A stretch of 64,000 nucleotides of DNA from Pyropia yezoensis (lineage: Eukaryota > Rhodophyta > Bangiophyceae > Bangiales > Bangiaceae). The DNA is taken from NCBI GenBank assembly GCA_009829735.1, contig CM020619.1, positions 13,135,777-13,199,776 of the forward strand, written 5' to 3'. Shown piece after piece: positions 1 through 64,000 of this stretch. The position numbers and the translations under genes are program-made. The notes beneath the pieces are model-generated. The model searched no databases and was not told the DNA's origin. It saw only the letters and a list, made by a program, of their open reading frames with translations. Position 1 is the first letter of the stretch. The number at the start of each line of letters is the position of its first letter.

Positions 1-989
1 GGGGCGATACCGTACGGCCCCCACACGACGCTGCTGCTTGTGGTGGCGGCGACCATGTCAAGCACCACGCGCACGGAGCGCGGATGCCAACAGTAGCCCG
101 GCTGGTGAAACTGGTCGTGGTAGGCTGGGTCGGCGGGCTGCCTGGCGGCAGCATCCACGTGAGTGGTGATCGGCAACGTCCCCAGCGTAACGTCTTGGAG
201 CACCAGCGACGAGCGCGCCAGGTGATGGGGAACCCGTGCGGTGGCGGCTCCGTCGGCACCCGTCGACGGTGTCGCGTTGACCACGTTCTCCACCACCACC
301 TCTTCAGCACCCGGCGCGTCAGTGCGCCCGCGTTCCGCGAGCGACGCACCGCTGTCGTCCACGATCATATCGCCAACGTGGACGGCGCTCGCCCGCACGT
401 CATGGTCGTCGTCTGTCAAGTCGGAGGGGCACGGATCGGCCACGCTGGCGGGGCGGGGAAAAGCGCGATCCGATCTGTCCATGACGGACGTCCGCGGCAG
501 CACAACTGGAATGGGCGGCAAACGATGATCGGGTCGGGTGGCCTGAGCGGGGGGTGGTCGTCAACAACGCCCGAACGGGCGAGGAGGGGGGTGGGGGAAG
601 GGGGGCAAGGCGGAATGTCGGTGGGTGGGTGGGGGTGGGTGTGGAGCGTGGCGCGGGGGGTCCGGGGGGGTCTGGGCGAGTGCGGAAAAAACCGCGCGCC
701 GACCGTCACACTGCCAGTCACGCGTGAGGCGGCTCAGGCCTGTGCCTGTGTAGTGACAACAACTCTTAAACGCCGTGAAGTGCATGGTACTTTAAAGTCC
801 AGATTGGACCTATTCCAGAGGCCCTCCCTGGCGCTGCACGTGTTGCTCGCGCTGCTCGTGTTGCTCGTGCTGTTTGTGTTGACGGGGTTGCCCCCCCCCG
901 CCGACCCCCCCACCCCGGGGGCCGAACCGTCTGACGGTCGTGAGACTGAACTATCAGTGGAACTATCATTGACAGAAAGATTTTCGAAA
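1..989. other. no supported gene
   Basis: GC-rich sequence in which several frames are open but none shows a recognisable motif, a domain or a convincing compositional switch. A poly-C/G-rich segment lies near 885-920. I see no RNA gene. It may hold exons of an unrecognised gene. Confidence 0.4.
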
Positions 990-1135
990 TTCTAATTGAT
1001 ATAAGTTTTGTTGCCTCCACCGACTGCCACGTCCCGGGTGGCCGGTGCACGCATAATGGATATGCGGCGATCCGGCACGGGCGGGATCCGGCCAGCCCCG
1101 CCCGCGAAAGACTTTGCCGTGGGCGACTCCGCAAG
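990..1135 (+). repeat. dispersed repeat, copy A
   Basis: Shares a core with copies near 6.1, 7.6 and 27.0 kb. The core starts CACGTCCCGGGTGGCCGGTG, continues through GCACGCATAATGG and GGGATCCGGCCAGCC, and ends GCGAAAGACTTTGCCGTGGGC. An AT-rich segment with TAATTGAT precedes it, as in copies B and C. No coding capacity, tRNA-like box or clear terminal inverted repeat was recognised. Copy A is the most diverged downstream of the core. Confidence 0.8.
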
Positions 1136-3012
1136 CGGCCGCGCGGCCGCAATGCGGGCAAGGGGTGGCAGAACAGGCACAGGCGCCATGCGCATGGGAA
1201 AAAGGGCGACGCGGTAGGGAAGGTATCGGGAGAACCGCCCCTCTCTCTAAAGAGCAAAGGCGCCAAAGTGGACACCTGGCACACAGGGCGGGTGGACGCC
1301 TCTGCCCTGCCACCCCGATCCATCGCCGCACACTGCCGCGCGCGGACGGAGGTGGCACACCCCGTCACCGGCATTGCTACGGGAGAGAGGGGCCACGCCA
1401 GGGACAGCGCCGACGGCAGGGGCACCCGTCAGCCCCCGCCACAGCTGTGATCGTGCAGCGGTACGGAGGCGCTATGTGCCGACCACGCGCCAGCACATCG
1501 CCAAGAAACGAGAAAGAGGGGGCGGCTGCCGCCACTGGCTTTTTCGGGGCGCGTGGTTGGCGTAGCAGGTCCGCGACCGTACCCGGTAGATAGGGGCTGG
1601 AAGGCCGCGGCCGCCATGCCAAGCGCTGACCCGCGGGGGAGCAGTGGGGCCACGTCCCCTCCCCCCCCCCCCCCCCCCCCCCACCCCCGCCCCCCCCCCC
1701 CACCCGTGCCGTCCCCTCTCCCATCTTCCTACTCAAAAGTCAAAGGAGTCGAGGGTGCTCTCCCCCAACGCGCCGGCCCCGCTCGGTGCCGCAACGGTGA
1801 CGCCCGCGACGGCACCAGCGTCGCCGCGGCCTCCACGGCCTTCGCCTCCACCGCCACCACCGTTGAGTAGCCAACCACGCTGAGTAGCCCTCTGGCGGGG
1901 TGTGTACTGCATAGGGTGCCTGGTGGGGCGGCGGGTAGCCACCCACCGCCACGGAACCCGCTGCCCTCAGCAAGGCGCTCGGGCATAACTGGCAGAGCAC
2001 ACGCGCCGCTGCAGATGGTAGTCGCGACGCAATGCGGAGCGAGGGGAGGGGGGCGCGCGCGAAGAGTCGGCCACGGCGTCCCCTGCCGTGGCACCTGCAC
2101 GGGGACGGAGCGGGGCATGACGGAGCAACAGCGCGCGGTCGAGACAGGACAGCAGCAGGGGGCGCCACACTGGCGAGGGGGGGAGCGGGGGTGGGGGGGG
2201 CGTTCGAAGTGGGGCGGGTGCGGGCACATCCCCAGCGCTACTCCCCCCCCCCCCCCCCCCCCCCCCCGCCAACGCAGCACATAAAAAAAAAAAAAAAGGG
2301 TGCTGGGGATGGAGGGAGAGAAAGGGGGGTGCATGGAACGGAGGCGGCGGCCAAGCCGGCCGCGGCCCAGTCATCAATGGCAGGACGCAGCCGTCAAATG
2401 TCTTGCATGGGAGGGGGGACAATAAAGTGCGCAAGGGTGCCATACAAGTGGATATTGACTGTACAGCGTATACATAGCCGGCAACAGGGCGAGCGCGGGA
2501 CGGCCATGTAGAATGGTGCAGCAAGTAGTCGTCCGCGGTCAGGCTACAAGCACTCTCTGTGGAAAATTGGGCCAAGGAGACTGCGGCTGGGATTGGTGGG
2601 GCGACTGCCAGTCCGGTGCTCTATTCAGCCGATGGGAATACAAACTCTGACGTGGCTCTGAATGGATGAATTCTTGGCGAAAGAGTCGACCGGCGACTGG
2701 CGTGCCAACAGGGTGCAAGGCGAGACGACGGACGCGATCATCCTGCTAGATTATCCCTCTTGGCATTGTAGCCTTGTCCCCTGTCCCTCGTACCCTTCCT
2801 TGTGTGCACTGTCCCTGCGCGGGGGGCGGGCGGTTCTCGTCGTGACCATGCCGCGTCGGTCCATGCAAACCGCCAATGGCGGCGCTTTGCACGGGGCCGT
2901 CGAGTCTTTCGTGCTCGTCCTGCGGTTTTTTGGCCTGCTGACGGGCGCCCCCGGCGCCGCGTCCTCCCGCGTCAACGACCTCACGGCAGGGAGGAGCCGC
3001 AGCGGAATGGCT
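1136..3012. other. gene-poor GC-rich stretch with poly-C runs
   Basis: Contains a C-rich homopolymer block at about 1655-1706, a C run at about 2243-2267 followed by an A run, and otherwise unstructured GC-rich sequence. Proline- and glycine-rich ORFs here are products of the homopolymers. Segment 2746-3010 is open on the minus strand without stops, but nothing in it is recognisable. Confidence 0.4.
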
Positions 3013-3512
3013 NNNNNNNNNNNNNNNNNNNNNNNNNNNNNNNNNNNNNNNNNNNNNNNNNNNNNNNNNNNNNNNNNNNNNNNNNNNNNNNNNNNNNNNN
3101 NNNNNNNNNNNNNNNNNNNNNNNNNNNNNNNNNNNNNNNNNNNNNNNNNNNNNNNNNNNNNNNNNNNNNNNNNNNNNNNNNNNNNNNNNNNNNNNNNNNN
3201 NNNNNNNNNNNNNNNNNNNNNNNNNNNNNNNNNNNNNNNNNNNNNNNNNNNNNNNNNNNNNNNNNNNNNNNNNNNNNNNNNNNNNNNNNNNNNNNNNNNN
3301 NNNNNNNNNNNNNNNNNNNNNNNNNNNNNNNNNNNNNNNNNNNNNNNNNNNNNNNNNNNNNNNNNNNNNNNNNNNNNNNNNNNNNNNNNNNNNNNNNNNN
3401 NNNNNNNNNNNNNNNNNNNNNNNNNNNNNNNNNNNNNNNNNNNNNNNNNNNNNNNNNNNNNNNNNNNNNNNNNNNNNNNNNNNNNNNNNNNNNNNNNNNN
3501 NNNNNNNNNNNN
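3013..3512. other. assembly gap (500 N)
   Basis: Exactly 500 N, so probably a placeholder size. The sequence resuming at 3513 matches the 3' part of the dispersed repeat (compare 7840-7930), so the gap falls in or next to a repeat copy and hides its 5' part. Confidence 0.99.
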
Positions 3513-3632
3513 TGCGCGTCGCCTCCTCCCTCTGGGGAGGGGGCGCCCGCCCGCACCGCCGGTGCGGTTTTTCCAGCCGTGCCGTGCCGGTGCCGCTGTT
3601 GGCGCGTCGCCCCCCCCCCCCCCCCCCCCCCT
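3513..3632 (+). repeat. dispersed repeat tail ending in poly-C
   Basis: The segment CTCTGGGGAGGGGGCGCCCG through CCGGTGCGGTTTTTCCAGCCGTG matches the distal part of copy C near 7845-7915. Like that copy it ends GCGTCGCC followed directly by a pure C run (here about 22 nt). The 5' part is lost in the gap. Confidence 0.75.
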
Positions 3633-5420
3633 GAGTCGCGCCCACCCCTCGCGACCGCAGATCCCCTGCCCTGCTTTGCCCGCTCCCCCCCCACCATTAC
3701 CCAGGTGATGTACTGTCAGGGTGGTCTACCCGCCTACAGGTCTTCACGACGGCCATTCTCAGTCCCACAGCTCTTTGCTGACAACAGTATGAATGCATAC
3801 TTGCAGAGTTAAGACAGCTGCCCCCGGTGGCGTGCAAGGACTGCGCGCCGGCCGCTGGTGGAGGGGGTGTGTTCGGCGCTCGCGCGCGGCTGTGGCTCGC
3901 CAGTGTTCCTCGACGTCATCCCCGTCGGGCGGACTCGTCGCGGCTACTCGACCACCACAAGAGGGTCCTTCCGATGCTGTGCGACGGCGTGCGGTGGTCG
4001 CCGCGGGGCCTATTTGCCGACCGTCGGCGGCCGCTGCCCGACGAGCGGCTGGCCGCCCATGCCATGCGGAAGCGGCAGCAGCCGCGGGGCGGGACATGGA
4101 TACCAAAAACGCGCGCATTTGCACTGCGCAGCTGTGGGCGATGCTGTCCGCCCTGGTCAACCGCGGCCGCGACACAGGGGAGCTGCCGTCCGTGGCCGCC
4201 GCCGCCCTCTCTGTGCCGGCCAACGCTGTCCGTGCCGCCACGGTTGAGGTGCGCGTCAGTGGCGTGCGGGCGTTGCGGAACCTGGCCGCGACGCTCAAGG
4301 GGTCCACTGCGGGGTTGGGACGGCTGAGGCGGCGGCGGCCGACAACTCCGACGCGAATGCGGAAGAGGGCGCGACAACAACCGGCAAGGACGCGGTGGCG
4401 ACGCGAGCGCCCCCCCTCCCATCGCTTCACATGCACGGCGCTGCTGTTGGCGCCTACTGGCTAGGGTGGGGAGCCTGGGCGCCCCGGCCGGCACCATCCG
4501 AATGGAACGCTCCATTGGGTCTCGCCACACGACGGCCCAGAGGAGCATCGCCGTAGCGTATTTGTTGGCCGCCCTCGCCGTCGCCCACCGCTGCGCCGCC
4601 GAGGCCCCTGGGGGGGTGGCGCACAATGCCCCTGCCAGGACCGGGCATGGGAGGTCGTGACGCTGATACTCGCCCGCCCGCCCCCGCCTGCCGTGGTCGC
4701 CATCGCAGAAGTGGGCACGGGGGAAGGAGGAGGCGGAAGGGGGGGGGGGGGGGGACACTGCAAGGGACGTTCAACGCAGCGGTGGAAAGCGGGTACCAGA
4801 GCAGGGGGAGGGCGCGGCCGTGGGAAAAGCACCGTCACCCCGGGCGCTGACGCCGCCCGAAGAAAACTCCGCCGCCCCTTCCGCTCTGCCCCCACCGTCG
4901 CCGCCGCCAAATCCTCGGCCTTGTCCCCGCTGTCCTCCTCCGCCCCACTGCACCCCTTGCCACTGCGTTTTCGGCATCTCAACAATCAGGCCCAAAAGCC
5001 CCTCCGTTCGCACCTGCTTCCTTCTCCCCACCCACGTCGACGGCTCTGCCCCCCTCGCCGTTCCAACCTTCCTCGCCGTCTGCACCCCCACGCGCCCCCC
5101 TCGATCCGACGAGCCATGAGCCCCTCGGCCCAGTCAGAGTGCCTGAACAGGGCTGACGACAGCTCTGCCCCTGCACATATGACGGCTTTCACGTGCCGTT
5201 GTGAGCAACACGCTTGTTGAGGCGCTGCGTGACGCTGCCTCGAGCACGGCGTGGGCCTTTTCCCCGGGCACAAGGTCGTACTGCCCCCCCCCCCCCCGCA
5301 CCCTCCTGCCACCACGCCACGGGACTTGCGCTCACTGCCCCTCAAACAGCCCTCAGGACACACATCACCCGGGCAGTGGTTCGCCTGTGCCCAGCACACG
5401 GTGGCTTGGTCTCCGATGAG
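3633..5420. other. GC-rich stretch with one weak coding candidate
   Basis: Mostly unstructured GC-rich DNA. A G run of about 15 nt sits near 4740-4754 and a C run near 5285-5297. The only segment that reads like a folded protein is 4096-4464 (+), listed separately. No RNA gene or transposon end was seen. Confidence 0.35.
4096..4464 (+). CDS. hypothetical protein or exon, 122 aa
   Basis: Not recognised. The ATG at 4096 opens a frame whose first 65 residues have ordinary amphipathic composition (an AQLWAMLSALVNRG helix, then SVAAAALSVPANAVRAATVE). It then turns into an Arg-rich tail with clusters such as RRRRPTTPTRMRKR. The frame stays open upstream to about 3793, so this could be the last part of a longer exon. 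There is no domain match by eye. It may be a shadow of GC-rich DNA; only the compositional contrast supports it. Confidence 0.22.
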   Translation: MDTKNARICTAQLWAMLSALVNRGRDTGELPSVAAAALSVPANAVRAATVEVRVSGVRALRNLAATLKGSTAGLGRLRRRRPTTPTRMRKRARQQPARTRWRRERPPSHRFTCTALLLAPTG

Positions 5421-5429
5421 AATTATTTT

Positions 5430-5855
5430 TGACCGCCAGAAGGAGAATGAAGGCCAGAAGAGGAGTGGCTGCTTGGAACGCGGTGACCGCCGCCACGATG
5501 GAAGAAGTCGCCGTCAGGGGGGTGCCCGCCGGGAGGGGGGTGACCGCCGCCACGAGGGGGGGGGAACGCCGCAAGGGTGGTGGTCACCGCCGCCACGAGG
5601 GGGGTGACCGCAAGGAGCGGGGTGACCTGTGGCATGGAGGTGTCCGCCGCCAGAGGGGGTGTAAGCGCCTGTAGGGGGGTGACCGCCAGCAGAAGGGGGC
5701 TGACCGCCAGCAGGAGGGGGCTGACCGCCAGCAGGAGGGCAGCCGCGGTCAGGGGGGAAGCAGCGGGCAGCGGGCAGGGGCAGCCGCGGGCGGAGGGGGT
5801 GCCGACAGGGAGGGCGTGACGGCGGCTACCAGTACGAGGGGGGGGGGGGTCCATC
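5430..5855. repeat. degenerate minisatellite (GACCGCC-type units)
   Basis: Successive imperfect units built on GGGGG..TGACCGCC(A)GC. The cleanest stretch, 5675-5750, has 24-bp units such as GGGGGCTGACCGCCAGCAGG. On the minus strand the array reads as an 8-residue LLLAVSPL repeat; no gene is claimed. A short AT-richer segment (about 5880-5960) follows. Confidence 0.7.
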
Positions 5856-6063
5856 GACTACAGGTACATACGGCTGAAAACAGCAGGTAACCTTATTGCC
5901 ATCGTCACATGAGTTCCAACCTTACTACCATCAACAGTTACTTACTTCCTTCCAGCGCTCACCCCGTCCCTAATGACGGGAATACCCCCCCGCCAACCCC
6001 CCCCTCCCCCCACCCCTCACAAACCGTTCTACAGTAACGAGGCTTAACAATTATTGAAAAAAT

Positions 6064-6305
6064 GACTGCTGTAATGTTAATTGATACAACTACCGTCGCC
6101 ATCACCGACTGCCACGTTCGTTGCCTCCACCGACTGCCACGTCCCGGGTGGCCGGTGCACGCATAATGATTGTGCGGCGACCCGGCCGGGTGGGGATCCG
6201 GCCAGCCGGGTCCGCGAAAGACTTTGCCGTGGACGGCTCCCCGCATGCGCCCGCGAACGGGGAATCCGCGCGGTGTGGCGATACGCCCATCCCACCGTGC
6301 GCGCC
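6064..6305 (+). repeat. dispersed repeat, copy B
   Basis: Begins with an AT-rich lead (GACTGCTGTAATGTTAATTG) nearly identical to copy C. It has the core with the GTGCACGCATAATG and GACTTTGCCGTG blocks, then a distal block CGCGGTGTGGCGATACG also shared with C. The motif CGACTGCCACGT is duplicated at the start of the core. A GGC repeat and a G run (about 6390-6440) follow within 100 bp. Confidence 0.85.
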
Positions 6306-7591
6306 TGTGGGGGTGGGATGGGCGGCTGGCCGCACGGGAGGCGGCCGCCGACGCTGCCGACGCTGTAGCCGCCGCGCCCGACGGTGAGCGGGGCGGCGGC
6401 GGCGGCGGCGGCGGGGGAGGGGGGGGGGGGGGGGGGGGCGCCAGGACCGGTGGCGTGCCGACGGAAGCCGGGGGGGGGGGTGGGCGTTGGCCCCTCACCC
6501 CCCCCCCCGGCGTGCCCTCCCCAGCCTCTCTCAGACCTTGCCATCGTAATTCCCACCCGCCTCCCACGCGGCAACCAGCCCCTTGAACAGCTCCTTGCGG
6601 TCGGCGGGCAACGCCGGCAGCACCCTCCGCGCGTCGCCCCCCCCCCCCCGCCCCCCCCAACCCCCCCCCGCCCCCCACGCCGAGCACCGCCTTGACCACC
6701 CCCACCAGCGCCGCCGCCACCCCCGCGTCGGCCACCGCGGCCGTCGCCCCCGTCTCGTCCGCGGCGAGTGCCGCCTGGATGTGCGGGGCGGTGGCCGCCG
6801 CCGCTGTCCGCTCCCTGCCCCCGCCGCCCGCCGCCGCTGGCAGTGCCCCCCCCACCACCCGCAGACCGGGCGGCCACGGCCGCACCGCCGGCCACGTCGC
6901 CCACCACCGTCGCCGCACGGCGGCGGCCGCGGGGGCGTGCCCACGGCGGGCGGCGGCGGCGCCCAGCGTGCAGGCAATGGCCGCGAGCTCGAGGCCCGCG
7001 GCGGGGGCGGCGGCGGCGGCGGGGGCACCGCCCTCCCCCTAGGCGGGGGTCGGCGGCAGCCCCGTTGGGGAGCCCACCGCACTACCCGCTCGTGCACCCG
7101 CCCCGCCCTGCCTGCCTCCTCCGCGCCCCCCCTGCCCCCCCCCCCCATCTCTCTTGGGGGCTGTTTTTGCTTGCGCCACCCAAGAGCACCCCGCCAGGCC
7201 GAGACAGCCGCGCAACGTCCCACTCCCTGGGGAGGTCAGGGGCACGTGCCCCCCACCACAACCCGCAACGCCCCCCTTCCCACCCAATCCACGTCGCCCC
7301 TCGTGCGGCAGACAGAGGAACGTGTGTGTGCGGCGGTGGTGTGGTGCGCGTGCGGGAGACGCTAGGGTACCTCCCCCGCCCACCCTCCCTCACCTCCCTC
7401 ATCCCCGGGATCGCCCTCCCTGCACGCCCCCCGCCCCTCCCCTGCCCCTCCATCCACCCCCTCCCCCACCATCCCCCCCCCGCCCGCCGCCGCCGCCACC
7501 GCCACCGCCCACCCATGCCGCCACAGCCCGGGCGGCGGCGGCCGCCCCCGCCGCCGCGGCCCGCCAGGCCGCCTAGCGAGACTTGACAATC
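6306..7591. other. region between repeat copies B and C
   Basis: Very GC-rich, with a G run at about 6418-6438 and C-rich blocks near 6640-6680. Copies B and C flank it in the same orientation. The only candidate coding sequence is a minus-strand C-terminal fragment (next entry). Confidence 0.35.
6531..6919 (-). CDS. possible C-terminal coding fragment, frame-broken
   Basis: Not recognised. On the minus strand one frame (about 6919-6690) reads as an Ala-rich helical segment (AALAADETGATAAVADAG, then AAALVGVVKAVLGV). After a homopolymer G/C block the neighbouring frame continues as LPADRKELFKGLVAAWEAGG and stops at 6531. The two halves read like one protein interrupted by a length error in the homopolymer. 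Support is compositional only; the opposite strand is also open. Confidence 0.22.
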
Positions 7592-7919
7592 AGGACTGCT
7601 GTAATGGTAATTGATACAACTACCGACGCCTCCACCGACTGCCACGTCCGTCGCCTCCATCTCCACCGACTGCCACGTCCCGGGTGGCCGGTGCACGCAT
7701 AATGGATGTGCGGCGACCCGGCCGGGTGGGGATCCGGCCAGCCGGGTCCGCGAAAGACTTTGCCGTGGGCGGCTCCCTCCATGCGCCCGCGAGCGGGGAT
7801 TCCGCGCGGTGTGGCGATACGTCCATCCTACCGTGCACGCCGCCTCCTTCCTCTGGGGAGGGGGGCGCCCGCCCGAACCGCCGGTGCGGTATTTCCAGCC
7901 GTGCTGGTGCCGCTCTTGA
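7592..7919 (+). repeat. dispersed repeat, copy C (longest copy)
   Basis: Shows the whole unit: AT-rich lead, duplicated CGACTGCCACGT, the core, the CGCGGTGTGGCGATACG block, the CTCTGGGGAGG and GCCGGTGCGGTATTTCCAGCCG blocks, then GACGCGTCGCC running straight into a long C tract. It ties together copies A and B, the tail at 3513-3632 and the inverted copy D. Confidence 0.85.
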
Positions 7920-7924
7920 CGCGT

Positions 7925-7926
7925 CG

Positions 7927-7982
<56 letters not shown>

Positions 7983-8006
7983 ACCCCCCCCCCCCTCCCC
8001 CCCCCG

Positions 8007-8040
<34 letters not shown>

Positions 8041-8041
8041 C
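7925..8041 (+). repeat. poly-C tract of about 110 nt
   Basis: Almost pure C, interrupted by single A, T or G at a few places. It starts directly after repeat copy C. Its true length is uncertain because such runs assemble poorly. Confidence 0.9.
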
Positions 8042-9399
8042 CATTTCCCAGGTGGTGTGGGTTGTGACGGCTGCTGGGTTGCGTGCATGTCAGTGGGGGG
8101 GTGCTTGCATTTGGCGTGGAGGTGTGGAGCGTTGCGGTGCAGACGGGGTGGACGGTCGGCGGTTGGGCGGGCGGAGTACGGGCGCGGCGGTCTTTTATGG
8201 AGGAAAGGGGTGGGTAGCGCCGTCATCGCCAGTGTAGTTTTCCGTCGGCGGCACGGGCGTCGCCGGTGGCTGCGCCATCCCCCGAGCCCACCCCTCGCAG
8301 CCATCCACCTTCCTGTTTCTCCTCCCCTCCCGACGGGTGGGGACACCCAAAAGCCCACTTTCAGCTCAAACTCCTTTGCCATGGCGTATTCAGAGACCCC
8401 CCCCCGGCAGCGACGCGCTTTCTTCCGCCGCCCCCATCCCAGCGGAATCCCAGGCAATCGCAGGCCGCACCCCCCCCCCCCCCCCCCCCCGGGCAGCCCA
8501 CACGAGCAGCCGCCACAGCCGGCACAGCCACCTGAAAAAGTCAACTGCCGCTCCTCAGCAGCCGCAGCCACCCACGCGCCCCCACCGCGCACAAACGCCA
8601 CCAGCCCGCTATCGGCTGCCACAGAAGGATGCACATAGTCAGCGACCACGATGGTGTCCCCTAGGTCCCCGCTACCGCTGCCATGGTCGCCCGCGCCAAT
8701 GCCAATGCCGGCGCGGAGCCCACCACCTTTGCCACCGCCGCCGACATCGCCGCCGCCGCCGCCGCCGGCCATGACAGGTAGACTTGCCAGGCCTGAGAAA
8801 GGACCCGCCAGGAAGCCTCACGGGAAGCCCCCTGGGGAGGCGGTCCAGAACCCCCCCGGGAAGCCGACAGGAAACCCAGCCGGGAGTCCAGGGGCGAGTC
8901 CGGCAGGGAAGCCACTGGGAGAGCCCGCCGGCGACCCCGGGGGGAGCTCTCCCCGCATAGCTTCCATCGCCGCCGCCATCCCCATCCGAGGGTCGGCGCG
9001 CCACGCGGCAAGCGCAGCCCGTGCCGCCGCCGCCGCAGCGGGAGTAGCACTTCGTGACGAAGCTGTGGCGGCTGTCGCCGCTGCTGCAGCCGCCGCCAGC
9101 GTTGTGGAAGTTGACAGCGACGGCATGGGCGGCAGGGGGGGGCAGCTGTGGCATTGGGGGAAAGCGCGGCGGCAGCTGAGGCGTGGGCGGGAAGGGCGGC
9201 AGCGCTAGGCAGGCGACCAGGCGCCGGGCATCGCAGCTGCATCCGGGCGCCGCAGCCGGCGAGGGCCAGCGCAGCGGGTCTCACACCATGTCTTTAACAG
9301 ACGGCCGATTTGACAGGCAACGCGGCTTGTGCGGCCCGTTGCACGTACGACTGTCAACACCAAATGGCCCGTCGGCGAAACTGGTACATATTCGCATGT
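8042..9399. other. GC-rich stretch with weak coding candidates on both strands
   Basis: On the minus strand, 8772-8052 contains non-repetitive residues (ADYVHPSVAADSGLVAFVRG, EYAMAKEFELKVGFWVSP), and 9126-8818 reads as an Ala-rich helix followed by a GFPAGL/GSPAG-type repeat. On the plus strand 8773-8950 reads as a KPPG/GNPAG repeat. I cannot decide the strand and recognise no domain. The last 150 bp before the transposon look non-coding. Confidence 0.3.
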
Positions 9400-9443
9400 G
9401 AGTCACCGTGATAAATTCTGAAAATCTGTGATAAAATCTGACC
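9400..9443 (+). repeat. transposon left terminal inverted repeat
   Basis: Starts GAGTCACCGTGATAAATTCT. It contains two direct TGATAAA motifs and is preceded by TGT. Confidence 0.92.
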
Positions 9444-9505
9444 GGACCGTCGGCGACAGAGAGAGAATACGGAGCAGATACAAGAACAAAAAAATCATAT
9501 CTCGT

Positions 9506-11161
9506 CTACTCCGTGTGCTTAGGTACATCTGAACAGACCACATTATGCGCACTCACCAGCGCCTTGCCTTCACTGATTTTCAAGCACTGGGAGCAAACAC
9601 GGAATGCCGCGCAGGCGCACACGTGCCAATCCTTGCCACCCCGATGTACCCGTTGGTTGCAGGCGCGGCAGACCAGCAGCAGCTTCTGCTCGGCCTCCTC
9701 CGCGCGCAGGGCAAGCTTGGCAGCCTTGTCCGCCTCCTTCTCAGCCGCGGCGGCCGCCTTGTCGGCCAGCGCCTTGGCGTCCGCGGCCACCCGCGCCTCG
9801 TGCTGGGCGATGAGGTCCTTGCCGCGATACACCTTGGCCTTTTTGACCACTGCCACGCCCGATACCACCTTTTTCTGGTCGGCCGTGCGTTGGTCATACG
9901 CCTGACGGATGACCACAGCCGCAGCCGCGCGTGATTGGTCAGCCACGCCGTCAGAAGGAAGCCCAATCCCATGGTTGACGCGCGCCGGCTCGATGACTCG
10001 CTTGCGGTCCCACGGGTAGAGGCCGACCGACTTGAACGCCGCCTGGATGGTCTCCCGGGTGAGGGCCAAGCGCTCCGCCTCGTATGCCGCCTCCAGGAGA
10101 GAGTCACGGGTCGGCTGGTTCGTCATGAGCGCCTGGATGATCTTGTCGTCGGACAGGACAGGGACGACCTTCTTGATCCGGGCAAAACACTTGTCATCGA
10201 GCACCTGCAGCCAGTGGGAGGTATTGGCGACCAACCACCAACACAACACGTTGCTCTTGAGAGCCGCGCGCACCACCTCGACCTGCCGGTGCGCTCCGAG
10301 CTGGTCCCCAATGAGCATACACTCCTGGTTAGGGTTGCGCAGGCGCCATTCGTCGCAAAAGGCCTTCATCACGACCGCAAACGTGGCCGCGTCGACAAAG
10401 CCCGACTCTGTGCACCCATACAGCCGCAGCCAGGTGCCCCTCGTCCGCTGCTGGACGCGTGACAGGGTGAAACGCGTGGCTGCCGCATCATTGTCCCCAA
10501 AGCGCGCGCGGAAGATATACACGGACAGGAAGGGAGCCCCATTTGCGGCCACAAAGCTCAATATGGAGGCCACAGTGGCCCACCGCGTGCTGGCAGCGTT
10601 TGGGCGCTCTCTGTCGGTAGCTTGGATGCGTTGCACGGCCAGCCGGTCGCGCCCCCCGACGAGGCGGCACTCATCGTAGTTGAGGATGGCAGAGGGGGGG
10701 AGGCGGTGGTCTTTCAAGAACTTCTCCACCTGGTCAGCCCAGTCGACGACCACCTCAAACATTGAGGTCGAGTTGCGCTTGTCGGCGAGGGCCTTGGCCG
10801 TGCGGGAGGAGAGGTGCTCCCGGTGACGCTTGACCCAAGACCGTGCCCACGTCTCGCCGACCTTCTTGCCCCACAGGTCCCGCACGAGGGAGGCCAGTTG
10901 CGGCCGGGTGAGGGGGAAGTTGGTGTGGCTGAAGGCCTGCACCGCGTACAGCAGCGCCAGGTCCTCCGCCGCCGACAGGATGTTGTTGCCATGGTGCACC
11001 CCCTCCCCCCCCCGGGCAGCGTAGTAGGCCGTCCTCAGCGCCCCCACAGTGAAGCCCGTGGACCCGTGAACGGCCAACAAAGCATCCTTGAGCAGCTCCC
11101 CGGCACGGACGCGCTCCATGATGAGCGGGACTGCTTTGGCGGTCGTCTTTGGCGCCTCCAT
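9506..11161 (-). CDS. pogo-like DDE transposase, 551 aa
   Basis: Catalyses cut-and-paste transposition of its element in the nucleus. The first ATG at 11161 follows a shorter GTG-opened extension. Visible parts in order: a CENP-B-type helix-turn-helix region (LASLVRDLWGKKVGETWARSWVKRH is its recognisable part, roughly residues 88-112), then the catalytic core with NYDECRL (first Asp), IGDQLGAHR (second Asp) and NTSHWLQVLDDKCFARIKK (third Asp), as in the DDE_1/pogo family. A Lys/Ala/Glu-rich coiled segment leads to a Cys-rich C-terminus with CRAC, HVCAC and CSQC, probably a zinc-binding module. The core has no stop or obvious loss. Pogo elements normally duplicate TA, so the flanking TGT is odd. 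Confidence 0.9.
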   Translation of the reverse strand: MEAPKTTAKAVPLIMERVRAGELLKDALLAVHGSTGFTVGALRTAYYAARGGEGVHHGNNILSAAEDLALLYAVQAFSHTNFPLTRPQLASLVRDLWGKKVGETWARSWVKRHREHLSSRTAKALADKRNSTSMFEVVVDWADQVEKFLKDHRLPPSAILNYDECRLVGGRDRLAVQRIQATDRERPNAASTRWATVASILSFVAANGAPFLSVYIFRARFGDNDAAATRFTLSRVQQRTRGTWLRLYGCTESGFVDAATFAVVMKAFCDEWRLRNPNQECMLIGDQLGAHRQVEVVRAALKSNVLCWWLVANTSHWLQVLDDKCFARIKKVVPVLSDDKIIQALMTNQPTRDSLLEAAYEAERLALTRETIQAAFKSVGLYPWDRKRVIEPARVNHGIGLPSDGVADQSRAAAAVVIRQAYDQRTADQKKVVSGVAVVKKAKVYRGKDLIAQHEARVAADAKALADKAAAAAEKEADKAAKLALRAEEAEQKLLLVCRACNQRVHRGGKDWHVCACAAFRVCSQCLKISEGKALVSAHNVVCSDVPKHTE

Positions 11162-11215
11162 AGCGAAGATAGTCACTCGTGTACCTCGGAGATACGACTG
11201 TTTGGGCTGGAGACA

Positions 11216-11259
11216 GGTCAGATTTCATCACAGATTTTCAGAATTTATCACGGTGACTC
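11216..11259 (-). repeat. transposon right terminal inverted repeat
   Basis: The reverse complement matches 9400-9443 over 44 bp with one A/G difference. TGT follows directly at 11260. Confidence 0.92.
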
Positions 11260-11262
11260 TGT

Positions 11263-11991
11263 CAAATCATTCACGAGGACCGTCACGACAAAGGCGTTGC
11301 TCAAAAAGTGCATTAAATTGAACCGACGGTGCACGCGTTGGACGGGCGGCACCGTCCTGGTGGAAAACCATTCTTTCCATTTTGTATATCCAACTGGCGC
11401 GTGCCTGCGGACTCCACACACACACACTGGCAGCGCACGTGCCCCGCTTGCTGTCACCGGCGCCGGCAGCAACAAACGCACGAACTCGAGGGCTTCTGAC
11501 GTGGCACGACCCGCCCGCCCCCCTCCCCCCACTCCCCCCCTTCCTGTGCGTGTGCGTCGAGGCACGCGGCTCCTCGTCCTCGCCCCGCTCCCCTCTTCCG
11601 GGGGGTGCTTCCTGCCACCATCGGCGTGACGTCCGGCCCCCCCCCCCCCCTGCTCTAATTCTCGTGTCTGGGCCGCGGTCGTGTCGCGGGATCGAGAAGC
11701 GACCCATTTCACTGCCACCGGCCCAATCTCCCCTATTTACACACCCTCCCCGCCCCCTCTCCCTTTCGCGCACCGCCCTCCCCACTCCCCCCCGCACCCA
11801 TCTGTCGACCCCCCGACGCCGCCTCCCGGGTTGCCTTTCTTTTTCAACCTTCTTTGCCTCCACCCCCGAGGACAAACAACCTCCCCGCCCCCCCCCCCCC
11901 CCTGCCAACGACGCCGGCCTCCGTCACCCTTCGCGCGGCACGGACGACCGAGTGCCCTTTTTATACGCTGGGCTCTGCGCCGGGGTCAGGT
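11263..11991. other. intergenic or 5' leader of the ParB-like gene
   Basis: No gene recognised. It is C-rich on the plus strand from about 11500 onward. A TATA-like stretch (TTTTTATAC, 11958-11966) lies just before the ATG at 11992, too close for a usual promoter-plus-leader, so a chance match is possible. The frame used downstream stays open back to 11854. Confidence 0.35.
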
Positions 11992-12557
11992 ATGGAGTGT
12001 TCTGACCCCCCGCCATCCCCTCCGCCATCCGTTGGGGCGGCCAGTCCGCCCCTCGCGGACGACATGGACGTCGAGGACAACGGCCGGGAGGCCACACCGT
12101 CGCTGAGCTACGACGACGCTCTGCTGGACTTTGGCGACCTCGACGGTCGTGTCGACTCAACTTCGGTACCGGTACCGCCGTTGACGCAGCCGCAGCCCGG
12201 TGGGGTGGACGAGCCGGAGCTGGATGGGATCAGCAGCTCCTGTTTGGGCGGCGACGACAGAGCCGGTACCATCCAAGGGGACGAACGTCCGGGGAATCCC
12301 CTGGATGATCGTCCGCCACCGTGGCGGATCACGGACGGGCCCGACGCCGCGCCCGCCGGCGGCCCTATATCCCCGTTTTGCCCGGTTCAAGAGTCGGTGT
12401 CCCTTCGAGACATTGACATGCTTGGCGAGGGTGTGCGCGCGTCACGGGCCTACGTCATCGGCTTGTACTACGAGCAGTTTAAGCAGACGGGCTACTGCTG
12501 GGTAACAGGCTCCCTACGCGTGTGCGAACAAGGCGGGGATGACTTTGATAAGGACCC

Positions 12558-12645
<88 letters not shown>

Positions 12646-13500
12646 GACGGCGGTCAACGCCGAAAACGGTACTGGCTCATTCATGGTTACCACCGGTTTA
12701 CCGCCTTGATGCGTCACCTGAACGAGCGTCACCCACTCTCACGAGCGTCGGAGCTCTTTGCTGTCGTATCCCGTCGTGACGGGCGGCCACTGTCCAGGAC
12801 GGACATTATCGTCCTGGGCGGCGCCGCCAACTTTGTCACGGTGCGCACAGAGCCGATGAGTGCGCGTGACCACCTCACCTGGGCCATTGGGTGGGTGACG
12901 GCGCCCAACGACGCCACACTGGCCAGCGCGTACCACTGCATCACACCGGGCATGCCGCCAGCGGACCTGGCGAAAGCTGTTGGCTCGCTCATCAAGGAAG
13001 CACGCTCGCATGGGGCGGTGCCCCGTAGCATCACAACACAAAAGGAGTTGGGAGACGAGTCCCTGCGTAAGCTGCTCAGCTTGGGTGCCGCTGCCGTGAC
13101 AGAGCGTGAGTCCATCGAGCACATTGTCACCAAGCTGCAGGAGGAAGCCGCCGCCAAGGACAGGAACGAAGCCGCCGGGGGTGCTGCTGCGGCATGCTCT
13201 CGTGAGCCCCGCGGTGTGCGACGTCGTGCCGCGCGTGTCGCCGGCGGCCCTGTCAGTGGCGAGGACGACAACGACGACGATGAAGACGACGACGTATGTT
13301 ACGATTCCGACGATCACGATAGCGTCGACGGCGTCGATGGCGGTTCACGTGACTGTGGCAAGGGACCCGCCCGTGACGGCCGAGGCAAGCTACTGCGCCA
13401 GCGCGCGAACAGGACACTCGCGTTTGGGGCACTTGGGTCCATCCCGTTCTTCCATCTTCCCGGAGTGCCGCAGCTGAGAGGAACTTTGCACGTGTGCTGA
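11992..13500 (+). CDS. ParB-like domain protein (first exon of a larger gene?)
   Basis: The ATG at 11992 is the first in frame that begins natural-looking sequence (MECSDPPPSPPP, then DDMDVEDN). Residues 1-150 are acidic and low complexity. Residues about 150-320 form a conserved-looking domain: SRAYVIGLYYEQFKQTGYCW and GSLRVCEQ, an inserted 30-residue Gly run (GGC repeat), then YWLIHGYHRFTALMRHLNE. The last resembles the I-x-G-x-x-R box of ParB/sulfiredoxin-like folds; the family match is inferred from this motif and the preceding strand-helix layout. GAANFVTVRTEPMSARDHLT follows. The C-terminus has a DDNDDDEDDD stretch. The stop at 13498 may be read past by splicing, because coding-like sequence continues downstream on this strand. 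Role: possible DNA-binding or NTP-binding partner of the modification enzymes downstream. Confidence 0.5.
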
Positions 13501-13550
13501 TGGTCGATACGTCTTGGGCGTAGTCCGCGTGGTTCACAGCAGACGGCCAC

Positions 13551-14100
13551 ATGAACCGTCTGACTCGGGGCGCGGACAGCCCGTTTGACTGGTGCGTATT
13601 GATTTTCATCATGCACGTCATCAACACGGTCACCGCTGAGCGCTTGTATCGGATCACCCGTGGTGGAATGGAGCAGCATAAGCAACTCGAGCCACACACC
13701 ACGGGGGAGGGGGAGGGGGGGGTTGGGCGCGTGCAGCCTGCGACGGTCGACAAGGTGCAGACGACCTCGGCGACGGCGGAGGCAAAGTCGTTTCCTGCAC
13801 GCCACGCACAACTCGCCCTCGACGACGAGGCGGCGTCCGCATTGCAAGTGCTGCAGCAGCGCCGGCCGGGCCGCTCGCGGATGCTTCGGCACGAGTTGAT
13901 CGGCGTTTTCGTACGCCACTACACGTGCGAAGAAATGATGGCCACGGTGGAGAGAGTAAACAAGGTCACTGGCCAGCGCAAGACTGTCCTACAACACGGA
14001 GGCGGGAGGGATGGTGCCCAAGTTCGTCATCGGCCGTGTATGACTGTCCTTTTTGCTGCGTGGGCCAAGGACTTTGACGCAATTGTCCAGACAGAGCCGC
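13551..14100 (+). CDS. probable internal exon, unrecognised
   Basis: Reads as ordinary protein: FDWCVLIFIMHVINTVTAER, LYRITRGGMEQHKQLE, LALDDEAASALQVLQQRR, LRHELIGVFVRHYTCEEMMA. No domain recognised. It lies 50 nt after the stop of the ParB-like ORF, on the same strand in another frame, and before the Ala/Pro-rich exon, which suggests spliced exons of one gene. Exon ends are not determined. Past about 14100 the frame degrades into His/Cys-rich shadow. Confidence 0.35.
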
Positions 14101-16566
14101 CGCCACCACCACCGCCGCCGCCGACGAGCACAATTGCAGAGGACAATTCTGGCGACCGCTGCTGCTGCGGCCGCTGCCACAGCAACTGCAGGCAAGGTGC
14201 GGCCGGTACAGCAGCAGCAGCCCCAGGTCACAGTCATTCCCGCTGTGAATGCTGACGTCGGCGGCAACGAAAGGGCCGCCAGTGACACCCAGCGGTACGG
14301 CGGCGACGCCAGAGATCGTGACGAGGCGGACTGTGGCGGTGGTGGACACGACAAGAGCCACGGCTCCGGCGACGCCGCGGCCTCGCGGTCGGACTGTTTT
14401 GAGACGCCCGTGGAGACGGTGCGGCGGCCGCTCGTTCCCGCCGTTTTGACGCAGGTAGACGACCAGCTTCGGTCATCACCGTCCTCACCGCCGCCGGCCC
14501 AGTCGCCGACACGGGCTCTGTCGGCCGAACCGCCGGAGGCACCTGCAAATCCCGAGGATGCGCCCGCAGCACCAGCAGCAGCACAGGCAGCAGTACCGGC
14601 AGCAGCACCGGCAGCAGCACCGACAACCGTACCGGAGGGAACAACAGCAACAGCATCATCGCGTGCAGCCGAGGCAGAAGCCAGAGGAACAGCTGCGAGC
14701 GCCTTGGCGGGTACTGCGGCTGCGGCTTCGGCTGCTGCTGCCGATTCCGGTGCCAGTGCCGGTGCAGGTGCCCGTTCTGGTCCGGCGAGTGAGGGTGCTG
14801 GTTCTGATGCAGGTGTGCGCGCAGCAGCAGCACCCGAACCAGCACCTGCAGCAACAACACCAGCAGCACCAGAACCAACACCGGCAGCGCCTGCACCAGC
14901 AGCACACGCACCAGCAGCACCAGCACCAGCAGCACCCGCACCAGCAGCACCCGCACCAGCAGCACCCGCACCAGCAGCGCCGGCAGCGCCGGCAGCAGCC
15001 GTCGCAGAATATACGGATACAGCAGCGAGCGCTTTGGCGGCTGCTGCGGCTGCGGCTGAGGCTGCCGGTGCCGGTCCCCGTGCAGGTGCTCGTGCCGCTG
15101 CCGCTGCCGCCGCAGCTGCCGCTGCCTCTGCCGCTGCCGCTGCCGCTGCTGCGGGTGGTAGTGGTGGGTCGGCGGATGGCTCGACGTCGGCCACCCCATT
15201 TCGGGGGCGCCACGCCCGCAGCGCCGCCAATCGGGCGACGCGACAAGCGTCCGTGGCGGGGGCGGCACACGGCGGCGGTGGTGGGTCCAGACCACTGACC
15301 AAGAAGAAAGCGCGCTCCAACCGTGCGCGCCGCCCTCAGGCCAAGGCGACTGCCAACGCGGCCGACAAGAGCGACGGGGAGTCCAAGCGCACGCAGCGCG
15401 GATCCAGCAAGGCCACGCGTGGCGCGGGCAAGAACCAAGTGGGTGGAAGCCCCGAAGAAGCAGGGCGTGCTGCTCCCTCGGGCGGCGGTGGGGTAGACCC
15501 TTCGACGCGGCCGTACACCGATACGATGCCGCCAGTGGCGGCCTCCCGAGCACTCGACGCTACTGCGAGGCGGGCGGCGCTTGGTTGCCCTCTACCACCG
15601 CCGCGCTTGGAGGTGGCTGCTACTGGTGCTGCTGCTGCTGACGAGGAGGAGCAGGAGGACGCGCGCGTGGCGCCACCGCCGGCGCCGCGGGGAGAGGTAC
15701 TGCCTCCATTTGCGGCGCTGTTGCCGCTGAAGCACCAGGCGCGGGACTTTCTGGAGCTGGGCGTCTGGTACGACGCGGACGCCCGGGCGAGGGCGTACAT
15801 GGTCAACGCGGGCGCACGGGTTGCGCTGGGCGCCAAGGCCGACACAAACGTCATGTCGTCGGGCTGGCCCGAGAAAGTCTTGTCCATTTTGGAGACGACG
15901 GCCGCGTCAGTGCTTTCGACCGAGCTTTTTGAGCGCGGCTGGGCGATTCTCCAGGGCGCCACCGCCGTAGGTATGCCTGTCATGCACATGGCCGACGACG
16001 ACGGCGGGGGCGGCGGTGGGGGTGGCGGCGGTATACATGCTGCGGCGGGGCAGCCCTCGCGGCTGAAAGCCCGCCCTAGGGCGGAGTCGGGCACGGGGAC
16101 GGCGGGACGGGTGTTGAGCGTTGTGGACGCGACGCGGCACGAGCTCATGCGCAGTTTTCCTGAGGAGGCAGAGCTGGCGAGACGGGCCAAGCAGGGGCAG
16201 CGGCGGGGTGCCAGTGCAAGGCGCAGTCGGAAGGGCGACACTGGTCACGTCGCTGCTGGGGGTCGCGGTACTGTTGCGGGTGATACACCCCCCGGTGCAG
16301 ACGACGGGGGGCTGCACGTGGATGACCTGTGGTCGCCCATCATCAACACCAACATTGATTCGCTGGACCGCAAGTTCACGAGCAAAGGGCAAGCCCGGCA
16401 AACCGTAGGGGTGGACGCGCCCTGCAGCTCAGACGACAACGAGCGTCACAGCCTGTACCTGTGCAAGTTGGCGGCCGATGTGGGTATGGTGGCCCTGGCG
16501 TACAAGGTCCTTCGCGGCCTTCAGAGGGTTGAAGCGGCACGCCGCGAGCACTCGCAGCTGCCCTAA
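14053..16566 (+). CDS. Ala/Pro-rich exon with a C-terminal folded region
   Basis: The 5' limit is uncertain (no clear ATG). Residues up to about 380 are Ala/Pro/Thr low complexity, with an APAAPAPAAP repeat near 14890-15000 and an Ala run near 15110-15160. A basic stretch (TKKKARSNRARRPQAKA) could be a nuclear localisation signal. From about 15700 the sequence looks folded: LPLKHQARDFLELGVWYDAD, KVLSILETTAASVLSTELFE, then after another Gly run LWSPIINTNIDSLDRKFTSK and LYLCKLAADVGMVALAYKVL. The stop at 16564 is followed in the same frame by the dioxygenase-like segment, so this is probably upstream sequence of the same protein. Confidence 0.45.
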   Translation: MLRGPRTLTQLSRQSRRHHHRRRRRAQLQRTILATAAAAAAATATAGKVRPVQQQQPQVTVIPAVNADVGGNERAASDTQRYGGDARDRDEADCGGGGHDKSHGSGDAAASRSDCFETPVETVRRPLVPAVLTQVDDQLRSSPSSPPPAQSPTRALSAEPPEAPANPEDAPAAPAAAQAAVPAAAPAAAPTTVPEGTTATASSRAAEAEARGTAASALAGTAAAASAAAADSGASAGAGARSGPASEGAGSDAGVRAAAAPEPAPAATTPAAPEPTPAAPAPAAHAPAAPAPAAPAPAAPAPAAPAPAAPAAPAAAVAEYTDTAASALAAAAAAAEAAGAGPRAGARAAAAAAAAAAASAAAAAAAAGGSGGSADGSTSATPFRGRHARSAANRATRQASVAGAAHGGGGGSRPLTKKKARSNRARRPQAKATANAADKSDGESKRTQRGSSKATRGAGKNQVGGSPEEAGRAAPSGGGGVDPSTRPYTDTMPPVAASRALDATARRAALGCPLPPPRLEVAATGAAAADEEEQEDARVAPPPAPRGEVLPPFAALLPLKHQARDFLELGVWYDADARARAYMVNAGARVALGAKADTNVMSSGWPEKVLSILETTAASVLSTELFERGWAILQGATAVGMPVMHMADDDGGGGGGGGGGIHAAAGQPSRLKARPRAESGTGTAGRVLSVVDATRHELMRSFPEEAELARRAKQGQRRGASARRSRKGDTGHVAAGGRGTVAGDTPPGADDGGLHVDDLWSPIINTNIDSLDRKFTSKGQARQTVGVDAPCSSDDNERHSLYLCKLAADVGMVALAYKVLRGLQRVEAARREHSQLP

Positions 16567-16584
16567 GCCCGGCCCGGTCGGAAC

Positions 16585-18387
16585 CTGATTCCCGCCACGT
16601 CCACGCGGCCCGTCCCCGGGCCTACCGAGCAGCACTTTCTCGGCAGCCGAGACGACGCACTGCCACCGCTTCGCGTTCGTGCTCCTCGGACGGGCTCGAG
16701 GGTGCTGCTGACGACTGCCGGCACAGTGCCACCGGTCCCGCACGTGGACTTGCCCGTTTGGTCGTCCGCCGAGTGTCGACAGCGTCGTCGCGGTGGCGGC
16801 GGCGGTGGTGGGCCGGGCGGGAGCGAGCGTCGCAAGGGCTCCTCCTTGCACGGGGCGCTTGGTGCCAGTGGCACTATGGACGATGATGGCAAATACGCCG
16901 ATGACGACGAGGACACTGGCATTGACGTGCAGGTGGTCTCTGATCCTGTGTACGAGATGCCTCTGACGAGAAGTTTTTTTGTTCTTGCGTCTGGGGCAGA
17001 CGCGTTTTTTCTGCGCGTCTGGCCGGGAAGCGTGCTGGCCTTGCAGCCGGAAGCCGACGACCCCACCTTACGCGACCAATTGGTAATGCCCATGACGTTG
17101 GTCGTGCCGCCCAACTCTTTCATCGTTGTTCGCAGTGAACTTGTGCACGGCGGCACAGGCGCCAAGGAAGACGTGTGGCGAGCGCACAAAGCCCTCGCGG
17201 AAGTGAGTTACCCGCGCAGCATCCGCCTCCACATGTACCTGCAGCACGAGGACGACCCGCTGTACGATGCAGTGTTTCTGCCTCTACGTGCAGGCGTGTC
17301 TCTCTCCCCCGAAGACGTGGCAGCCCGCCGCCGTCTCCGTGAGCGCGGCCGATGCACCGACTGCGGCCAGCGTGTCCCCGAAAACAAGGGTGGCGACGGT
17401 GATGGCGACGGTGACGGCGACAGCGGCGGCGACGTCGGCAGCGACAGCGGCGGCGACGTCGGCAGCGACGTCGGCAGCGACGTCGGCAGCGACAGCGGCA
17501 GCGACAGCGGCAGCGACAGCGGCAGCGACAGCGGCAGTGGCGTCAGCAGCGACAGCGACAGCAACAGGGGCAGCAACAGGGGCAGCCGCAGCGGCATCGG
17601 CAGCGGCAGCGACAACGACAGCATCAGGGGCAGCGGCAGCGGCAGCCGCAGCGGCAGCGGCAGCGACAGAGACAGCAACAGGGGTGGCGGCAGCGGCAGT
17701 CGCAGCGGCAGCGACAGCGACGGCGGCAGTGACGGCGGCAGTGGCGTCAGCAGCGACAGCGGCAGCGGCAGCGGCAGCGACAGCGACGGTGGCAGTGACG
17801 GCGACAGTGACGCCGACAGTGACGGCGACGACGGCAGCAACAGTGACAGCGTAAGCGAGTACGTCCTCGGCGCCGCTGACGGAACAGGCGGGCGTGTCGG
17901 CGACAGGAGTCCTGGCGCCCAACGTGTTACCTCAGCTGTTGGTCGTGCCAAGGGCAAGTGGCGAACAGCAGCGCCACCGCAATCATCCCGTGCCGTCAGC
18001 GGCGGCCATGGCCGCGGCGGCGGCGGCGGCGGCGGTAGAGCCAGAGACAGCAGCCAGCCGTCCGTCGAGGTGCCGTCGAGTGTAGCACGGCGGCGGTCCC
18101 CACGGCCCGAGCCCGAGGCCCGCGCACTGGAAAGCTCAACGACACCCCGGCGAGCAGCAACGTCCACGTCTGTGACCGGGACGACGCCGGCAACGGGGCC
18201 ACCGCAGCGTCCCGGACTCCCCGGACGACGGCCTTCGCCGGCATCCGCCCTCGCCCCTTCAACAAGATCACCTTCGCGACCACCCACAAAGCCGACGGGG
18301 TGCCACAAAGCCACCGAGTCGTGCACCGACGCTGGACGCCGCCGCACTCTCTGCGAGCCTCGCCGCCAGAATTGCTATCGACCGTGA
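16585..18387 (+). CDS. 2-oxoglutarate/Fe(II) dioxygenase-like domain plus Ser-Asp tail
   Basis: In this frame VPPVPHVDLPVW (16720-16758) supplies an HxD pair (His codon 16741). About 130 residues later VVRSELVHGGTG gives a distal His (codon 17146), and 26 residues on RSIRLHMYL gives an Arg (codon 17224). HxD, distal His and Arg in this order is the iron- and 2-oxoglutarate-binding signature of the double-stranded beta-helix dioxygenases. Such enzymes hydroxylate nucleic acid bases, histones or other proteins; the substrate cannot be read from sequence. Between them lie FFLRVWPGSVLALQ and LVVPPNSFIVV, typical strand-rich text. CTDCGQRV follows, then a Ser/Asp/Gly repeat of about 150 residues. 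The first codon is uncertain: the frame is open back to the stop at 16564. Confidence 0.5.
   Translation: MIPATSTRPVPGPTEQHFLGSRDDALPPLRVRAPRTGSRVLLTTAGTVPPVPHVDLPVWSSAECRQRRRGGGGGGGPGGSERRKGSSLHGALGASGTMDDDGKYADDDEDTGIDVQVVSDPVYEMPLTRSFFVLASGADAFFLRVWPGSVLALQPEADDPTLRDQLVMPMTLVVPPNSFIVVRSELVHGGTGAKEDVWRAHKALAEVSYPRSIRLHMYLQHEDDPLYDAVFLPLRAGVSLSPEDVAARRRLRERGRCTDCGQRVPENKGGDGDGDGDGDSGGDVGSDSGGDVGSDVGSDVGSDSGSDSGSDSGSDSGSGVSSDSDSNRGSNRGSRSGIGSGSDNDSIRGSGSGSRSGSGSDRDSNRGGGSGSRSGSDSDGGSDGGSGVSSDSGSGSGSDSDGGSDGDSDADSDGDDGSNSDSVSEYVLGAADGTGGRVGDRSPGAQRVTSAVGRAKGKWRTAAPPQSSRAVSGGHGRGGGGGGGRARDSSQPSVEVPSSVARRRSPRPEPEARALESSTTPRRAATSTSVTGTTPATGPPQRPGLPGRRPSPASALAPSTRSPSRPPTKPTGCHKATESCTDAGRRRTLCEPRRQNCYRP
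17390..17850 (+). repeat. Ser-Asp-Gly coding microsatellite (GGCAGCGACAGC units)
   Basis: Hexa- and dodecanucleotide units of the type GGCAGCGACAGC repeat over about 460 bp, encoding GSDS runs that drift into SRSGSGSD. All frames are open, so the shadows are long: Ala/Thr-rich forward, Leu/Pro-rich in reverse. Confidence 0.85.
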
Positions 18388-18389
18388 CA

Positions 18390-18922
18390 GAGTTGGGCGT
18401 CGCCCCCCTCCTCTTGCTCAGAGGCACTCGCCTGGTAGTGGCGGAGGTCCCAGTGGCAGCCGCGGCGGCGGCGGCGGTGGCGGCGGCGGCGGCGGCCGCG
18501 GTGCTAGCTCCCGCTCCGATGGTGGTGGCACCGGCCCGGCGACTAGAGTCGCTCGTCTGGCGTCTGGAGGTGTCAGTCACGGTAGCGTGCGCGCCAGTGC
18601 CGGTCGTGGCCGCGGCGGTGGAGGCAGCGGTGCGAGTAGCCTGGCCGGTCGCCCTGGGCATGGTGCCCGATTGCGACCCGGCGTCCGGGAGGACGGCCTC
18701 GACAAAGGGGAAGGCCGCAGCGCGAGTGCTGGTGGCGACAGTGCCCGAGGAGGTGGTGGTCGCCGCACCGAGGATGGTGGTCGTCGACTTGGTGGTGGTA
18801 GAGGCGGAAGGAAGCGCCCACGTGAGGACGATGAGACGGACGGGGACACGGGGCGGCCTCTGTCACGGACCGGCTCCGGCCGGCCGGCGGATGGAGGTCC
18901 TTCTAAGAGGCGCCCGATTTGA
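18390..18922 (+). CDS. RG-rich C-terminal exon
   Basis: Reads LDAAALSASLAARIAIDRDR into GSGGGPSGSRGG, a Gly run, ASAGRGRGGGGSG, then the acidic-basic end GGRKRPREDDETDGDTG and SKRRPI before a stop at 18920. Arg-Gly boxes and KRPRE-type clusters are common in nuclear, nucleic-acid-binding proteins. It is in the +1 frame relative to the preceding exon, so splicing or a length error must join them. Probably the C-terminus of the dioxygenase-like protein. Confidence 0.35.
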
Positions 18923-19472
18923 AAAAGGCGACCGCATGGGCCTCAGGCGGTCGCGCAGGGAGTGTGTCTGTTGACATGTGGAATGCCAGGGGAAGCTAGT
19001 TTGTGTGGCAGTGGTGGTCGTGGGGAGTGGTGCAGTTTTCTGTTTTGCATTTGTTTGTTTCCTGTGTTTGAACGACGGTGCGGGGGGATGACGGGGGGGT
19101 GTGTGGGTGGCAGGGTCGCCGAGGGCGCAAACCTGGGAACATCACACAGCTGCTCTGTACGTACTCGTCGGTTTCAATTCCCATTCAGTACACATATGGA
19201 TATCTTTTTAGATACAGTGACGCCGCACAGGATAGACATCGGCTGACAAGTGCATTCCGTTTTGAATGTATGAACTTGCGGCTTCACAGAAGCGCGCCAA
19301 ATGTCGGTCGACCCCGACATTCTGTCCGTGGGTGGCTGCGGTGCACACGACCCACCGCACTGCGACGCGGAACCGGTGCACACGACCCACCGCACTGCGA
19401 CGCGGAACTTACCGCGATCGTTTGCGGACCTTCACCCGCGCCGTGGCTCCGAGTGCAAGCCCGGCTGCCCGC
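18923..19472. other. intergenic region between the two modification genes
   Basis: Less GC-rich, with T-rich stretches (about 19030-19070 and 19170-19260). It contains a 35-bp tandem duplication (next entry) directly upstream of the ATG at 19473. No gene recognised. Likely 3' end of the upstream gene and promoter/leader of the next. Confidence 0.5.
19341..19410 (+). repeat. 35-bp tandem duplication
   Basis: Two copies, starting at 19341 and 19376, of a unit beginning GTGCACACGACCCACCGCAC. The second copy is nearly exact. Confidence 0.9.
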
Positions 19473-19789
19473 ATGGCCAACCTTTTGCCACCCTCGTGGC
19501 TCGTCCTCAGCGTCACGCGCATCGTCACCGCTTGCGCTGAGGCCGTGGTGGACGCCGCCGGTGATGGAGCGGACGCCCCCGCCGCTGACACCGCCGCCAC
19601 TGCAATTGGCGGCGCCACCGCCACCGGGACCGAACGCGGTGCCGGCGGCAAGAGGTCTGGGCCTGTGGAGGATCGTCGCAACCAGCCCGCTACCGCGGCG
19701 AGGCGCCCGGCAAAGCGGCGCGCCGGGGCGCCAAACGCTGTCCGAGACGATGAGCGGCGCGGGACAACCGGCGGCGGCGGCGGCGGCGT

Positions 19790-19828
<39 letters not shown>

Positions 19829-20615
19829 GCTGGACTTTCAGAGCGGATGTGGTTGCCGGCCTTCCCCTATTGCATGCATGGTCGTGCACGACGCATATCC
19901 CGCCCGCGCTATCACTGTCGGCCTCGCCGCGTTGCGCGACCTGTTTGTGCTGGACAAGGTGCGCATTGAGAAGTTGGACAATCCCGACGGCAATGGGGGC
20001 GGCCCGGTAGCTGCTGCTGTGCGGTCAGCGTGCGGAGGTGATTACAGTACGGCTCCGGGAGTGGCCGTACCCCGTCCGGCCGATGCGACACTCGAGGACG
20101 CGACGTGGCCGGCGGTCAAGCTTTGGGCCATCACGCTTACGCGCCCCCCTCCTCGGCACGCCGTCCAAGGCCAGCAGCAGCACCATCAGCAGCAGCGGCC
20201 GCCCCTCTCGTGGTCTGATTGGCCTCCCGAGGCCGAAAATGCGGTTGCCGGTACGTCCCCGACGTCGGGCCGCGTGCTCCACACGCCGCTGACGTGGTGG
20301 ATGGAGGGTTCCCACATCAAACGCATATACAGTGCGGTGTGGGTCTTGAAGAGGTTTGTGTCTTTGCCCCCGCTCGGCGGCGGGGACGCGCGCGGGCGGC
20401 GTCCCCGCCCGTCATCTGCGTGGCGCCGCGTGCTCGCCCTCCGCTCCGGGCGTGTGGACGTGTCACCGCCGTCGCGGCCGACGCCGCAGTTGCAGTCGCC
20501 GACGCGACGGCCACTGCCACCGCCGCTGCACCAAGAAGAGACCCGCGGTCTGCCCGGCTGTGTCGTCCACATGACAGACGCCAACCACGACGACGACAAA
20601 CGTTGCTGTTGTTGA
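19473..20615 (+). CDS. first exon of the methyltransferase-SET gene (inferred)
   Basis: The ATG at 19473 sits in a good context (GCATGG) and opens MANLLPPSWLVLSVTRIVTA, much more protein-like than the sequence before it. Then come an Ala/Gly region, a basic cluster ARRPAKRRAG (possible nuclear signal), a Gly run (GGC repeat), and a folded-looking part with FQSGCGCRPSPIACMVVHDA, RDLFVLDKVRIEKLDN and SHIKRIYSAVWVLKRFVSLP. No domain recognised. The stop at 20613 overlaps coding-like sequence in another frame, consistent with a splice donor shortly before. Linking it to the methyltransferase exon rests on strand, spacing and frame logic. Confidence 0.4.
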
Positions 20616-20828
20616 TTGTACGTCGGGCGACCCGTCGGTTGACGTCCGGGTGTGGCAAGCGGTCCTTGACGTTGGGACGCTGAAAGAAGCTGCCCTGGAC
20701 GTGGCCGCCCTGGCCGCGAGCTTACGTCATCGAGACGCATGTACCAGGCACGCGGCTGGCTGCGGGCATGGGGAGGAAGTTTCGCGTACCGCGGCATTCG
20801 CAGCCGCTGCGGAAAGCGCCGCGTGCTA
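20602..20828 (+). CDS. small internal exon
   Basis: In frame 1 the sequence reads VAVVDCTSGDPSVDVRVWQA, LDVGTLKEAALDVAALAASL, RHRDACTRHAAGCGHGEEV before a stop at 20826. This looks like real protein while the other frames do not. It overlaps the end of the preceding ORF by a few codons, so the true exon start is a splice acceptor near 20575-20600. Same frame as the next exon. Confidence 0.35.
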
Positions 20829-20925
20829 AGCCAGGCAAGAGACAAACACAGCCGGTCATAAACAAACCACAAATAGCGCCGCGCCGCCCGTTCTGCATCG
20901 CCCTGGTCCCGGACAGGGTCGGCAT

Positions 20926-21740
20926 GTGCCACACTCGACCTGTCGGCACCACGAGTCTTTTGTGACGTCGCAGCGCTCGCGCTTGGCGTCGCCGCAGCCG
21001 TTGCCACTGCCCGGCTGGCCGGGGTGGCAGACCGCTCGCCGGGGCGCTGCCCGGGGCCTGCAGCGAGTGGACGTGCTGACGCCAGACAAGCGGTTTCTTA
21101 CAGCCATTCTGGAGGGCGCCCTCGGCACCATCGCTTCTGAACGCGGCTGTGGTGCCGTTGATGGCGGCATGTGTGCTGGCAGCGCCAGCGACTCTGCCGC
21201 CGAACGCCAGCCCTGTTGTTGTGAGCGACTGCAGGCTGCTGCCGAGATGGAGCCTTTCGAGCTCCTACTGTGGCTCTCCTCGCTGCACCCGCTTGTCGCC
21301 GCCGATGCGGAAGAGCGGCGGCGGCTTGCACGACAGCGGCAGCAGCCAACAACACTACCGTTCCGCCCCGCGCGCCCGTCATCGACACCGACCCGCAAGC
21401 TGCAAGGCACACTTCCACCACCAATCGCCGCGCCTGCGGTACACAGCGACGGGCGCAGGAAGGCCTTTTCGTCATGGTGGGCCTGCGCGTCCACTGCTGC
21501 GGCTGCCGGAGCTGAGCCTCCCCCACATGGGCGAAAGCGTCCTCGTTCCGCCGTTAGGGGTACGGGCGTCCCAAGCAGCCCTGAACAGGGTGCTGACGCC
21601 GCGTGCGCTGCGCACCGGGAGGGGCTCGCCTTGTTGGCACTCAGCGCCACCGTTCGATGTGCTGCGACCGCCGTCGTGCGCTCCTGGGATGCCGTTGCAA
21701 GGCGCATCGGCTTTGAAGGCGTCGAGAACTGCCTCGCCCC
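20926..21740 (+). CDS. internal exon upstream of the methyltransferase exon
   Basis: Protein-like from about 21060: RVDVLTPDKRFLTAILEGAL, EMEPFELLLWLSSLHPLVAA, HREGLALLALSATVRCAATA, RSWDAVARRIGFEGVENCLA. It reaches a TAA at 21742 that lies just inside a GT-AG intron; removing that intron joins this frame to the methyltransferase exon. The 5' border is unknown: an acceptor such as the AG before 20966, 20981 or 21002 is possible. No domain recognised. Confidence 0.45.
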
Positions 21741-21869
21741 GTAACTCTTGTGGCACTCACGGTCGTGCGCGTTTACGACGCTGTCAGAACCGCAAGGTAC
21801 TGCCGGCGTTTTCGCGCCCGCTGCGCAGCGGTTCGACATTGCCCACGGGCTCCCCCACCCAACTTCCAG
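21741..21869 (+). other. predicted intron, 129 nt
   Basis: Starts GTAACT and ends in a pyrimidine-rich ACTTCCAG. Removing it takes out the only in-frame stop and keeps the reading frame: the last exon bases CC join G to make one codon. The length is divisible by three, so the stop inside it is the main evidence for splicing. Confidence 0.6.
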
Positions 21870-24800
21870 GGCCGACAGGGACGGGACTCCCGTCTGTACA
21901 GAGGCACTGCACCGCACCGCCGTCGCGGATGCACAGCTCCGCATGGCTGCTGCTCAATTTGTCTACCACATGGGGGAGGTGACGAAGCCCGAGCGACTCG
22001 CCGACGCGGCAGCCGCTCTGTTGGAAACAACTGCGATGCAGCAGCCGCAGCGGGGCCAGCCGCAGCGAGGACAGCATCTGCAAGCGCCTTCCCGCCCAGC
22101 CACCGCCACGGCGGCGGGTGCTCCACCACCGGCGTCGGCTGCGTCGGCGGTTGACGCGCTTCCTGCTGCCGTCAATGGGGAAGCAAAGCCGGGCTATTTG
22201 ACAACCACTGCATTTGTGGGCAGAGGACTGGCAGCACGCTGTCCGTGGGAGGTGGTGGGGGTGCCCCCAGTGCTAAACCCGACCGTCCGAGGCCTAACCG
22301 GCTTTCGGCCCGTCGTCGTCGATGCCGCAGGGGCAGCAGCGATGGGCACCATCCCGCCTGCGACGCCGGCCACCGCGGAGGAGAGGGGGGCGGGGGGGGG
22401 GGGGGGCGCCCCCGGGAGGATGCGTGCTTGTCGCGTGGAGGACGCAGGCGCCCGTGTGAGCCTGGTGAACCGCGCTCTTGCGCGCGACGCAGGCATCGCC
22501 GCAGCGCGTGCGGCGTTGGCTGCGGACATAAACCGGGGTGGCACGCCTGTCGCTGCTGCTGCTGTTGCAACACACGCCGCTCCCCGTGTGTGTGACGACG
22601 AGGACGACGGCGGCGGCGTGGGTGGTGGGCGTGCCACGCCCGTCAATGCCGCTGGGGGGCAAGGCCAGCCAGGACCGCGAGCAGCACAAGCAGCACGAAA
22701 AGCACCGGCAGCAGCGTTGAGGGCGCAGCCGGCAGCACCATCGCCTGTACCATCAGCAGCACCAACAGCGCCGGCCAGACGAGCGGCGTCCGTAGCCGGG
22801 GGGTCACCAGTGCTCCCTCCGCCAGTGCCTGGCCCCGAGGGCGGCTCTGCGGCAGCGTTGGGGAGTTGCAGGCCAGTCACCAACGACGACCCGTTGGCCC
22901 GTCACATCCGCACTGTGCAGACGGCCATGCGTGCCATTGTGCAAACGCATGTGTGCGACGTGGGGGACCTCGACAACACCCACAGCGCCGCCAACGAGGG
23001 TGCCCGCAGCAGCAGCAGCAGCAGCAGCAGCCGCATCAGAGGATGTGATGCTTGCCGCATTGGCCCCGACCTGCGTGGCGCTGTTCAGCTCGTGCTGTCC
23101 GACCCCCCTTACAACACCCGCCGTCTTCATGCAATGCCCAACTCTCATTACGACAACCTGTCGGAGGACATGCTGAAGAAGACCGTGTCGCGGATACACG
23201 ACTGGGTTCGTCCTGGTGGGCACGTGCTTCTATTTTGTAGCCCGATGCAGTTCCCGCTGTGGGTGACGCATCTGAGCGAGTTGGAGGACCCACTCCCGCC
23301 GACGGATGGTGACAAGGCAGCAGCCGTAGCTGCAGCTCCCGGCAGTGGGGAGGAACCAGTGTCTAGGGGTCACCGTGCGGCTGCTGCTGAGGCAGGGGCT
23401 GCAACGGGTGCTGCTCCTGATGCGCCCGACGGTGCTGTCGCCGCTACGACCACAGGTCCGCCAAGGACGACCGACCGCTCAGCTCCCGGTAGCGGCGGGG
23501 GTCGTGACCCCAACCGTGGCAGTGGCGGTGGCGGGCGGGGCGTCTGGGAACCTTCTGTTGGAGAACCACGGCAGCGAAAACGACGACGGCGAGCTACACC
23601 CGCTTTTCAGGTGGAATCGTGCCCCCTGTTGGCCGTTCTGGCGCCCAACGCGTGGGCACCGACAAGAAGGTTGTCGACGATGATGACCAACCGGTCCCAG
23701 TACGTGCTCCACGCGACCAGGAACGGAGCGCCCGCCGCGGCTGCCTACCGAGCTGTTAATTACCGCACGTTCAACGCCGTCCCGTCGCGCTTCCCCGCGC
23801 ACCACAACGTCATTCACAACGTGGTTCCCCTGCAGGATGTCGAGGTCGTTCGCTGGACGCCGGGGCTGAGGGAGTTGGTTGGGAAGCCGCAGCAGCAGGA
23901 GCAGCGGCAGAGCACCGGGCGGCCGGACACCGACGGCGGGAGCGGGGGCTGCGGCGACAGCGGCAATGAGAATATGGACAGAGACGGGGACAATACGCCG
24001 TGCGGCTCCGACGACGGGGCCGACGACGACGGAGAAGTGCCTGACCCCAACGATGATGTTGGCGACGACGACGATATGGATAGCGACGTTGCCGACGGCT
24101 CCGACACGGAGGGCGGCGACCAGGACGACACGGACGATGACGGCGACGACGACGACGACGGAAGCGACGTGAGCTGGAGCCTGGGCCCTCAAAGACGCAC
24201 GAAGCGCGGAGCACGCCCCCCGGAACGGGGAGGCGGTGCCGGTCGAAGCAGCGCGCGTGCACGTGCACGTGCGGGTGGTGGTGGTGCTGCCCCCACCGCG
24301 TCGGCGGGGGCGTCGGGGGGTGCTCTCGACGACGTCCCGCCTCGCGCTGGCCGACGCGTGGGTACTCGGCGTGCGTTGGACGCCGGTGCTCCGTCCAAGC
24401 TGGCCAAGCCGCGCTGCCCGCCGCATCCCACCTCCTCTGTGAAGCAGCGTCAGAAGGAGCTGCAGCCGCAGCAGCAGCAGACGTCACCATTGCGTCCTCC
24501 TTTTCGCCCTGCCCACCACAAGACACGCCCGCGCGCCCTTGTGCCACGAGTCCGAAGCGAGCAGAAGTCTGTCCTCTTCCTGTCCGAGTTGATCATGCGA
24601 ATGTCCAATGCGGACGACCTCGTCCTCGACATGTTTGCGGGCACGTGCTCCACCGCGATGGCCGCGATCAGGATGCCCAGCGGCCAGCATCGGCGCGTTG
24701 TTTGTGCCGACAGCGACCTGGCCGTCATTGCAGCGTCGCAGCCACGCCTGTTCCGAGAGTTTGTCGACCAGGTTGTTAGTGGCGGCTTCCGGTCGTGCCC

Positions 24801-26388
24801 CGACGTTACTGCAGAGGTGGTGCACGCTGCGCGAGAGGTGCTGGCAGCCAATGAGGCCGCCGCCGTCGCTGTGACAGGTGCTGCTGAAGGTGCTGGTGAC
24901 CTGGTCGTGGCCAAGACCGCCCCGCTGCTGCTGGCGCCGTCCTTTCAAACGACAGCCGCTGCCTGGGCGCGCGTGCCCGGCCAGCCGTGCTTCACGGCCC
25001 TGCCAGCACACATGCTCCTCCTGCTTGCCAACCGGTGGGCCGCACAAAATGATAACGAGCGAAGGGCGGGGTTCCACACGCACCCCCGCGCGCCTGTGCG
25101 CGGAGCTGTGGTCGGCGGAGTGGTCATTGGACTCGGCGGGTGTAGCGTGGGAGACTGGCCTCCTGACCTCGTTGCTCGCTTTGCGGTGGAGGACCACGAG
25201 CTGATGCTGGCTGTGGAGGCCGCTCACTACGGCGTCGTCGTCGCACATTCCCGCGTTGCGGGAGGCACCGCCGGGAGCGGCTTGTTTGCTGGACGCCGGT
25301 TCCGAAAGGGCGATACGATTTGCCCGTTCTACGGCGCGCTGACCACATGTAACCTGGCCAAACGTGGTATGACAAGGACCGACCGGTACGCGTCGCCGAC
25401 ACTGGGGGCCTTGGGACCTACGTCCAAGGCATTTTCCGAGAACGCCGTCAAGGTCCATATTCGACCTGAAGGAAGCATGGAAGGAGACGAAGGGCAGCGG
25501 GGGACAACGGGGCGACTCCGAATGGGACAACAGCGACAGCAGCAGCAGCACCCGGGCGGCCCGCAGCAGCAAAAGCAGCAGCACGAGCGTGACGGCGCGG
25601 AGGCGCAAGAGGAGCAGTGCCGAGCTCGGGAGGAGCTGGGCGAAGAAATCGTCGACGAGGACGAGGACCGGCCGCTCCGTGCGCGCAAGAGCCGGGTACA
25701 CTATGGCTCCGCTGTCGCCGCCTCGGCGACTTTCGCGTACATGATTCCCGCTGCCTGGTGTGTGGCGGGCCTGGTCAATGACGGGCGCCGGCAGACACGG
25801 CTGGAGCAGCAAGTTGGGGCAGCCACGGCCAAGAGCTTCTTGGACGTGCAGCAGGCTCCCGAGGCGGCGGCGTTTTTGCCTCCTGCCGGGCGACCACCGG
25901 GCGGTGTTACACGCAAGGGTGCTGCGAGTGTTGCTGTAGATTCCACTGCTGCTGCTGCTGTTGGTGCTGCCAGCGACTCCTCTGCAGTTGTTGCGGGTGC
26001 TGCTTTGGGCGGCCAGGATGTCAATGTCGAAATGAGTGTCAGGTGTCCCGGCGCTCACGGCCAAGACCCGACTCTGTCGGAGCTTGTGGAGCCGGGGGTC
26101 GTCGCCCTTGTCGCCACGCGGGACATAGGCCAGGGTGAGGAACTGCGTACTGATTACGGTACGTCCTACCGGTGGCTGACCTTGGACATCAGACAAGCCA
26201 TGTACGACGGCGACCGCGCTGGCGCATCGGTCCACGACGGCGGCAGCGGCAGCAGCACGAGCCGCCGGCGGGGCAGTGCAACAAGGCAGACCACTGTTCG
26301 CCACACAAACGCGGACAGAAACCGGGAGCGGACCGAAGCCGAAAATCGTCGCAGCACGCCTCACACGTTTGCGCCCATTCACGAGTGA
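21870..26388 (+). CDS. DNA amino-methyltransferase fused to a SET domain
   Basis: Two catalytic modules in one open frame. The N-terminal part carries LVLSDPPYNTRR (DPPY at 23101-23112), catalytic motif IV of N6-adenine/N4-cytosine DNA methyltransferases, followed by HYDNLSEDMLKKT and HDWVRPGGHVLLFCSP. Motif I comes later as DLVLDMFAGTCSTAMAA (about 24616-24666), preceded by EQKSVLFLSELIMRMS. This order (IV before I) is the beta-class, N6_N4_Mtase arrangement of bacterial and phage enzymes. An acidic, low-complexity insert (about 23930-24180) and a basic stretch lie between. The C-terminal part is a SET domain: GLFAGRRFRKGDTICPFYGA (25279 on), GLVNDGRRQ (25771 on) in place of the usual NHS, and GEELRTDYGTSYRW (26134-26175). 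It could methylate DNA and histone lysine in the nucleus. Gln- and Ala-rich linkers and a 12-nt CAG/AGC run (23006-23030) show repeat growth. The SET half is eukaryotic in type, which suggests capture and fusion. Confidence 0.85.
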
Positions 26389-26978
26389 GGCCGCGGCCCG
26401 GCCACGGGTGCAGCCCCGCCAGCTCACCGACCGAGCGTCGGGGGCCTTTATTCCCGGCCACCACACCCAGTGGCCACGCACTCTCACCCGTACTGTCACC
26501 GCTACCGGGGCAGTGGCTTGGGCGTTGCGGGCACCTAGTGGCGCTGAATGGCGGTACCGGCGGCGCGCGGTGGGGCCCATGACAGGTGCTGGGACGGACA
26601 TGCGGAGAGGGGGGTTAGGGTTGAGTGTGGAGTTGTGGGGGGGGAGGGCACGGGAAGCGGCGCGTCGCGTACGTGGGGCAGCTCCGTTCAGTGCCACACG
26701 ACCTCATTCCCAACGGGAGCTCGCCTTGAGCTGCAATGACAAACGCGATGGGAGCGGGGCTTGACACGGGGAGCGGGGCTGGGCAGGGTGGTGAGGGAGG
26801 GGCGGGGGAGGGGTTGCGGGAGGGGTTGGGGGAGGGGGGGTGAGGGGGAAGGGGGGGGCAGGGGGGGCCCGTCTGCAAGCCGAAACGTCTGCCGACACTT
26901 CCTCGTGGACGGTAGGGCGGGGGGGGGGGGGGGGGCGGGACCCGACCTTGTCCACGTCCGCGGGCAACCTCAGGCGGG
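26389..26978. other. 3' flank of the methyltransferase-SET gene
   Basis: No gene recognised. G-rich tracts occupy 26760-26870, and a G run of about 18 nt (26918-26936) directly borders dispersed repeat copy D. Confidence 0.5.
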
Positions 26979-27178
26979 GAGCCGCCCACGGCAAAGTCTT
27001 TCGCGGACGCGGCTGGCCGGATCCCCACCCGGCCGGGTCGCCGCATATCCATTATGCGTGCACCGGCCACCCGGGACGTGGCAGTCAGCGACGAACGTGG
27101 CAGTCGGCGGTGGCGTCGGGTCGCCGCATATCCATTATGCGTGCACCGGCCACCCGGGACGTGGCAGTCGGTGGTGGC
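26979..27178 (-). repeat. dispersed repeat, copy D (inverted, core partly doubled)
   Basis: Reverse-orientation copy: GCCCACGGCAAAGTCTTTCG, GGCTGGCCGGATCC and CCATTATGCGTGCACCGGCC are the complements of the core blocks. The segment GGGTCGCCGCATATCCATTA with its continuation occurs twice (from 27035 and 27118), an 83-bp duplication. On the far side is an AT-rich stretch (27179-27256) with two ACAATCGAT motifs. Read in the repeat's own orientation the copy again ends next to a C run. Confidence 0.85.
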
Positions 27179-27256
27179 CACGATATTTAAAAGAAAGTAC
27201 ATTAGGTACAACAATCGATAACAAAGCACGATAAAATACAACAATCGATGCTGACC

Positions 27257-27459
27257 ATGACGCACCCGCACGGCCGGACTGCCCCCCCCCCCCCCCCCCG
27301 CTCTATCCCTAGGCCCCCCCTTCAGCCGCACCGCTCACATTGATTGTCCTGGCGGACCCAGGCCGCGGTGCAACGCGCCTGCAGCCGCGCCACAGCCGTG
27401 CACGTGCTGTGTGTGGGCCTGCATGGGGCGCGCACGCCGTGTGCTGGGGGGACTTCACA

Positions 27460-27494
<35 letters not shown>

Positions 27495-27818
27495 AGGGGA
27501 GCTTGGAAGGACGCGCTGCCTGACGGTTTGGAAGCGCACTGCTAAGACGGCCGACGGCTGAGCAGAGCGCTATGTGGTACGACTGTGCTCCGGAAAGGGA
27601 ACCAACTACCACACTGGCTATGTGGTACGACTGTGCTCCGGGAAGGGAACCAACTACCAGACTGGGTGCGTGCGTCGCGGCGAGGGCGCCAAATGGACTT
27701 CGACTCTCAACACACTGTCAGCAGGTGTCTATGGACAAGAAGAAATTCATGCGTACCTCCTACTGGTCTGGGTATGGGTGCCGCCAACTCCATACCCCTG
27801 CGAGGGCTGGTCGCGCCG
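27257..27818. other. intergenic stretch with homopolymers and a 48-bp tandem duplication
   Basis: C run at about 27281-27298 and G run at about 27462-27493. Between the convergent methyltransferase-SET and Ulp1-like genes. No gene recognised. Confidence 0.5.
27571..27666 (+). repeat. 48-bp tandem duplication
   Basis: Units start at 27571 and 27619 with TATGTGGTACGACTGTGCTC and differ at only a few positions. Confidence 0.9.
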
Positions 27819-27913
27819 TCAACAGTAGAGCTTTCCAATGAGCAGATCAAGGGCCATTCGCAGCCGGAGATTGGCGAGTGCCTCTGCGCCAACGACGGGT
27901 GGGATGGGGACTC
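27819..27913 (-). pseudogene. severed 3' end of the Ulp1-like protease gene
   Basis: Minus-strand sequence from the retrotransposon's left border reads on in the protease frame: after the Val codon shared with the GACTC duplication come VPIPPVVG and LRLRMALDLLIGKLYC, then TGA at 27821-27819 (29 codons plus stop). It continues the end of the frame at 43096 exactly when the element and one copy of the duplication are removed. The composition suits the final helix of C48 proteases. Separated from the rest of its gene by 15.2 kb of assembled sequence. Confidence 0.8.
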
Positions 27914-28276
27914 TGTAGCAATATGGTTGTCCGTATTGTGACCCTAATATCAGGGGGGCTACTTCTAACCCTTAACTTTCAATTTGATAGTTCGTACTGG
28001 TCACGGTATCTATAAGTTACGTATGACCAGAGGGACTTGCATCTTGGGGTGGAGGGTAGTTAGTAGTGTCTCCGAGGGTTTAAAACGAGGGGGCCGGTGG
28101 CGAATCCACCGCCGGCCAAGGTAGAACAACAAACCCCTCCCATTTGGGCTCCCATCTTGGTCCCGTGGCTTGCGCTCCAAGGACAGCAACCTTGGCCTCC
28201 CGGTGACGGTGGTGCCGATCCCCCTTGGTGAGTGTTCCCTGAGAGTGGACGTGCGACGGATTCCTATTGTGCTACA
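27914..28276 (+). repeat. 5' LTR of retrotransposon 1
   Basis: 363 bp, TGTAGCAATATGG at the start and GTGCTACA at the end, matching 42733-43095. It contains a TATA-like CTATAAGTTA near 28009-28018, a possible promoter. TGTAGC at the start can pair with GCTAC about 40 nt downstream. Confidence 0.95.
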
Positions 28277-28277
28277 T

Positions 28278-28296
28278 TGGTGGAGCAGCAGGGGAC
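28278..28296 (+). promoter_or_regulatory. primer-binding site
   Basis: TGGTGGAGCAGCAGGGGAC begins 2 nt after the LTR and would pair with a tRNA 3' end finishing in CCA. The same sequence occupies the same place in retrotransposon 2. The tRNA was not identified. Confidence 0.85.
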
Positions 28297-28500
28297 GGGT
28301 TTCCGTCACCCTTGTGGTGACGCCGTCTTCGGCCCTGGCACACGGATAGGGATCTGGTCCTTTTCTTGTACTCGTGGTGTTGCGACCTGATCGATTGTGT
28401 TGAGTTTTTACCTTTGACTGTGATCTACTGTACTCTCCCCAATCTACCCCCTCGCTCTCTTGTTCGTGGTGATTGATACGTCGGTTGACTGATTGTGACC

Positions 28501-30684
28501 ATGTCTACCCAAGAGACGGGGAACGTTCAAGATGACGGATCGGCGTCGACGCCGACCCCGGAGGTGACTACGGGAACCGGGATCGGGAACCCGATCGATA
28601 ACATTGAGACGCCAATGCTTTCCGGTGCCGGATCGACGTTTGGCACGGCTCGGACGGCAGGAGGCGGGGGCCCGCCTCAACTGTCGTCGACCGACCTCAC
28701 TCCGCCGCCTCCTTCACCAGGGGATTCCCTGATGGCATCATTGGCCCGCATCGAGGCCCGGTTTTCCGGGCTCGACGCCCGTCAAGATCGGACGGATGAC
28801 GCAATGGCAGTGTTGATGTCAACACGGCACACGACGGGACCCCGTCGTGTTCCTCCCACACCGGTACGGTTCGAACCGGCCGGACTACTTTCGGAGTCCA
28901 CCAGGGTCAACCCCGGTGTTGCTACTCCTGGACAACCCCCGGACACAATGGGGTATGGGTCCGACTCGTCGGCAGAGTTGGAACGGAGTCACACGGAGCG
29001 ATACGCTCGGAGCACCCGAAGCGGACTCCGCGGACACGACCCGGCGGATACGTACGCCGGGGGAGAGTCGGTTATTGGGGGAGGAGGTACCCTCTCGCAG
29101 TACCCCCACGACGAAGGAGGCCAGGCAACTCGGGTTCCCGAGGTGCCGACGCCTGAAGTACCATCTTCAGTGGTGGAAGCTATGACCGCGCAGGTAACTG
29201 CGAGCCTACTGAAGCGGATGGAGTCCGATGAGTTCGCTCATCAACTGGCTAAGCGACTGGATATCCAGGACGCTGACACGGAGATCGTCAACGAGGTCTT
29301 CCGGTCGGTTCTTACTCCGGAACGTTATCGTTTGGAGGACCGCTCTACCACCGTATCGGAATCGATGCGTAATACGTCGCATCGGGCGATCCGCTCTATG
29401 CAGACCCTCATGAAGGGAGTCCCTACGTTCGGGGGGCCGAACGGACGCCCGTTGGCAGTCATCGGCTTCTTGACTAGCTTCAAGGCAGCCGCAGACAAGG
29501 CGCTCGTTAACGAGGGGCTGGCTCTGGAGATCCTCGCGTTCTTTGTTGATGAACGGGTGCGAGGCATTCTTCGCCAGGCATCCCCGATGCCGGGAATGAG
29601 GGTCGCGGCCACCCCCATGGATTACCGTGGGATATTGAAGGAGCTGCTGAGCAGCTACCTCAGTGAGGACAAGTGCGAGGACCACTATCGGGCCCTTCGC
29701 ACTGCCACCGCCCAGTCCTGGGAGGATGAGGAGATGTTTGGACGCCGGATCCAAGAGCTCGACTACGAGCTGGGGAAGCTCCTCGGAGAAGGGGAGCTAC
29801 GGGCCATCCTGTTCGCAGGAGTACCCAACTACGTGCGGATATCCGCACGGGGCGCCAACACGGCACGGACGAACTTCAGTCGACTGATGCATATGTGCAA
29901 GTCCCTAGGGGACGCCTACCGGGTTCTACACCCGGAGTGTGCCTTGGCCCCGAAGCCCAAGGGTGAGGGAGGCAAGCCCAGTCTTACCCCGGTACCGAGG
30001 CAAGAGAAGGTGGAACGTAAGGCCGCACCAGTACTGGTGGCGACCGAACATACCCCTATTGGTGAGGATGACCCTCTAGTCGACCAACAGGGCCACCTGT
30101 TGCTACCGGCGACGCCGGTGATTGATGAACATGGTACGGTAGCGTACATCGCCCCGGCTGGAACCCAGTTCCAGGTCAACGAAGGCACGGGACGGCGCGT
30201 CCCGTATGTGCGGACTACGGGGTACTCCCCGGTGACGGGTAACCCTCACCAACCCTTGCCAACATGGGCGGTGCGCACGGAGGCACCTCCGCAGATTGCG
30301 GGCCGACCCAACCGGTTGGGGGAATCCATGTTCCGGTTGACCCAAGGACCCAAGGCCTACCAGGGAGCAGGCACTCGGGCGCCCGAGGGAAGCAACCGTA
30401 GCTACGGGACTACCCCGATGCGAACTCAAGGGGGGACCGGCACGTCCGGGTGTACGTTGTGTGGGGATCCCCAGCACTGGGTGTCTTCCTGCCCACTCAT
30501 CCCCGAGGAGTCTCGGCGGGCAGCGGCGCAACGCAAGGCATCTACTGGGGGATATCCCGCCCGAGCACCCGGACCCGCACCGGGTAGGCAGCCAGCTCCA
30601 GGTGGAGTACTGGCCGTCGAGGGGGCACCTCCTCAGCCGGATGTCCCGGCGGACAGCACCCTACCAAGGGCGGGAAACGAGTAA
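28501..30684 (+). CDS. gag polyprotein, retrotransposon 1 (727 aa)
   Basis: Structural protein forming the cytoplasmic particle. The ATG at 28501 (GACCATG) is the first in frame after the leader. Residues 1-220 are Pro/Gly/Thr-rich. Residues about 225-490 are a helical capsid-like region of the Ty3 gag type (PLAVIGFLTSFKAAADKA, MDYRGILKELLSSYLSEDKC, FSRLMHMCKSLGDAYRVLHP). A CCHC zinc knuckle CTLCGDPQHWVSSC at residues 651-664 should bind RNA. It ends AGNE before TAA. The slippery heptamer just before the stop leads to pol in the -1 frame. This is the intact assembled copy. Confidence 0.92.
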   Translation: MSTQETGNVQDDGSASTPTPEVTTGTGIGNPIDNIETPMLSGAGSTFGTARTAGGGGPPQLSSTDLTPPPPSPGDSLMASLARIEARFSGLDARQDRTDDAMAVLMSTRHTTGPRRVPPTPVRFEPAGLLSESTRVNPGVATPGQPPDTMGYGSDSSAELERSHTERYARSTRSGLRGHDPADTYAGGESVIGGGGTLSQYPHDEGGQATRVPEVPTPEVPSSVVEAMTAQVTASLLKRMESDEFAHQLAKRLDIQDADTEIVNEVFRSVLTPERYRLEDRSTTVSESMRNTSHRAIRSMQTLMKGVPTFGGPNGRPLAVIGFLTSFKAAADKALVNEGLALEILAFFVDERVRGILRQASPMPGMRVAATPMDYRGILKELLSSYLSEDKCEDHYRALRTATAQSWEDEEMFGRRIQELDYELGKLLGEGELRAILFAGVPNYVRISARGANTARTNFSRLMHMCKSLGDAYRVLHPECALAPKPKGEGGKPSLTPVPRQEKVERKAAPVLVATEHTPIGEDDPLVDQQGHLLLPATPVIDEHGTVAYIAPAGTQFQVNEGTGRRVPYVRTTGYSPVTGNPHQPLPTWAVRTEAPPQIAGRPNRLGESMFRLTQGPKAYQGAGTRAPEGSNRSYGTTPMRTQGGTGTSGCTLCGDPQHWVSSCPLIPEESRRAAAQRKASTGGYPARAPGPAPGRQPAPGGVLAVEGAPPQPDVPADSTLPRAGNE
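30672..30678 (+). promoter_or_regulatory. -1 frameshift slippery site GGGAAAC
   Basis: Read in the gag frame as GC[G GGA AAC], the canonical X XXY YYZ pattern, two codons before the gag stop. The -1 frame (CGA GTA AGA ...) is open from here into protease. The same heptamer in the same phase occurs at 35029 and at 58253 in retrotransposon 2. Confidence 0.8.
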
Positions 30685-30692
30685 GAGGAAGG

Positions 30693-31817
30693 ATGACCGG
30701 GGGGCGCTGGGGTTACCCAAGCAAGCCACCCCGGAGTACCGCGGGGAAAGCCCCACGGAGAGCGCGGTTGAGCCGACGCCGCATCAACCCCCAGGTACAC
30801 CTTCCGGCCCCGACGACACGGCGTCAGGGGATTGATGACCAACCTCCAAGGTTGGGAGGAGAGGACGGGAAGCCCCGTCACGTTGAACCAGACAAGGGCC
30901 CTGTTCAGGATGCCCGAGCTACACCGGATATCGGTGTAGGACATGTGTTGTTTACCTTGGAGAACTTCAAGGTATCAGCCACCCTGGGGGTTGACCCCCA
31001 GTCGACACGATTGTACTGCCCTGTACTGGACACAGGGGCTGGACCCAACCTTATCCGGAAGGATACCCTCCCGGACAAGTGGCTTCCACGAGTCAGAGTG
31101 ACTCGGGGACCCACCATCAAGGACGCGAATGGTCGACTCATTCGTACGACCGCAGCGATGTCGCTGCAGGTTACCATCGGGGATCTCACCACGGAAGGTG
31201 ACTTCCTGGTATGTGAAACGCTATCGGTGCCCTGCATACTGGGGTGCACCTTCATCAACGTTCACGTTGATGCAATCCGGCCAGGCCGGAGGACCGTCGA
31301 GCTTCAAGAAGCCGACGGGACGAAGCGAGGACACACGGCTATCGGCAGGGACCTGACGCTACAAGGAAGCCACGTTAACGTGGCTGAGGTGTACGCAAGC
31401 GTCGAGCCGAAGACACTTCGGTTGGCCAAGCGAACTCGCTTTGAGCCGTTGTCAGAGACAGTCCTCCCGGTTAACTGCGACCTCGCAGGCATCTGCAGAG
31501 TCCAGTCCAACCTACGGACGTACAAGCGCCATGGGTTGACCATGGCCAACGGTCTCATAGACCTCCCAGCAGGAGGGTCGTCCCTCCTAGTGATGGCGAA
31601 CTACCGCCGTAAGGCAGTCACCCTCCCGAAGGGAACTATCCTCGGGATTGCCGAACTCTACGAAGGAGATATCCTTACCCCTGATAGGAAGGTCAAGTGG
31701 AACCACTTGAAGTACTGGCGGTCGCCGAGACCACCGAGCGACAGTAACCCGATGACGGCAAGCCTAACCCATCGGCGGCGCCGGCGGACCTGCCGCCAAA
31801 GGACCAAGAGGCCTTGA
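30693..31817 (+). CDS. protease part of pol, retrotransposon 1, first assembled copy
   Basis: In the -1 frame relative to gag. Contains VLDTGAGPNLIRKD (catalytic Asp of a retropepsin, about residue 113) and the matching flap and second half (PCILGCTFINVHVDAI), which cuts the polyprotein. An AT-G at 30693 exists, but entry by frameshifting from gag is more likely. Near 31687 one G is missing compared with the second copy (36047), which throws the last 40 codons into a wrong frame. Probably a sequence error at a contig end. Confidence 0.8.
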   Translation: MTGGRWGYPSKPPRSTAGKAPRRARLSRRRINPQVHLPAPTTRRQGIDDQPPRLGGEDGKPRHVEPDKGPVQDARATPDIGVGHVLFTLENFKVSATLGVDPQSTRLYCPVLDTGAGPNLIRKDTLPDKWLPRVRVTRGPTIKDANGRLIRTTAAMSLQVTIGDLTTEGDFLVCETLSVPCILGCTFINVHVDAIRPGRRTVELQEADGTKRGHTAIGRDLTLQGSHVNVAEVYASVEPKTLRLAKRTRFEPLSETVLPVNCDLAGICRVQSNLRTYKRHGLTMANGLIDLPAGGSSLLVMANYRRKAVTLPKGTILGIAELYEGDILTPDRKVKWNHLKYWRSPRPPSDSNPMTASLTHRRRRRTCRQRTKRP

Positions 31818-32460
31818 AGGCACTGGCCGAGGCTGACCTCGACCACCTTCACCCTTCGGTAGCCGAAGGGGTACGACGGATGCTAAGAAAGCATGACGTT
31901 ATGTGGACAGGCGGGGCCTTGGGGACCATTGGGGCAACCCAACATCGTATAGACCTGGTACCAGGCGCACGACCCGCCCGCTCACAACCGCACCGAGCGG
32001 GACCTATGCAACGAGAGATCGTTGATGGAGAAGTGAAGAGGATGAGTGAAGCTAAGGTGATCCGACCTTCGATGTCGGAATGGGGTGCCCCAGTCGTTAT
32101 TGTGCCGAAGAAGGATCAAACCCCTCGGTTTTGCATCGATTATCGACGCCTCAACTTGGTTACCAAGAAGGACTCATACCCTTTACCAAGGATGGATGAA
32201 TGCATCGACTCCCTGGGGAGGCTACGGTGTTTACCACCATCGACTGCAATGCCGGATACTGGCAGATCCGGTGGCGGACGAGGATATCCCAAGACGGCAT
32301 TCGTCTGTCACAGTGGAGTGTACGAGTTCCTAAGGATGCCCTTCGGATTGTCCAACGCCCCGCTACATTCCAGCGGGCTATCGACATCATACTGTCTGGG
32401 GAAAATGGCGTAACTGCCTAGTGTACCTCGATGACGTCATCGTCTTCTCGCGTAACATGG
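31814..32460 (+). pseudogene. reverse transcriptase start, first copy, cut by gap
   Basis: Encodes the beginning of reverse transcriptase (WGAPVVIVPKKDQTPRFCIDYRRLN, GRMDECID region). Compared with 36172-36823 it lacks single bases in homopolymers at about 32214, 32266, 32290, 32361 and 32404, so the frame breaks repeatedly. It ends at the N gap right after the YLDD region. Likely low-quality end of a contig, not a biological pseudogene. Confidence 0.75.
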
Positions 32461-32960
32461 NNNNNNNNNNNNNNNNNNNNNNNNNNNNNNNNNNNNNNNN
32501 NNNNNNNNNNNNNNNNNNNNNNNNNNNNNNNNNNNNNNNNNNNNNNNNNNNNNNNNNNNNNNNNNNNNNNNNNNNNNNNNNNNNNNNNNNNNNNNNNNNN
32601 NNNNNNNNNNNNNNNNNNNNNNNNNNNNNNNNNNNNNNNNNNNNNNNNNNNNNNNNNNNNNNNNNNNNNNNNNNNNNNNNNNNNNNNNNNNNNNNNNNNN
32701 NNNNNNNNNNNNNNNNNNNNNNNNNNNNNNNNNNNNNNNNNNNNNNNNNNNNNNNNNNNNNNNNNNNNNNNNNNNNNNNNNNNNNNNNNNNNNNNNNNNN
32801 NNNNNNNNNNNNNNNNNNNNNNNNNNNNNNNNNNNNNNNNNNNNNNNNNNNNNNNNNNNNNNNNNNNNNNNNNNNNNNNNNNNNNNNNNNNNNNNNNNNN
32901 NNNNNNNNNNNNNNNNNNNNNNNNNNNNNNNNNNNNNNNNNNNNNNNNNNNNNNNNNNNN
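32461..32960. other. assembly gap (500 N)
   Basis: Exactly 500 N. The sequence before it ends at a point equal to 36823, and the sequence after it starts at a point equal to 28591, so the gap separates two overlapping pieces of one element. Confidence 0.98.
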
Positions 32961-35041
32961 CCGATCGATAACATTGAGACGCCAATGCTTTCCGGTGCCG
33001 GATCGACGTTTGGCACGGCTCGGAACGGCAGGAGGCGGGGGGCCCGCCCTCAACTGTCGTCGACCGACCTCACTCCGCCGCCTCCTTCACCAGGGGATTC
33101 CCTGATGGCATTCATTGGCCCGCATCGAGGCCCGGTTTTCCGGGCTCGACGCCCGTCAAGATCGGACGGAGGACGCAATGGCAGTGTTGATGTCAACACG
33201 GCACACGACGGGACCCCGTCGTGTTCCTCCCACACCGGTACGGTTCGAACCGGCCGGACTACTTTCGGAGTCCACCAGGGTCAACCCGGTGTTGCTACTC
33301 CTGGACAACCCCCGGACACAATGGGGTATGGGTCCGACTCGTCGGCAGAGTTGGAACGGAGTCACACGGAGCGATACGCTCGGAGCACCCGAAGCGGACT
33401 CCGCGGACACGACCCGGCGGATACGTACGCCGGGGGAGAGTCGGTTATTGGGGGAGGAGGTACCCTCTCGCAGTACCCCCACGACGAAGGAGGCCAGGCA
33501 ACTCGGGTTCCCGAGGTGCCGACGCCTGAAGTACCATCTTCAGTGGTGGAAGCTATGACCGCGCAGGTAACTGCGAGCCTACTGAAGCGGATGGAGTCCG
33601 ATGAGTTCGCTCATCAACTGGCTAAGCGACTGGATATCCAGGACGCTGACACGGAGATCGTCAACGAGGTCTTCCGGTCGGTTCTTACTCCGGAACGTTA
33701 TCGTTTGGAGGACCGCTCTACCACCGTATCGGAATCGATGCGTAATACGTCGCATCGGGCGATCCGCTCTATGCAGACCCTTATGAAGGGAGTCCCTATG
33801 TTCGGGGGGCCGAACGGACGCCCGTTGGCAGTCATCGGCTTTCTTGACTAGCTTCAAGGCAGCCGCAGACAAGGGCGCTCGTTAACGGGGGCTGGCTCTG
33901 GAGATCCTCCGTTCTTTGTTGATGAACGGGTGCGAGGCATTCTTCGCCAGGCATCCCACGGGAATGAGGGTCGCGGCCACCCCCATGGATTACCGTGGGA
34001 TATTGAAGAGCTGCTGAGCAGCTACCTCAGTGAGGACAAGTGCGAGGACCACTATCGGGCCCTTCGCACTGCCACCGCCCAGTCCTGGGAGGATGAGGAG
34101 ATGTTTGGACGCCGGATCCAAGAGCTCGACTACGAGCTGGGGAAGCTCCTCGGAGAAGGGGGAGCTACGGGCCATCCTGTTCGCAGGAGTACCCAACTAC
34201 GTGCGGATATCCGCACGGGGCGCCAACACGGCACGGACGAACTTCAGTCGACTGATGCATATGTGCAAGTCCCTAGGGACGCCTACCGGGTTCTACACCC
34301 GGAGTGTGCCTTGGCCCCGAAGCCCAAGGGTGAGGGAGGCAAGCCCAGTCTTACCCCGGTACCGAGGCAAGAGAAGGGGAACGTAAGGCCGCACCAGTAC
34401 TGGTGGCGACCGAACATACCCCTATTGGTGAGGATGACCCTCTAGTCGACCAACAGGGCCACCTGTTGCTTGCTCCGGTGATATGATGAACATGGTACGG
34501 TAGCGTACATCGCCCCGGCTGGAACCCAGTTCCAGGTCAACGAAGGAACGGGACGGCGCGTCCCGTATGTGCGGACTACGGGGTACTCCCCGGTGACGGG
34601 TAACCCTCACCAACCCTTGCCAACATGGGCGGTGCGCACGGAGGCACCTCCGCAGATTGCGGGCCGACCCAACCGGTTGGGGAATCCATGTTCCGGTTGA
34701 CCCAAGGACCCAAGGCCTACCAGGGAGCAGGCACTCGGGCGCCCGAGGGAGGCAACCGTAGCTACGGGGCTACCCCGATGCGAACTCAAGGGGGGACCGG
34801 CACGTCCGGGTGTATGTTGTGTGGGGATCCCCAGCACTGGGTGTCTTCCTGCCCACTCATCCCCGAGGAGTCTCGGCGGGCAGCGGCGCAACGCAAGGCA
34901 TCCACCGGGGGGTATCCCGCCCGAGCCCCCGGACCCGCACCGGGCAAGCCAGCTCCAGGTGGAGTACTGGCCGTCGAGGGGGCACCTCCTCAGCCGGATG
35001 TCCCGGCGGACAGCACCCTACCAAGGGCGGGAAACGAGTAA
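32961..35041 (+). pseudogene. second assembled copy of gag, with frameshifts
   Basis: Matches gag from codon 31 onward. Single-base length differences near 33025, 33040, 33112, 33285, 33842, 33873, 34017, 34160, 34276, 34378, 34470 and 34680 break the frame into pieces. Most are in homopolymers. From about 34690 the frame is clean again, through the zinc knuckle (CMLCGDPQHWVSSC) to the stop at 35039. The missing first 30 codons, the absence of an LTR before it and the clustering of lesions at its 5' end point to assembly error. Confidence 0.75.
35029..35035 (+). promoter_or_regulatory. -1 frameshift slippery site GGGAAAC (second copy)
   Basis: Same phase and position as 30672-30678. From here the -1 frame is open through protease to 36105. 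Confidence 0.8.
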
Positions 35042-36105
35042 GAGGAAGGATGACCGGGGGGCGCTGGGGTTACCCAAGCAAGCCACCCCGGAGTACCGCG
35101 GGGAAAGCCCCACGGAGAGCGCGGTTGAGCCGACGCCGCATCAACCCCCGGGTACACCTTCCGGCCCCGACGACACGGCGTCAGGGGATTGATGACCAAC
35201 CTCCAAGGTTGGGAGGAGAGGACGGGAAGCCCCGTCACGTTGAACCAGACAAGGGCCCTGTTCAGGATGCCCGAGCTACACCGGATATCGGTGTAGGACA
35301 TGTGTTGTTTACCTTGGAGAACTTCAAGGTATCAGCCACACTGGGGGTTGACCCCCAGTCGACACGATCGTACTACCCTGTACTGGACACAGGGGCTGGA
35401 CCCAACCTTATCCGGAAGGATACCCTCCCGGACAAGTGGCTTCCACGAGTCAGAGTGACTCGGGGACCCACCATCAAGGACGCGAATGGTCGACTCATTC
35501 GTACGACCGCAGCGATGTCGCTGCAGGTTACCATCGGGGATCTCACCACGGAAGTTGACTTCCTGGTATGTGAAACGCTATCGGTGCCCTGCATACTGGG
35601 GTGCACCTTCATCAACGTTCACGTTGATGCAATCCGGCCAGGCCGGAGGACCGTCGAGCTTCAAGAAGCCGACGGGACGAAGCGAGGACACACGGCTATC
35701 GGCAGGGACCTGACGCTACAAGGAAGCCACGTTAACGTGGCTGAGGTGTACGCAAGCGTCGAGCCGAAGACACTTCGGTTGGCCAAGCGAACTCGCTTTG
35801 AGCCGTTGTCAGAGACAGTCCTCCCGGTTAACTGCGACCTCGCAGGCATCTGCAGAGTCCAGTCCAACCTACGGACGTACAAGCGCCATGGGTTGACCAT
35901 GGCCAACGGTCTCATAGACCTCCCAGCAGGAGGGTCGTCCCTCCTAGTGATGGCGAACTACCGCCGTAAGGCAGTCACCCTCCCGAAGGGAACTATCCTC
36001 GGGATTGCCGAACTCTACGAAGGAGATATCCTTACCCCTGATAGGGAAGGTCAAGTGGAACCACTTGAAGTACTGGCGGTCGCCGAGACCACCGAGCGAC
36101 AGTAA
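35036..36105 (+). CDS. protease part of pol, retrotransposon 1, intact copy
   Basis: Entered by -1 frameshifting: the frame reads RVRGRMTGGRWG directly after the slippery site. Retropepsin motif VLDTGAGPNLIRKD near 35381-35422 and ILGCTF near 35595. It ends at TAA (36103-36105) after VAETTERQ. The next frame-matched residues (PDDGKPNPSAAPADLPPKDQ) run straight into reverse transcriptase, so this stop cuts protease from the rest of pol in the same frame. Both assembled copies carry it. Confidence 0.85.
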
Positions 36106-39100
36106 CCCGATGACGGCAAGCCTAACCCATCGGCGGCGCCGGCGGACCTGCCGCCAAAGGACCAAGAGGCCTTGAAGGCACTGGCCGAGGCTGACCTCGA
36201 CCACCTTCACCCTTCGGTAGCCGAAGGGGTACGACGGATGCTAAGAAAGCATGACGTTATGTGGACAGGCGGGGCCTTGGGGACCATTGGGGCAACCCAA
36301 CATCGTATAGACCTGGTACCAGGCGCACGACCCGCCCGCTCACAACCGCACCGAGCGGGACCTATGCAACGAGAGATCGTTGATGGAGAAGTGAAGAGGA
36401 TGAGTGAAGCTAAGGTGATCCGACCTTCGATGTCGGAATGGGGTGCCCCAGTCGTTATTGTGCCGAAGAAGGATCAAACCCCTCGGTTTTGCATCGATTA
36501 TCGACGCCTCAACTTGGTTACCAAGAAGGACTCATACCCTTTACCAAGGATGGATGAATGCATCGACTCCCTGGGGGAGGCTACGGTGTTTACCACCATC
36601 GACTGCAATGCCGGATACTGGCAGATCCCGGTGGCGGACGAGGATATCCCCAAGACGGCATTCGTCTGTCACAGTGGAGTGTACGAGTTCCTAAGGATGC
36701 CCTTCGGATTGTCCAACGCCCCCGCTACATTCCAGCGGGCTATCGACATCATACTGTCTGGGGAAAAATGGCGTAACTGCCTAGTGTACCTCGATGACGT
36801 CATCGTCTTCTCGCGTAACATGGATGACCATGTACAACATGTTGACGAGGTACTCACCCTCTTGAGGAACGCCGGGGTAACCCTGCGTCTGAAGAAGTGC
36901 GCCTTCTTCCAACAGACGGTCGAATATCTGGGCCACCAGATAACCCCTGGTAAACTAGGGGTACTCGAAGCCAATACCCGGGCACTCCGGGATGCCCGGT
37001 TCCCTAACACCCAGACGCAGCTCAAGAGCTTCCTGGGAATGTGCAATGTATACCGACGGTTCGTCAAGGACTTCGCTCGGATAGCTAAACCGTTAACGGT
37101 TCTTACGAGCAGTACCTTACCCAAGGTACTCCAACCCCCTTCGCCTAGCGAAGAGGAGGCATTCGAGTCGCTGAAGCGAGCCCTACTAGCCCCACCCGTC
37201 CTTGCGTTACCGCATAGACGGGGTACCTTCGTCATCGATGTCGATGCGTGTGATACACAAGTGGGATGCACCCTGTTACAGGGAGAGACGTTGATCGGTA
37301 CCGATAACGTTATCCCGGACCTACGTCCGGTAGGGTACTTCAGCCGGACACTCAACCCGGCTGAGCGGAACTATAGTGCCACCGAGCGTGAATGCCTCGG
37401 AGTTATATGGGCAGTGCAACTGCTCCGTCCATACCTGGAGGGCTCCAGGTTCATCGTGAGGTCCGACCACGAACCCCTACGATGGCTCCTCAACCTTGGT
37501 GACAAGGATTCCGATAGCCATGGGAGGCTAGCCCGATGGAGGCTGAAGATGGCCGAGCACGACTACCGCACGGTGTATAAGGCTGGGTCAACCCACCACC
37601 TCGGAGACGCGTTGTCTCGACTCGACACCCCGAGCGGGGATACCCGCCCGGTGGACGAGGACATCCCGGTGGTACCGGTGTGCATAGTGGGTAATGCTAC
37701 CCAGGGTATGGCTGACCATACCATGGCACACGTTGCGTGCCCATTGACCCTCGCGGACTTCCGCGAGGCACAGGCCAACGACGATGACTGTAGACGTCAT
37801 CGTGCTAACCTCCTGGCCGGTACGGCCGGCATCTTCTCCGAGAACGAAGACGGACTCATATTCCGGCGGGCACCCGCCGATGGACGACATCAAGTCGTGG
37901 TTCCCGTGTCCTTACGGCAAGCCGTCATGGAACGAGAACATGAGAACCCTACAGCCGGACACCCGGGGGGTTCACGTATGTTCGCAGCAATGCGAAGGTT
38001 CTTCTACTGGCCAGCAATGGCCGTCGACGTGGTCGACCACGTAAGGGGATGCCACCCCTGTGCGCGTAACCGCATGAGTCTACATAGGCAGGCGTCTGCC
38101 ATGAAGCTATTCCCACCCGATGGGCCCAACGAGCAAGTCGCTATCGACATACTCGGGCCACTTCCGGTAACGGAAGAAGGGAACAGGTACATCCTGGTCA
38201 TGTCTGACCGATTCACCAAGCTGTCACGAGCGGCAGCCATCCCGAATGATACGGCATACACGATTATGAACGCAGTGGTTGACCACTGGATCAGTGCATA
38301 CGGAGTCATGAAGCAACTCCTCTCCGATAACGGAGCAAACCTTACGTCGGCATTCTGCACTAAGGTCCTGGGCATGTTCGGTATCGAACCACGTCGGGCA
38401 TCCGACTACCACCCGCAGTCCAACGGGCAGGTGGAGCGGTTCAACCGCACCATCGTCAAGATGCTACAGTGCTACGTGGCAGAGCACACGAACACTTGGG
38501 ACAGGCTTCTGTCCGTACTCACCCTGGCATACAATGCCAGGCCACATCGGAGCACAAACATTGCTCCGCTGGAGTGGGTCATGCCACTAGGCGTCGGTAA
38601 CCTGACGCTGCCACCCGGCAGGTGCACTCAGTATGATACACCGAAGGGCCGACCCGCCGAACGCATCCACCTAGCTTGGTTGGCCAAGCTATCGTGGATG
38701 ATTCCTAAGCTCAAGGGTGCCCTTGACAGAACACAACTTCGATATAAGAAGAACTTCGACGCCCGACTACGGGTGCGCAACGCAACCCTGGTAACAGGTG
38801 ACTGGGTCTATATCAGACACCAGAAGTTCCGAGGGAACAAGCTTATGCAACCGGTCAAGGGACCGTACCAGATCCTCCACAGAGATAACCACTCTGTTAT
38901 CTTACACTCCGATACGGAGATTCAACGCATCAGCATGAATGACGTTACACCTGCTCCGATGCCGGAACAGCCTCAGCCGGTACCGGCTGGGTTGCTACAT
39001 GAAGCTCTTACAACCCACCGGTCGGATGACCCGGTGGGACCGGATGGGATTCCATACCAAGTAGAGAGCGTGGTCGGACACACCGACCCGGACATACCAG

Positions 39101-39216
39101 GACCCTGGTACGTCAAGGTTATGTGGGTCGGATACGACTCACCCACCTGGGAACAGGCGGCGAATATACCCCGCCAACTCCTCATGCCGTACATGAGGCG
39201 ACGACGCCTACTGTAA
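36106..39216 (+). CDS. pol: reverse transcriptase, RNase H, integrase, chromodomain
   Basis: First ATG at 36172; same frame as protease. Counting from that ATG: reverse transcriptase about residues 70-270 with FCIDYRRLN, MPFGLSNAPATFQRA and YLDD at 206-209. RNase H about 345-450 with FVIDVDACDTQVG and the Glu/Asp sites (ATERECLG, VRSDHEPL). Integrase zinc finger about 585-632 (H-x7-H, then C-x2-C in CHPC) and core about 655-765 with IDILGPLP, LSDNGANL and NGQVERFN, giving D, D, E. The C-terminal chromodomain, residues about 955-1010 (YQVESVVGH, YVKVMWVGYDSPTWEQ), is the chromovirus hallmark and may target insertion to modified chromatin. No other stop. Convergent with the antisense ORF 560 bp downstream. 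Confidence 0.94.
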   Translation, partial: PDDGKPNPSAAPADLPPKDQEALKALAEADLDHLHPSVAEGVRRMLRKHDVMWTGGALGTIGATQHRIDLVPGARPARSQPHRAGPMQREIVDGEVKRMSEAKVIRPSMSEWGAPVVIVPKKDQTPRFCIDYRRLNLVTKKDSYPLPRMDECIDSLGEATVFTTIDCNAGYWQIPVADEDIPKTAFVCHSGVYEFLRMPFGLSNAPATFQRAIDIILSGEKWRNCLVYLDDVIVFSRNMDDHVQHVDEVLTLLRNAGVTLRLKKCAFFQQTVEYLGHQITPGKLGVLEANTRALRDARFPNTQTQLKSFLGMCNVYRRFVKDFARIAKPLTVLTSSTLPKVLQPPSPSEEEAFESLKRALLAPPVLALPHRRGTFVIDVDACDTQVGCTLLQGETLIGTDNVIPDLRPVGYFSRTLNPAERNYSATERECLGVIWAVQLLRPYLEGSRFIVRSDHEPLRWLLNLGDKDSDSHGRLARWRLKMAEHDYRTVYKAGSTHHLGDALSRLDTPSGDTRPVDEDIPVVPVCIVGNATQGMADHTMAHVACPLTLADFREAQANDDDCRRHRANLLAGTAGIFSENEDGLIFRRAPADGRHQVVVPVSLRQAVMEREHENPTAGHPGGSRMFAAMRRFFYWPAMAVDVVDHVRGCHPCARNRMSLHRQASAMKLFPPDGPNEQVAIDILGPLPVTEEGNRYILVMSDRFTKLSRAAAIPNDTAYTIMNAVVDHWISAYGVMKQLLSDNGANLTSAFCTKVLGMFGIEPRRASDYHPQSNGQVERFNRTIVKMLQCYVAEHTNTWDRLLSVLTLAYNARPHRSTNIAPLEWVMPLGVGNLTLPPGRCTQYDTPKGRPAERIHLAWLAKLSWMIPKLKGALDRTQLRYKKNFDARLRVRNATLVTGDWVYIRHQKFRGNKLMQPVKGPYQILHRDNHSVILHSDTEIQRISMNDVTPAPMPEQPQPVPAGLLHEALTTHRSDDPVGPDGIPYQVESVVGHTDPDIPGPWYVKVMWVGYDSPTWEQAANIPRQLLMPYMRRRRLL

Positions 39217-39775
39217 CAACCCAACCGACACCGACTTCGGCTGTTGGGGGGTGAGGCTTATACCTACTAAGTAGGGTGTGACATGGTTACGGCAGACTTA
39301 GGTTTCTAAGTCAAATCAGACTTAGGTTTCTAAGTCGAACCAAGCTTAGGTAACTAAGTAGAGCTAAGCTTAGGTAACTAAGTAAAAACCTGAACCTTAA
39401 TAAGTTAACTTAAAGGTAAAGGCTACCTCCGATAATATCGAAGTAACTAGGGAGCTTACACGGGAGGATGACCTCCCCAAGCCAAGACACAAAGTGAGGG
39501 AGGATAACCTCCCCAAGCATGAATCAACCGGAAGAAGTTGGGCGGGAGGCAAGGCACCACTGAGCCAGAAGGGGTACTCCCCAGGGCAGCAAACAGAGGC
39601 AAGCAATGCCCCCAGGGGGGGATGAGTTTATACTCACTACTACCCGGCTACCATAAGGGTTGCCGGGGCCCTCTCCCGCACAAACAATAGCACTCCTCAG
39701 TGGGTAGACCCACTGCTCGAGGGAGGCCACTCACGCGTAAGCGCGTAGACCTCCGTGCTCCACCGGTCGGCAACG
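39217..39775. other. non-coding spacer between convergent pol and antisense ORF
   Basis: AT-richer than its surroundings, and holds the palindromic repeat array at 39293-39390. No ORF of note. It probably contains the 3' ends of two converging transcripts. Confidence 0.6.
39293..39390. repeat. four tandem CTTAG...CTAAG palindromes
   Basis: Units ACTTAGGTTTCTAAGT (twice) then GCTTAGGTAACTAAGT (twice), spaced 24-25 nt. Each can form a hairpin with CTTAG/CTAAG arms. Placed between the 3' ends of the two opposing ORFs, so a terminator, insulator or protein-binding role is possible; none is shown. Confidence 0.85.
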
Positions 39776-42148
39776 TCACGACGGTCGACCACCCGAGTTA
39801 CCTCGGTGCATAGCTGGACGAGGGTGCTGCGGCCAGCCTCCACGTCCTCCAGAGCTTTCTGGAGGCGGTCCAGCACGCCACCGAAGCAACGCGCTGACCC
39901 AACCAGCGCAGCACCCCGGGGGGATATCCCCCCAGCTAACAGAGAGACCCCCCCGCATTGCGCGGGTAACAAGGGCGTCAACGCCTTCATACCAGAGACG
40001 GGGACCCCCGTCAGGTAGGACAGGGACGGGAGGTGACACTGGCGCAGCCAGAGGAGCCACAGGAGCCGACACGGCTACCACCGGAGCCGGTGGCACCTGA
40101 TACGAGGCCCGGTAGGACCCTACCGAAGGGGCTCCACCGTAACCACGGCGGTACTCCGCCCGACGACGGGACACCTCACGCTCCCCACCCACAGAGCCCC
40201 ACTCTCGGGGACGACGGCCAACCGCCGCCGGCATCGGGTTACCGAACCACGGAGCAAGGACCTGAAGAGGGTCATGGATAACCATGGGAATACCCAGGTC
40301 AGGAACGGCCTCGGTGGACGCCCACCCATGGCAACTAGGCTCACCCGGCTGAGTACGCCGGACACGCAACGAGTGACGAGGCAAGGGGGAAGCCCCAGCC
40401 TGCGGGTCCCGGTACGGGGGAAGGGCCAACACCCCAGCCCAGTTCACGGCATCGTGAACAGCCAGCAGGGCTTCGAACTCCCGGGCCAACCCGGTCTTGG
40501 CAGCTATCAGATCCACGCCCAACTGCGCGATGTGCCGACGGACACCCGTCGGAAGATGAAACAGACGACCCTGCCGGCGGACGGACAGCAAGAAGGATGA
40601 AGCCTGCCCGAGGGTAACCTCAAGGGTGAAGGTACCCTGCAACGGGTGGACCGGCCGGGAGGCCAACACACTCCCGAAGTATCGGAGGCAGGAGCCGGTG
40701 TCAAACCGGAAAGCAGGGGCGGGTTCCCACCCCTCCTGCCATAGCGGCGGGCGCACGGGAGTGTATACCGGAGCACGACCGTTGCCGGTCTGCAACGCAC
40801 ACGTTATATCCGTGCGGAACGCATCGGCCATGACACCATGGTTACGTCGCCAACTCGACGCCGACTTCAACCCCGCCATGGGCGGGTAGGGAGCCGTCAA
40901 CGACAGATACGGGGGTACCCCCGGGTAGTTGTCAAAGTCGGGATACCGACCGGTACGGCTCACCGTCTCCCCAAACGCAACCGGCTCCGCCGCCGCCGCA
41001 ATCCCCCGAGCACTAGCCGGGTAGTCAATCTCCCGCGGCAACGCGGGGGCAATCAAGTCGCAGACCCCGAAGTTGGGGTCGAGGTAGACCTCACCCCGTC
41101 CCACCCGGGTGCGCCAGAGCTGCGCATGCCGGTCGTCCGGCTGACTCAGGATCCAATGGTGTTCCACCCGGACCGCGTTCGGCTGGTTGACCAGCCGCAC
41201 CAACTCCCGCTCCCAGCACGGGTCCACCTTGACGCGCCGGGAGGATTCTCCACGGGGATGCACCAGGTGGAAGTCCACCCCCATACGCCCATCGGACTCC
41301 ATCGACTCTTGCACCGTGAGGCCCCGAACCCGAGCCACCAAGTCGGACACCGACATGGCGGGTTGACCCGCCGCCACGGCGACGCCGCCACCCAACGGGG
41401 CAACCCGGGCAGGACCAGGAAGAATCGGGGGCGCCGGGGGACGCACCACCGGCAGAGGGGCCGACGTCGGAGATGGACGAGGCCGAGGAGGAAGAAGAAG
41501 GGCGGGCGCCCGCCCGGAGTAACTCCCGGTGTCAACCGCCATGGGAGAAGGAGCGTCTTGACCGCTCGACGCCCGCGGCACCGCAGGTACGGCACCGGCG
41601 CCGGCACCACCCGTCGGCGTAGCCCCCGCCTCGGAAGGGGAAGGCACTTGGACAGCCTCCGGAGCCGGAGCCCCGGCCGTGCGGACACCCGCACCGTCTT
41701 GACCCGCCGCACCGGGTGTCGCACCGCCACCACCACCCGCGTCAACGTCGGGACCGCCTCGAGGAGTCACCGCCCGGACACCCGGACCACCTTGACCAGC
41801 CGGAGTCGGCTGCGGGTCGCGACCTCCGCCGCAGGGCGGACCATCTTGAGGTACCTGCGGTGAGCCGGCACCGGCACCAGGCCCCATCCGGGCAGCCGGC
41901 AGAGAGGGGGTAGAAGCCGCCACGCGCGGTTGACCGCCGGGTTGACCTCCGGCCGACGGCACCGTCGTGCCGCTGCACACGGACGACAGTCCTCCGGCCG
42001 ACAGACGGACGGACACCGCAGGCCCGTCGTCGTCAGACGAGCTCACCCCGTAACGCGCGGCGTCGGGACCGACAGGCGCGTCGTCCTCCATCTCCTCCCC
42101 GATCAGGAGGTCTTCCTCCTCTTCAAGCACCTGGGGATAGGACATGAT
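39776..42148 (-). CDS. antisense ORF protein of retrotransposon 1, 790 aa
   Basis: Function unknown. The ATG at 42148 opens MSYPQVLEEEEDLLIGEEME; upstream in-frame text is Arg/Pro-rich and less protein-like. Residues 1-280 are acidic and Pro/Ala-rich. Residues about 290-600 look folded: FHLVHPRGESSRRVKVDPCW, ELVRLVNQPNAVRVEHHWIL, YPDFDNYPGVPPYL, RFDTGSCLRYFGSVLA, VRRQGRLFHLP, REFEALLAVHDAVNWAGVL. Several of these blocks recur in order in the antisense ORF of retrotransposon 2. It runs against pol and toward it, inside the element, so it would need its own promoter, perhaps in or near the 3' LTR. Not gag, env or a known enzyme as far as I can see. Confidence 0.7.
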   Translation of the reverse strand: MMSYPQVLEEEEDLLIGEEMEDDAPVGPDAARYGVSSSDDDGPAVSVRLSAGGLSSVCSGTTVPSAGGQPGGQPRVAASTPSLPAARMGPGAGAGSPQVPQDGPPCGGGRDPQPTPAGQGGPGVRAVTPRGGPDVDAGGGGGATPGAAGQDGAGVRTAGAPAPEAVQVPSPSEAGATPTGGAGAGAVPAVPRASSGQDAPSPMAVDTGSYSGRAPALLLPPRPRPSPTSAPLPVVRPPAPPILPGPARVAPLGGGVAVAAGQPAMSVSDLVARVRGLTVQESMESDGRMGVDFHLVHPRGESSRRVKVDPCWERELVRLVNQPNAVRVEHHWILSQPDDRHAQLWRTRVGRGEVYLDPNFGVCDLIAPALPREIDYPASARGIAAAAEPVAFGETVSRTGRYPDFDNYPGVPPYLSLTAPYPPMAGLKSASSWRRNHGVMADAFRTDITCALQTGNGRAPVYTPVRPPLWQEGWEPAPAFRFDTGSCLRYFGSVLASRPVHPLQGTFTLEVTLGQASSFLLSVRRQGRLFHLPTGVRRHIAQLGVDLIAAKTGLAREFEALLAVHDAVNWAGVLALPPYRDPQAGASPLPRHSLRVRRTQPGEPSCHGWASTEAVPDLGIPMVIHDPLQVLAPWFGNPMPAAVGRRPREWGSVGGEREVSRRRAEYRRGYGGAPSVGSYRASYQVPPAPVVAVSAPVAPLAAPVSPPVPVLPDGGPRLWYEGVDALVTRAMRGGLSVSWGDIPPGCCAGWVSALLRWRAGPPPESSGGRGGWPQHPRPAMHRGNSGGRPS

Positions 42149-42732
42149 AACGGGTGCGGAGTCCCCCGCGCCCACAAGCCGTCGACGGCTACAACCCGGT
42201 ACGGTGGGATAACCGGGACGAGCCAGGGAAGCGCGGACACCCGCGCTTATGACCACAAACGGCCACGAGAAGCGCCGCAGGCACGCGGGTCGACCCGCGC
42301 CCCACGGGGCTACGACCGCGCTCCACCTAGGCACCTGGGCGGGACGGGGCCACACCCACACACGGGGTAAGTAAGGGGGGTCACCCCCAACCGCCCCCAC
42401 GCAACGCGGGCAGGCCCCGCCCCCCACTCAATCGTCCACACGAGAGGGGCCCCCCTACCACCAGGCACCTGGTGGCGGATCCGCTTGCACCACCCCTCGG
42501 AAAGGGGGGGCGTGAACAGCAACCCGCATCGGGAATTTAACGGTCCGGAAAACGGATCGTGTGTGTGTACCACGCAAAGGGGGGCACCTCCCTGAGACAA
42601 CCTCGAAAAGGGGTGTCTGTCGCGACGGGGCGCCAAGCCCCACCCGACGGGTAAACGGTCACGCGACCCACTTACATTCGGTACCCCGAATGCAACTCGA
42701 CCCGAGGACGGGCCGAATCTAAGGGGGGGATA
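42149..42732. other. leader of antisense ORF and sequence before the 3' LTR
   Basis: No further gene. Should hold the promoter/leader for the antisense ORF if it is transcribed. Ends in the polypurine tract. Confidence 0.5.
42721..42732 (+). promoter_or_regulatory. polypurine tract
   Basis: AAGGGGGGGA lies 2 nt before the 3' LTR, the usual place for plus-strand DNA priming. Confidence 0.85.
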
Positions 42733-43095
42733 TGTAGCAATATGGTTGTCCGTATTGTGACCCTAATATCAGGGGGGCTACTTCTAACCCTTAACTTTCA
42801 ATTTGATAGTTCGTACTGGTCACGGTATCTATAAGTTACGTATGACCAGAGGGACTTGCATCTTGGGGTGGAGGGTAGTTAGTAGTGTCTCCGAGGGTTT
42901 ATAACGAGGGGGCCGGTGGCGAATCCACCGCCGGCCAAGGTAGAACAACAAACCCCTCCCATTTGGGCTCCCATCTTGGTCCCGTGGCTTGCGCTCCAAG
43001 GACAGCAACCTTGGCCTCCCGGTGACGGTGGTGCCGATCCCCCTTGGTGAGTGTTCCCTGAGAGTGGACGTGCGACGGATTCCTATTGTGCTACA
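42733..43095 (+). repeat. 3' LTR of retrotransposon 1
   Basis: 363 bp, matches the 5' LTR with one difference that I noticed (GGGTTTATAACG here, GGGTTTAAAACG there). GACTC follows. Confidence 0.95.
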
Positions 43096-45567
43096 GACTC
43101 CCAGGCTCAAGCAGTCCGCAAAGAGTAGCATGAAAACGCCACAGCTGCTGCCATCAGTCTGGTAGGGTAGGCCCCGACGGACGACGATGCCGTCCCAGCA
43201 GGTTTCGTCTGCGACGCGTGCCGCCTCCGCTGCCGCGCGCGTCGCGGCAGCCGCAGCGCCAGCGCGCGCGTCCCCACCGTCGCAGCCGTCGTCGCAGCCG
43301 TCGAGCCGCGCGTCCGCCACATTCGATTTCGCCGCCGCCGCCGCCGCCGCCGCCACCACAGCGACCCCGTCCCTGTACCACTGGTACAAAACAGAGAGCA
43401 CTCCGGGTCGTACGTGCCGTGACCGGAAAGAGTTGAAAAACCGTACGCACCTGCGCACAGGGTTGATTTGTGCGAGGCACCAGTGGTTGCCGCCCTCGTG
43501 GATGGGCACCAGTATGGAGTGTAGTGCACAGACGTCCACCCCAGCCCCGCGCGTCCACCTCGATACACGCCCATGGTCACCTCGAACTACCGACTGCTGG
43601 TGGTCGGTCGCTGCCTCGTGGGGGTCCCCGCCGGTCAGCGTCGTGAAAAAGAAGGTGCCCCAACAGTGGGACTGTGCTGGGTCCAGTCGCCGCTTGTGGA
43701 TGGGCTCCTCGACCGCCGCGGCGTCGCCCGCAGCAGCGACACTCGGGCCTGCAGCATGCGGCTCCTTGTTCATCTTGCCGTCGCCGTGTGCAGGATGTGT
43801 GGCCACCTCAGTCCCGTCCGACATCAAAAAGGCCACCCGGTCTTCGCATACCTCCGGCCCCGTCGTAGGTGTCGCTTCCCCGGTCTCTCGCGGCGGCTGG
43901 CTTCCCTCCTGTGCCACCGGAGGAGCGTGGACGGGCTTGACTTGCCCCGCTGCGTCACCGACGCCGCCGCGAGCTTCCTGTCCAGCGTGCTCAGATGCGC
44001 CCCCTGGCGACCCGAGTAGCCCGCCCCGGCGACCCGTGTCAGGACCCTTCACGGTCGCGACCTTGTCCTTTGTCGACGATGACGACGCGTCGCCCCGTCT
44101 AACGCGAGTATTCATCAACCCAACGTACGCGTTGATGACATTGTCGTTGAGCCACATGGCGGTATCGGAGAGCCGTCGCAAATCGCCCGCCGTGATGTCC
44201 GTCATCGAGCCGTGCACGCCAGGCACTTGAAAAAGCACCGTCTCACTTCGTCGACCGGTCGGCAGCCCTTTGATGAACGCCACACAGTCCGGTGGCAGGG
44301 GCTCCAAAGACAGGGCGCCAACGCGAGCAGTCGCTCCTACCGGAAGCTTTGGTGGTCGACGAGGCGCCCTCTTCTTCGGCTGCACCGGCTTGTTGAGTTT
44401 GTCAGGGGCCTTCGCATCGGCGGCAGTGTCCGCCGTGGTGGTGGGGGTGCCGGCGGCCGCAGTCGTTCCCGCATCGTCCACATGTGCGGACCCAGAACCG
44501 TTCGTTCCTTCGCCCCCTAGCGGAAACCGCACCGCGCGTTGCAGTGCGTGCCGGTCCCACCTCCACACGTGCTGCCGCGGAAGGGGCCGCACGCCCACCT
44601 CCGATGCACCGCCGCCTGGGACAGCACGCTGGCCCATGACAAACGGTGCCACCTCGTACGCGATGGCCGGCTCCAAGTGGACCTCGTCCTGCTGCCCCTG
44701 CTGTTCTTGGCGCTGCTGCTGCTGCTGCGGCTGGCTCTGGTCCTCTTTCGCACAGGAATCTGCGCGATCTGCCCGAACTGGGGCCTCCGCCGGTACCAGC
44801 GAAGGTGGTGCCGTGAACCCGTCTATAGCCGCACCTAGCACGACGCCCAACAAGAAGCGCTCTTCCACAGAGCGCTTGGACGGCGCACACGCCAACACCT
44901 GTGCCACTCGGCGTGCCACTACGACGGCCCGCGCTGCGCGCTTTGACGCCTCACTCCCTGCTTGGCCTGCCACGCGCTCCTCAAAAAGCAGCCCTCCCGC
45001 CGGGCCTCCACCCCCCATGTGGCGCCGACCACGAGCGGCGCTGGCGACGACGCCGGCGCCGGTGGCGGTGGCTGCGGCGGTGCATGCGGCGGTGGCTGCG
45101 GCGTCCGCGGCATGAGCCGAACAGCCGACAGCGGCAGAACGGGCCACAGCAATCGCCGCGGCAGCGCTGGGGTGCAAGACCCCCAAAAGGGGAAGTGGCG
45201 CACGTCCCTTGTCAGTTTGGTCGCCAGCACGCCTACCCCCCGCCTGGGGCCCACACAGCTGGGTTTGCCGGCGTTGACGCGGCAGCTGTTCGGAATGGGA
45301 GCTGGCGGACCGCCCACTGGACCGCCCGCTGTCCGCGCCATCGCCGCCGGCATCACCTTCGCCGTCGCCGTCGCCGTCGCCGTCGCCCCCGACGCTGGCT
45401 ACGTTATCCGTCGCCGTCGCCTGTGCACGAGAGCGCTTTCTACCCGCCACCGCGCTGTCGGTCGCACAGGGAGCGCCCTCTGTGGCAGGGTCCGTCAGTG
45501 GCCCGGCCGCCGTTTGTGCGGCTGACGTTTGCGCCGCAGGTGCAGCCGTCGAGGGTGACCCCGTCAT
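43096..45567 (-). CDS. Ulp1/C48-like cysteine protease, 3' end removed by retrotransposon
   Basis: Ulp1/SENP-type enzymes process or remove SUMO-like modifiers; many transposons also encode C48 proteases. The start at 45567 (MTGSPSTAAPAAQ) is the first ATG downstream of a long poly-G/C run. Residues 1-430 are low complexity with KRSR and KKRAPRRPPK clusters and a Gln run. The protease domain starts about residue 455 with AMWLNDNVINAYVGLMNTR, the W-L-N/D-D start of C48. After an acidic insert come GNHWCLAQI (His near 43480) and VRFFNSF, where the usual Asp is Asn. An Ala-rich insert follows, then LPYQTDGSSCGVFMLLFADC (Gln and Cys near 43130-43165). The frame runs from GGA GTC straight into the LTR at 43095; the original ending is at 27819-27913. 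The intact gene would encode about 853 aa. The Asp-to-Asn change leaves activity uncertain. Confidence 0.8.
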
Positions 45568-45644
45568 CTTTGCCGCCACTCCCGCCGCCGCCGCAGACGG
45601 CCGTTGTGGCGCCGGTACGAGGGACCGGTCAGTAGTTGATGGTA

Positions 45645-45676
<32 letters not shown>

Positions 45677-46491
45677 CGCACGGCAGCCGCCACTGCATTA
45701 GCCGGCGCCACAACAGCAGCCGGCCACCGCCGCCCCCACCGCCGCCGCTGCCGCCGTGGGCGGCGCACGTGCAAGCAGAGGACGGTGGGGACCCTCTCGG
45801 GAGAGGGGGGGGGGGGGGGTGGAAGGGAAGCAGCCACGCACGGGAGCCAACGATGGCGACTGGAGCGACGGCACGGTGCGTGGAGCCGAGTGCACTGGGC
45901 GGCCGAATGGTATGTGTGCACGTCTGTACGCGGCCGCGCCCACGACGCCGGGCGTGGCAGGGTCTGTGGAAATTTTTGTCCGCCTGGGCTCCCCCCCCCC
46001 CGCACGATGTGCCACGAACCTGAGTGCTCCTTGCAACGCTCCGTTTTTGTCGTCGCTCACATTTCGCAGCAGTTGAAACTTTCAAAAAAAAATGAATTGC
46101 AAGCTTTGTAAAGCATGGCTGCCTGGCGTAGATTTAGAGGGTAACCGTATATATTTTTGCGAGTGACTCGTGCCCTGCCTTTGGGAGAGAGTCGACGGCC
46201 AGGGCCCCCGCCCACCACAGCCAATCACCGCGACGCGCGAAATTTGGGCCGCACGCCATGTCGGCCTACAGCGGGACGCCTGTGCCGCACGCTCCCACGA
46301 CCCTCCCACTCACAATCGCTGTCGGGCGGTCACGCACAGGGCGGCCAGGCACGCCCGCACGCTCGCCACTCTGCTTCTGTGTTGCCCGTGCTGCGTGCCC
46401 TGGCCTTACATGCCCCTACCCTCAAGGCAAACCCACGCGCTGCTCGACGGCGGAGCTGTCCCTCCCGCGCACGTCGCCCGCCCGCCGGACC
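45568..46491. other. divergent intergenic region
   Basis: Lies between the minus-strand protease start and the plus-strand ATG at 46492. G run of 30 nt at about 45647-45676 and a shorter one at about 45808-45820. An AT-rich segment, 46076-46165, with GTATATATTTTT is the likeliest promoter area. No gene recognised; the frame opened at 46258 upstream of 46492 looks non-coding. Confidence 0.55.
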
Positions 46492-47631
46492 ATGGGGAAA
46501 CGTAGCCGCCCTCGTTTGGCACGTGCAGGCGGCGGCAGCAGCAGCAGCGGGGCGGGGAGCAGCCTCAGAGGGGGCGCCGTGCCCTCGGCGCCTGCCTCAA
46601 CAGCGGGGGCGACGGCCGCCCCGGCGGTGCCGTCGATGCCGGTGCCGGTGGTGCCGGCGGTGACGCCCGTGGTGGCGCCGTCGGTACCGGTGGTGGCGGC
46701 GGTGACGCCTGTGGTGGCGCCGCCGGTACCGGTGCCGCCGGCGGCGGCGGTGCCGCCGGTGCCGGTGGTGGCGGTGCCGGCAGGGATGCCCGTGGCGGCG
46801 CCGGCGCCGGTGGTGGCGGTGCCTGCGGTGAGGCCTGTGATGACGCCGGCGCCGGCGGCGGTGCCCAGGGTGGCGCCGGCCGCGGTGCCAGGGGAGGCGC
46901 CCGTGGTGGTGGTGGCGGCGGCGGCGGCGGCGGCGGGGGGCGCTGACGCACCGGCGCCCGGAGGGGGCGTGGCAGACGGCGCGGCGGCGGGCAGCGGCGC
47001 CGCGCCCGCCGCTGGCGCGGGCGTGCTGCCGGTGCCGGTCGCGGCCTTTCTGCCGCTGGAGCCACCCGCCAATCGGCCAACGCGCGCCCACAACGCGATT
47101 GAGTGTGACCTGCGGTGGGTCATGCTGTCCATGGGGGGGGGGCCCCTGCCACCGCCGGCGGAGAAGGCGGCCCCGGGGGAGGCTGGCCACGTGCTGAGCC
47201 AGACGGAGAGAAACAAGCGGCGCGTCCTACGTCGACGCGCGTGGGTTGAGCGCAGCCTGCCGCTTGTGGCCGCCCGCCTGCAGCGCCTGTATGCCGCTCG
47301 AGACGGGCGCGCCTGGGCGGCGCACGCCTACCTGCAGGAAAACCAGCGGACGTTGGCGGCCACAGTGGTGCGGCTCGGCGTCCGACCGCTCTCGCCACCG
47401 CCGCCGCCAGACGCCCCGCCCTCTGGCGTGCCACGCGCAGCAGCTGCGCCCGCGGCGGGCGACCTGACAACGGCAGCGGCGGCGGCCGTGGCAGGGGCAG
47501 GGGCGGCGGCGGTGCCGGCGGCGGCGGCAGCGGAAGCAGGGGCGTCGGCGGTGCCGGCGGCGGCGGCGGCGGGCAGCGGCGAACCACGCTTACGCTGTGG
47601 GCATCGAGACCGCCGCCGCGGCGCCGATTGA
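46492..47631 (+). CDS. Pro/Ala/Val-rich protein, unrecognised
   Basis: The ATG at 46492 has an excellent context (ACCATGG) and begins MGKRSRPRLARAGGG. Residues 30-180 are a Val/Pro/Ala repeat (VPVVPAVTPVVAPSVPVV). Residues about 183-305 look folded: VAAFLPLEPPANRPTRAHNA, IECDLRWVMLSMGG, LSQTERNKRRVLRRRAWVER, SLPLVAARLQRLYAARDGRA, AHAYLQENQRTLAATVVRLG. An Ala/Pro tail follows. The stop at 47629 comes just after coding-like sequence appears in the next frame (47597 on), so the reading frame may be joined by splicing or the sequence may lack a base. No family recognised. Confidence 0.45.
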   Translation: MGKRSRPRLARAGGGSSSSGAGSSLRGGAVPSAPASTAGATAAPAVPSMPVPVVPAVTPVVAPSVPVVAAVTPVVAPPVPVPPAAAVPPVPVVAVPAGMPVAAPAPVVAVPAVRPVMTPAPAAVPRVAPAAVPGEAPVVVVAAAAAAAGGADAPAPGGGVADGAAAGSGAAPAAGAGVLPVPVAAFLPLEPPANRPTRAHNAIECDLRWVMLSMGGGPLPPPAEKAAPGEAGHVLSQTERNKRRVLRRRAWVERSLPLVAARLQRLYAARDGRAWAAHAYLQENQRTLAATVVRLGVRPLSPPPPPDAPPSGVPRAAAAPAAGDLTTAAAAAVAGAGAAAVPAAAAAEAGASAVPAAAAAGSGEPRLRCGHRDRRRGAD

Positions 47632-48085
47632 CAAGGAGGCGCCAGTGTCGGCAACGGCGGCGTCAGGGTCGGCCGTCTCTACCGACGCGGTGACGACCGG
47701 GAGCGCCACCGACACGGCTCCGCCCGCCGCCAAAGATGCGGCGGTGACCGAGATGGCAGCCATGGCGGGTGTGACACGCACGGCGGACGACGGTACCAGT
47801 CCCGGTGCCACAGTACAGCCAGGTACAAGCACCGCAGCGGCGGCAGCGTTGCCCGCGTCCTCGGTGCCGCCAGTGCCTCCGCAACTCGTGGCGGCCGCCG
47901 CGGCGGTGGAACCCGATGAAGAACCCCCCGCTCCCGGTGGTGAGAGTGGTACCGCTCGTACTGGAGGCGTCGACAATACGTCCATGGATATTTTGCGCCC
48001 CGCCGCATTGTCGTCGCCGCGACACTCCTCTCGGCGACAGCCGACGGCGACAGCAAACACGCCGCAGCCAGCAGGGGACTGCTAG
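47597..48085 (+). CDS. possible continuation exon, Ala/Thr/Pro-rich
   Basis: VGIETAAAAPIDKEAPVSAT, KDAAVTEMAAMAGVTRTADD, VEPDEEPPAPGGESG, DNTSMDILRPAALSSPRHSS: low complexity but clearly more protein-like than the other frames. It overlaps the end of the preceding ORF in the +1 frame and is in the same frame as the ORF at 48263. Not recognised. Confidence 0.35.
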   Translation: MGIETAAAAPIDKEAPVSATAASGSAVSTDAVTTGSATDTAPPAAKDAAVTEMAAMAGVTRTADDGTSPGATVQPGTSTAAAAALPASSVPPVPPQLVAAAAAVEPDEEPPAPGGESGTARTGGVDNTSMDILRPAALSSPRHSSRRQPTATANTPQPAGDC

Positions 48086-48262
48086 CCGCAGGCGCGCGAC
48101 CGCCAGCAGCGACAAGAGCAGCCGCTGGGGCGCGTCGCAGAGCCAGACGACGAGGAGGACGTCTTGGTTGGGGGCGTACCTTTGGCCGTTGCTTAGCAAG
48201 CGGAGCTGCTCAGGGTGGCGCGACTCGAACGCAGCGCGGCCTTCGAGCGTGATAGAGAGCGC

Positions 48263-50869
48263 ATGGTACGTCAGTGGCCGTCCGCGCGCGCACTCCTCTA
48301 TGGTGTACCAAACCCGTACTCCTCCTGTAGTGGTAGCCCACCGGCCGTGGCAACCGAGATCGAGCCAGCTGCGGCCGCAAGAGGCCCACCTTCCGCATCG
48401 TGCACCACGAAGGCACCGGCTCCGGTGGCGTCGGCCACAGAAGCTGCCACAGTCGCTGCGGACGGGTCGGCATTATCGACCGGCGACGCGGCCCTCGGCG
48501 TGCCCACCCCTTCCCGGGACGTGGCCGGGGCGGCAGCCGCGGGGGCGGCGGCGGCGGTGACAGCCTCTGTGGGGTCACCCGACGTGGCGGCGGCGGCCTT
48601 TGCGGCACGTACAGAGGGTGTGGTAGCGGCGGCGGCGGTGACCGCGCCGGCGGGCGAAGCGGCGGTGGCGACGGCGGGCGCGGCGGCGGCGGCGCCGGGG
48701 GCGGCGAAGGGAAAGTTGCACCCTTCAGTTCCAGCGACTGCGGCGCCGGCATCGGTGGCAGGAGCCACCGGGTCGGGCGACGACGAAGACAATGATGATG
48801 CCGACAAGCCAGCTGCGGGGCTCGCTCGGCCCGACTCGGCGTCATGTGTGGCTACGCCGGTACTGGTGGCAGGCAATGCGGCTGCGGCAGCTGCAGACGC
48901 ACCACCACGACACTGTGGCGCTGTGCCAACGGTGGCGGCCGCGCCGATTTCCAACGACGCAGCGGCCAAACGCATCACGTGTGCTTCCTCCGTGGCCTGT
49001 GAGGGGTCGGCGGTGGCGGCGGCATGCACGTCGGCAGCGTCGGGGGGTGACCATGCGGATGATGCGCTGGCGGATGCCGCACCGCTCGACGAAACGGCGG
49101 GTTCGAAAGCCGCTGCCGCGTCGGCCGAGACCGCGGCGGCGGCCGCATTGGCGACCGCGGCTGTGGAGGTGGACAACGGGTGGGCAGCCGCCGTTGTGGC
49201 GGCACGGCGCAAATGGACGTCCGCGGCGGCTGGTGCACCGACGGCGACCGCCGCGGCGACGACCGCCAATGCGGCAGGGGGTAGAGGCGTGGCCCCAGAG
49301 TCTTCGGTCGACACCGGCGCCGCTGCAGCGGCCATACCAGAGGCACGGCGCAACGCCACGTCCACCGTGAGGACGGTGGTGGACGCGCCCGCGGCTGAAC
49401 CGGCGTCGGTGGTCGCGCCCGACGCCGTGGCCAACGCGACGGCCCCGGTCGCCGCCGCACCTGCCTCTGCGGCTACTAGACTTGCACCGCGTGGCGGTGG
49501 CGGTCGCGGCGCACGAAAGCGCATGGTCTACATTTCCCCGCCTACGCCGCTGCTGCGTCCGCCCCACGGGCACGCGGTGCATCAGCGAGTGGCGCCTCGC
49601 CAGCACAACCAGCACCACGGGCAAGGGCAACAGCCAAGCCCGGGGCGACGCCAACAGGACAGTGTCGGCCACTTGGGCAGCGTCCCTGCAGACTACCGAG
49701 GGCGTATTGTTGGAAGGGCCAACGGCGGCGACGGCGGCGGCGGCGGCGACAGCAGTCGCGGAGCAGACAGAGCCGTCATCACTTTCAACGGGACAAGCAT
49801 CCCCCGAGCTGTGGGGTACTCGGACGAGAATTCTAGCCACGGGGATGCGACGCCGTCGGGTGTGGTGGGGGAGGGAGGCGGGGCCGCCGGCTGTACGAGT
49901 GGCGGCCGTGCCGCCGGCGCTGACGCTCCTCGCTCCTCGTCCCGAACGTACCGCAGCGGCAGTGGCGGCGGCGGCCGTGGCGGTACCGTGCTGACGTGCC
50001 GGCCATCGTGCTGTATGTGCCTGGGCGCCCTCACGCCCGTCCTCCAGCGCGGCGCCCCCCCGCCAGACGTCAACTGGTTTGCAGCCATGGACTGCCCTGC
50101 CGACCAGCGTCTCCGCGTGCCTCTCTGTACAACGCCACGGGTGGAGCACCCGTTTGTCATGACGGGACTGTCCGAGAACGTGCCTGTCTGGGAGAACCTG
50201 CCCGACCACGTGTGCGCGCGGGTCAGCTCCATGCTGGATGTGGACGGGCTGCTGGCGCTCATCGCGCTGGACGCTGACAACTTTTCCTGTCTGGTGAGAG
50301 AGCTGCCAGAGGGACTTTCTCCTGCTTTTGGCGTGCTGGTGGCGGTCAAGGCAAGGGGCGTGGCCAGCCTGTTTGGCAAGCGTGCCCTTGAAGAAGACGC
50401 TCTCCTCCCACGCCTGCTGCTCCGCCTAGCTGAGGGGGGCCGCCTTGGCTGGACTTTTGCGACCGACGACAAGAACGCGGCGGACATTGCCCTCGCCGTC
50501 GCAGTCGGCCGGCTCGACGCGCTGCTCGACTCGAGGGCGCGCATCTGGTTTGTGTCTGGCGACAGGGGCCTGTCAGCCAACTCGAGGGGATCCCTTGCGG
50601 GCGGCGACCGCGTGCGGTTTTGCAACCCGCACATCCATTCCGAGTGCGACGAGCTGATGCGCATGCTGGCGGGCATGGTCGTCCGCCCCACTCGCCCGCC
50701 GCCGCCGGCCCGCAGTTCCGCGCTGCTGCTGCCGGCAACCCAGCCCCAGACTTGCCCCCGCCGCGCTCTGGATCCGTTCGTCTTTTGGACGAATGTGGCT
50801 GCTGAGGAGGAGGAGGCAAGACAAAAAAAGGTGGCCCGCGGGGCTGCCTGGTACGACCGCGCGCTCTAG
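48263..50869 (+). CDS. protein with Cys-rich and PIN/NYN-like C-terminal region
   Basis: ATG at 48263 (MVRQWPSARALLYGVPNPYS); the frame is open a little further upstream. Residues 30-540 are Ala/Thr/Val-rich low complexity with an RGGGGRGARKRM cluster. About residue 575 a Cys-rich CRPSCCMC precedes WFAAMDCPADQRLRVPLC. The last 250 residues look folded: ENLPDHVCARVSSMLDVDGL, LALIALDADNFSCLVREL, then DDKNAADIALAVAVGRLDAL and RIWFVSGDRGLS. KNAAD-x-ALA...GRL followed by a strand and SGD resembles PIN/NYN-type nucleases, in which these acidic residues bind metal. The segment from ENLPDH could alternatively be an F-box. Probably one gene with the two ORFs before it. The domain call is by motif only. 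Confidence 0.5.
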   Translation: MVRQWPSARALLYGVPNPYSSCSGSPPAVATEIEPAAAARGPPSASCTTKAPAPVASATEAATVAADGSALSTGDAALGVPTPSRDVAGAAAAGAAAAVTASVGSPDVAAAAFAARTEGVVAAAAVTAPAGEAAVATAGAAAAAPGAAKGKLHPSVPATAAPASVAGATGSGDDEDNDDADKPAAGLARPDSASCVATPVLVAGNAAAAAADAPPRHCGAVPTVAAAPISNDAAAKRITCASSVACEGSAVAAACTSAASGGDHADDALADAAPLDETAGSKAAAASAETAAAAALATAAVEVDNGWAAAVVAARRKWTSAAAGAPTATAAATTANAAGGRGVAPESSVDTGAAAAAIPEARRNATSTVRTVVDAPAAEPASVVAPDAVANATAPVAAAPASAATRLAPRGGGGRGARKRMVYISPPTPLLRPPHGHAVHQRVAPRQHNQHHGQGQQPSPGRRQQDSVGHLGSVPADYRGRIVGRANGGDGGGGGDSSRGADRAVITFNGTSIPRAVGYSDENSSHGDATPSGVVGEGGGAAGCTSGGRAAGADAPRSSSRTYRSGSGGGGRGGTVLTCRPSCCMCLGALTPVLQRGAPPPDVNWFAAMDCPADQRLRVPLCTTPRVEHPFVMTGLSENVPVWENLPDHVCARVSSMLDVDGLLALIALDADNFSCLVRELPEGLSPAFGVLVAVKARGVASLFGKRALEEDALLPRLLLRLAEGGRLGWTFATDDKNAADIALAVAVGRLDALLDSRARIWFVSGDRGLSANSRGSLAGGDRVRFCNPHIHSECDELMRMLAGMVVRPTRPPPPARSSALLLPATQPQTCPRRALDPFVFWTNVAAEEEEARQKKVARGAAWYDRAL

Positions 50870-51234
50870 ACGCCCGGGGGCGCTTCGTTGCTGACTAATG
50901 GGGCTGTGGGGCCACTCAACCCCCCACACCTTTGCCCCCATGAGCGGGTGAAGAGTGGGGTGGGGTGTGTCCCCTTTTCGCTGACGCGGGGGGGGGGGGG
51001 GGGGGGGGGGTGCTTTTCATGTGTACACACAGGTGTGGGACGGAATCGTACGAACAAACGGTAGCCATGCATACACACACAAAGCTACGAAGGGAAGCCA
51101 GGATGCAAAAAAAAAAAAAAGCTGTAGAGAGACAATACAAAACCGACGCCAGCCGGTGGCCAAGCCCCCCATCAGCGACTGCCTGGCCCGAGAGAGAATA
51201 CAAAGCCGACGCCAGCCGGTGGCCAAGCCCCCCA
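50870..51234. other. spacer between convergent genes
   Basis: Contains a G run at about 50988-51010 and an A run (51107-51120). The 63-bp tandem duplication starts here. No gene recognised. Confidence 0.5.
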
Positions 51235-51252
51235 TCAACGACTGCCTGGCTC
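51134..51252. repeat. 63-bp tandem duplication
   Basis: Units begin AATACAAA(A/G)CCGACGCCAG at 51134 and 51197 and differ by few bases. The second unit runs into the 3' end of the minus-strand gene ending at 51235. Confidence 0.9.
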
Positions 51253-52332
51253 CGGGGCTGTCGGCTCGTTGACACCCCCCCTCCCACCCGATCCATCCCC
51301 GCGCCCGTCGGATTCATCCGACCCCTGGAGGGAGTCGTAGTCGTCGTCCCGCTGCCGTGCAGCGCACACACGGGCGAACGAATCGTGGAGCTCCTCGTTC
51401 CGGCGCGTCTCCTGTGCCAACTGGTCAGACACCGTCTGCAGACTCCTTTGGGATGTGAGAAGCTTCTCAAACATGCCGGCCAACGTGCTGAGCGCCTGGG
51501 TGATGACGGGTGTGGTGGGGTCGGACTCCCGGGACACGCGCACGGGACCTACCTCCGTGGATGGTCCGCCAGTGGACGCCACGTTGGGCACGTCAGTACG
51601 CAGCAGTGATGTCAAGTTGTTGGTCACGAGCAGCAGGTGCTGCACCTTTGCAGCTTCCTCTGCCACCCGGCGGTTGAGGTCCTCCATCGCCCCACGACGC
51701 GCGCCCAAGCGCCTGCGACGAAGGAGTTGACTCTTTGTCACTCTGCCTGCGAGGTCATCCCCTTCGGGGGCACTGCCAGCCTCTTTTTCCGGTAGGAAAA
51801 ACCCGATGCGCGTCATCACTTCCGGGTTCCTAGCAAGGGGTGCGTCGTCGCGTACGGCGCCCGCCCCACCTGCCTCCCCCTCCTCCGCTTCATCGACGGC
51901 GACAGAGCGCGGGGGCAGCTGTGCCGGCACCGCACGCGATCCCCCGTCCGATGCGCCGCCCGATGCGGCCGCCTCGGCGTCGGTGGCCCTCTCGCCTGCG
52001 CCCTTGGCCGAATCTGATGGCGCAAGCTTTCCGCGTGTCGTAGACGCCCGGGAGGCCGCGCGCCGCAAAAAATCTAGCACTGCGTCCTTGACAGCCGTCG
52101 AAAGGTCGAACCGTCCCGGGTTCCTCAGCTCGACTTTACGTCGGGTCCTCGCCGAACCTGCCCCGCTGCCGTCGTGCGCCAGACCATGGGCCTCGAGTGC
52201 CAGGCGCCGAAAAGACGCCACAGCTTCATCAGCAACGTCAAAGACAGTGCGGAGTACATCTGGGTGCACATCACGCGCGACGGCCAGCCGGGCCTTGGCG
52301 GCCGAGACGCGGCGCCCAGCGCGCCGAGGCAT
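51235..52332 (-). CDS. unrecognised 365-aa protein with coiled C-terminus
   Basis: The ATG at 52332 (MPRRAGRRVSAAKARLAVAR) begins good protein sequence; the 28 codons before it in frame are poor. Residues about 20-100: HPDVLRTVFDVADEAVASFR, ELRNPGRFDLSTAVKDAVLD, FLRRAASRAS. The middle is acidic/Ala-rich. RNPEVMTRIGFFLPEKEAGS precedes a helical region LLRRRRLGARRGAMEDLNRR, AKVQHLLLVTNNLTSLLRTD, and a probable coiled coil MFEKLLTSQRSLQTVSDQLA, followed by an acidic Ser/Gly tail. No family recognised. It points away from the inverted-repeat element 130 bp upstream. Confidence 0.5.
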   Translation of the reverse strand: MPRRAGRRVSAAKARLAVARDVHPDVLRTVFDVADEAVASFRRLALEAHGLAHDGSGAGSARTRRKVELRNPGRFDLSTAVKDAVLDFLRRAASRASTTRGKLAPSDSAKGAGERATDAEAAASGGASDGGSRAVPAQLPPRSVAVDEAEEGEAGGAGAVRDDAPLARNPEVMTRIGFFLPEKEAGSAPEGDDLAGRVTKSQLLRRRRLGARRGAMEDLNRRVAEEAAKVQHLLLVTNNLTSLLRTDVPNVASTGGPSTEVGPVRVSRESDPTTPVITQALSTLAGMFEKLLTSQRSLQTVSDQLAQETRRNEELHDSFARVCAARQRDDDYDSLQGSDESDGRGDGSGGRGGVNEPTAPEPGSR

Positions 52333-52460
52333 GTCTGCGTAGCAGGGCCCGCCGCCGCCGCCGACGACCACACACCGGCAAACGGCGCGTCCAGGCAACG
52401 TTTGCCAGTTGCACACGAGCTAGCAGCCGCGGTGCGCCCGAGCACGGGCTTGACGTCTCA

Positions 52461-52613
52461 GCGCAGTGGGTCTAAGACCGAGTACCTACATTTCCGTACA
52501 AGATGGCCTTTACGGCCTCTGTGGGGGAGTCGGCTTCTGTAAGCAGGCCCTCACGACCCCCTGAGGGCCGTCTTGCACGGAAATGTAGGTACTCGGTTTT
52601 AGACCCACTGCGC
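52461..52613. mobile_element. small inverted-repeat (MITE-like or foldback) element
   Basis: Starts GCGCAGTGGGTCTAAGACCG and ends with its complement; arms of about 47 bp (52461-52508 and 52566-52613) differ at only a few positions. CAGTG/CACTG near the ends resembles hAT-type termini, but I found no convincing target duplication. No coding capacity. Confidence 0.8.
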
Positions 52614-52990
52614 AGGGCCGTCACAGGAAATGCGAATCAGAACAAAGCGATATATTCCGTGCTAAATAGCCACGGGTGTGTCCCGGCATGTGTCCGGTGG
52701 TCTACGCCAGGACGAAAGTCCGGTAGTCTATGAGGTTTTGATTCTGCAGGCTTGTCCGGCGAGTAGTCTTATTGTCACTTCCTGTGACGACCGACGGCGG
52801 TCTATGTGCATAATACCGGATACACCGCGTTTCCCAGTCCATTGATCGATTGGAGTAGGGGTTACACAAACTCCGCGCTTTCTCAGATATCCGCGGACAC
52901 GGGGTTTGCTCTACGATTTAGCCGTCTGTCGATCTTACGAACGATTCTCCATTGTGGGCCCACAGCTCACACCCGTGCCACGAACCCTTC

Positions 52991-53022
<32 letters not shown>

Positions 53023-53023
53023 G
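52614..53023. other. less GC-rich spacer
   Basis: No gene. Two related blocks, GTCCGGTGGTCTACG and GTCCGGTAGTCTATG (52691 and 52719), and a C run at about 52989-53018. Confidence 0.5.
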
Positions 53024-53106
53024 GAACCGCCCCCTCCTAATGAATCGCCCCTCCTAATGAATCGCCCCTTCTAATGAACCGCCCCCTCCTAATGAACCGC
53101 CCCTCA
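53024..53106. repeat. 17-bp tandem repeat
   Basis: About five units of CGCCCC(C)TCCTAATGAAY between a C run and a spacer. Units vary by one or two bases. Confidence 0.9.
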
Positions 53107-53218
53107 CTCTGTACATAATGAGGGACCTTTCCCGGCACGTAGATCTTGGGGGCGACGACCGCTAAGGGATGTGCTGAAAAGTCTTGTGGCTTTTCCGCAA
53201 ACTGCCAGTGTGTAGTAA

Positions 53219-53258
53219 TACGCAGGACAAAAATCGTCGGGACAAAAATCGTCGATTC
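53219..53258. repeat. short tandem repeat GGACAAAAATCGTC
   Basis: Two adjacent copies (about 53224 and 53239). Confidence 0.8.
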
Positions 53259-53277
53259 CCGGGGAGCACGTCTCGCG

Positions 53278-53403
53278 GACGTGCGCGCGCGAATGCATGC
53301 GCGCATGCGCGCGAGCGCCCGCCCGCGCCCTCGCTCATGCGTGCGCCCGGACCGTGCGCGTGTATCCTCGGGCATGCGCGCGCGCATGCGTGCACGCGCG
53401 GCT
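53278..53403. other. alternating purine-pyrimidine tract (Z-DNA-prone)
   Basis: Long runs of alternating GC, GT and AT steps, for example GTGCGCGCGCG then ATGCATGCGCGCATGCGCGC near 53281-53312, and CATGCGCGCGCGCATGCGTG near 53373-53393. Such sequence favours Z-DNA under supercoiling. Confidence 0.7.
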
Positions 53404-53421
53404 CCCACCCCCCACCGCCCT

Positions 53422-53640
53422 CTCCACGGTGTGCCGCGCCCTCTCCCCCATTCCCGACCACCCTCCCCACGGTGTGCCGCGCCCTTTCCCCCATTCCCGA
53501 CCACCCTCCCCAGGGTGTGCCGCGCCCTCTCCCCCATTCCCGACCACCCTCCCCACGGTGTGCCGCGCCCTCTCCCCCATTCCCGACCGCCCTCCCCACG
53601 GTGTGCCGCGCCCTCTCCCTTCCCCCACCCCTCCCCCCCC
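53422..53640. repeat. 43-bp minisatellite
   Basis: Unit containing CACGGTGTGCCGCGCCCTCT and CCCATTCCCGACCACCCTC. Unit starts at 53425, 53468, 53511, 53554 and 53597, an exact 43-bp period. Open on both strands, which produces long but meaningless ORFs. Confidence 0.92.
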
Positions 53641-54107
53641 CCACCCCCCCCAGCCCCCCCGCAGCTGGTGACGGCCAAGGCGGCGGGGGGTGTGGCGGTG
53701 GGGGCGCCCGGACTGGTTTGTTGGGGGGGGGGGGGGGGGGGGCGTGAGGAGGGGGGGGGCGTGAGGAGGGGGGGAGAGTGTGGGAGGGGCGGCGGTGAAG
53801 GATCGGCGGCCGGCCGGGGGGGAGCACGGGCGCGGCGGCTCTGTTGGGAGAGGGGGGCGGGTCGTGCCAGCACCGGCGGCGCGGTTTCTTCAAGCCGCGC
53901 CGCCGCCGCTGCTGGTGGGCCGCCCCCGAGCCGCGCCCCCACCCCACGGCCGCTGGTCCTTCCCCTGGCTCCTCATTCACCCCTTCCCCCGCCCGCCCCC
54001 CCCACAGGTGGTGGCCCAGACGTTGGGAGGTGGCGGCCGCTGGTGCGTCTGGCGGCACAGCCCGCAGGTGGGGGGCGGCAACGAGGCCGGTGGGGCCACT
54101 GGCGGCG
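53641..54107. other. GC-rich upstream stretch
   Basis: Holds a G run at about 53726-53742. The frame of the next gene is open back to 53844, but the text before the ATG at 54108 is not protein-like. Confidence 0.4.
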
Positions 54108-55838
54108 ATGGCGGTCACACCACCGGCGGCCGAGCCGGTGGCTGACCCGGCGGCCGTGTCGGCAGCGGAATCTGTCGCGTCGCCGGTGGTCGTGCCCGCC
54201 GCGTCGGCGTCGGAGGTGGCTGACCCGGTGACCGGGCCGGTGGATGTGGCGGGTGCAGTGCCGACGGTCGTAGCTCCGGCGGCTCCCGCCGAGCCGCCGC
54301 CCGCGTCGGCGGGCACGTCAAGGGCGGCGTCGGCCGAGGCATCGGCGGTCTCGCCGGCCGAGCCGGCCGTCGCGGTGTCGGGCACGTCGACGGCGGCGGC
54401 GTCGGCGGGCAAGTGGACGGTGCCGGCGGACGCGGTGGCGGTCTCGGTGCCCGGGACGATGGCCGCGTCGGCCGCGCCAGCGGGTGCGGTGCCCGTCTTG
54501 TCGGCGGGCGCGGTGCCCGTCGTGTCGGCGGGCGTGGTGCCCGGGACAATGGCCGCGTCGGCCGCGCCAGCGGGTGCGGTGCCCGTCGTGTCGGCGGGCG
54601 CGGTGCCCGTCGTGTCGGCGGGCGCGGTGCCCGGGACAATGGCCGCGTCGGCCGCGCCAGCGGGTGCGGTGCCCGTCGTGTCGGCGGGCGCGGTGCCCGT
54701 CGTGTCGGTGGGCGCGGTGCCCGGGACGATAGCCGCGTCGGCCGCGCCAGCGGGTGCGGTGCCGTCCGCGCCTGCGGGTGCGGGTGCGGTGTCGGGCACG
54801 TCGACGGGCGCGGTGCCCGGGACGATGGCCGCGTCGGCCGCGCCAGCGGCTATGGCGCCGTCCGCGCCAGCGGGTGTGCTGTCTGTCGTGTCGGCGGGCG
54901 CGGTGCCAGGGACGATGGCCGCGTCTGCAACTGAGCCGTTGGCGCGGCAGCAAGAGGTGCCCGTTGACGATGACGAAATCGTACCGGTGCGAACGGGCCG
55001 GTGTGCACCCACAATGGCGGACGAGCCGGTGGTGGAGATGCTGGACATCACAGGCTCTGAGGTCGGGCCAGCGGTAACGGGGACGGCTGTGGCGGTTGGC
55101 ACCGACCAGTCTGGGGTTGCGGTGGCCAGGCGGGCACACAACACGGGTGCCCTCGGACTGGTGCATGAGTGCGACGCCCTCTTTTCTCGCGTCGGCCCTC
55201 GGGAGACGACCCAGGCCGACGCCCTGTGTGTAATCCAGGCCACGTCGACGCTTCTTCGTACGGACCAAGGTGTGCAGGTTGCCCAGGCCGCTGTTGCCCA
55301 CCTGTCCCACTTGTATCTGCCACACGCAGGCGACCCGGTCGTGGCACGAGAGATGGCAACCGCCGTTCGACATGCCCTTCGCGGCCCGGGTTTGGCAAAC
55401 CTGCCTCGCGACAACCTCGAGGCACTCGTGGACATGTTTGTCCTCCCCGTCATGGTTACTGACGTATGGCGGGCAAAAACAACGATCCACCGCCTGGCGG
55501 TGCGGGCGGCGGCGGTGGCGGCGCCCGCACAGATGCTGGTGACCGGCCGGTCTGGGCGCAAGCGGCTGCGTCTCACCGCCCCTGGTGGCCCTGCCGTCCC
55601 GGCCTTGGGCGGTCCTGGGGGCCCTGCGGGTCCGGCTGCGATGCCGTCTTCCCGTTCATTGGCGTTGACCCCCCCCCGCGAGGACTTTCGACACCCTAGG
55701 GCGGACGAGCCGCCGGCGACGCTTCCCCGGTGTTGCAGTATTGACCCCCAGGTAGGGGGGCAACACGTGCCATGCAAGGGGCGGCAGGCCACTAGCCTGA
55801 TCCGTTCCTCCCCCTGCATTTGGGTCCATATTCCCTAA
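54108..55838 (+). CDS. Ala/Val-rich repeat protein truncated by retrotransposon 2
   Basis: The ATG at 54108 (GCGATGG) starts MAVTPPAAEPVADPAAVSAA. The middle is a 30-residue repeat (GTMAASAAPAGAVPVVSAGA type). Residues about 290-490 look folded and helical: VPVDDDEIVPVRTGRCAPTM, ALGLVHECDALFSRVGPRET, TQADALCVIQATSTLLRTDQ, VAQAAVAHLSHLYLPHAGDP, NLEALVDMFVLPVMVTDVWR. No family recognised. Host sequence ends at 55730, where the LTR begins; the last 36 codons and the stop at 55838 belong to the LTR. The original 3' end must lie beyond the window. The minus strand is equally open, but its text is His/Arg-rich shadow. Confidence 0.5.
   Translation: MAVTPPAAEPVADPAAVSAAESVASPVVVPAASASEVADPVTGPVDVAGAVPTVVAPAAPAEPPPASAGTSRAASAEASAVSPAEPAVAVSGTSTAAASAGKWTVPADAVAVSVPGTMAASAAPAGAVPVLSAGAVPVVSAGVVPGTMAASAAPAGAVPVVSAGAVPVVSAGAVPGTMAASAAPAGAVPVVSAGAVPVVSVGAVPGTIAASAAPAGAVPSAPAGAGAVSGTSTGAVPGTMAASAAPAAMAPSAPAGVLSVVSAGAVPGTMAASATEPLARQQEVPVDDDEIVPVRTGRCAPTMADEPVVEMLDITGSEVGPAVTGTAVAVGTDQSGVAVARRAHNTGALGLVHECDALFSRVGPRETTQADALCVIQATSTLLRTDQGVQVAQAAVAHLSHLYLPHAGDPVVAREMATAVRHALRGPGLANLPRDNLEALVDMFVLPVMVTDVWRAKTTIHRLAVRAAAVAAPAQMLVTGRSGRKRLRLTAPGGPAVPALGGPGGPAGPAAMPSSRSLALTPPREDFRHPRADEPPATLPRCCSIDPQVGGQHVPCKGRQATSLIRSSPCIWVHIP
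54451..54940 (+). repeat. 90-bp coding minisatellite
   Basis: Units start with CCGGGACRATGGCCGCGTCG at 54451, 54541, 54631 and 54721 (exact 90-bp period), then two shorter or variant units near 54817 and 54906. Encodes a 30-residue repeat. Confidence 0.93.
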
Positions 55839-56199
55839 GTTTGGGATACTTAGCTTAGTAGTAAATCCAACTTGGATTTGAGGGTTTTCTGCATTTATCG
55901 TCTTGAATTTTCGTGTGGCCCGGTGGGCAGGTGCTGGGGTGGGAGATTCTGAGTGGCGAGATTCTGAGTGGACCCTGGGGGGATAAGGGGAGGGACAGCG
56001 GGGCTTGGCCCTGCGTCCCCGTCCCGACCAAGAAACTGTTGGACCACACACCATCCTCTTGTTTGTCCGTGGGGGGTTTGCCCCACAACAGGGACAGAGT
56101 GTGTGCGACTTGCACTTCTTCCGGTTCCCCCGACACGGGAGGCAGCCCTAGCACACCGCCCCAACTTGGGTGCCGTGTGTGCTAGTGGTTTTTGCCACA
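55731..56199 (+). repeat. 5' LTR of retrotransposon 2
   Basis: The start is placed at TGTTGCAGTATTG because it parallels TGTAGCAATATGG of element 1, and both continue with TGACCC...AGGGGGGC. The end is GCCACA, 2 nt before the primer-binding site. Length 469 bp. The boundary cannot be confirmed without the 3' LTR; an alternative start is TGTGG at 55914, which would make perfect TGTGG/CCACA ends. Contains a 14-bp direct repeat GAGATTCTGAGTGG (near 55946 and 55962). Confidence 0.65.
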
Positions 56200-56201
56200 T
56201 T

Positions 56202-56220
56202 TGGTGGAGCAGCAGGGGAC
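56202..56220 (+). promoter_or_regulatory. primer-binding site
   Basis: TGGTGGAGCAGCAGGGGAC, identical to the site in element 1 and in the same position after the LTR. Confidence 0.85.
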
Positions 56221-56318
56221 AGAGGTAAACTTTACCTCCGGGTGCACCCGGGTGTAGGGGGCCCTCTGTCTCAGAGGAACGGTGGTCTTGGACCGTGTCA
56301 TACGGATCGTCAGCCAAC

Positions 56319-58265
56319 ATGGCTAGTTCGGACCCCCCGTCGTCCGGGGAGTACACGGGTGACGCACGTACTTCAGTGCCTTTGAATACTGGTGAGACAC
56401 AGGTGGGTTTACCTGGGGTCGCAGAGGGACTAGAGGTCCCTCAAGCCAGCAGGACTGGAAGTACGGGCGGGCAACAGGCCACCCCGACTCAGTCGGGAGT
56501 TCACTCGGGTGACACTTCTGATGTGGGTGGGCCGAAGTCTGGCCACCGTGTGGTATACTCAACGGGAACGTCCCAAGGGGTTAGGACTGTCCCCGCGGGT
56601 TCCACTCGGGTTGGAGCCAACTTTGGCTTGGAGTCGTCGCCAACTAGGCTTTCGGAGGACGGTGGACCTCCGTTGGTCGGCGATGGGCTCGCGCCCATGC
56701 CCCCGGTTGAGACCCCTGAGGAATGTGGTTACCCCTCAGGTGGACTCCCGGAGGCGGACCGAGACTCAACTGGAGTCGTCAATCCACTCCTCGCGGAAAC
56801 TGTCCGTCGGGAGGCGACCAATGTGTTGCGGCAGACTTTGCCGGACCTGGTGGTCACGATGACGAGTACTATTCTGAATCAGATTGTTGCGAGTTTGCCA
56901 GATGGCCTTAGGGTCCAAACCGGATTGCGGCTTTCGAGCCCGCAGGCGCAGGGGGAATCCCCCCTTACGCCTATCTCTGGTCGCCCCGAACTGGGGGCGA
57001 CACCTGTGACTCCCAGCGTGGGAGCCGCACCATTCTCGGTGGGGCGTACGCCCTTCACGGGGGAGTTCCCCCCGGAAACGCCGGCGGCTACACCAAGCGC
57101 GCCGCGCCGGACTACAGGCACTGAGCGTGAACTTACCCCAGTGCCACAGCGGCTGTTCCCTCAACGTGAGGTGCCGCTCAAGATCCAGGTAGCCAACCCG
57201 GTCTACCAGAGGATCTTTGACTGTGAGACCTACGCCCTCCACAACAAGTCGGTGGCGTATGGTCCTGACCAGGCCCGAGCCATGGGCCGTGCCAAGAAGA
57301 ATGCACTTCATTCTTTTGGGCACAAAGCGGAGTGGGACGGAACTCCCCCCCTCCGTGTCTTTGAGTTCCTACGTCGTTTCACAAAAGCCTGTGACGACAA
57401 TGCCATAAGTGAAGGCATGGCTTTTTACATGCTACAGGAGTTTACGAAGGGCGACCTACGGACAGAACTTATGTCCGTAATGCCCAGCTCCTCAAGTGGA
57501 GGCGCTGGGGATGTGACGTCCTATTTGGAGCTCGTCAACTGGTTGTTGAGAGCCATGGTTGATGAGGCAGCGTTGGCTTCTCAAGTCGAGGAGTTTACGC
57601 AAGCCCATCAGGAAGAGGTGGAGGACGAGTTGTCCTTTGCGGAGCGAGTCCGTAAGCTCAACAATTTTTGTGGGTTTCTTCATCCACAAGCTGTGGTGAA
57701 GAGTCGGTTTGTGGAGGGACTCCATTGGTCAGTCCGGATGGAGACCCGGGAGCATAATACTGCCCGGGCGACCCTGGCCGAGTTGGCCAGGTTCGCCTAT
57801 CGCAGAGGCGAGGCCTACCGCAAGTTGCGGGAGGAACAACGCCAGGAGCGTCAGGCCGAGTTGGCCAAGGAACGGGAGGAGGCGCGCCAGGCCAGAGAGT
57901 TGAGAGAGGCACGCCGAATCCGCAAGGAGAGGGTGGTAGCTGCCGTGGGAGCTTCCCAGGGTATCCCTTCGTCTTCCCCAGTTGGGAAGACCCCTCCCGG
58001 AACGGACCATCGGTGTTGGAACTGCAACTCCGATGGTTACTGGGCACTTGATTGCCCCAAGTTGAGTAAACGCATCGAACAACTTGTTAGGAATGCGAGT
58101 AAAAAGTCGGCTACGAACGAAGTACGTTCACGCCGCGAGGGTGGGTCTCGACCGGTCGTTGCGGTCGCCACACCCTCGGCGGAGGAGGCGGACACGTCGT
58201 CCTCGGACTCGTCGTCTTCCTCCCCGCCGTCAGATTCGGACGCCAAGTCGGCGGGAAACGAATGA
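56319..58265 (+). CDS. gag polyprotein, retrotransposon 2 (648 aa)
   Basis: The ATG at 56319 (CCAACATGG) starts MASSDPPSSGEY. Residues 1-270 are Gly/Pro/Thr-rich. The capsid-like region is about 285-500 (QVANPVYQRIFDCETYALHN, RVFEFLRRFTKACDDNAISE, FAERVRKLNNFCGFLHPQAV). A charged Arg/Glu helix follows (REEQRQERQAELAKEREEAR). The zinc knuckle at residues 566-579, CWNCNSDGYWALDC, has Tyr where the CCHC motif needs His, so zinc binding is doubtful. The tail is Ser-rich, ending SAGNE. The stop TGA overlaps an ATG in the pol frame (ATGA at 58262). Confidence 0.92.
   Translation: MASSDPPSSGEYTGDARTSVPLNTGETQVGLPGVAEGLEVPQASRTGSTGGQQATPTQSGVHSGDTSDVGGPKSGHRVVYSTGTSQGVRTVPAGSTRVGANFGLESSPTRLSEDGGPPLVGDGLAPMPPVETPEECGYPSGGLPEADRDSTGVVNPLLAETVRREATNVLRQTLPDLVVTMTSTILNQIVASLPDGLRVQTGLRLSSPQAQGESPLTPISGRPELGATPVTPSVGAAPFSVGRTPFTGEFPPETPAATPSAPRRTTGTERELTPVPQRLFPQREVPLKIQVANPVYQRIFDCETYALHNKSVAYGPDQARAMGRAKKNALHSFGHKAEWDGTPPLRVFEFLRRFTKACDDNAISEGMAFYMLQEFTKGDLRTELMSVMPSSSSGGAGDVTSYLELVNWLLRAMVDEAALASQVEEFTQAHQEEVEDELSFAERVRKLNNFCGFLHPQAVVKSRFVEGLHWSVRMETREHNTARATLAELARFAYRRGEAYRKLREEQRQERQAELAKEREEARQARELREARRIRKERVVAAVGASQGIPSSSPVGKTPPGTDHRCWNCNSDGYWALDCPKLSKRIEQLVRNASKKSATNEVRSRREGGSRPVVAVATPSAEEADTSSSDSSSSSPPSDSDAKSAGNE
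58253..58259 (+). promoter_or_regulatory. -1 frameshift slippery site GGGAAAC
   Basis: In gag phase GC[G GGA AAC]. Six nt downstream CCGTTG (58266-58271) can pair with CAACGG (58293-58298), a stem at the spacing typical of frameshift stimulators. The pol frame is -1 and open through this point. Confidence 0.8.
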
Positions 58266-59914
58266 CCGTTGGGGCTGGTCGTCCGAAGCTCACAACGGCA
58301 GCCTCGGCCAAGTGGGCCAGGAGGACGAACCAACCGTGCCGGATACTGCGGCGACCTAAGGGAGTCCGCCCACCTCGGGTAGGACTCCCCAAGAACGTAA
58401 ACCCACGTCGGGTCATCGCGGTGCTGACGGGTGAGAACTTCCAGGTGGCTGGACGGGCGCAACTTGCCCCCGGCCGTGCATGCTGTACTCGTATCGTACT
58501 TGATACCGGGTCAGGAGCCTCCTTGATACGCAAGTCGCTATTACCAAAGGAGGTGAAGCTCCAACGCTGTAGGTCCAAAGCTGACCATATGATTGACATC
58601 AATGGTGGGGTACTTCCCATCGTTGGTGCCGTGACCCTACCAACTAGGTTGGGGACCCATGAGGTCGACGTGACCTATGGCGTAGTTGAGAATACATCGG
58701 TACCCCTGCTTCTGGGTACCCCTTATGTTGTTACACAAGTGCCTTTGATTTGTGGCCCTGAGTACTGGGTCAAGTTGATGAATGGGGAGACTATCCCCAT
58801 CCTTGGTAAGGGAAAGTCTGTGGCTCCTGTGGCAGTCTCACAGTCGAAGCCTGTTTGTTCGGTGAGGGAAGGGTTTACTGCTACCCTGCGTTTAGCCCGC
58901 AAAGTCACGTTGCCCCCCAACTCGGTGGCGCACGTTGATGTTGTAACTGATTTTACGGGGAACGGGTTGGTGCACCCTCACCCCCGTCTTGCTCGCAAGC
59001 ACCAAGTGCATGTTGCCCTTGGCACGATGGACTCCAAAGCCGGAGTCCCGTGGAGGATCCAGGTGATGAACCTGAGCCCGACGCCCAAGTACTTCAAGTC
59101 GGGAGCCAAGTTCGGCTATATCGACCAACACGAGGGACCGGTAGTAGCGGTCACCCTCAACGCGGGCGCAAGTAGCGACCCGAAGTCCGGAAAGGAGAAG
59201 CATCAAGCCAAGTCGGCCGCCTCTCCTCGACCCCATGTGAACATGGAGGGTGTCCCCCCCAGGTTGAGGGTTCAAGTTGAACCCCTCTTGGACCAATATC
59301 ACAAGTTGTGGGATGGTCAATTGGGACTCATGAGAGCCACCCAACACCGGATCGAGTTGAAGCCCGGTGCACCTCCTATACGCCAACAACCGTATAGGGG
59401 AGGACCTCGTTCAAGGGCCCTCGTTAAGGAGCAAGTTGCTCGCATGGAGGCCCTCGATGTGATCGAGGCCAGCAACGCCGAGTGGGCGAGTCCGGTGGTT
59501 ATCGTCCCCAAAGTTGATGGGACCCCCCGGTCTTGTATCGACTACCGTAAGCTCAACGAGAGCACGGTGAAGGACAGTTATCCCCTACCTAGGATGGATG
59601 ACTGTCTGGACTCTCTGGGGGAGGCAAACGTGTTCTCTACCCTTGACTGTAACGCGGGGTACTGGCAAATTCCCATTGCCCCGGAGGAGAGGCATAAAAC
59701 TACCTTTACCTGTCACTGTGGTACCTACCAGTGCAAGCGTCTACCGTTTGGTCTGTGTAACGCGCCGGCAACTTTCCAGCGCGCTATGGACATGATTCTG
59801 GCCGGAGTACGGTGGCAGATCTGTCTTGTGTACCTAGACGAGTATCGTTGTGTTCTCCCGAAGTCCGGAGGATCACATTGGCCATCTTGGCCAGGTGTTC
59901 AAGCTACTTGCTGA
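58262..59914 (+). CDS. pol part 1: protease and first half of reverse transcriptase
   Basis: Entered by -1 frameshifting, or possibly by reinitiation at the ATG overlapping the gag stop. Retropepsin motif VLDTGSGASLIRKS (about residue 80) with LLLGTPYVV later. Reverse transcriptase motifs WASPVVIVPKVDGTPRSCIDY, LDCNAGYWQIP, LPFGLCNAPATFQRA, then YLDE where YLDD is expected (59831-59842). From there the frame is wrong: one extra base at about 59842 (G) moves the true frame to the next ORF. Unlike element 1, no stop separates protease from reverse transcriptase. Confidence 0.88.
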   Translation: MTVGAGRPKLTTAASAKWARRTNQPCRILRRPKGVRPPRVGLPKNVNPRRVIAVLTGENFQVAGRAQLAPGRACCTRIVLDTGSGASLIRKSLLPKEVKLQRCRSKADHMIDINGGVLPIVGAVTLPTRLGTHEVDVTYGVVENTSVPLLLGTPYVVTQVPLICGPEYWVKLMNGETIPILGKGKSVAPVAVSQSKPVCSVREGFTATLRLARKVTLPPNSVAHVDVVTDFTGNGLVHPHPRLARKHQVHVALGTMDSKAGVPWRIQVMNLSPTPKYFKSGAKFGYIDQHEGPVVAVTLNAGASSDPKSGKEKHQAKSAASPRPHVNMEGVPPRLRVQVEPLLDQYHKLWDGQLGLMRATQHRIELKPGAPPIRQQPYRGGPRSRALVKEQVARMEALDVIEASNAEWASPVVIVPKVDGTPRSCIDYRKLNESTVKDSYPLPRMDDCLDSLGEANVFSTLDCNAGYWQIPIAPEERHKTTFTCHCGTYQCKRLPFGLCNAPATFQRAMDMILAGVRWQICLVYLDEYRCVLPKSGGSHWPSWPGVQATC

Positions 59915-62246
59915 CGCCGGTGTGTCACTGAAGGCGAGTAAGTGCCACCTCTTTACTCAAGAGGTGGAGTACTTGGGACGTGTTGTCCATCCGGGGCGTC
60001 TCAGTGTTAACGAGAAGAACTTGAGGGCCATTCGCAAGGCGCAGTACCCCCGGACCCAGATCCAGATGACGAGCTTCCTCGGGATGTGTAACGTGTACCG
60101 ACGTTTCACCAAGGGCTTCGCCAAGGTGGCGAAGCCGTTGAATGAGCTAGTGAGCTCAACGCTACCGAAGAACCTGCCTCCCCCAAGTCGGGTGGAGCAG
60201 GAATCCTTTCAGACTCTTCGGGACCTTCTGCTGAAGCCCCCCATCTTGGCTATTCCCAGGTTGGGAGGCCACTACATCCTGGATGTGGACGCTAGCTACG
60301 ACCAACTTGGTTGTGTGTTGCTTCAGCAGCAGCCGGACAAGGAGTACTTGCCGGTGGGATACTTCAGTAAAGGGCTGAACTCGGCCGAGAAGAACTACGG
60401 AGTCACCGAGTTGGAAGGACTCGCAGTGGTGTGGGCGGTGACGTCACTTCGTCACTACCTGGAGGGTGAGAAGTTCCTCATCCGCTGTGACCACCGCGCG
60501 TTGCAGTTCATCTTTAAGACGGACTGTACGAACACTCGTCTCAACCGGTGGAGGGTGCGACTGGCACCTTTCAACTTTGACATTGAATACCGGCCTGGCA
60601 GGCAACATGCCCTTGCCGACGGCCTCTCTCGGGTACCTACCGAGGGGCTGGACATTAACCCAGTCGATGAGGACATCCCCATCGTGGGGGTAGTCACGCG
60701 CTCGGGTCAGGCGTTGAACCCCGAGGCGCCAGGGAACAAGAAGTACTTGCCCCTGTCCCTGGACGAGGTGGTGAAGGCCCAGGCCGAGGATCCCTTCTGC
60801 AAGTCGCAGAGGGATATACTGGATACAGTGGTAGAGACGCGTTTCTTTCTGGGAGACGATGGCCTCCTCATGAGGAGGGGGGTATTCCAGGGGACCGAAC
60901 AACTTGTCGTCCCCGCATCCCTCAAGGACAGTATCCTTGAGAGGGAGCACAACGCTCCCACGGGTGGACACCTGGGGTCTAGTAAACTGTACCAGACCCT
61001 GAGGACCAGGTACTACTGGCCGTCCATGGTGGTGGACATCTACAGTTGGGTGGCTGCCTGCACAAGTTGTGCACAGAATCGTCTGATGGAACGGCGGCCT
61101 ACTACGGCTATGCTATTGTTCCCGGCCAAGGAGCCCTTCGCCGCGTTGGCGATGGACATCCTTGGGCCACTGCCCGTGACCGAGGAGGGCAACCAGTACC
61201 TCCTGGTCATCTGTGACCGCTTCACGAAACTTACGCGAGCGATCCCACTGGCAGAGATCACGGCCATGTCGGTCGTGTCAGCCTTCCTAGATCACTGGGT
61301 TGCCGCGTATGGCATCCCAGATAGTACACTATCGGACAATGGACCGCAATTTGCGTCTGTACTGTTTCAGGGAGTGCTGGATATGTTGGGGGTTAAGGCA
61401 AACTATGCCACCCCCTACCACCCACAAACTAATGGGCAGGTGGAGCGCTTCAACAAAACTATTGTTAGGCAGCTGCGCCACTATGTGAGTGAGCACGTGA
61501 AGACGTGGGACCAATACGTTTCTATCCTTACTACTGCCTACAATTCGCAGGTTCACTCATCTACAGGGGAAGTACCCCTCGCTTTTGTGACCCCCCGTCG
61601 CGTGCGGTCTATTGCCGTGCGGCGGTCGCTCCCAACTAGGGAGGATGGTGGCAGTACGCCTACTCCTACTGAGAGTAAGGCGGAGTTCGCCGCTAGGCTT
61701 GAAAACCTCATCCCTAAAGTCAGGGCTGAGATGGACAAAGCACAAAAGCGCTACAAGCGTACCTTTGACAAAAAGGTGCGCAATGCTAAACATGTCCCCG
61801 AGCAGGGTGACTGGGTGCTGGTACACTCGCACACCCCAACTGGGGGTAAGCTGGTATTCCAGACGAAGGGACCGTACCAGGTCCTTCGTACTGATGGGCG
61901 GCGCTTGACCATCGAAAGTGACGATGGGGTCCGCACAGTGAACGGACAGGACGTGGTCAAAGTTGCACCACCGCCAGCAGGCGACCCAGCTTGGGCGCGT
62001 GCTTTGGAAGCGTGGCGCCTCCCCTCACTGCCTGCGGCCAAACAGGGCCCGCAGGAGTACGTGTTCGATAAGTTCATCGACCACGGATGGGATGAAGACA
62101 CTGACCGCCTCATGTTGAGGGTGCGTTGGTTTCGCTACAAAGCCAAGGATGATACGTGGGAGTATGTGGAGGACCTTCCCGCTGAGAAGGTCCGGGCGTA
62201 CTGTGCCCGGAATGAGATAGACCCTAACAGCCCTCCCTCAACGTGA
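59850..62246 (+). CDS. pol part 2: rest of reverse transcriptase, RNase H, integrase, chromodomain
   Basis: Continues in the frame +1 to part 1. Contains VEYLGRVVHPG and MTSFLGMCNVYRRF (end of reverse transcriptase); RNase H with ILDVDASYDQLG (about residue 146) and IRCDHRALQF; integrase zinc finger (EREHNAPTGGHLG, CTSCAQNR, about 364-410) and D, D, E core (AMDILGPLP, LSDNGPQF, NGQVERFN, about 435-532). The C-terminal chromodomain is about 735-780 (YVFDKFIDHGWDEDTD, LRVRWFRYKAKDDTWEYVED). The region before 59850 back to 59843 is open too. As assembled the element cannot make an intact reverse transcriptase. Confidence 0.93.
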   Translation: MFSRSPEDHIGHLGQVFKLLADAGVSLKASKCHLFTQEVEYLGRVVHPGRLSVNEKNLRAIRKAQYPRTQIQMTSFLGMCNVYRRFTKGFAKVAKPLNELVSSTLPKNLPPPSRVEQESFQTLRDLLLKPPILAIPRLGGHYILDVDASYDQLGCVLLQQQPDKEYLPVGYFSKGLNSAEKNYGVTELEGLAVVWAVTSLRHYLEGEKFLIRCDHRALQFIFKTDCTNTRLNRWRVRLAPFNFDIEYRPGRQHALADGLSRVPTEGLDINPVDEDIPIVGVVTRSGQALNPEAPGNKKYLPLSLDEVVKAQAEDPFCKSQRDILDTVVETRFFLGDDGLLMRRGVFQGTEQLVVPASLKDSILEREHNAPTGGHLGSSKLYQTLRTRYYWPSMVVDIYSWVAACTSCAQNRLMERRPTTAMLLFPAKEPFAALAMDILGPLPVTEEGNQYLLVICDRFTKLTRAIPLAEITAMSVVSAFLDHWVAAYGIPDSTLSDNGPQFASVLFQGVLDMLGVKANYATPYHPQTNGQVERFNKTIVRQLRHYVSEHVKTWDQYVSILTTAYNSQVHSSTGEVPLAFVTPRRVRSIAVRRSLPTREDGGSTPTPTESKAEFAARLENLIPKVRAEMDKAQKRYKRTFDKKVRNAKHVPEQGDWVLVHSHTPTGGKLVFQTKGPYQVLRTDGRRLTIESDDGVRTVNGQDVVKVAPPPAGDPAWARALEAWRLPSLPAAKQGPQEYVFDKFIDHGWDEDTDRLMLRVRWFRYKAKDDTWEYVEDLPAEKVRAYCARNEIDPNSPPST

Positions 62247-62357
62247 GGGAAGGCCGAGCAACAGTGCCAAGAGAGTGCTTCAAGTCGAAGTGGTACGCAG
62301 AGTGGCTTTTAACTACAGCCCTAACCCTCACACTCTCACAACAAAGGCAGCTGCCAA

Positions 62358-64000
62358 CTAGGCACGCATGCTAGACTCTCCCACTCCACGGCCCTCGCCC
62401 TCACGTGGAGGCGAGCGGCGAGACCCACGCCGATAACGGTCTCCACTCGTTGGAGGGGGCGGCGGCTCCAAGTCGGAACCGTCGCGCCCCTCACGGTCGC
62501 GCAAGTGGCGCCGACCGTGGCCACTCTTCTGCCTGGTCTTGCGCGCAAGTTTGCGACGCAGACGCTGGACAGACTCCGTCTCCGACGGGGTAGAGGACTC
62601 CGAAACGGAGTAAGACAACTCGTCTTCCGATACGGAAGGAGAGCGCCGCGAGTGTCGGCGACGACGGCGAGGAGGCGAGTATGCCCGGCTCGCGCGACGT
62701 TTGCCACGCCCAAGTGGGGATGGCTGGGGCATAATATCCCCAATGCGAGCCAACTCGGCTGTCATAAACTCCGCCACCGACTCGCAGCTCGCGGTCGCCA
62801 CTGCAGTACGAACGCGCTTCTCAAGTTGAGGAGTCTCGGAACTCTGTAGGGTTCCGGTCGACGCGGCCAACCAGGAAATGGTGCGCACCAACGTGGTGAT
62901 CATCATCTCTGAGGTTAGAGGCGTGGGCGGCAACACCAACTTGGGGTATACCGTCAGGAGGGTGGCCCCCAAGTTGGGGGACACCGGGGTGGAAGACTCC
63001 ACGGCCACGCTGATCGGGATGTTCCCGTGAGGTTGGAAAGGAACAGGAGGAAGCGGAGGGGCCCGCCGAGGTGGCGGTACCCGGGTGTAACTGCGACCCC
63101 GACTTGGGGCCCCCGCAGTGGGTTGAGTCATATGGTCATCATAGGACGGCACGGCCATAACTATGGGCTTGTCCGGGGGTGGCGCAGTGTGGCGATCCAC
63201 CCCCGGGGCATACGGGTAGTCCCCGATGCCCAACCCCTCTCGTAGGACCACACGGCCGTCGTGAAGTTCACGAGCGACCCACACGAACTGGCGAAGTGCG
63301 CCATCGTCCTTGGGCCCACGAGTGGGGCGGCGCAACTTGTGCTCAATGCTCTCCCACTCGATAAACTTATGGAGCCGGAGCATCTCCTCAAGTAGAGTGA
63401 GTTGTCCTGATGAGCACCCCTCAGCAACTAGCTGAGGGGTGAGCTGTTCCAAACCTTGGAGGAGCCGGAGGGGGAGATGCCAGAGCATCCCCCGCCGCTG
63501 AACACAGGACACCCAGGTCGACATGACCTCGAGGAGCCACTGGGTGGCCAACATGGCCCACACCAGGTGATCAGGGGCAGCCGTCAACATGACGGAGCCG
63601 AAGTGGTCAAGCAACCGTGGCAACAACGCCGGGAACCCGTAGGGAACCTCAACTTGAGGCCACCACTCGGGCTTCTTCGGATAGTACTGCTCCTTACTGG
63701 CAGCAGACTGTTGAGGAAACTCAAGTTGAGCCGAGGTCACCAAGTAGGGACCTCGCCGGAAGTCTTTCTCCATCCGCACATCAAAGTGATGAGTGTGTGG
63801 ATCGGCCTCGTGGAGGTACGGTGGGCGAGTTGCCACAGCGTCCCACGTGAAGGTCGGCAAGTCGCCGGGACGCGGGATAGTTCCCCCGCGGTCCACCATG
63901 GCCTTGGCACGCTGAACGTCCTCAACCTCCTCATCGTCCAGGAAGGCAAACTGGTCCGTCCTGAAGCCGGCAGGGAACCCGACCCTACGGGGATTCTTCT
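62358..64000 (-). CDS. antisense ORF protein of retrotransposon 2 (N-terminus outside window)
   Basis: Open on the minus strand to the window edge, past an internal Met at 63899; the residues before it (FRTDQFAFLDDEEVEDVQRA) look coding, so the start is further right. Blocks matching the antisense protein of element 1 in order: PPYL, WWPQVEVPYGFPALLPRLLD then HFGSVML, WVSCVQRRGMLWHLPLRLLQ, EEMLRLHKFIEWESI. The C-terminal third is basic Arg/Ser-rich (PPRRRRRHSRRSPSVSEDEL), unlike element 1. Ends 111 bp from the end of pol, convergent. Function unknown. Confidence 0.7.
   Translation of the reverse strand, partial: KNPRRVGFPAGFRTDQFAFLDDEEVEDVQRAKAMVDRGGTIPRPGDLPTFTWDAVATRPPYLHEADPHTHHFDVRMEKDFRRGPYLVTSAQLEFPQQSAASKEQYYPKKPEWWPQVEVPYGFPALLPRLLDHFGSVMLTAAPDHLVWAMLATQWLLEVMSTWVSCVQRRGMLWHLPLRLLQGLEQLTPQLVAEGCSSGQLTLLEEMLRLHKFIEWESIEHKLRRPTRGPKDDGALRQFVWVARELHDGRVVLREGLGIGDYPYAPGVDRHTAPPPDKPIVMAVPSYDDHMTQPTAGAPSRGRSYTRVPPPRRAPPLPPVPFQPHGNIPISVAVESSTPVSPNLGATLLTVYPKLVLPPTPLTSEMMITTLVRTISWLAASTGTLQSSETPQLEKRVRTAVATASCESVAEFMTAELARIGDIMPQPSPLGRGKRRASRAYSPPRRRRRHSRRSPSVSEDELSYSVSESSTPSETESVQRLRRKLARKTRQKSGHGRRHLRDREGRDGSDLEPPPPPTSGDRYRRGSRRSPPREGEGRGVGESSMRA

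Follow-up and report, generated by a model that had tools for sequence, protein, structure and literature searches.

Two fusion genes in the window

The window analyzed here is a 64,000-nucleotide stretch of the Pyropia yezoensis genome (C2:13135777-13199776; 107.5 Mb on three scaffolds), in which two plus-strand genes, each encoding a fusion of domains, form the 12–26 kb coding core of a repeated element that we call W. The original prediction placed here a same-strand cluster of separate genes for ParB-like, dioxygenase-like and methylase–SET proteins. Its motif positions are reproduced exactly (HGYHRF at 12682, HxD...H...R at 16741/17146/17224, DPPYNT at 23101, and SET) and the one-strand unit is conserved, but it consists of two genes, ParB–2OG and methylase–SET, not three or four. 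In a copy of a related family, A, at C2:12.17 Mb, each gene is a single ORF, and two proteins from another source, P0009 and P0014, have the same fused architectures as single ORFs.

Gene 1 (11992–17370, plus strand) runs from an N-terminal ParB/Srx-like domain (~12370–12960) to a C-terminal putative 2OG-Fe(II) oxygenase domain (~15720–17310), the opposite ends of one protein of ~1,720 amino acids in an A copy with a single ORF. Relative to that copy, the window gene is split by in-frame stops, which may instead lie in introns, at 13498–13500 and 16564–16566. The HGYHRF sequence (12682–12699, plus strand) is the counterpart of the DGxHR box. The dioxygenase-like signature (16741–17241, plus strand) comprises HVD (16741–16749), VHGGTG (17143–17160) and IRLHMYL (17221–17241); it is invariant in W, A and P0014, and an alignment comparison found the HxD/H/R triad invariant in A1 and A6.

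Taken alone, the ParB box and the 2OG signature lie close to chance expectation in the window. A permissive HxD..H..R pattern has 46 occurrences, versus 25–38 in each of 10 Markov-shuffled windows. For [LIV]xGxHR the count is nine, and 25 of 50 shuffles attain it; a stricter pattern tailored to the box, H[GD]xHR[FLY], occurs twice, which 1 of 50 shuffles matched. Profile searches gave no family match for either domain in the window copy and no Pfam ParB match in the window or the A copy, and P0014 matched nothing in three profile libraries. These results favor a reading in which both assignments are motif coincidences and gene 1 encodes a fast-evolving protein of another fold. We nevertheless consider that reading unlikely. 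The motifs rise above chance because they are conserved in diverged copies and in the protein from another source, P0014; the L..G.HR..A and HxD, H and R columns are invariant between lineages that are just 21–42% identical. In addition, the ParB-like profile phrog_1033 matched five of five A copies tested (E 2.6e-5 to 0.012), although it matched neither the window copy nor P0014.

The predicted ParB-like domain thus survives as a box in the window and, in family A only, as weak profile matches that hint at a ParB-like fold. No homologue of the window ParB region was found among 8000 candidates scored. Searched against phages and plasmids, the ParB-like domain gave nothing better than E 0.3, with the top two plasmid matches annotated ParB/RepB/Spo0J. 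Matches of the ParB profile to solved structures were swamped by glycine/serine linkers and were set aside. The 2OG region had no family match, no oxygenase among its solved-structure matches, no tblastn match in phages and a low-confidence fold prediction (pLDDT 35.3). Of the predicted dioxygenase, the conserved triad is present and neither a family profile nor a fold stands behind it; we therefore call the domain a putative oxygenase, from its conserved motif alone, and its suggested role as an eraser is unsupported.

Gene 2 (20200–26388, plus strand) encodes, in the A copy, a single protein with an N-terminal domain, then a methylase of the beta class and adenine type, then SET and finally a C-terminal tail (STPHTFAP, 26353–26376 in the window). 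The N-terminal domain (~20200–21740) was matched to relatives by eye and, relative to these, the window gene has an in-frame stop at 21742–21744. The window ORF that follows (21745–26385) matches PF01555 with E 1e-8 (35.8 bits against a cut-off of 26.7), and E ranged from 1e-8 to 2e-12 across the window and the relatives tested. Motif IV (DPPYNT, 23101–23118) precedes motif I (FAGT, 24628), which is the beta-class N6_N4 order; the first methylase motif reads FAGTC in the window and FGGTG in P0009. Among solved structures, RsrI and DpnA matched best, followed by CcrM among others. On these sequence features we regard the methylase assignment as firm, and the DPPY/DPPF motif suggests adenine as the substrate.

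The SET domain extends from GSGLFAG at 25273 through GEELRTDYG, ending at 26160, and has VNDGR where NHxC is usual (ND for NH). It scores 22.0 bits in the window ORF, just below the Pfam cut-off of 22.4, and exceeds the cut-off in the A copy (PF00856, E 8.2e-5, 23.4 bits); P0009 has no PF00856 match at E 1. Solved-structure matches are to SETD8/KMT5A (E 0.002–0.01), and we judge the SET assignment to be reasonably good. Profile searches support the predicted fusion of a DNA amino-methyltransferase to SET, through PF01555 in the window and SET in the A copy, while no Pfam match emerged for 2OG or ParB.

The W element and its insertions

The visible part of W spans 1–27165 (plus strand), more than 25 kb; it runs left beyond position 1, and on the right it reaches at least to 27165, where the final 39-bp repeat ends, with a gypsy LTR following from 27906. 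Window segments 1–3012 and 3513–9399 occur at 21 loci, the window counted, with ~86–98% identity, and 3013–3512 was left unmatched. In a comparison that scored 5 of 1500 candidates, 12300–26388 aligned collinearly along its full length with C1:34843458-34867068, and partial matches came from three further loci. The segment 26389–27165 was assigned to W by the 39-bp repeats alone. These repeats form an inverted set, with three copies on the minus strand (1026–1064, 0 expected; 6136–6174, three mismatches; 7672–7710, one mismatch) and two on the plus strand (27044–27082 and 27127–27165). A left-module remnant common to family A (2702–3012, plus strand) has 85% DNA identity to L046:1000-1307 and 70% protein identity over 95 residues. 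The left-module ORFs of A are weakly TFIIB/cyclin-like, with a TFIIB repeat (E 0.058) in only one of the two. The window copy is probably broken and no longer functional.

Several neighbors are separate insertions. A pogo-like DNA transposon (9400–11259, minus strand) is nested in the left part, outside W proper, with 44-bp inverted terminal repeats whose arms are 98% complementary. Its DDE_1 ORF (9509–11224; PF03184, E 6.8e-6) was ruled out as the W transposase because it is flanked by these inverted repeats of its own. The gypsy and Ulp1 genes were ruled out as parts of the unit; the gypsy LTRs lie at 27906–28276 and 42726–43095. Elsewhere, gypsy apparently interrupts an A copy at L044:1829, and Ulp1 matches in L028 and L041 were rejected as Ulp1 genes, the matched residues falling inside the gypsy LTR. 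Further right, 50911–55727 (plus strand) is what remains of the 3′ part of another, A-like element, with 74–79% DNA identity to the A copy and single array pieces reaching 84%. It retains the end of gene 2 (~50916), gene 3 (51238–52419, minus strand), a hairpin-bearing repeat (~53855–53935) and gene 4 (53799–55727).

Dispersed copies, gene order and decay

Searching the genome with DNA and family (profile) queries, we found at least 22 gene-1 loci of family A, on all three scaffolds and both strands. These loci are mostly over 90% identical, with 91–96% identity in the main pieces, and the family A unit is at least 31.8 kb long. An A-type gene 1 lies upstream on the same strand in 14 of the 38 genome methylase matches, at 3.9–5.4 kb in 13 of the 14, and the W left part lies upstream in six of eight W-type methylase matches, the window included. 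The possibility that these genes are never adjacent elsewhere is therefore discarded, and the predicted neighbor order recurs at other loci of the same genome. For the remaining 18 of 38, the match lists show no A gene 1 and no W left part upstream (17 of the 18 were checked for W), and one A copy is without gene 1. SET matches proved unusable as a family marker, with SET within 4 kb downstream in only 3 of 38 methylase matches.

The A count used every methylase match (38) and every SET match (36); from the other lists it used the longer pieces, namely 28 of at least 156 left-module matches, 25 of 135 in a further list, 29 of 93 gene-1 matches (the remainder being largely short pieces of low complexity) and 7 of 42 in another list (the remainder being largely gypsy copies). 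The W count used 38 of 143 W-left matches and 23 of 38 methylase matches, without the 14 that have gene 1 upstream and without C2:10751365; the window's own match, absent from those listed in the 12300–26388 comparison, was added by hand.

These dispersed, multicopy repeats support the earlier suggestion of a large mobile element, which probably carries the cluster, and the cluster looks like the gene content of such an element rather than a host operon. Copies of A carry stops, and dN/dS is near-neutral among them (0.56–1.08) and lower between lineages (0.23–0.40). Near-neutrality within A together with older constraint between lineages is as expected of transposons. It suits poorly a maintained host gene family spread by segmental, partly subtelomeric duplication, an explanation that we consider quite improbable. 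Seven of the 38 methylase matches are indeed no more than 300 kb from the end of a scaffold, against ~0.6 expected (1.8 of 107 Mb), and some of these score equally on C1 and C3, as duplicated ends would. However, the other 31 are internal, and the same long unit recurs, mostly more than 90% identical, at scattered sites.

Marginally less probable still, in our estimate, is a large DNA virus that became endogenous and degenerated, or a virus-derived element, with the copies as integrated viral fragments. Methylase, SET, RING and cyclin-like genes are typical viral accessory genes, and this unit is long, has several genes, carries a RING gene (zf-RING_2, E 3.6e-8) and combines SET with a methylase that matches the phage-type profile phrog_67 (E 1.2e-20 for P0009 and 2.6e-16 for the A copy). 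Against this, dozens of copies are collinear and dispersed, two pattern-based scans confirmed no relative in IMG/VR viral contigs, and the selection of ORFs scanned contained no capsid or polymerase match. A tblastn search of phages with the methylase domain gave two matches, both distant, and the prokaryotic relatives found are distant too (23–44% identity), placed far outside.

The ends of the element, which lie beyond the matched regions of A and W, and a target-site duplication were not found, nor was a transposase among the selected ORFs scanned. All 13 tyrosine recombinase (PF00589) matches in the genome are more than 45 kb away from the copies on the match lists; the unit as read, outer parts and diverged recombinases aside, has no tyrosine recombinase that would place it among DIRS/YR elements.

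Proposed chromatin control and known systems

Overall, we think it reasonably probable that these genes form the core coding part of a dispersed, very large and probably mobile element whose two fused proteins would control its own chromatin. The methylase–SET writer would mark element DNA with 6mA and the histones on that DNA, the ParB-like protein would bind or load on element DNA, perhaps at repeated sites, and the putative oxygenase would remove opposing methyl marks. Through these actions, we propose, the element would control its own chromatin against host silencing; we infer such a joint epigenetic function from the domains. We regard as doubtful a more elaborate version, a new class of giant eukaryotic mobile element with a self-contained kit for chromatin and partition. 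In it, the ParB-like protein would load at element-specific repeats (the conserved hairpin array of A, the inverted 39-bp set of W) and bring its fused oxygenase to them, while the methylase–SET protein would place coupled marks on DNA and histones in a single step; the element would in this way both establish and erase its epigenetic state.

An alternative to opening chromatin is that both enzymes silence the element, for quiescence or to limit its copy number, or tag self DNA to protect it from a nuclease activity of the ParB-like domain. This is a real possibility, if a somewhat unlikely one. PMC5512222 describes nicking by the ParB domain of Bce_0392, a fusion with an adenine methylase, and PMC8885841 proposes that a bdelloid amino-methylase acts with SETDB1 in silencing; conversely, 6mA accompanies permissive chromatin in other eukaryotes, according to PMC12695648.

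Under the preferred reading of self-directed chromatin control, our results suggest a multicopy element with its own chromatin-editing kit, a unit not described in the titles and abstract openings of the literature surveyed, whose coverage mostly excludes subscription journals. Were a single chain to write marks on both DNA and histones, the coupling of 6mA and histone methylation would become directly testable, and the presence of the fusions in dozens of copies on chromosome-scale scaffolds means that native long reads could reveal self-marking by the element. If mobile, it would add to the very large transposons a lineage from algae, with chromatin control as its apparent cargo.

Related combinations are known. 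The TET/JBP-bearing KDZ elements of fungi are DNA transposons whose 2OG oxygenases target DNA bases; unlike these, the Pyropia unit has no KDZ transposase in the ORFs scanned, and its oxygenase-like domain matches no family. The retrotransposons with DNA methyltransferases described in PMC5890265 are, like the Pyropia unit, elements with their own DNA-modifying enzyme in many copies, and self-methylation has been proposed for them. Their enzymes are cytosine C5 methyltransferases, the dinoflagellate ones residing in LINE and DIRS elements with reverse transcriptase, and Dam-like adenine enzymes in DIRS are also mentioned there. In contrast, the Pyropia unit has a beta-class amino-methylase fused to SET beside a ParB–2OG gene, with no reverse transcriptase or tyrosine recombinase tied to it. 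Bdelloid N4CMT, as presented in PMC8885841, likewise fuses a bacterial-type N6_N4 methylase to a eukaryotic chromatin domain, but its partner is a chromodomain reader, it makes 4mC and its gene is described as horizontally acquired, whereas in Pyropia a SET writer is the partner, the methylase has a DPPY/DPPF motif and its gene sits inside a repeat. Finally, phage ParB–methylase fusions and polyvalent proteins (PMC12704722, PMC5512222) also bring a ParB fold and an N6_N4 methylase together on mobile DNA. In the available text of these sources, "dioxygenase" appears in neither and "SET domain" does not appear in PMC5512222. The phage systems they describe fuse ParB to the methylase, whereas in Pyropia each has another partner, a putative oxygenase for ParB and SET for the methylase.

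Domains and architecture of the two genes

Re-reading the window sequence reproduced every motif of the original prediction at its position. In profile searches, the window ORF at 21745-26385 was assigned a methylase by Pfam (E 1e-8) and a SET domain slightly under cut-off (E 2.3e-4), but the other eight cluster ORFs submitted gave no Pfam match at E 0.1, leaving the ParB-like and 2-oxoglutarate (2OG)-like domains without a family match in the window. Taken as patterns alone, the two motifs (ParB and 2OG) occur in the window at a frequency near that in shuffled sequence, so the evidence on which these two domains were proposed is insufficient by itself for either. Nonetheless, both gain support from relatives of the cluster. 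The relatives compared are family W (the window's own repeat family), family A (a related dispersed family with its reference copy at C2:12.17 Mb, C1 to C3 being the three scaffolds) and two proteins from unplaced public contigs, P0014 (1,376 aa) and P0009 (1,350 aa), whose source we guess to be another Bangiales alga. The ParB-like domain matched phrog_1033 in all five A copies tested (E 2.6e-5 to 0.012), with no match in the window copy or in the whole of P0014; it also matched NCBIfam DGQHR (E 0.006, far under its cut-off) and Pfam DndB (E 0.11). In the 2OG-like domain, the HxD, H and R residues are unchanged between W, A and P0014. Profile searches gave this domain no family match, its solved-structure matches included no oxygenase, and fold prediction of the region returned no confident model; the 2OG assignment is putative. 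The closest solved-structure relatives of the methylase are RsrI and DpnA, then CcrM among others, and the SET domain matched the structure of SETD8/KMT5A (E 0.002-0.01).

The original prediction described consecutive genes. The order ParB-like, 2OG-like, methylase, SET does recur elsewhere, by tblastn of stretches fetched around 11 of the genome's 38 methylase matches, but in the reference A copy the ParB-like and 2OG-like domains share one frame, as do the methylase and SET domains. Gene 1 is there a single open frame of 2,012 codons whose N-terminal domain is ParB-like and whose C-terminal domain is 2OG-like; counted from the likely start, its protein has ~1,720 aa, 1,688 of them within the stretch that was translated. 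Gene 2, measured between stops, is a frame of 1,501 residues and encodes an N-terminal domain followed by the methylase and SET. The same architectures are found in P0014 (gene 1) and P0009 (gene 2). Compared with the A frames, three in-frame stops (13498, 16564 and 21742) stand in the window copy; these could be spliced out as introns, but a broken copy is the likelier reading.

Extent of families A and W

Searching the genome (scaffolds of 43.59, 34.33 and 29.39 Mb) gave 38 PF01555 matches, 36 of them above cut-off, on all three scaffolds. DNA searches of the genome placed the A unit at many loci, in pieces >2 kb about 88-97% alike, and reached no end; as read, the unit is 31.8 kb. In the reference copy and in those at C3:14.68-14.71 and C3:25.74-25.78 Mb, the series left module, RING region, gene 1, methylase, right part is complete and in the expected order. 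The RING gene matches zf-RING_2 (E 3.6e-8), and A also has an inverted, possibly TFIIB/cyclin-like gene pair (weak match), gene 3 (minus strand) and gene 4 (plus strand). Arrays of ~350-bp units lie before gene 1 and between genes 3 and 4, with one inverted unit inside the left module, and a hairpin in the array unit is more stable than shuffled versions of it (z -4.2).

All copy counts are minimum values, taken among the matches listed. Gene 1 of A lies at at least 22 distinct loci, and upstream, on the same strand, of 14 of the 38 methylase matches (13 at 3.9-5.4 kb, one at 25 kb). For eight A-type copies an upstream stretch was available, and six of them have both gene-1 domains (L024, L026, L030, L034, L036, L038); tblastn found neither in L028 and L041. 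L032, which lies upstream of a diverged copy in L033, likewise showed no gene-1 domain. The C2:10.75 Mb copy has the left part and lacks gene 1, and near C1:8.11 Mb gene 1 is on the opposite strand. At C2:7503410-7508465 lies an apparent chimera in which the W left part is fused to the left module of A; gene 1 of A and a methylase follow downstream. Seven of the 38 methylase matches lie <300 kb from a scaffold end (C1 0.23, 43.55 and 43.56 Mb; C3 29.31, 29.33 and 29.37 Mb; C2:3535, 3.5 kb from the start). Many SET matches, in ORFs of ~250-345 aa away from methylase matches, may be a repeated SET family of their own.

The window cluster belongs to W. Its 14 kb at 12300-26388 have a collinear match over their full length, with insertions, at C1:34843458-34867068 (88-93%) and partial matches at C1:21.77, C2:5.66 and C3:16.92 Mb (90-97%), a lower bound from 5 of 1500 candidates scored. 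The W left part (window 1-3012 and 3513-9399) matches at at least 21 loci, window included, and lies upstream, on the same strand, of six of the eight W-type methylase matches, again including the window; 13 other matches start at the first query position, showing that the element continues beyond the window's left edge. A 39-bp repeat is present in five copies (1026, 6136 and 7672, minus; 27044 and 27127, plus; 0 expected) and does not fold better than shuffles (z -1.2 and -0.1). Nested at 9400-11259 is a pogo-like transposon, which has inverted repeats of its own. Window 3013-3512 (500 bases) was unmatched in the own-genome DNA search, with both flanks matching at 100%; by eye, some other W copies have a 2-3 kb module at this junction.

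Further right, 50911-55727 is an A-like remnant with 74-79% DNA identity to A as a whole. Around its hairpin (~53823-53966), most short translated pieces resemble the A array at 72-95%, with many above 90%, and this counterpart of the A hairpin also folds better than shuffles (z -3.6). Directly left of the remnant is an 890-aa open frame (48197-50869, plus) with a weak PIN-like match (E 0.012). A gypsy retrotransposon occupies 27906-43095, with 371-bp LTRs (27906-28276, 42726-43095; 99.2% alike) and an internal 3.9-kb direct duplication (28591-32460 / 32961-36823, 98.6%). An Ulp1-type peptidase ORF (42832-46056, minus; Peptidase_C48 E 1.1e-13) runs into the right LTR with its last 88 codons, so the matches of this end in L041 and L028, considered as Ulp1 genes, were rejected as LTR pieces; these lie near the methylase of two A copies in which gene 1 was not found. 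A second gypsy-type element (55730-64000; chromodomain match under threshold, E 0.0034) is of a family that appears to interrupt the A copy at L044:1829.

Probable mobility and decay

The suggestion of a large mobile element holds insofar as the cluster is part of a dispersed, decaying multicopy repeat, but no ends, target duplications or mobilising enzyme were found in the A and W units as read. Except for the nested pogo-like one, no transposase was found among the ORFs scanned in these units, and the genome's 13 tyrosine recombinase matches are all at least 45 kb from listed copies.

With the uninterrupted A copy as reference, dN/dS of gene 2 was 0.56-1.08 in seven further A copies, each with one to six stops; for gene 1, five copies gave 0.56-0.88, two of them with a stop. 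Between lineages the values were 0.23-0.40, which are rough, since dS is saturated and the comparison was limited to alignable codons (105 to 1,332). Such decay within a family together with constraint between lineages is what mobile elements show. In the methylase-domain tree, A stands apart from W, from P0009 and from several other lineages; W groups with P0009, but this pairing of two long branches is not reliable.

A possible mechanism and known systems

The fused proteins are encoded in a dispersed, decaying repeat. A single methylase-SET chain could place methyl marks of both kinds, adenine and lysine, on the element. The ParB-like protein may work on the element's DNA, perhaps at the repeats, and the putative oxygenase would remove marks. 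The effect may be to open, to silence or to protect the element. Known systems include ParB-methylase fusions in phages, one of which nicks (PMC12704722, PMC5512222), a methylase-chromodomain fusion with SETDB1 as proposed partner (PMC8885841) and retrotransposons carrying methylases (PMC5890265). As described in the portions of these papers available to us, none has ParB-2OG or methylase-SET fusions, and each parallels parts only of the arrangement in Pyropia yezoensis.
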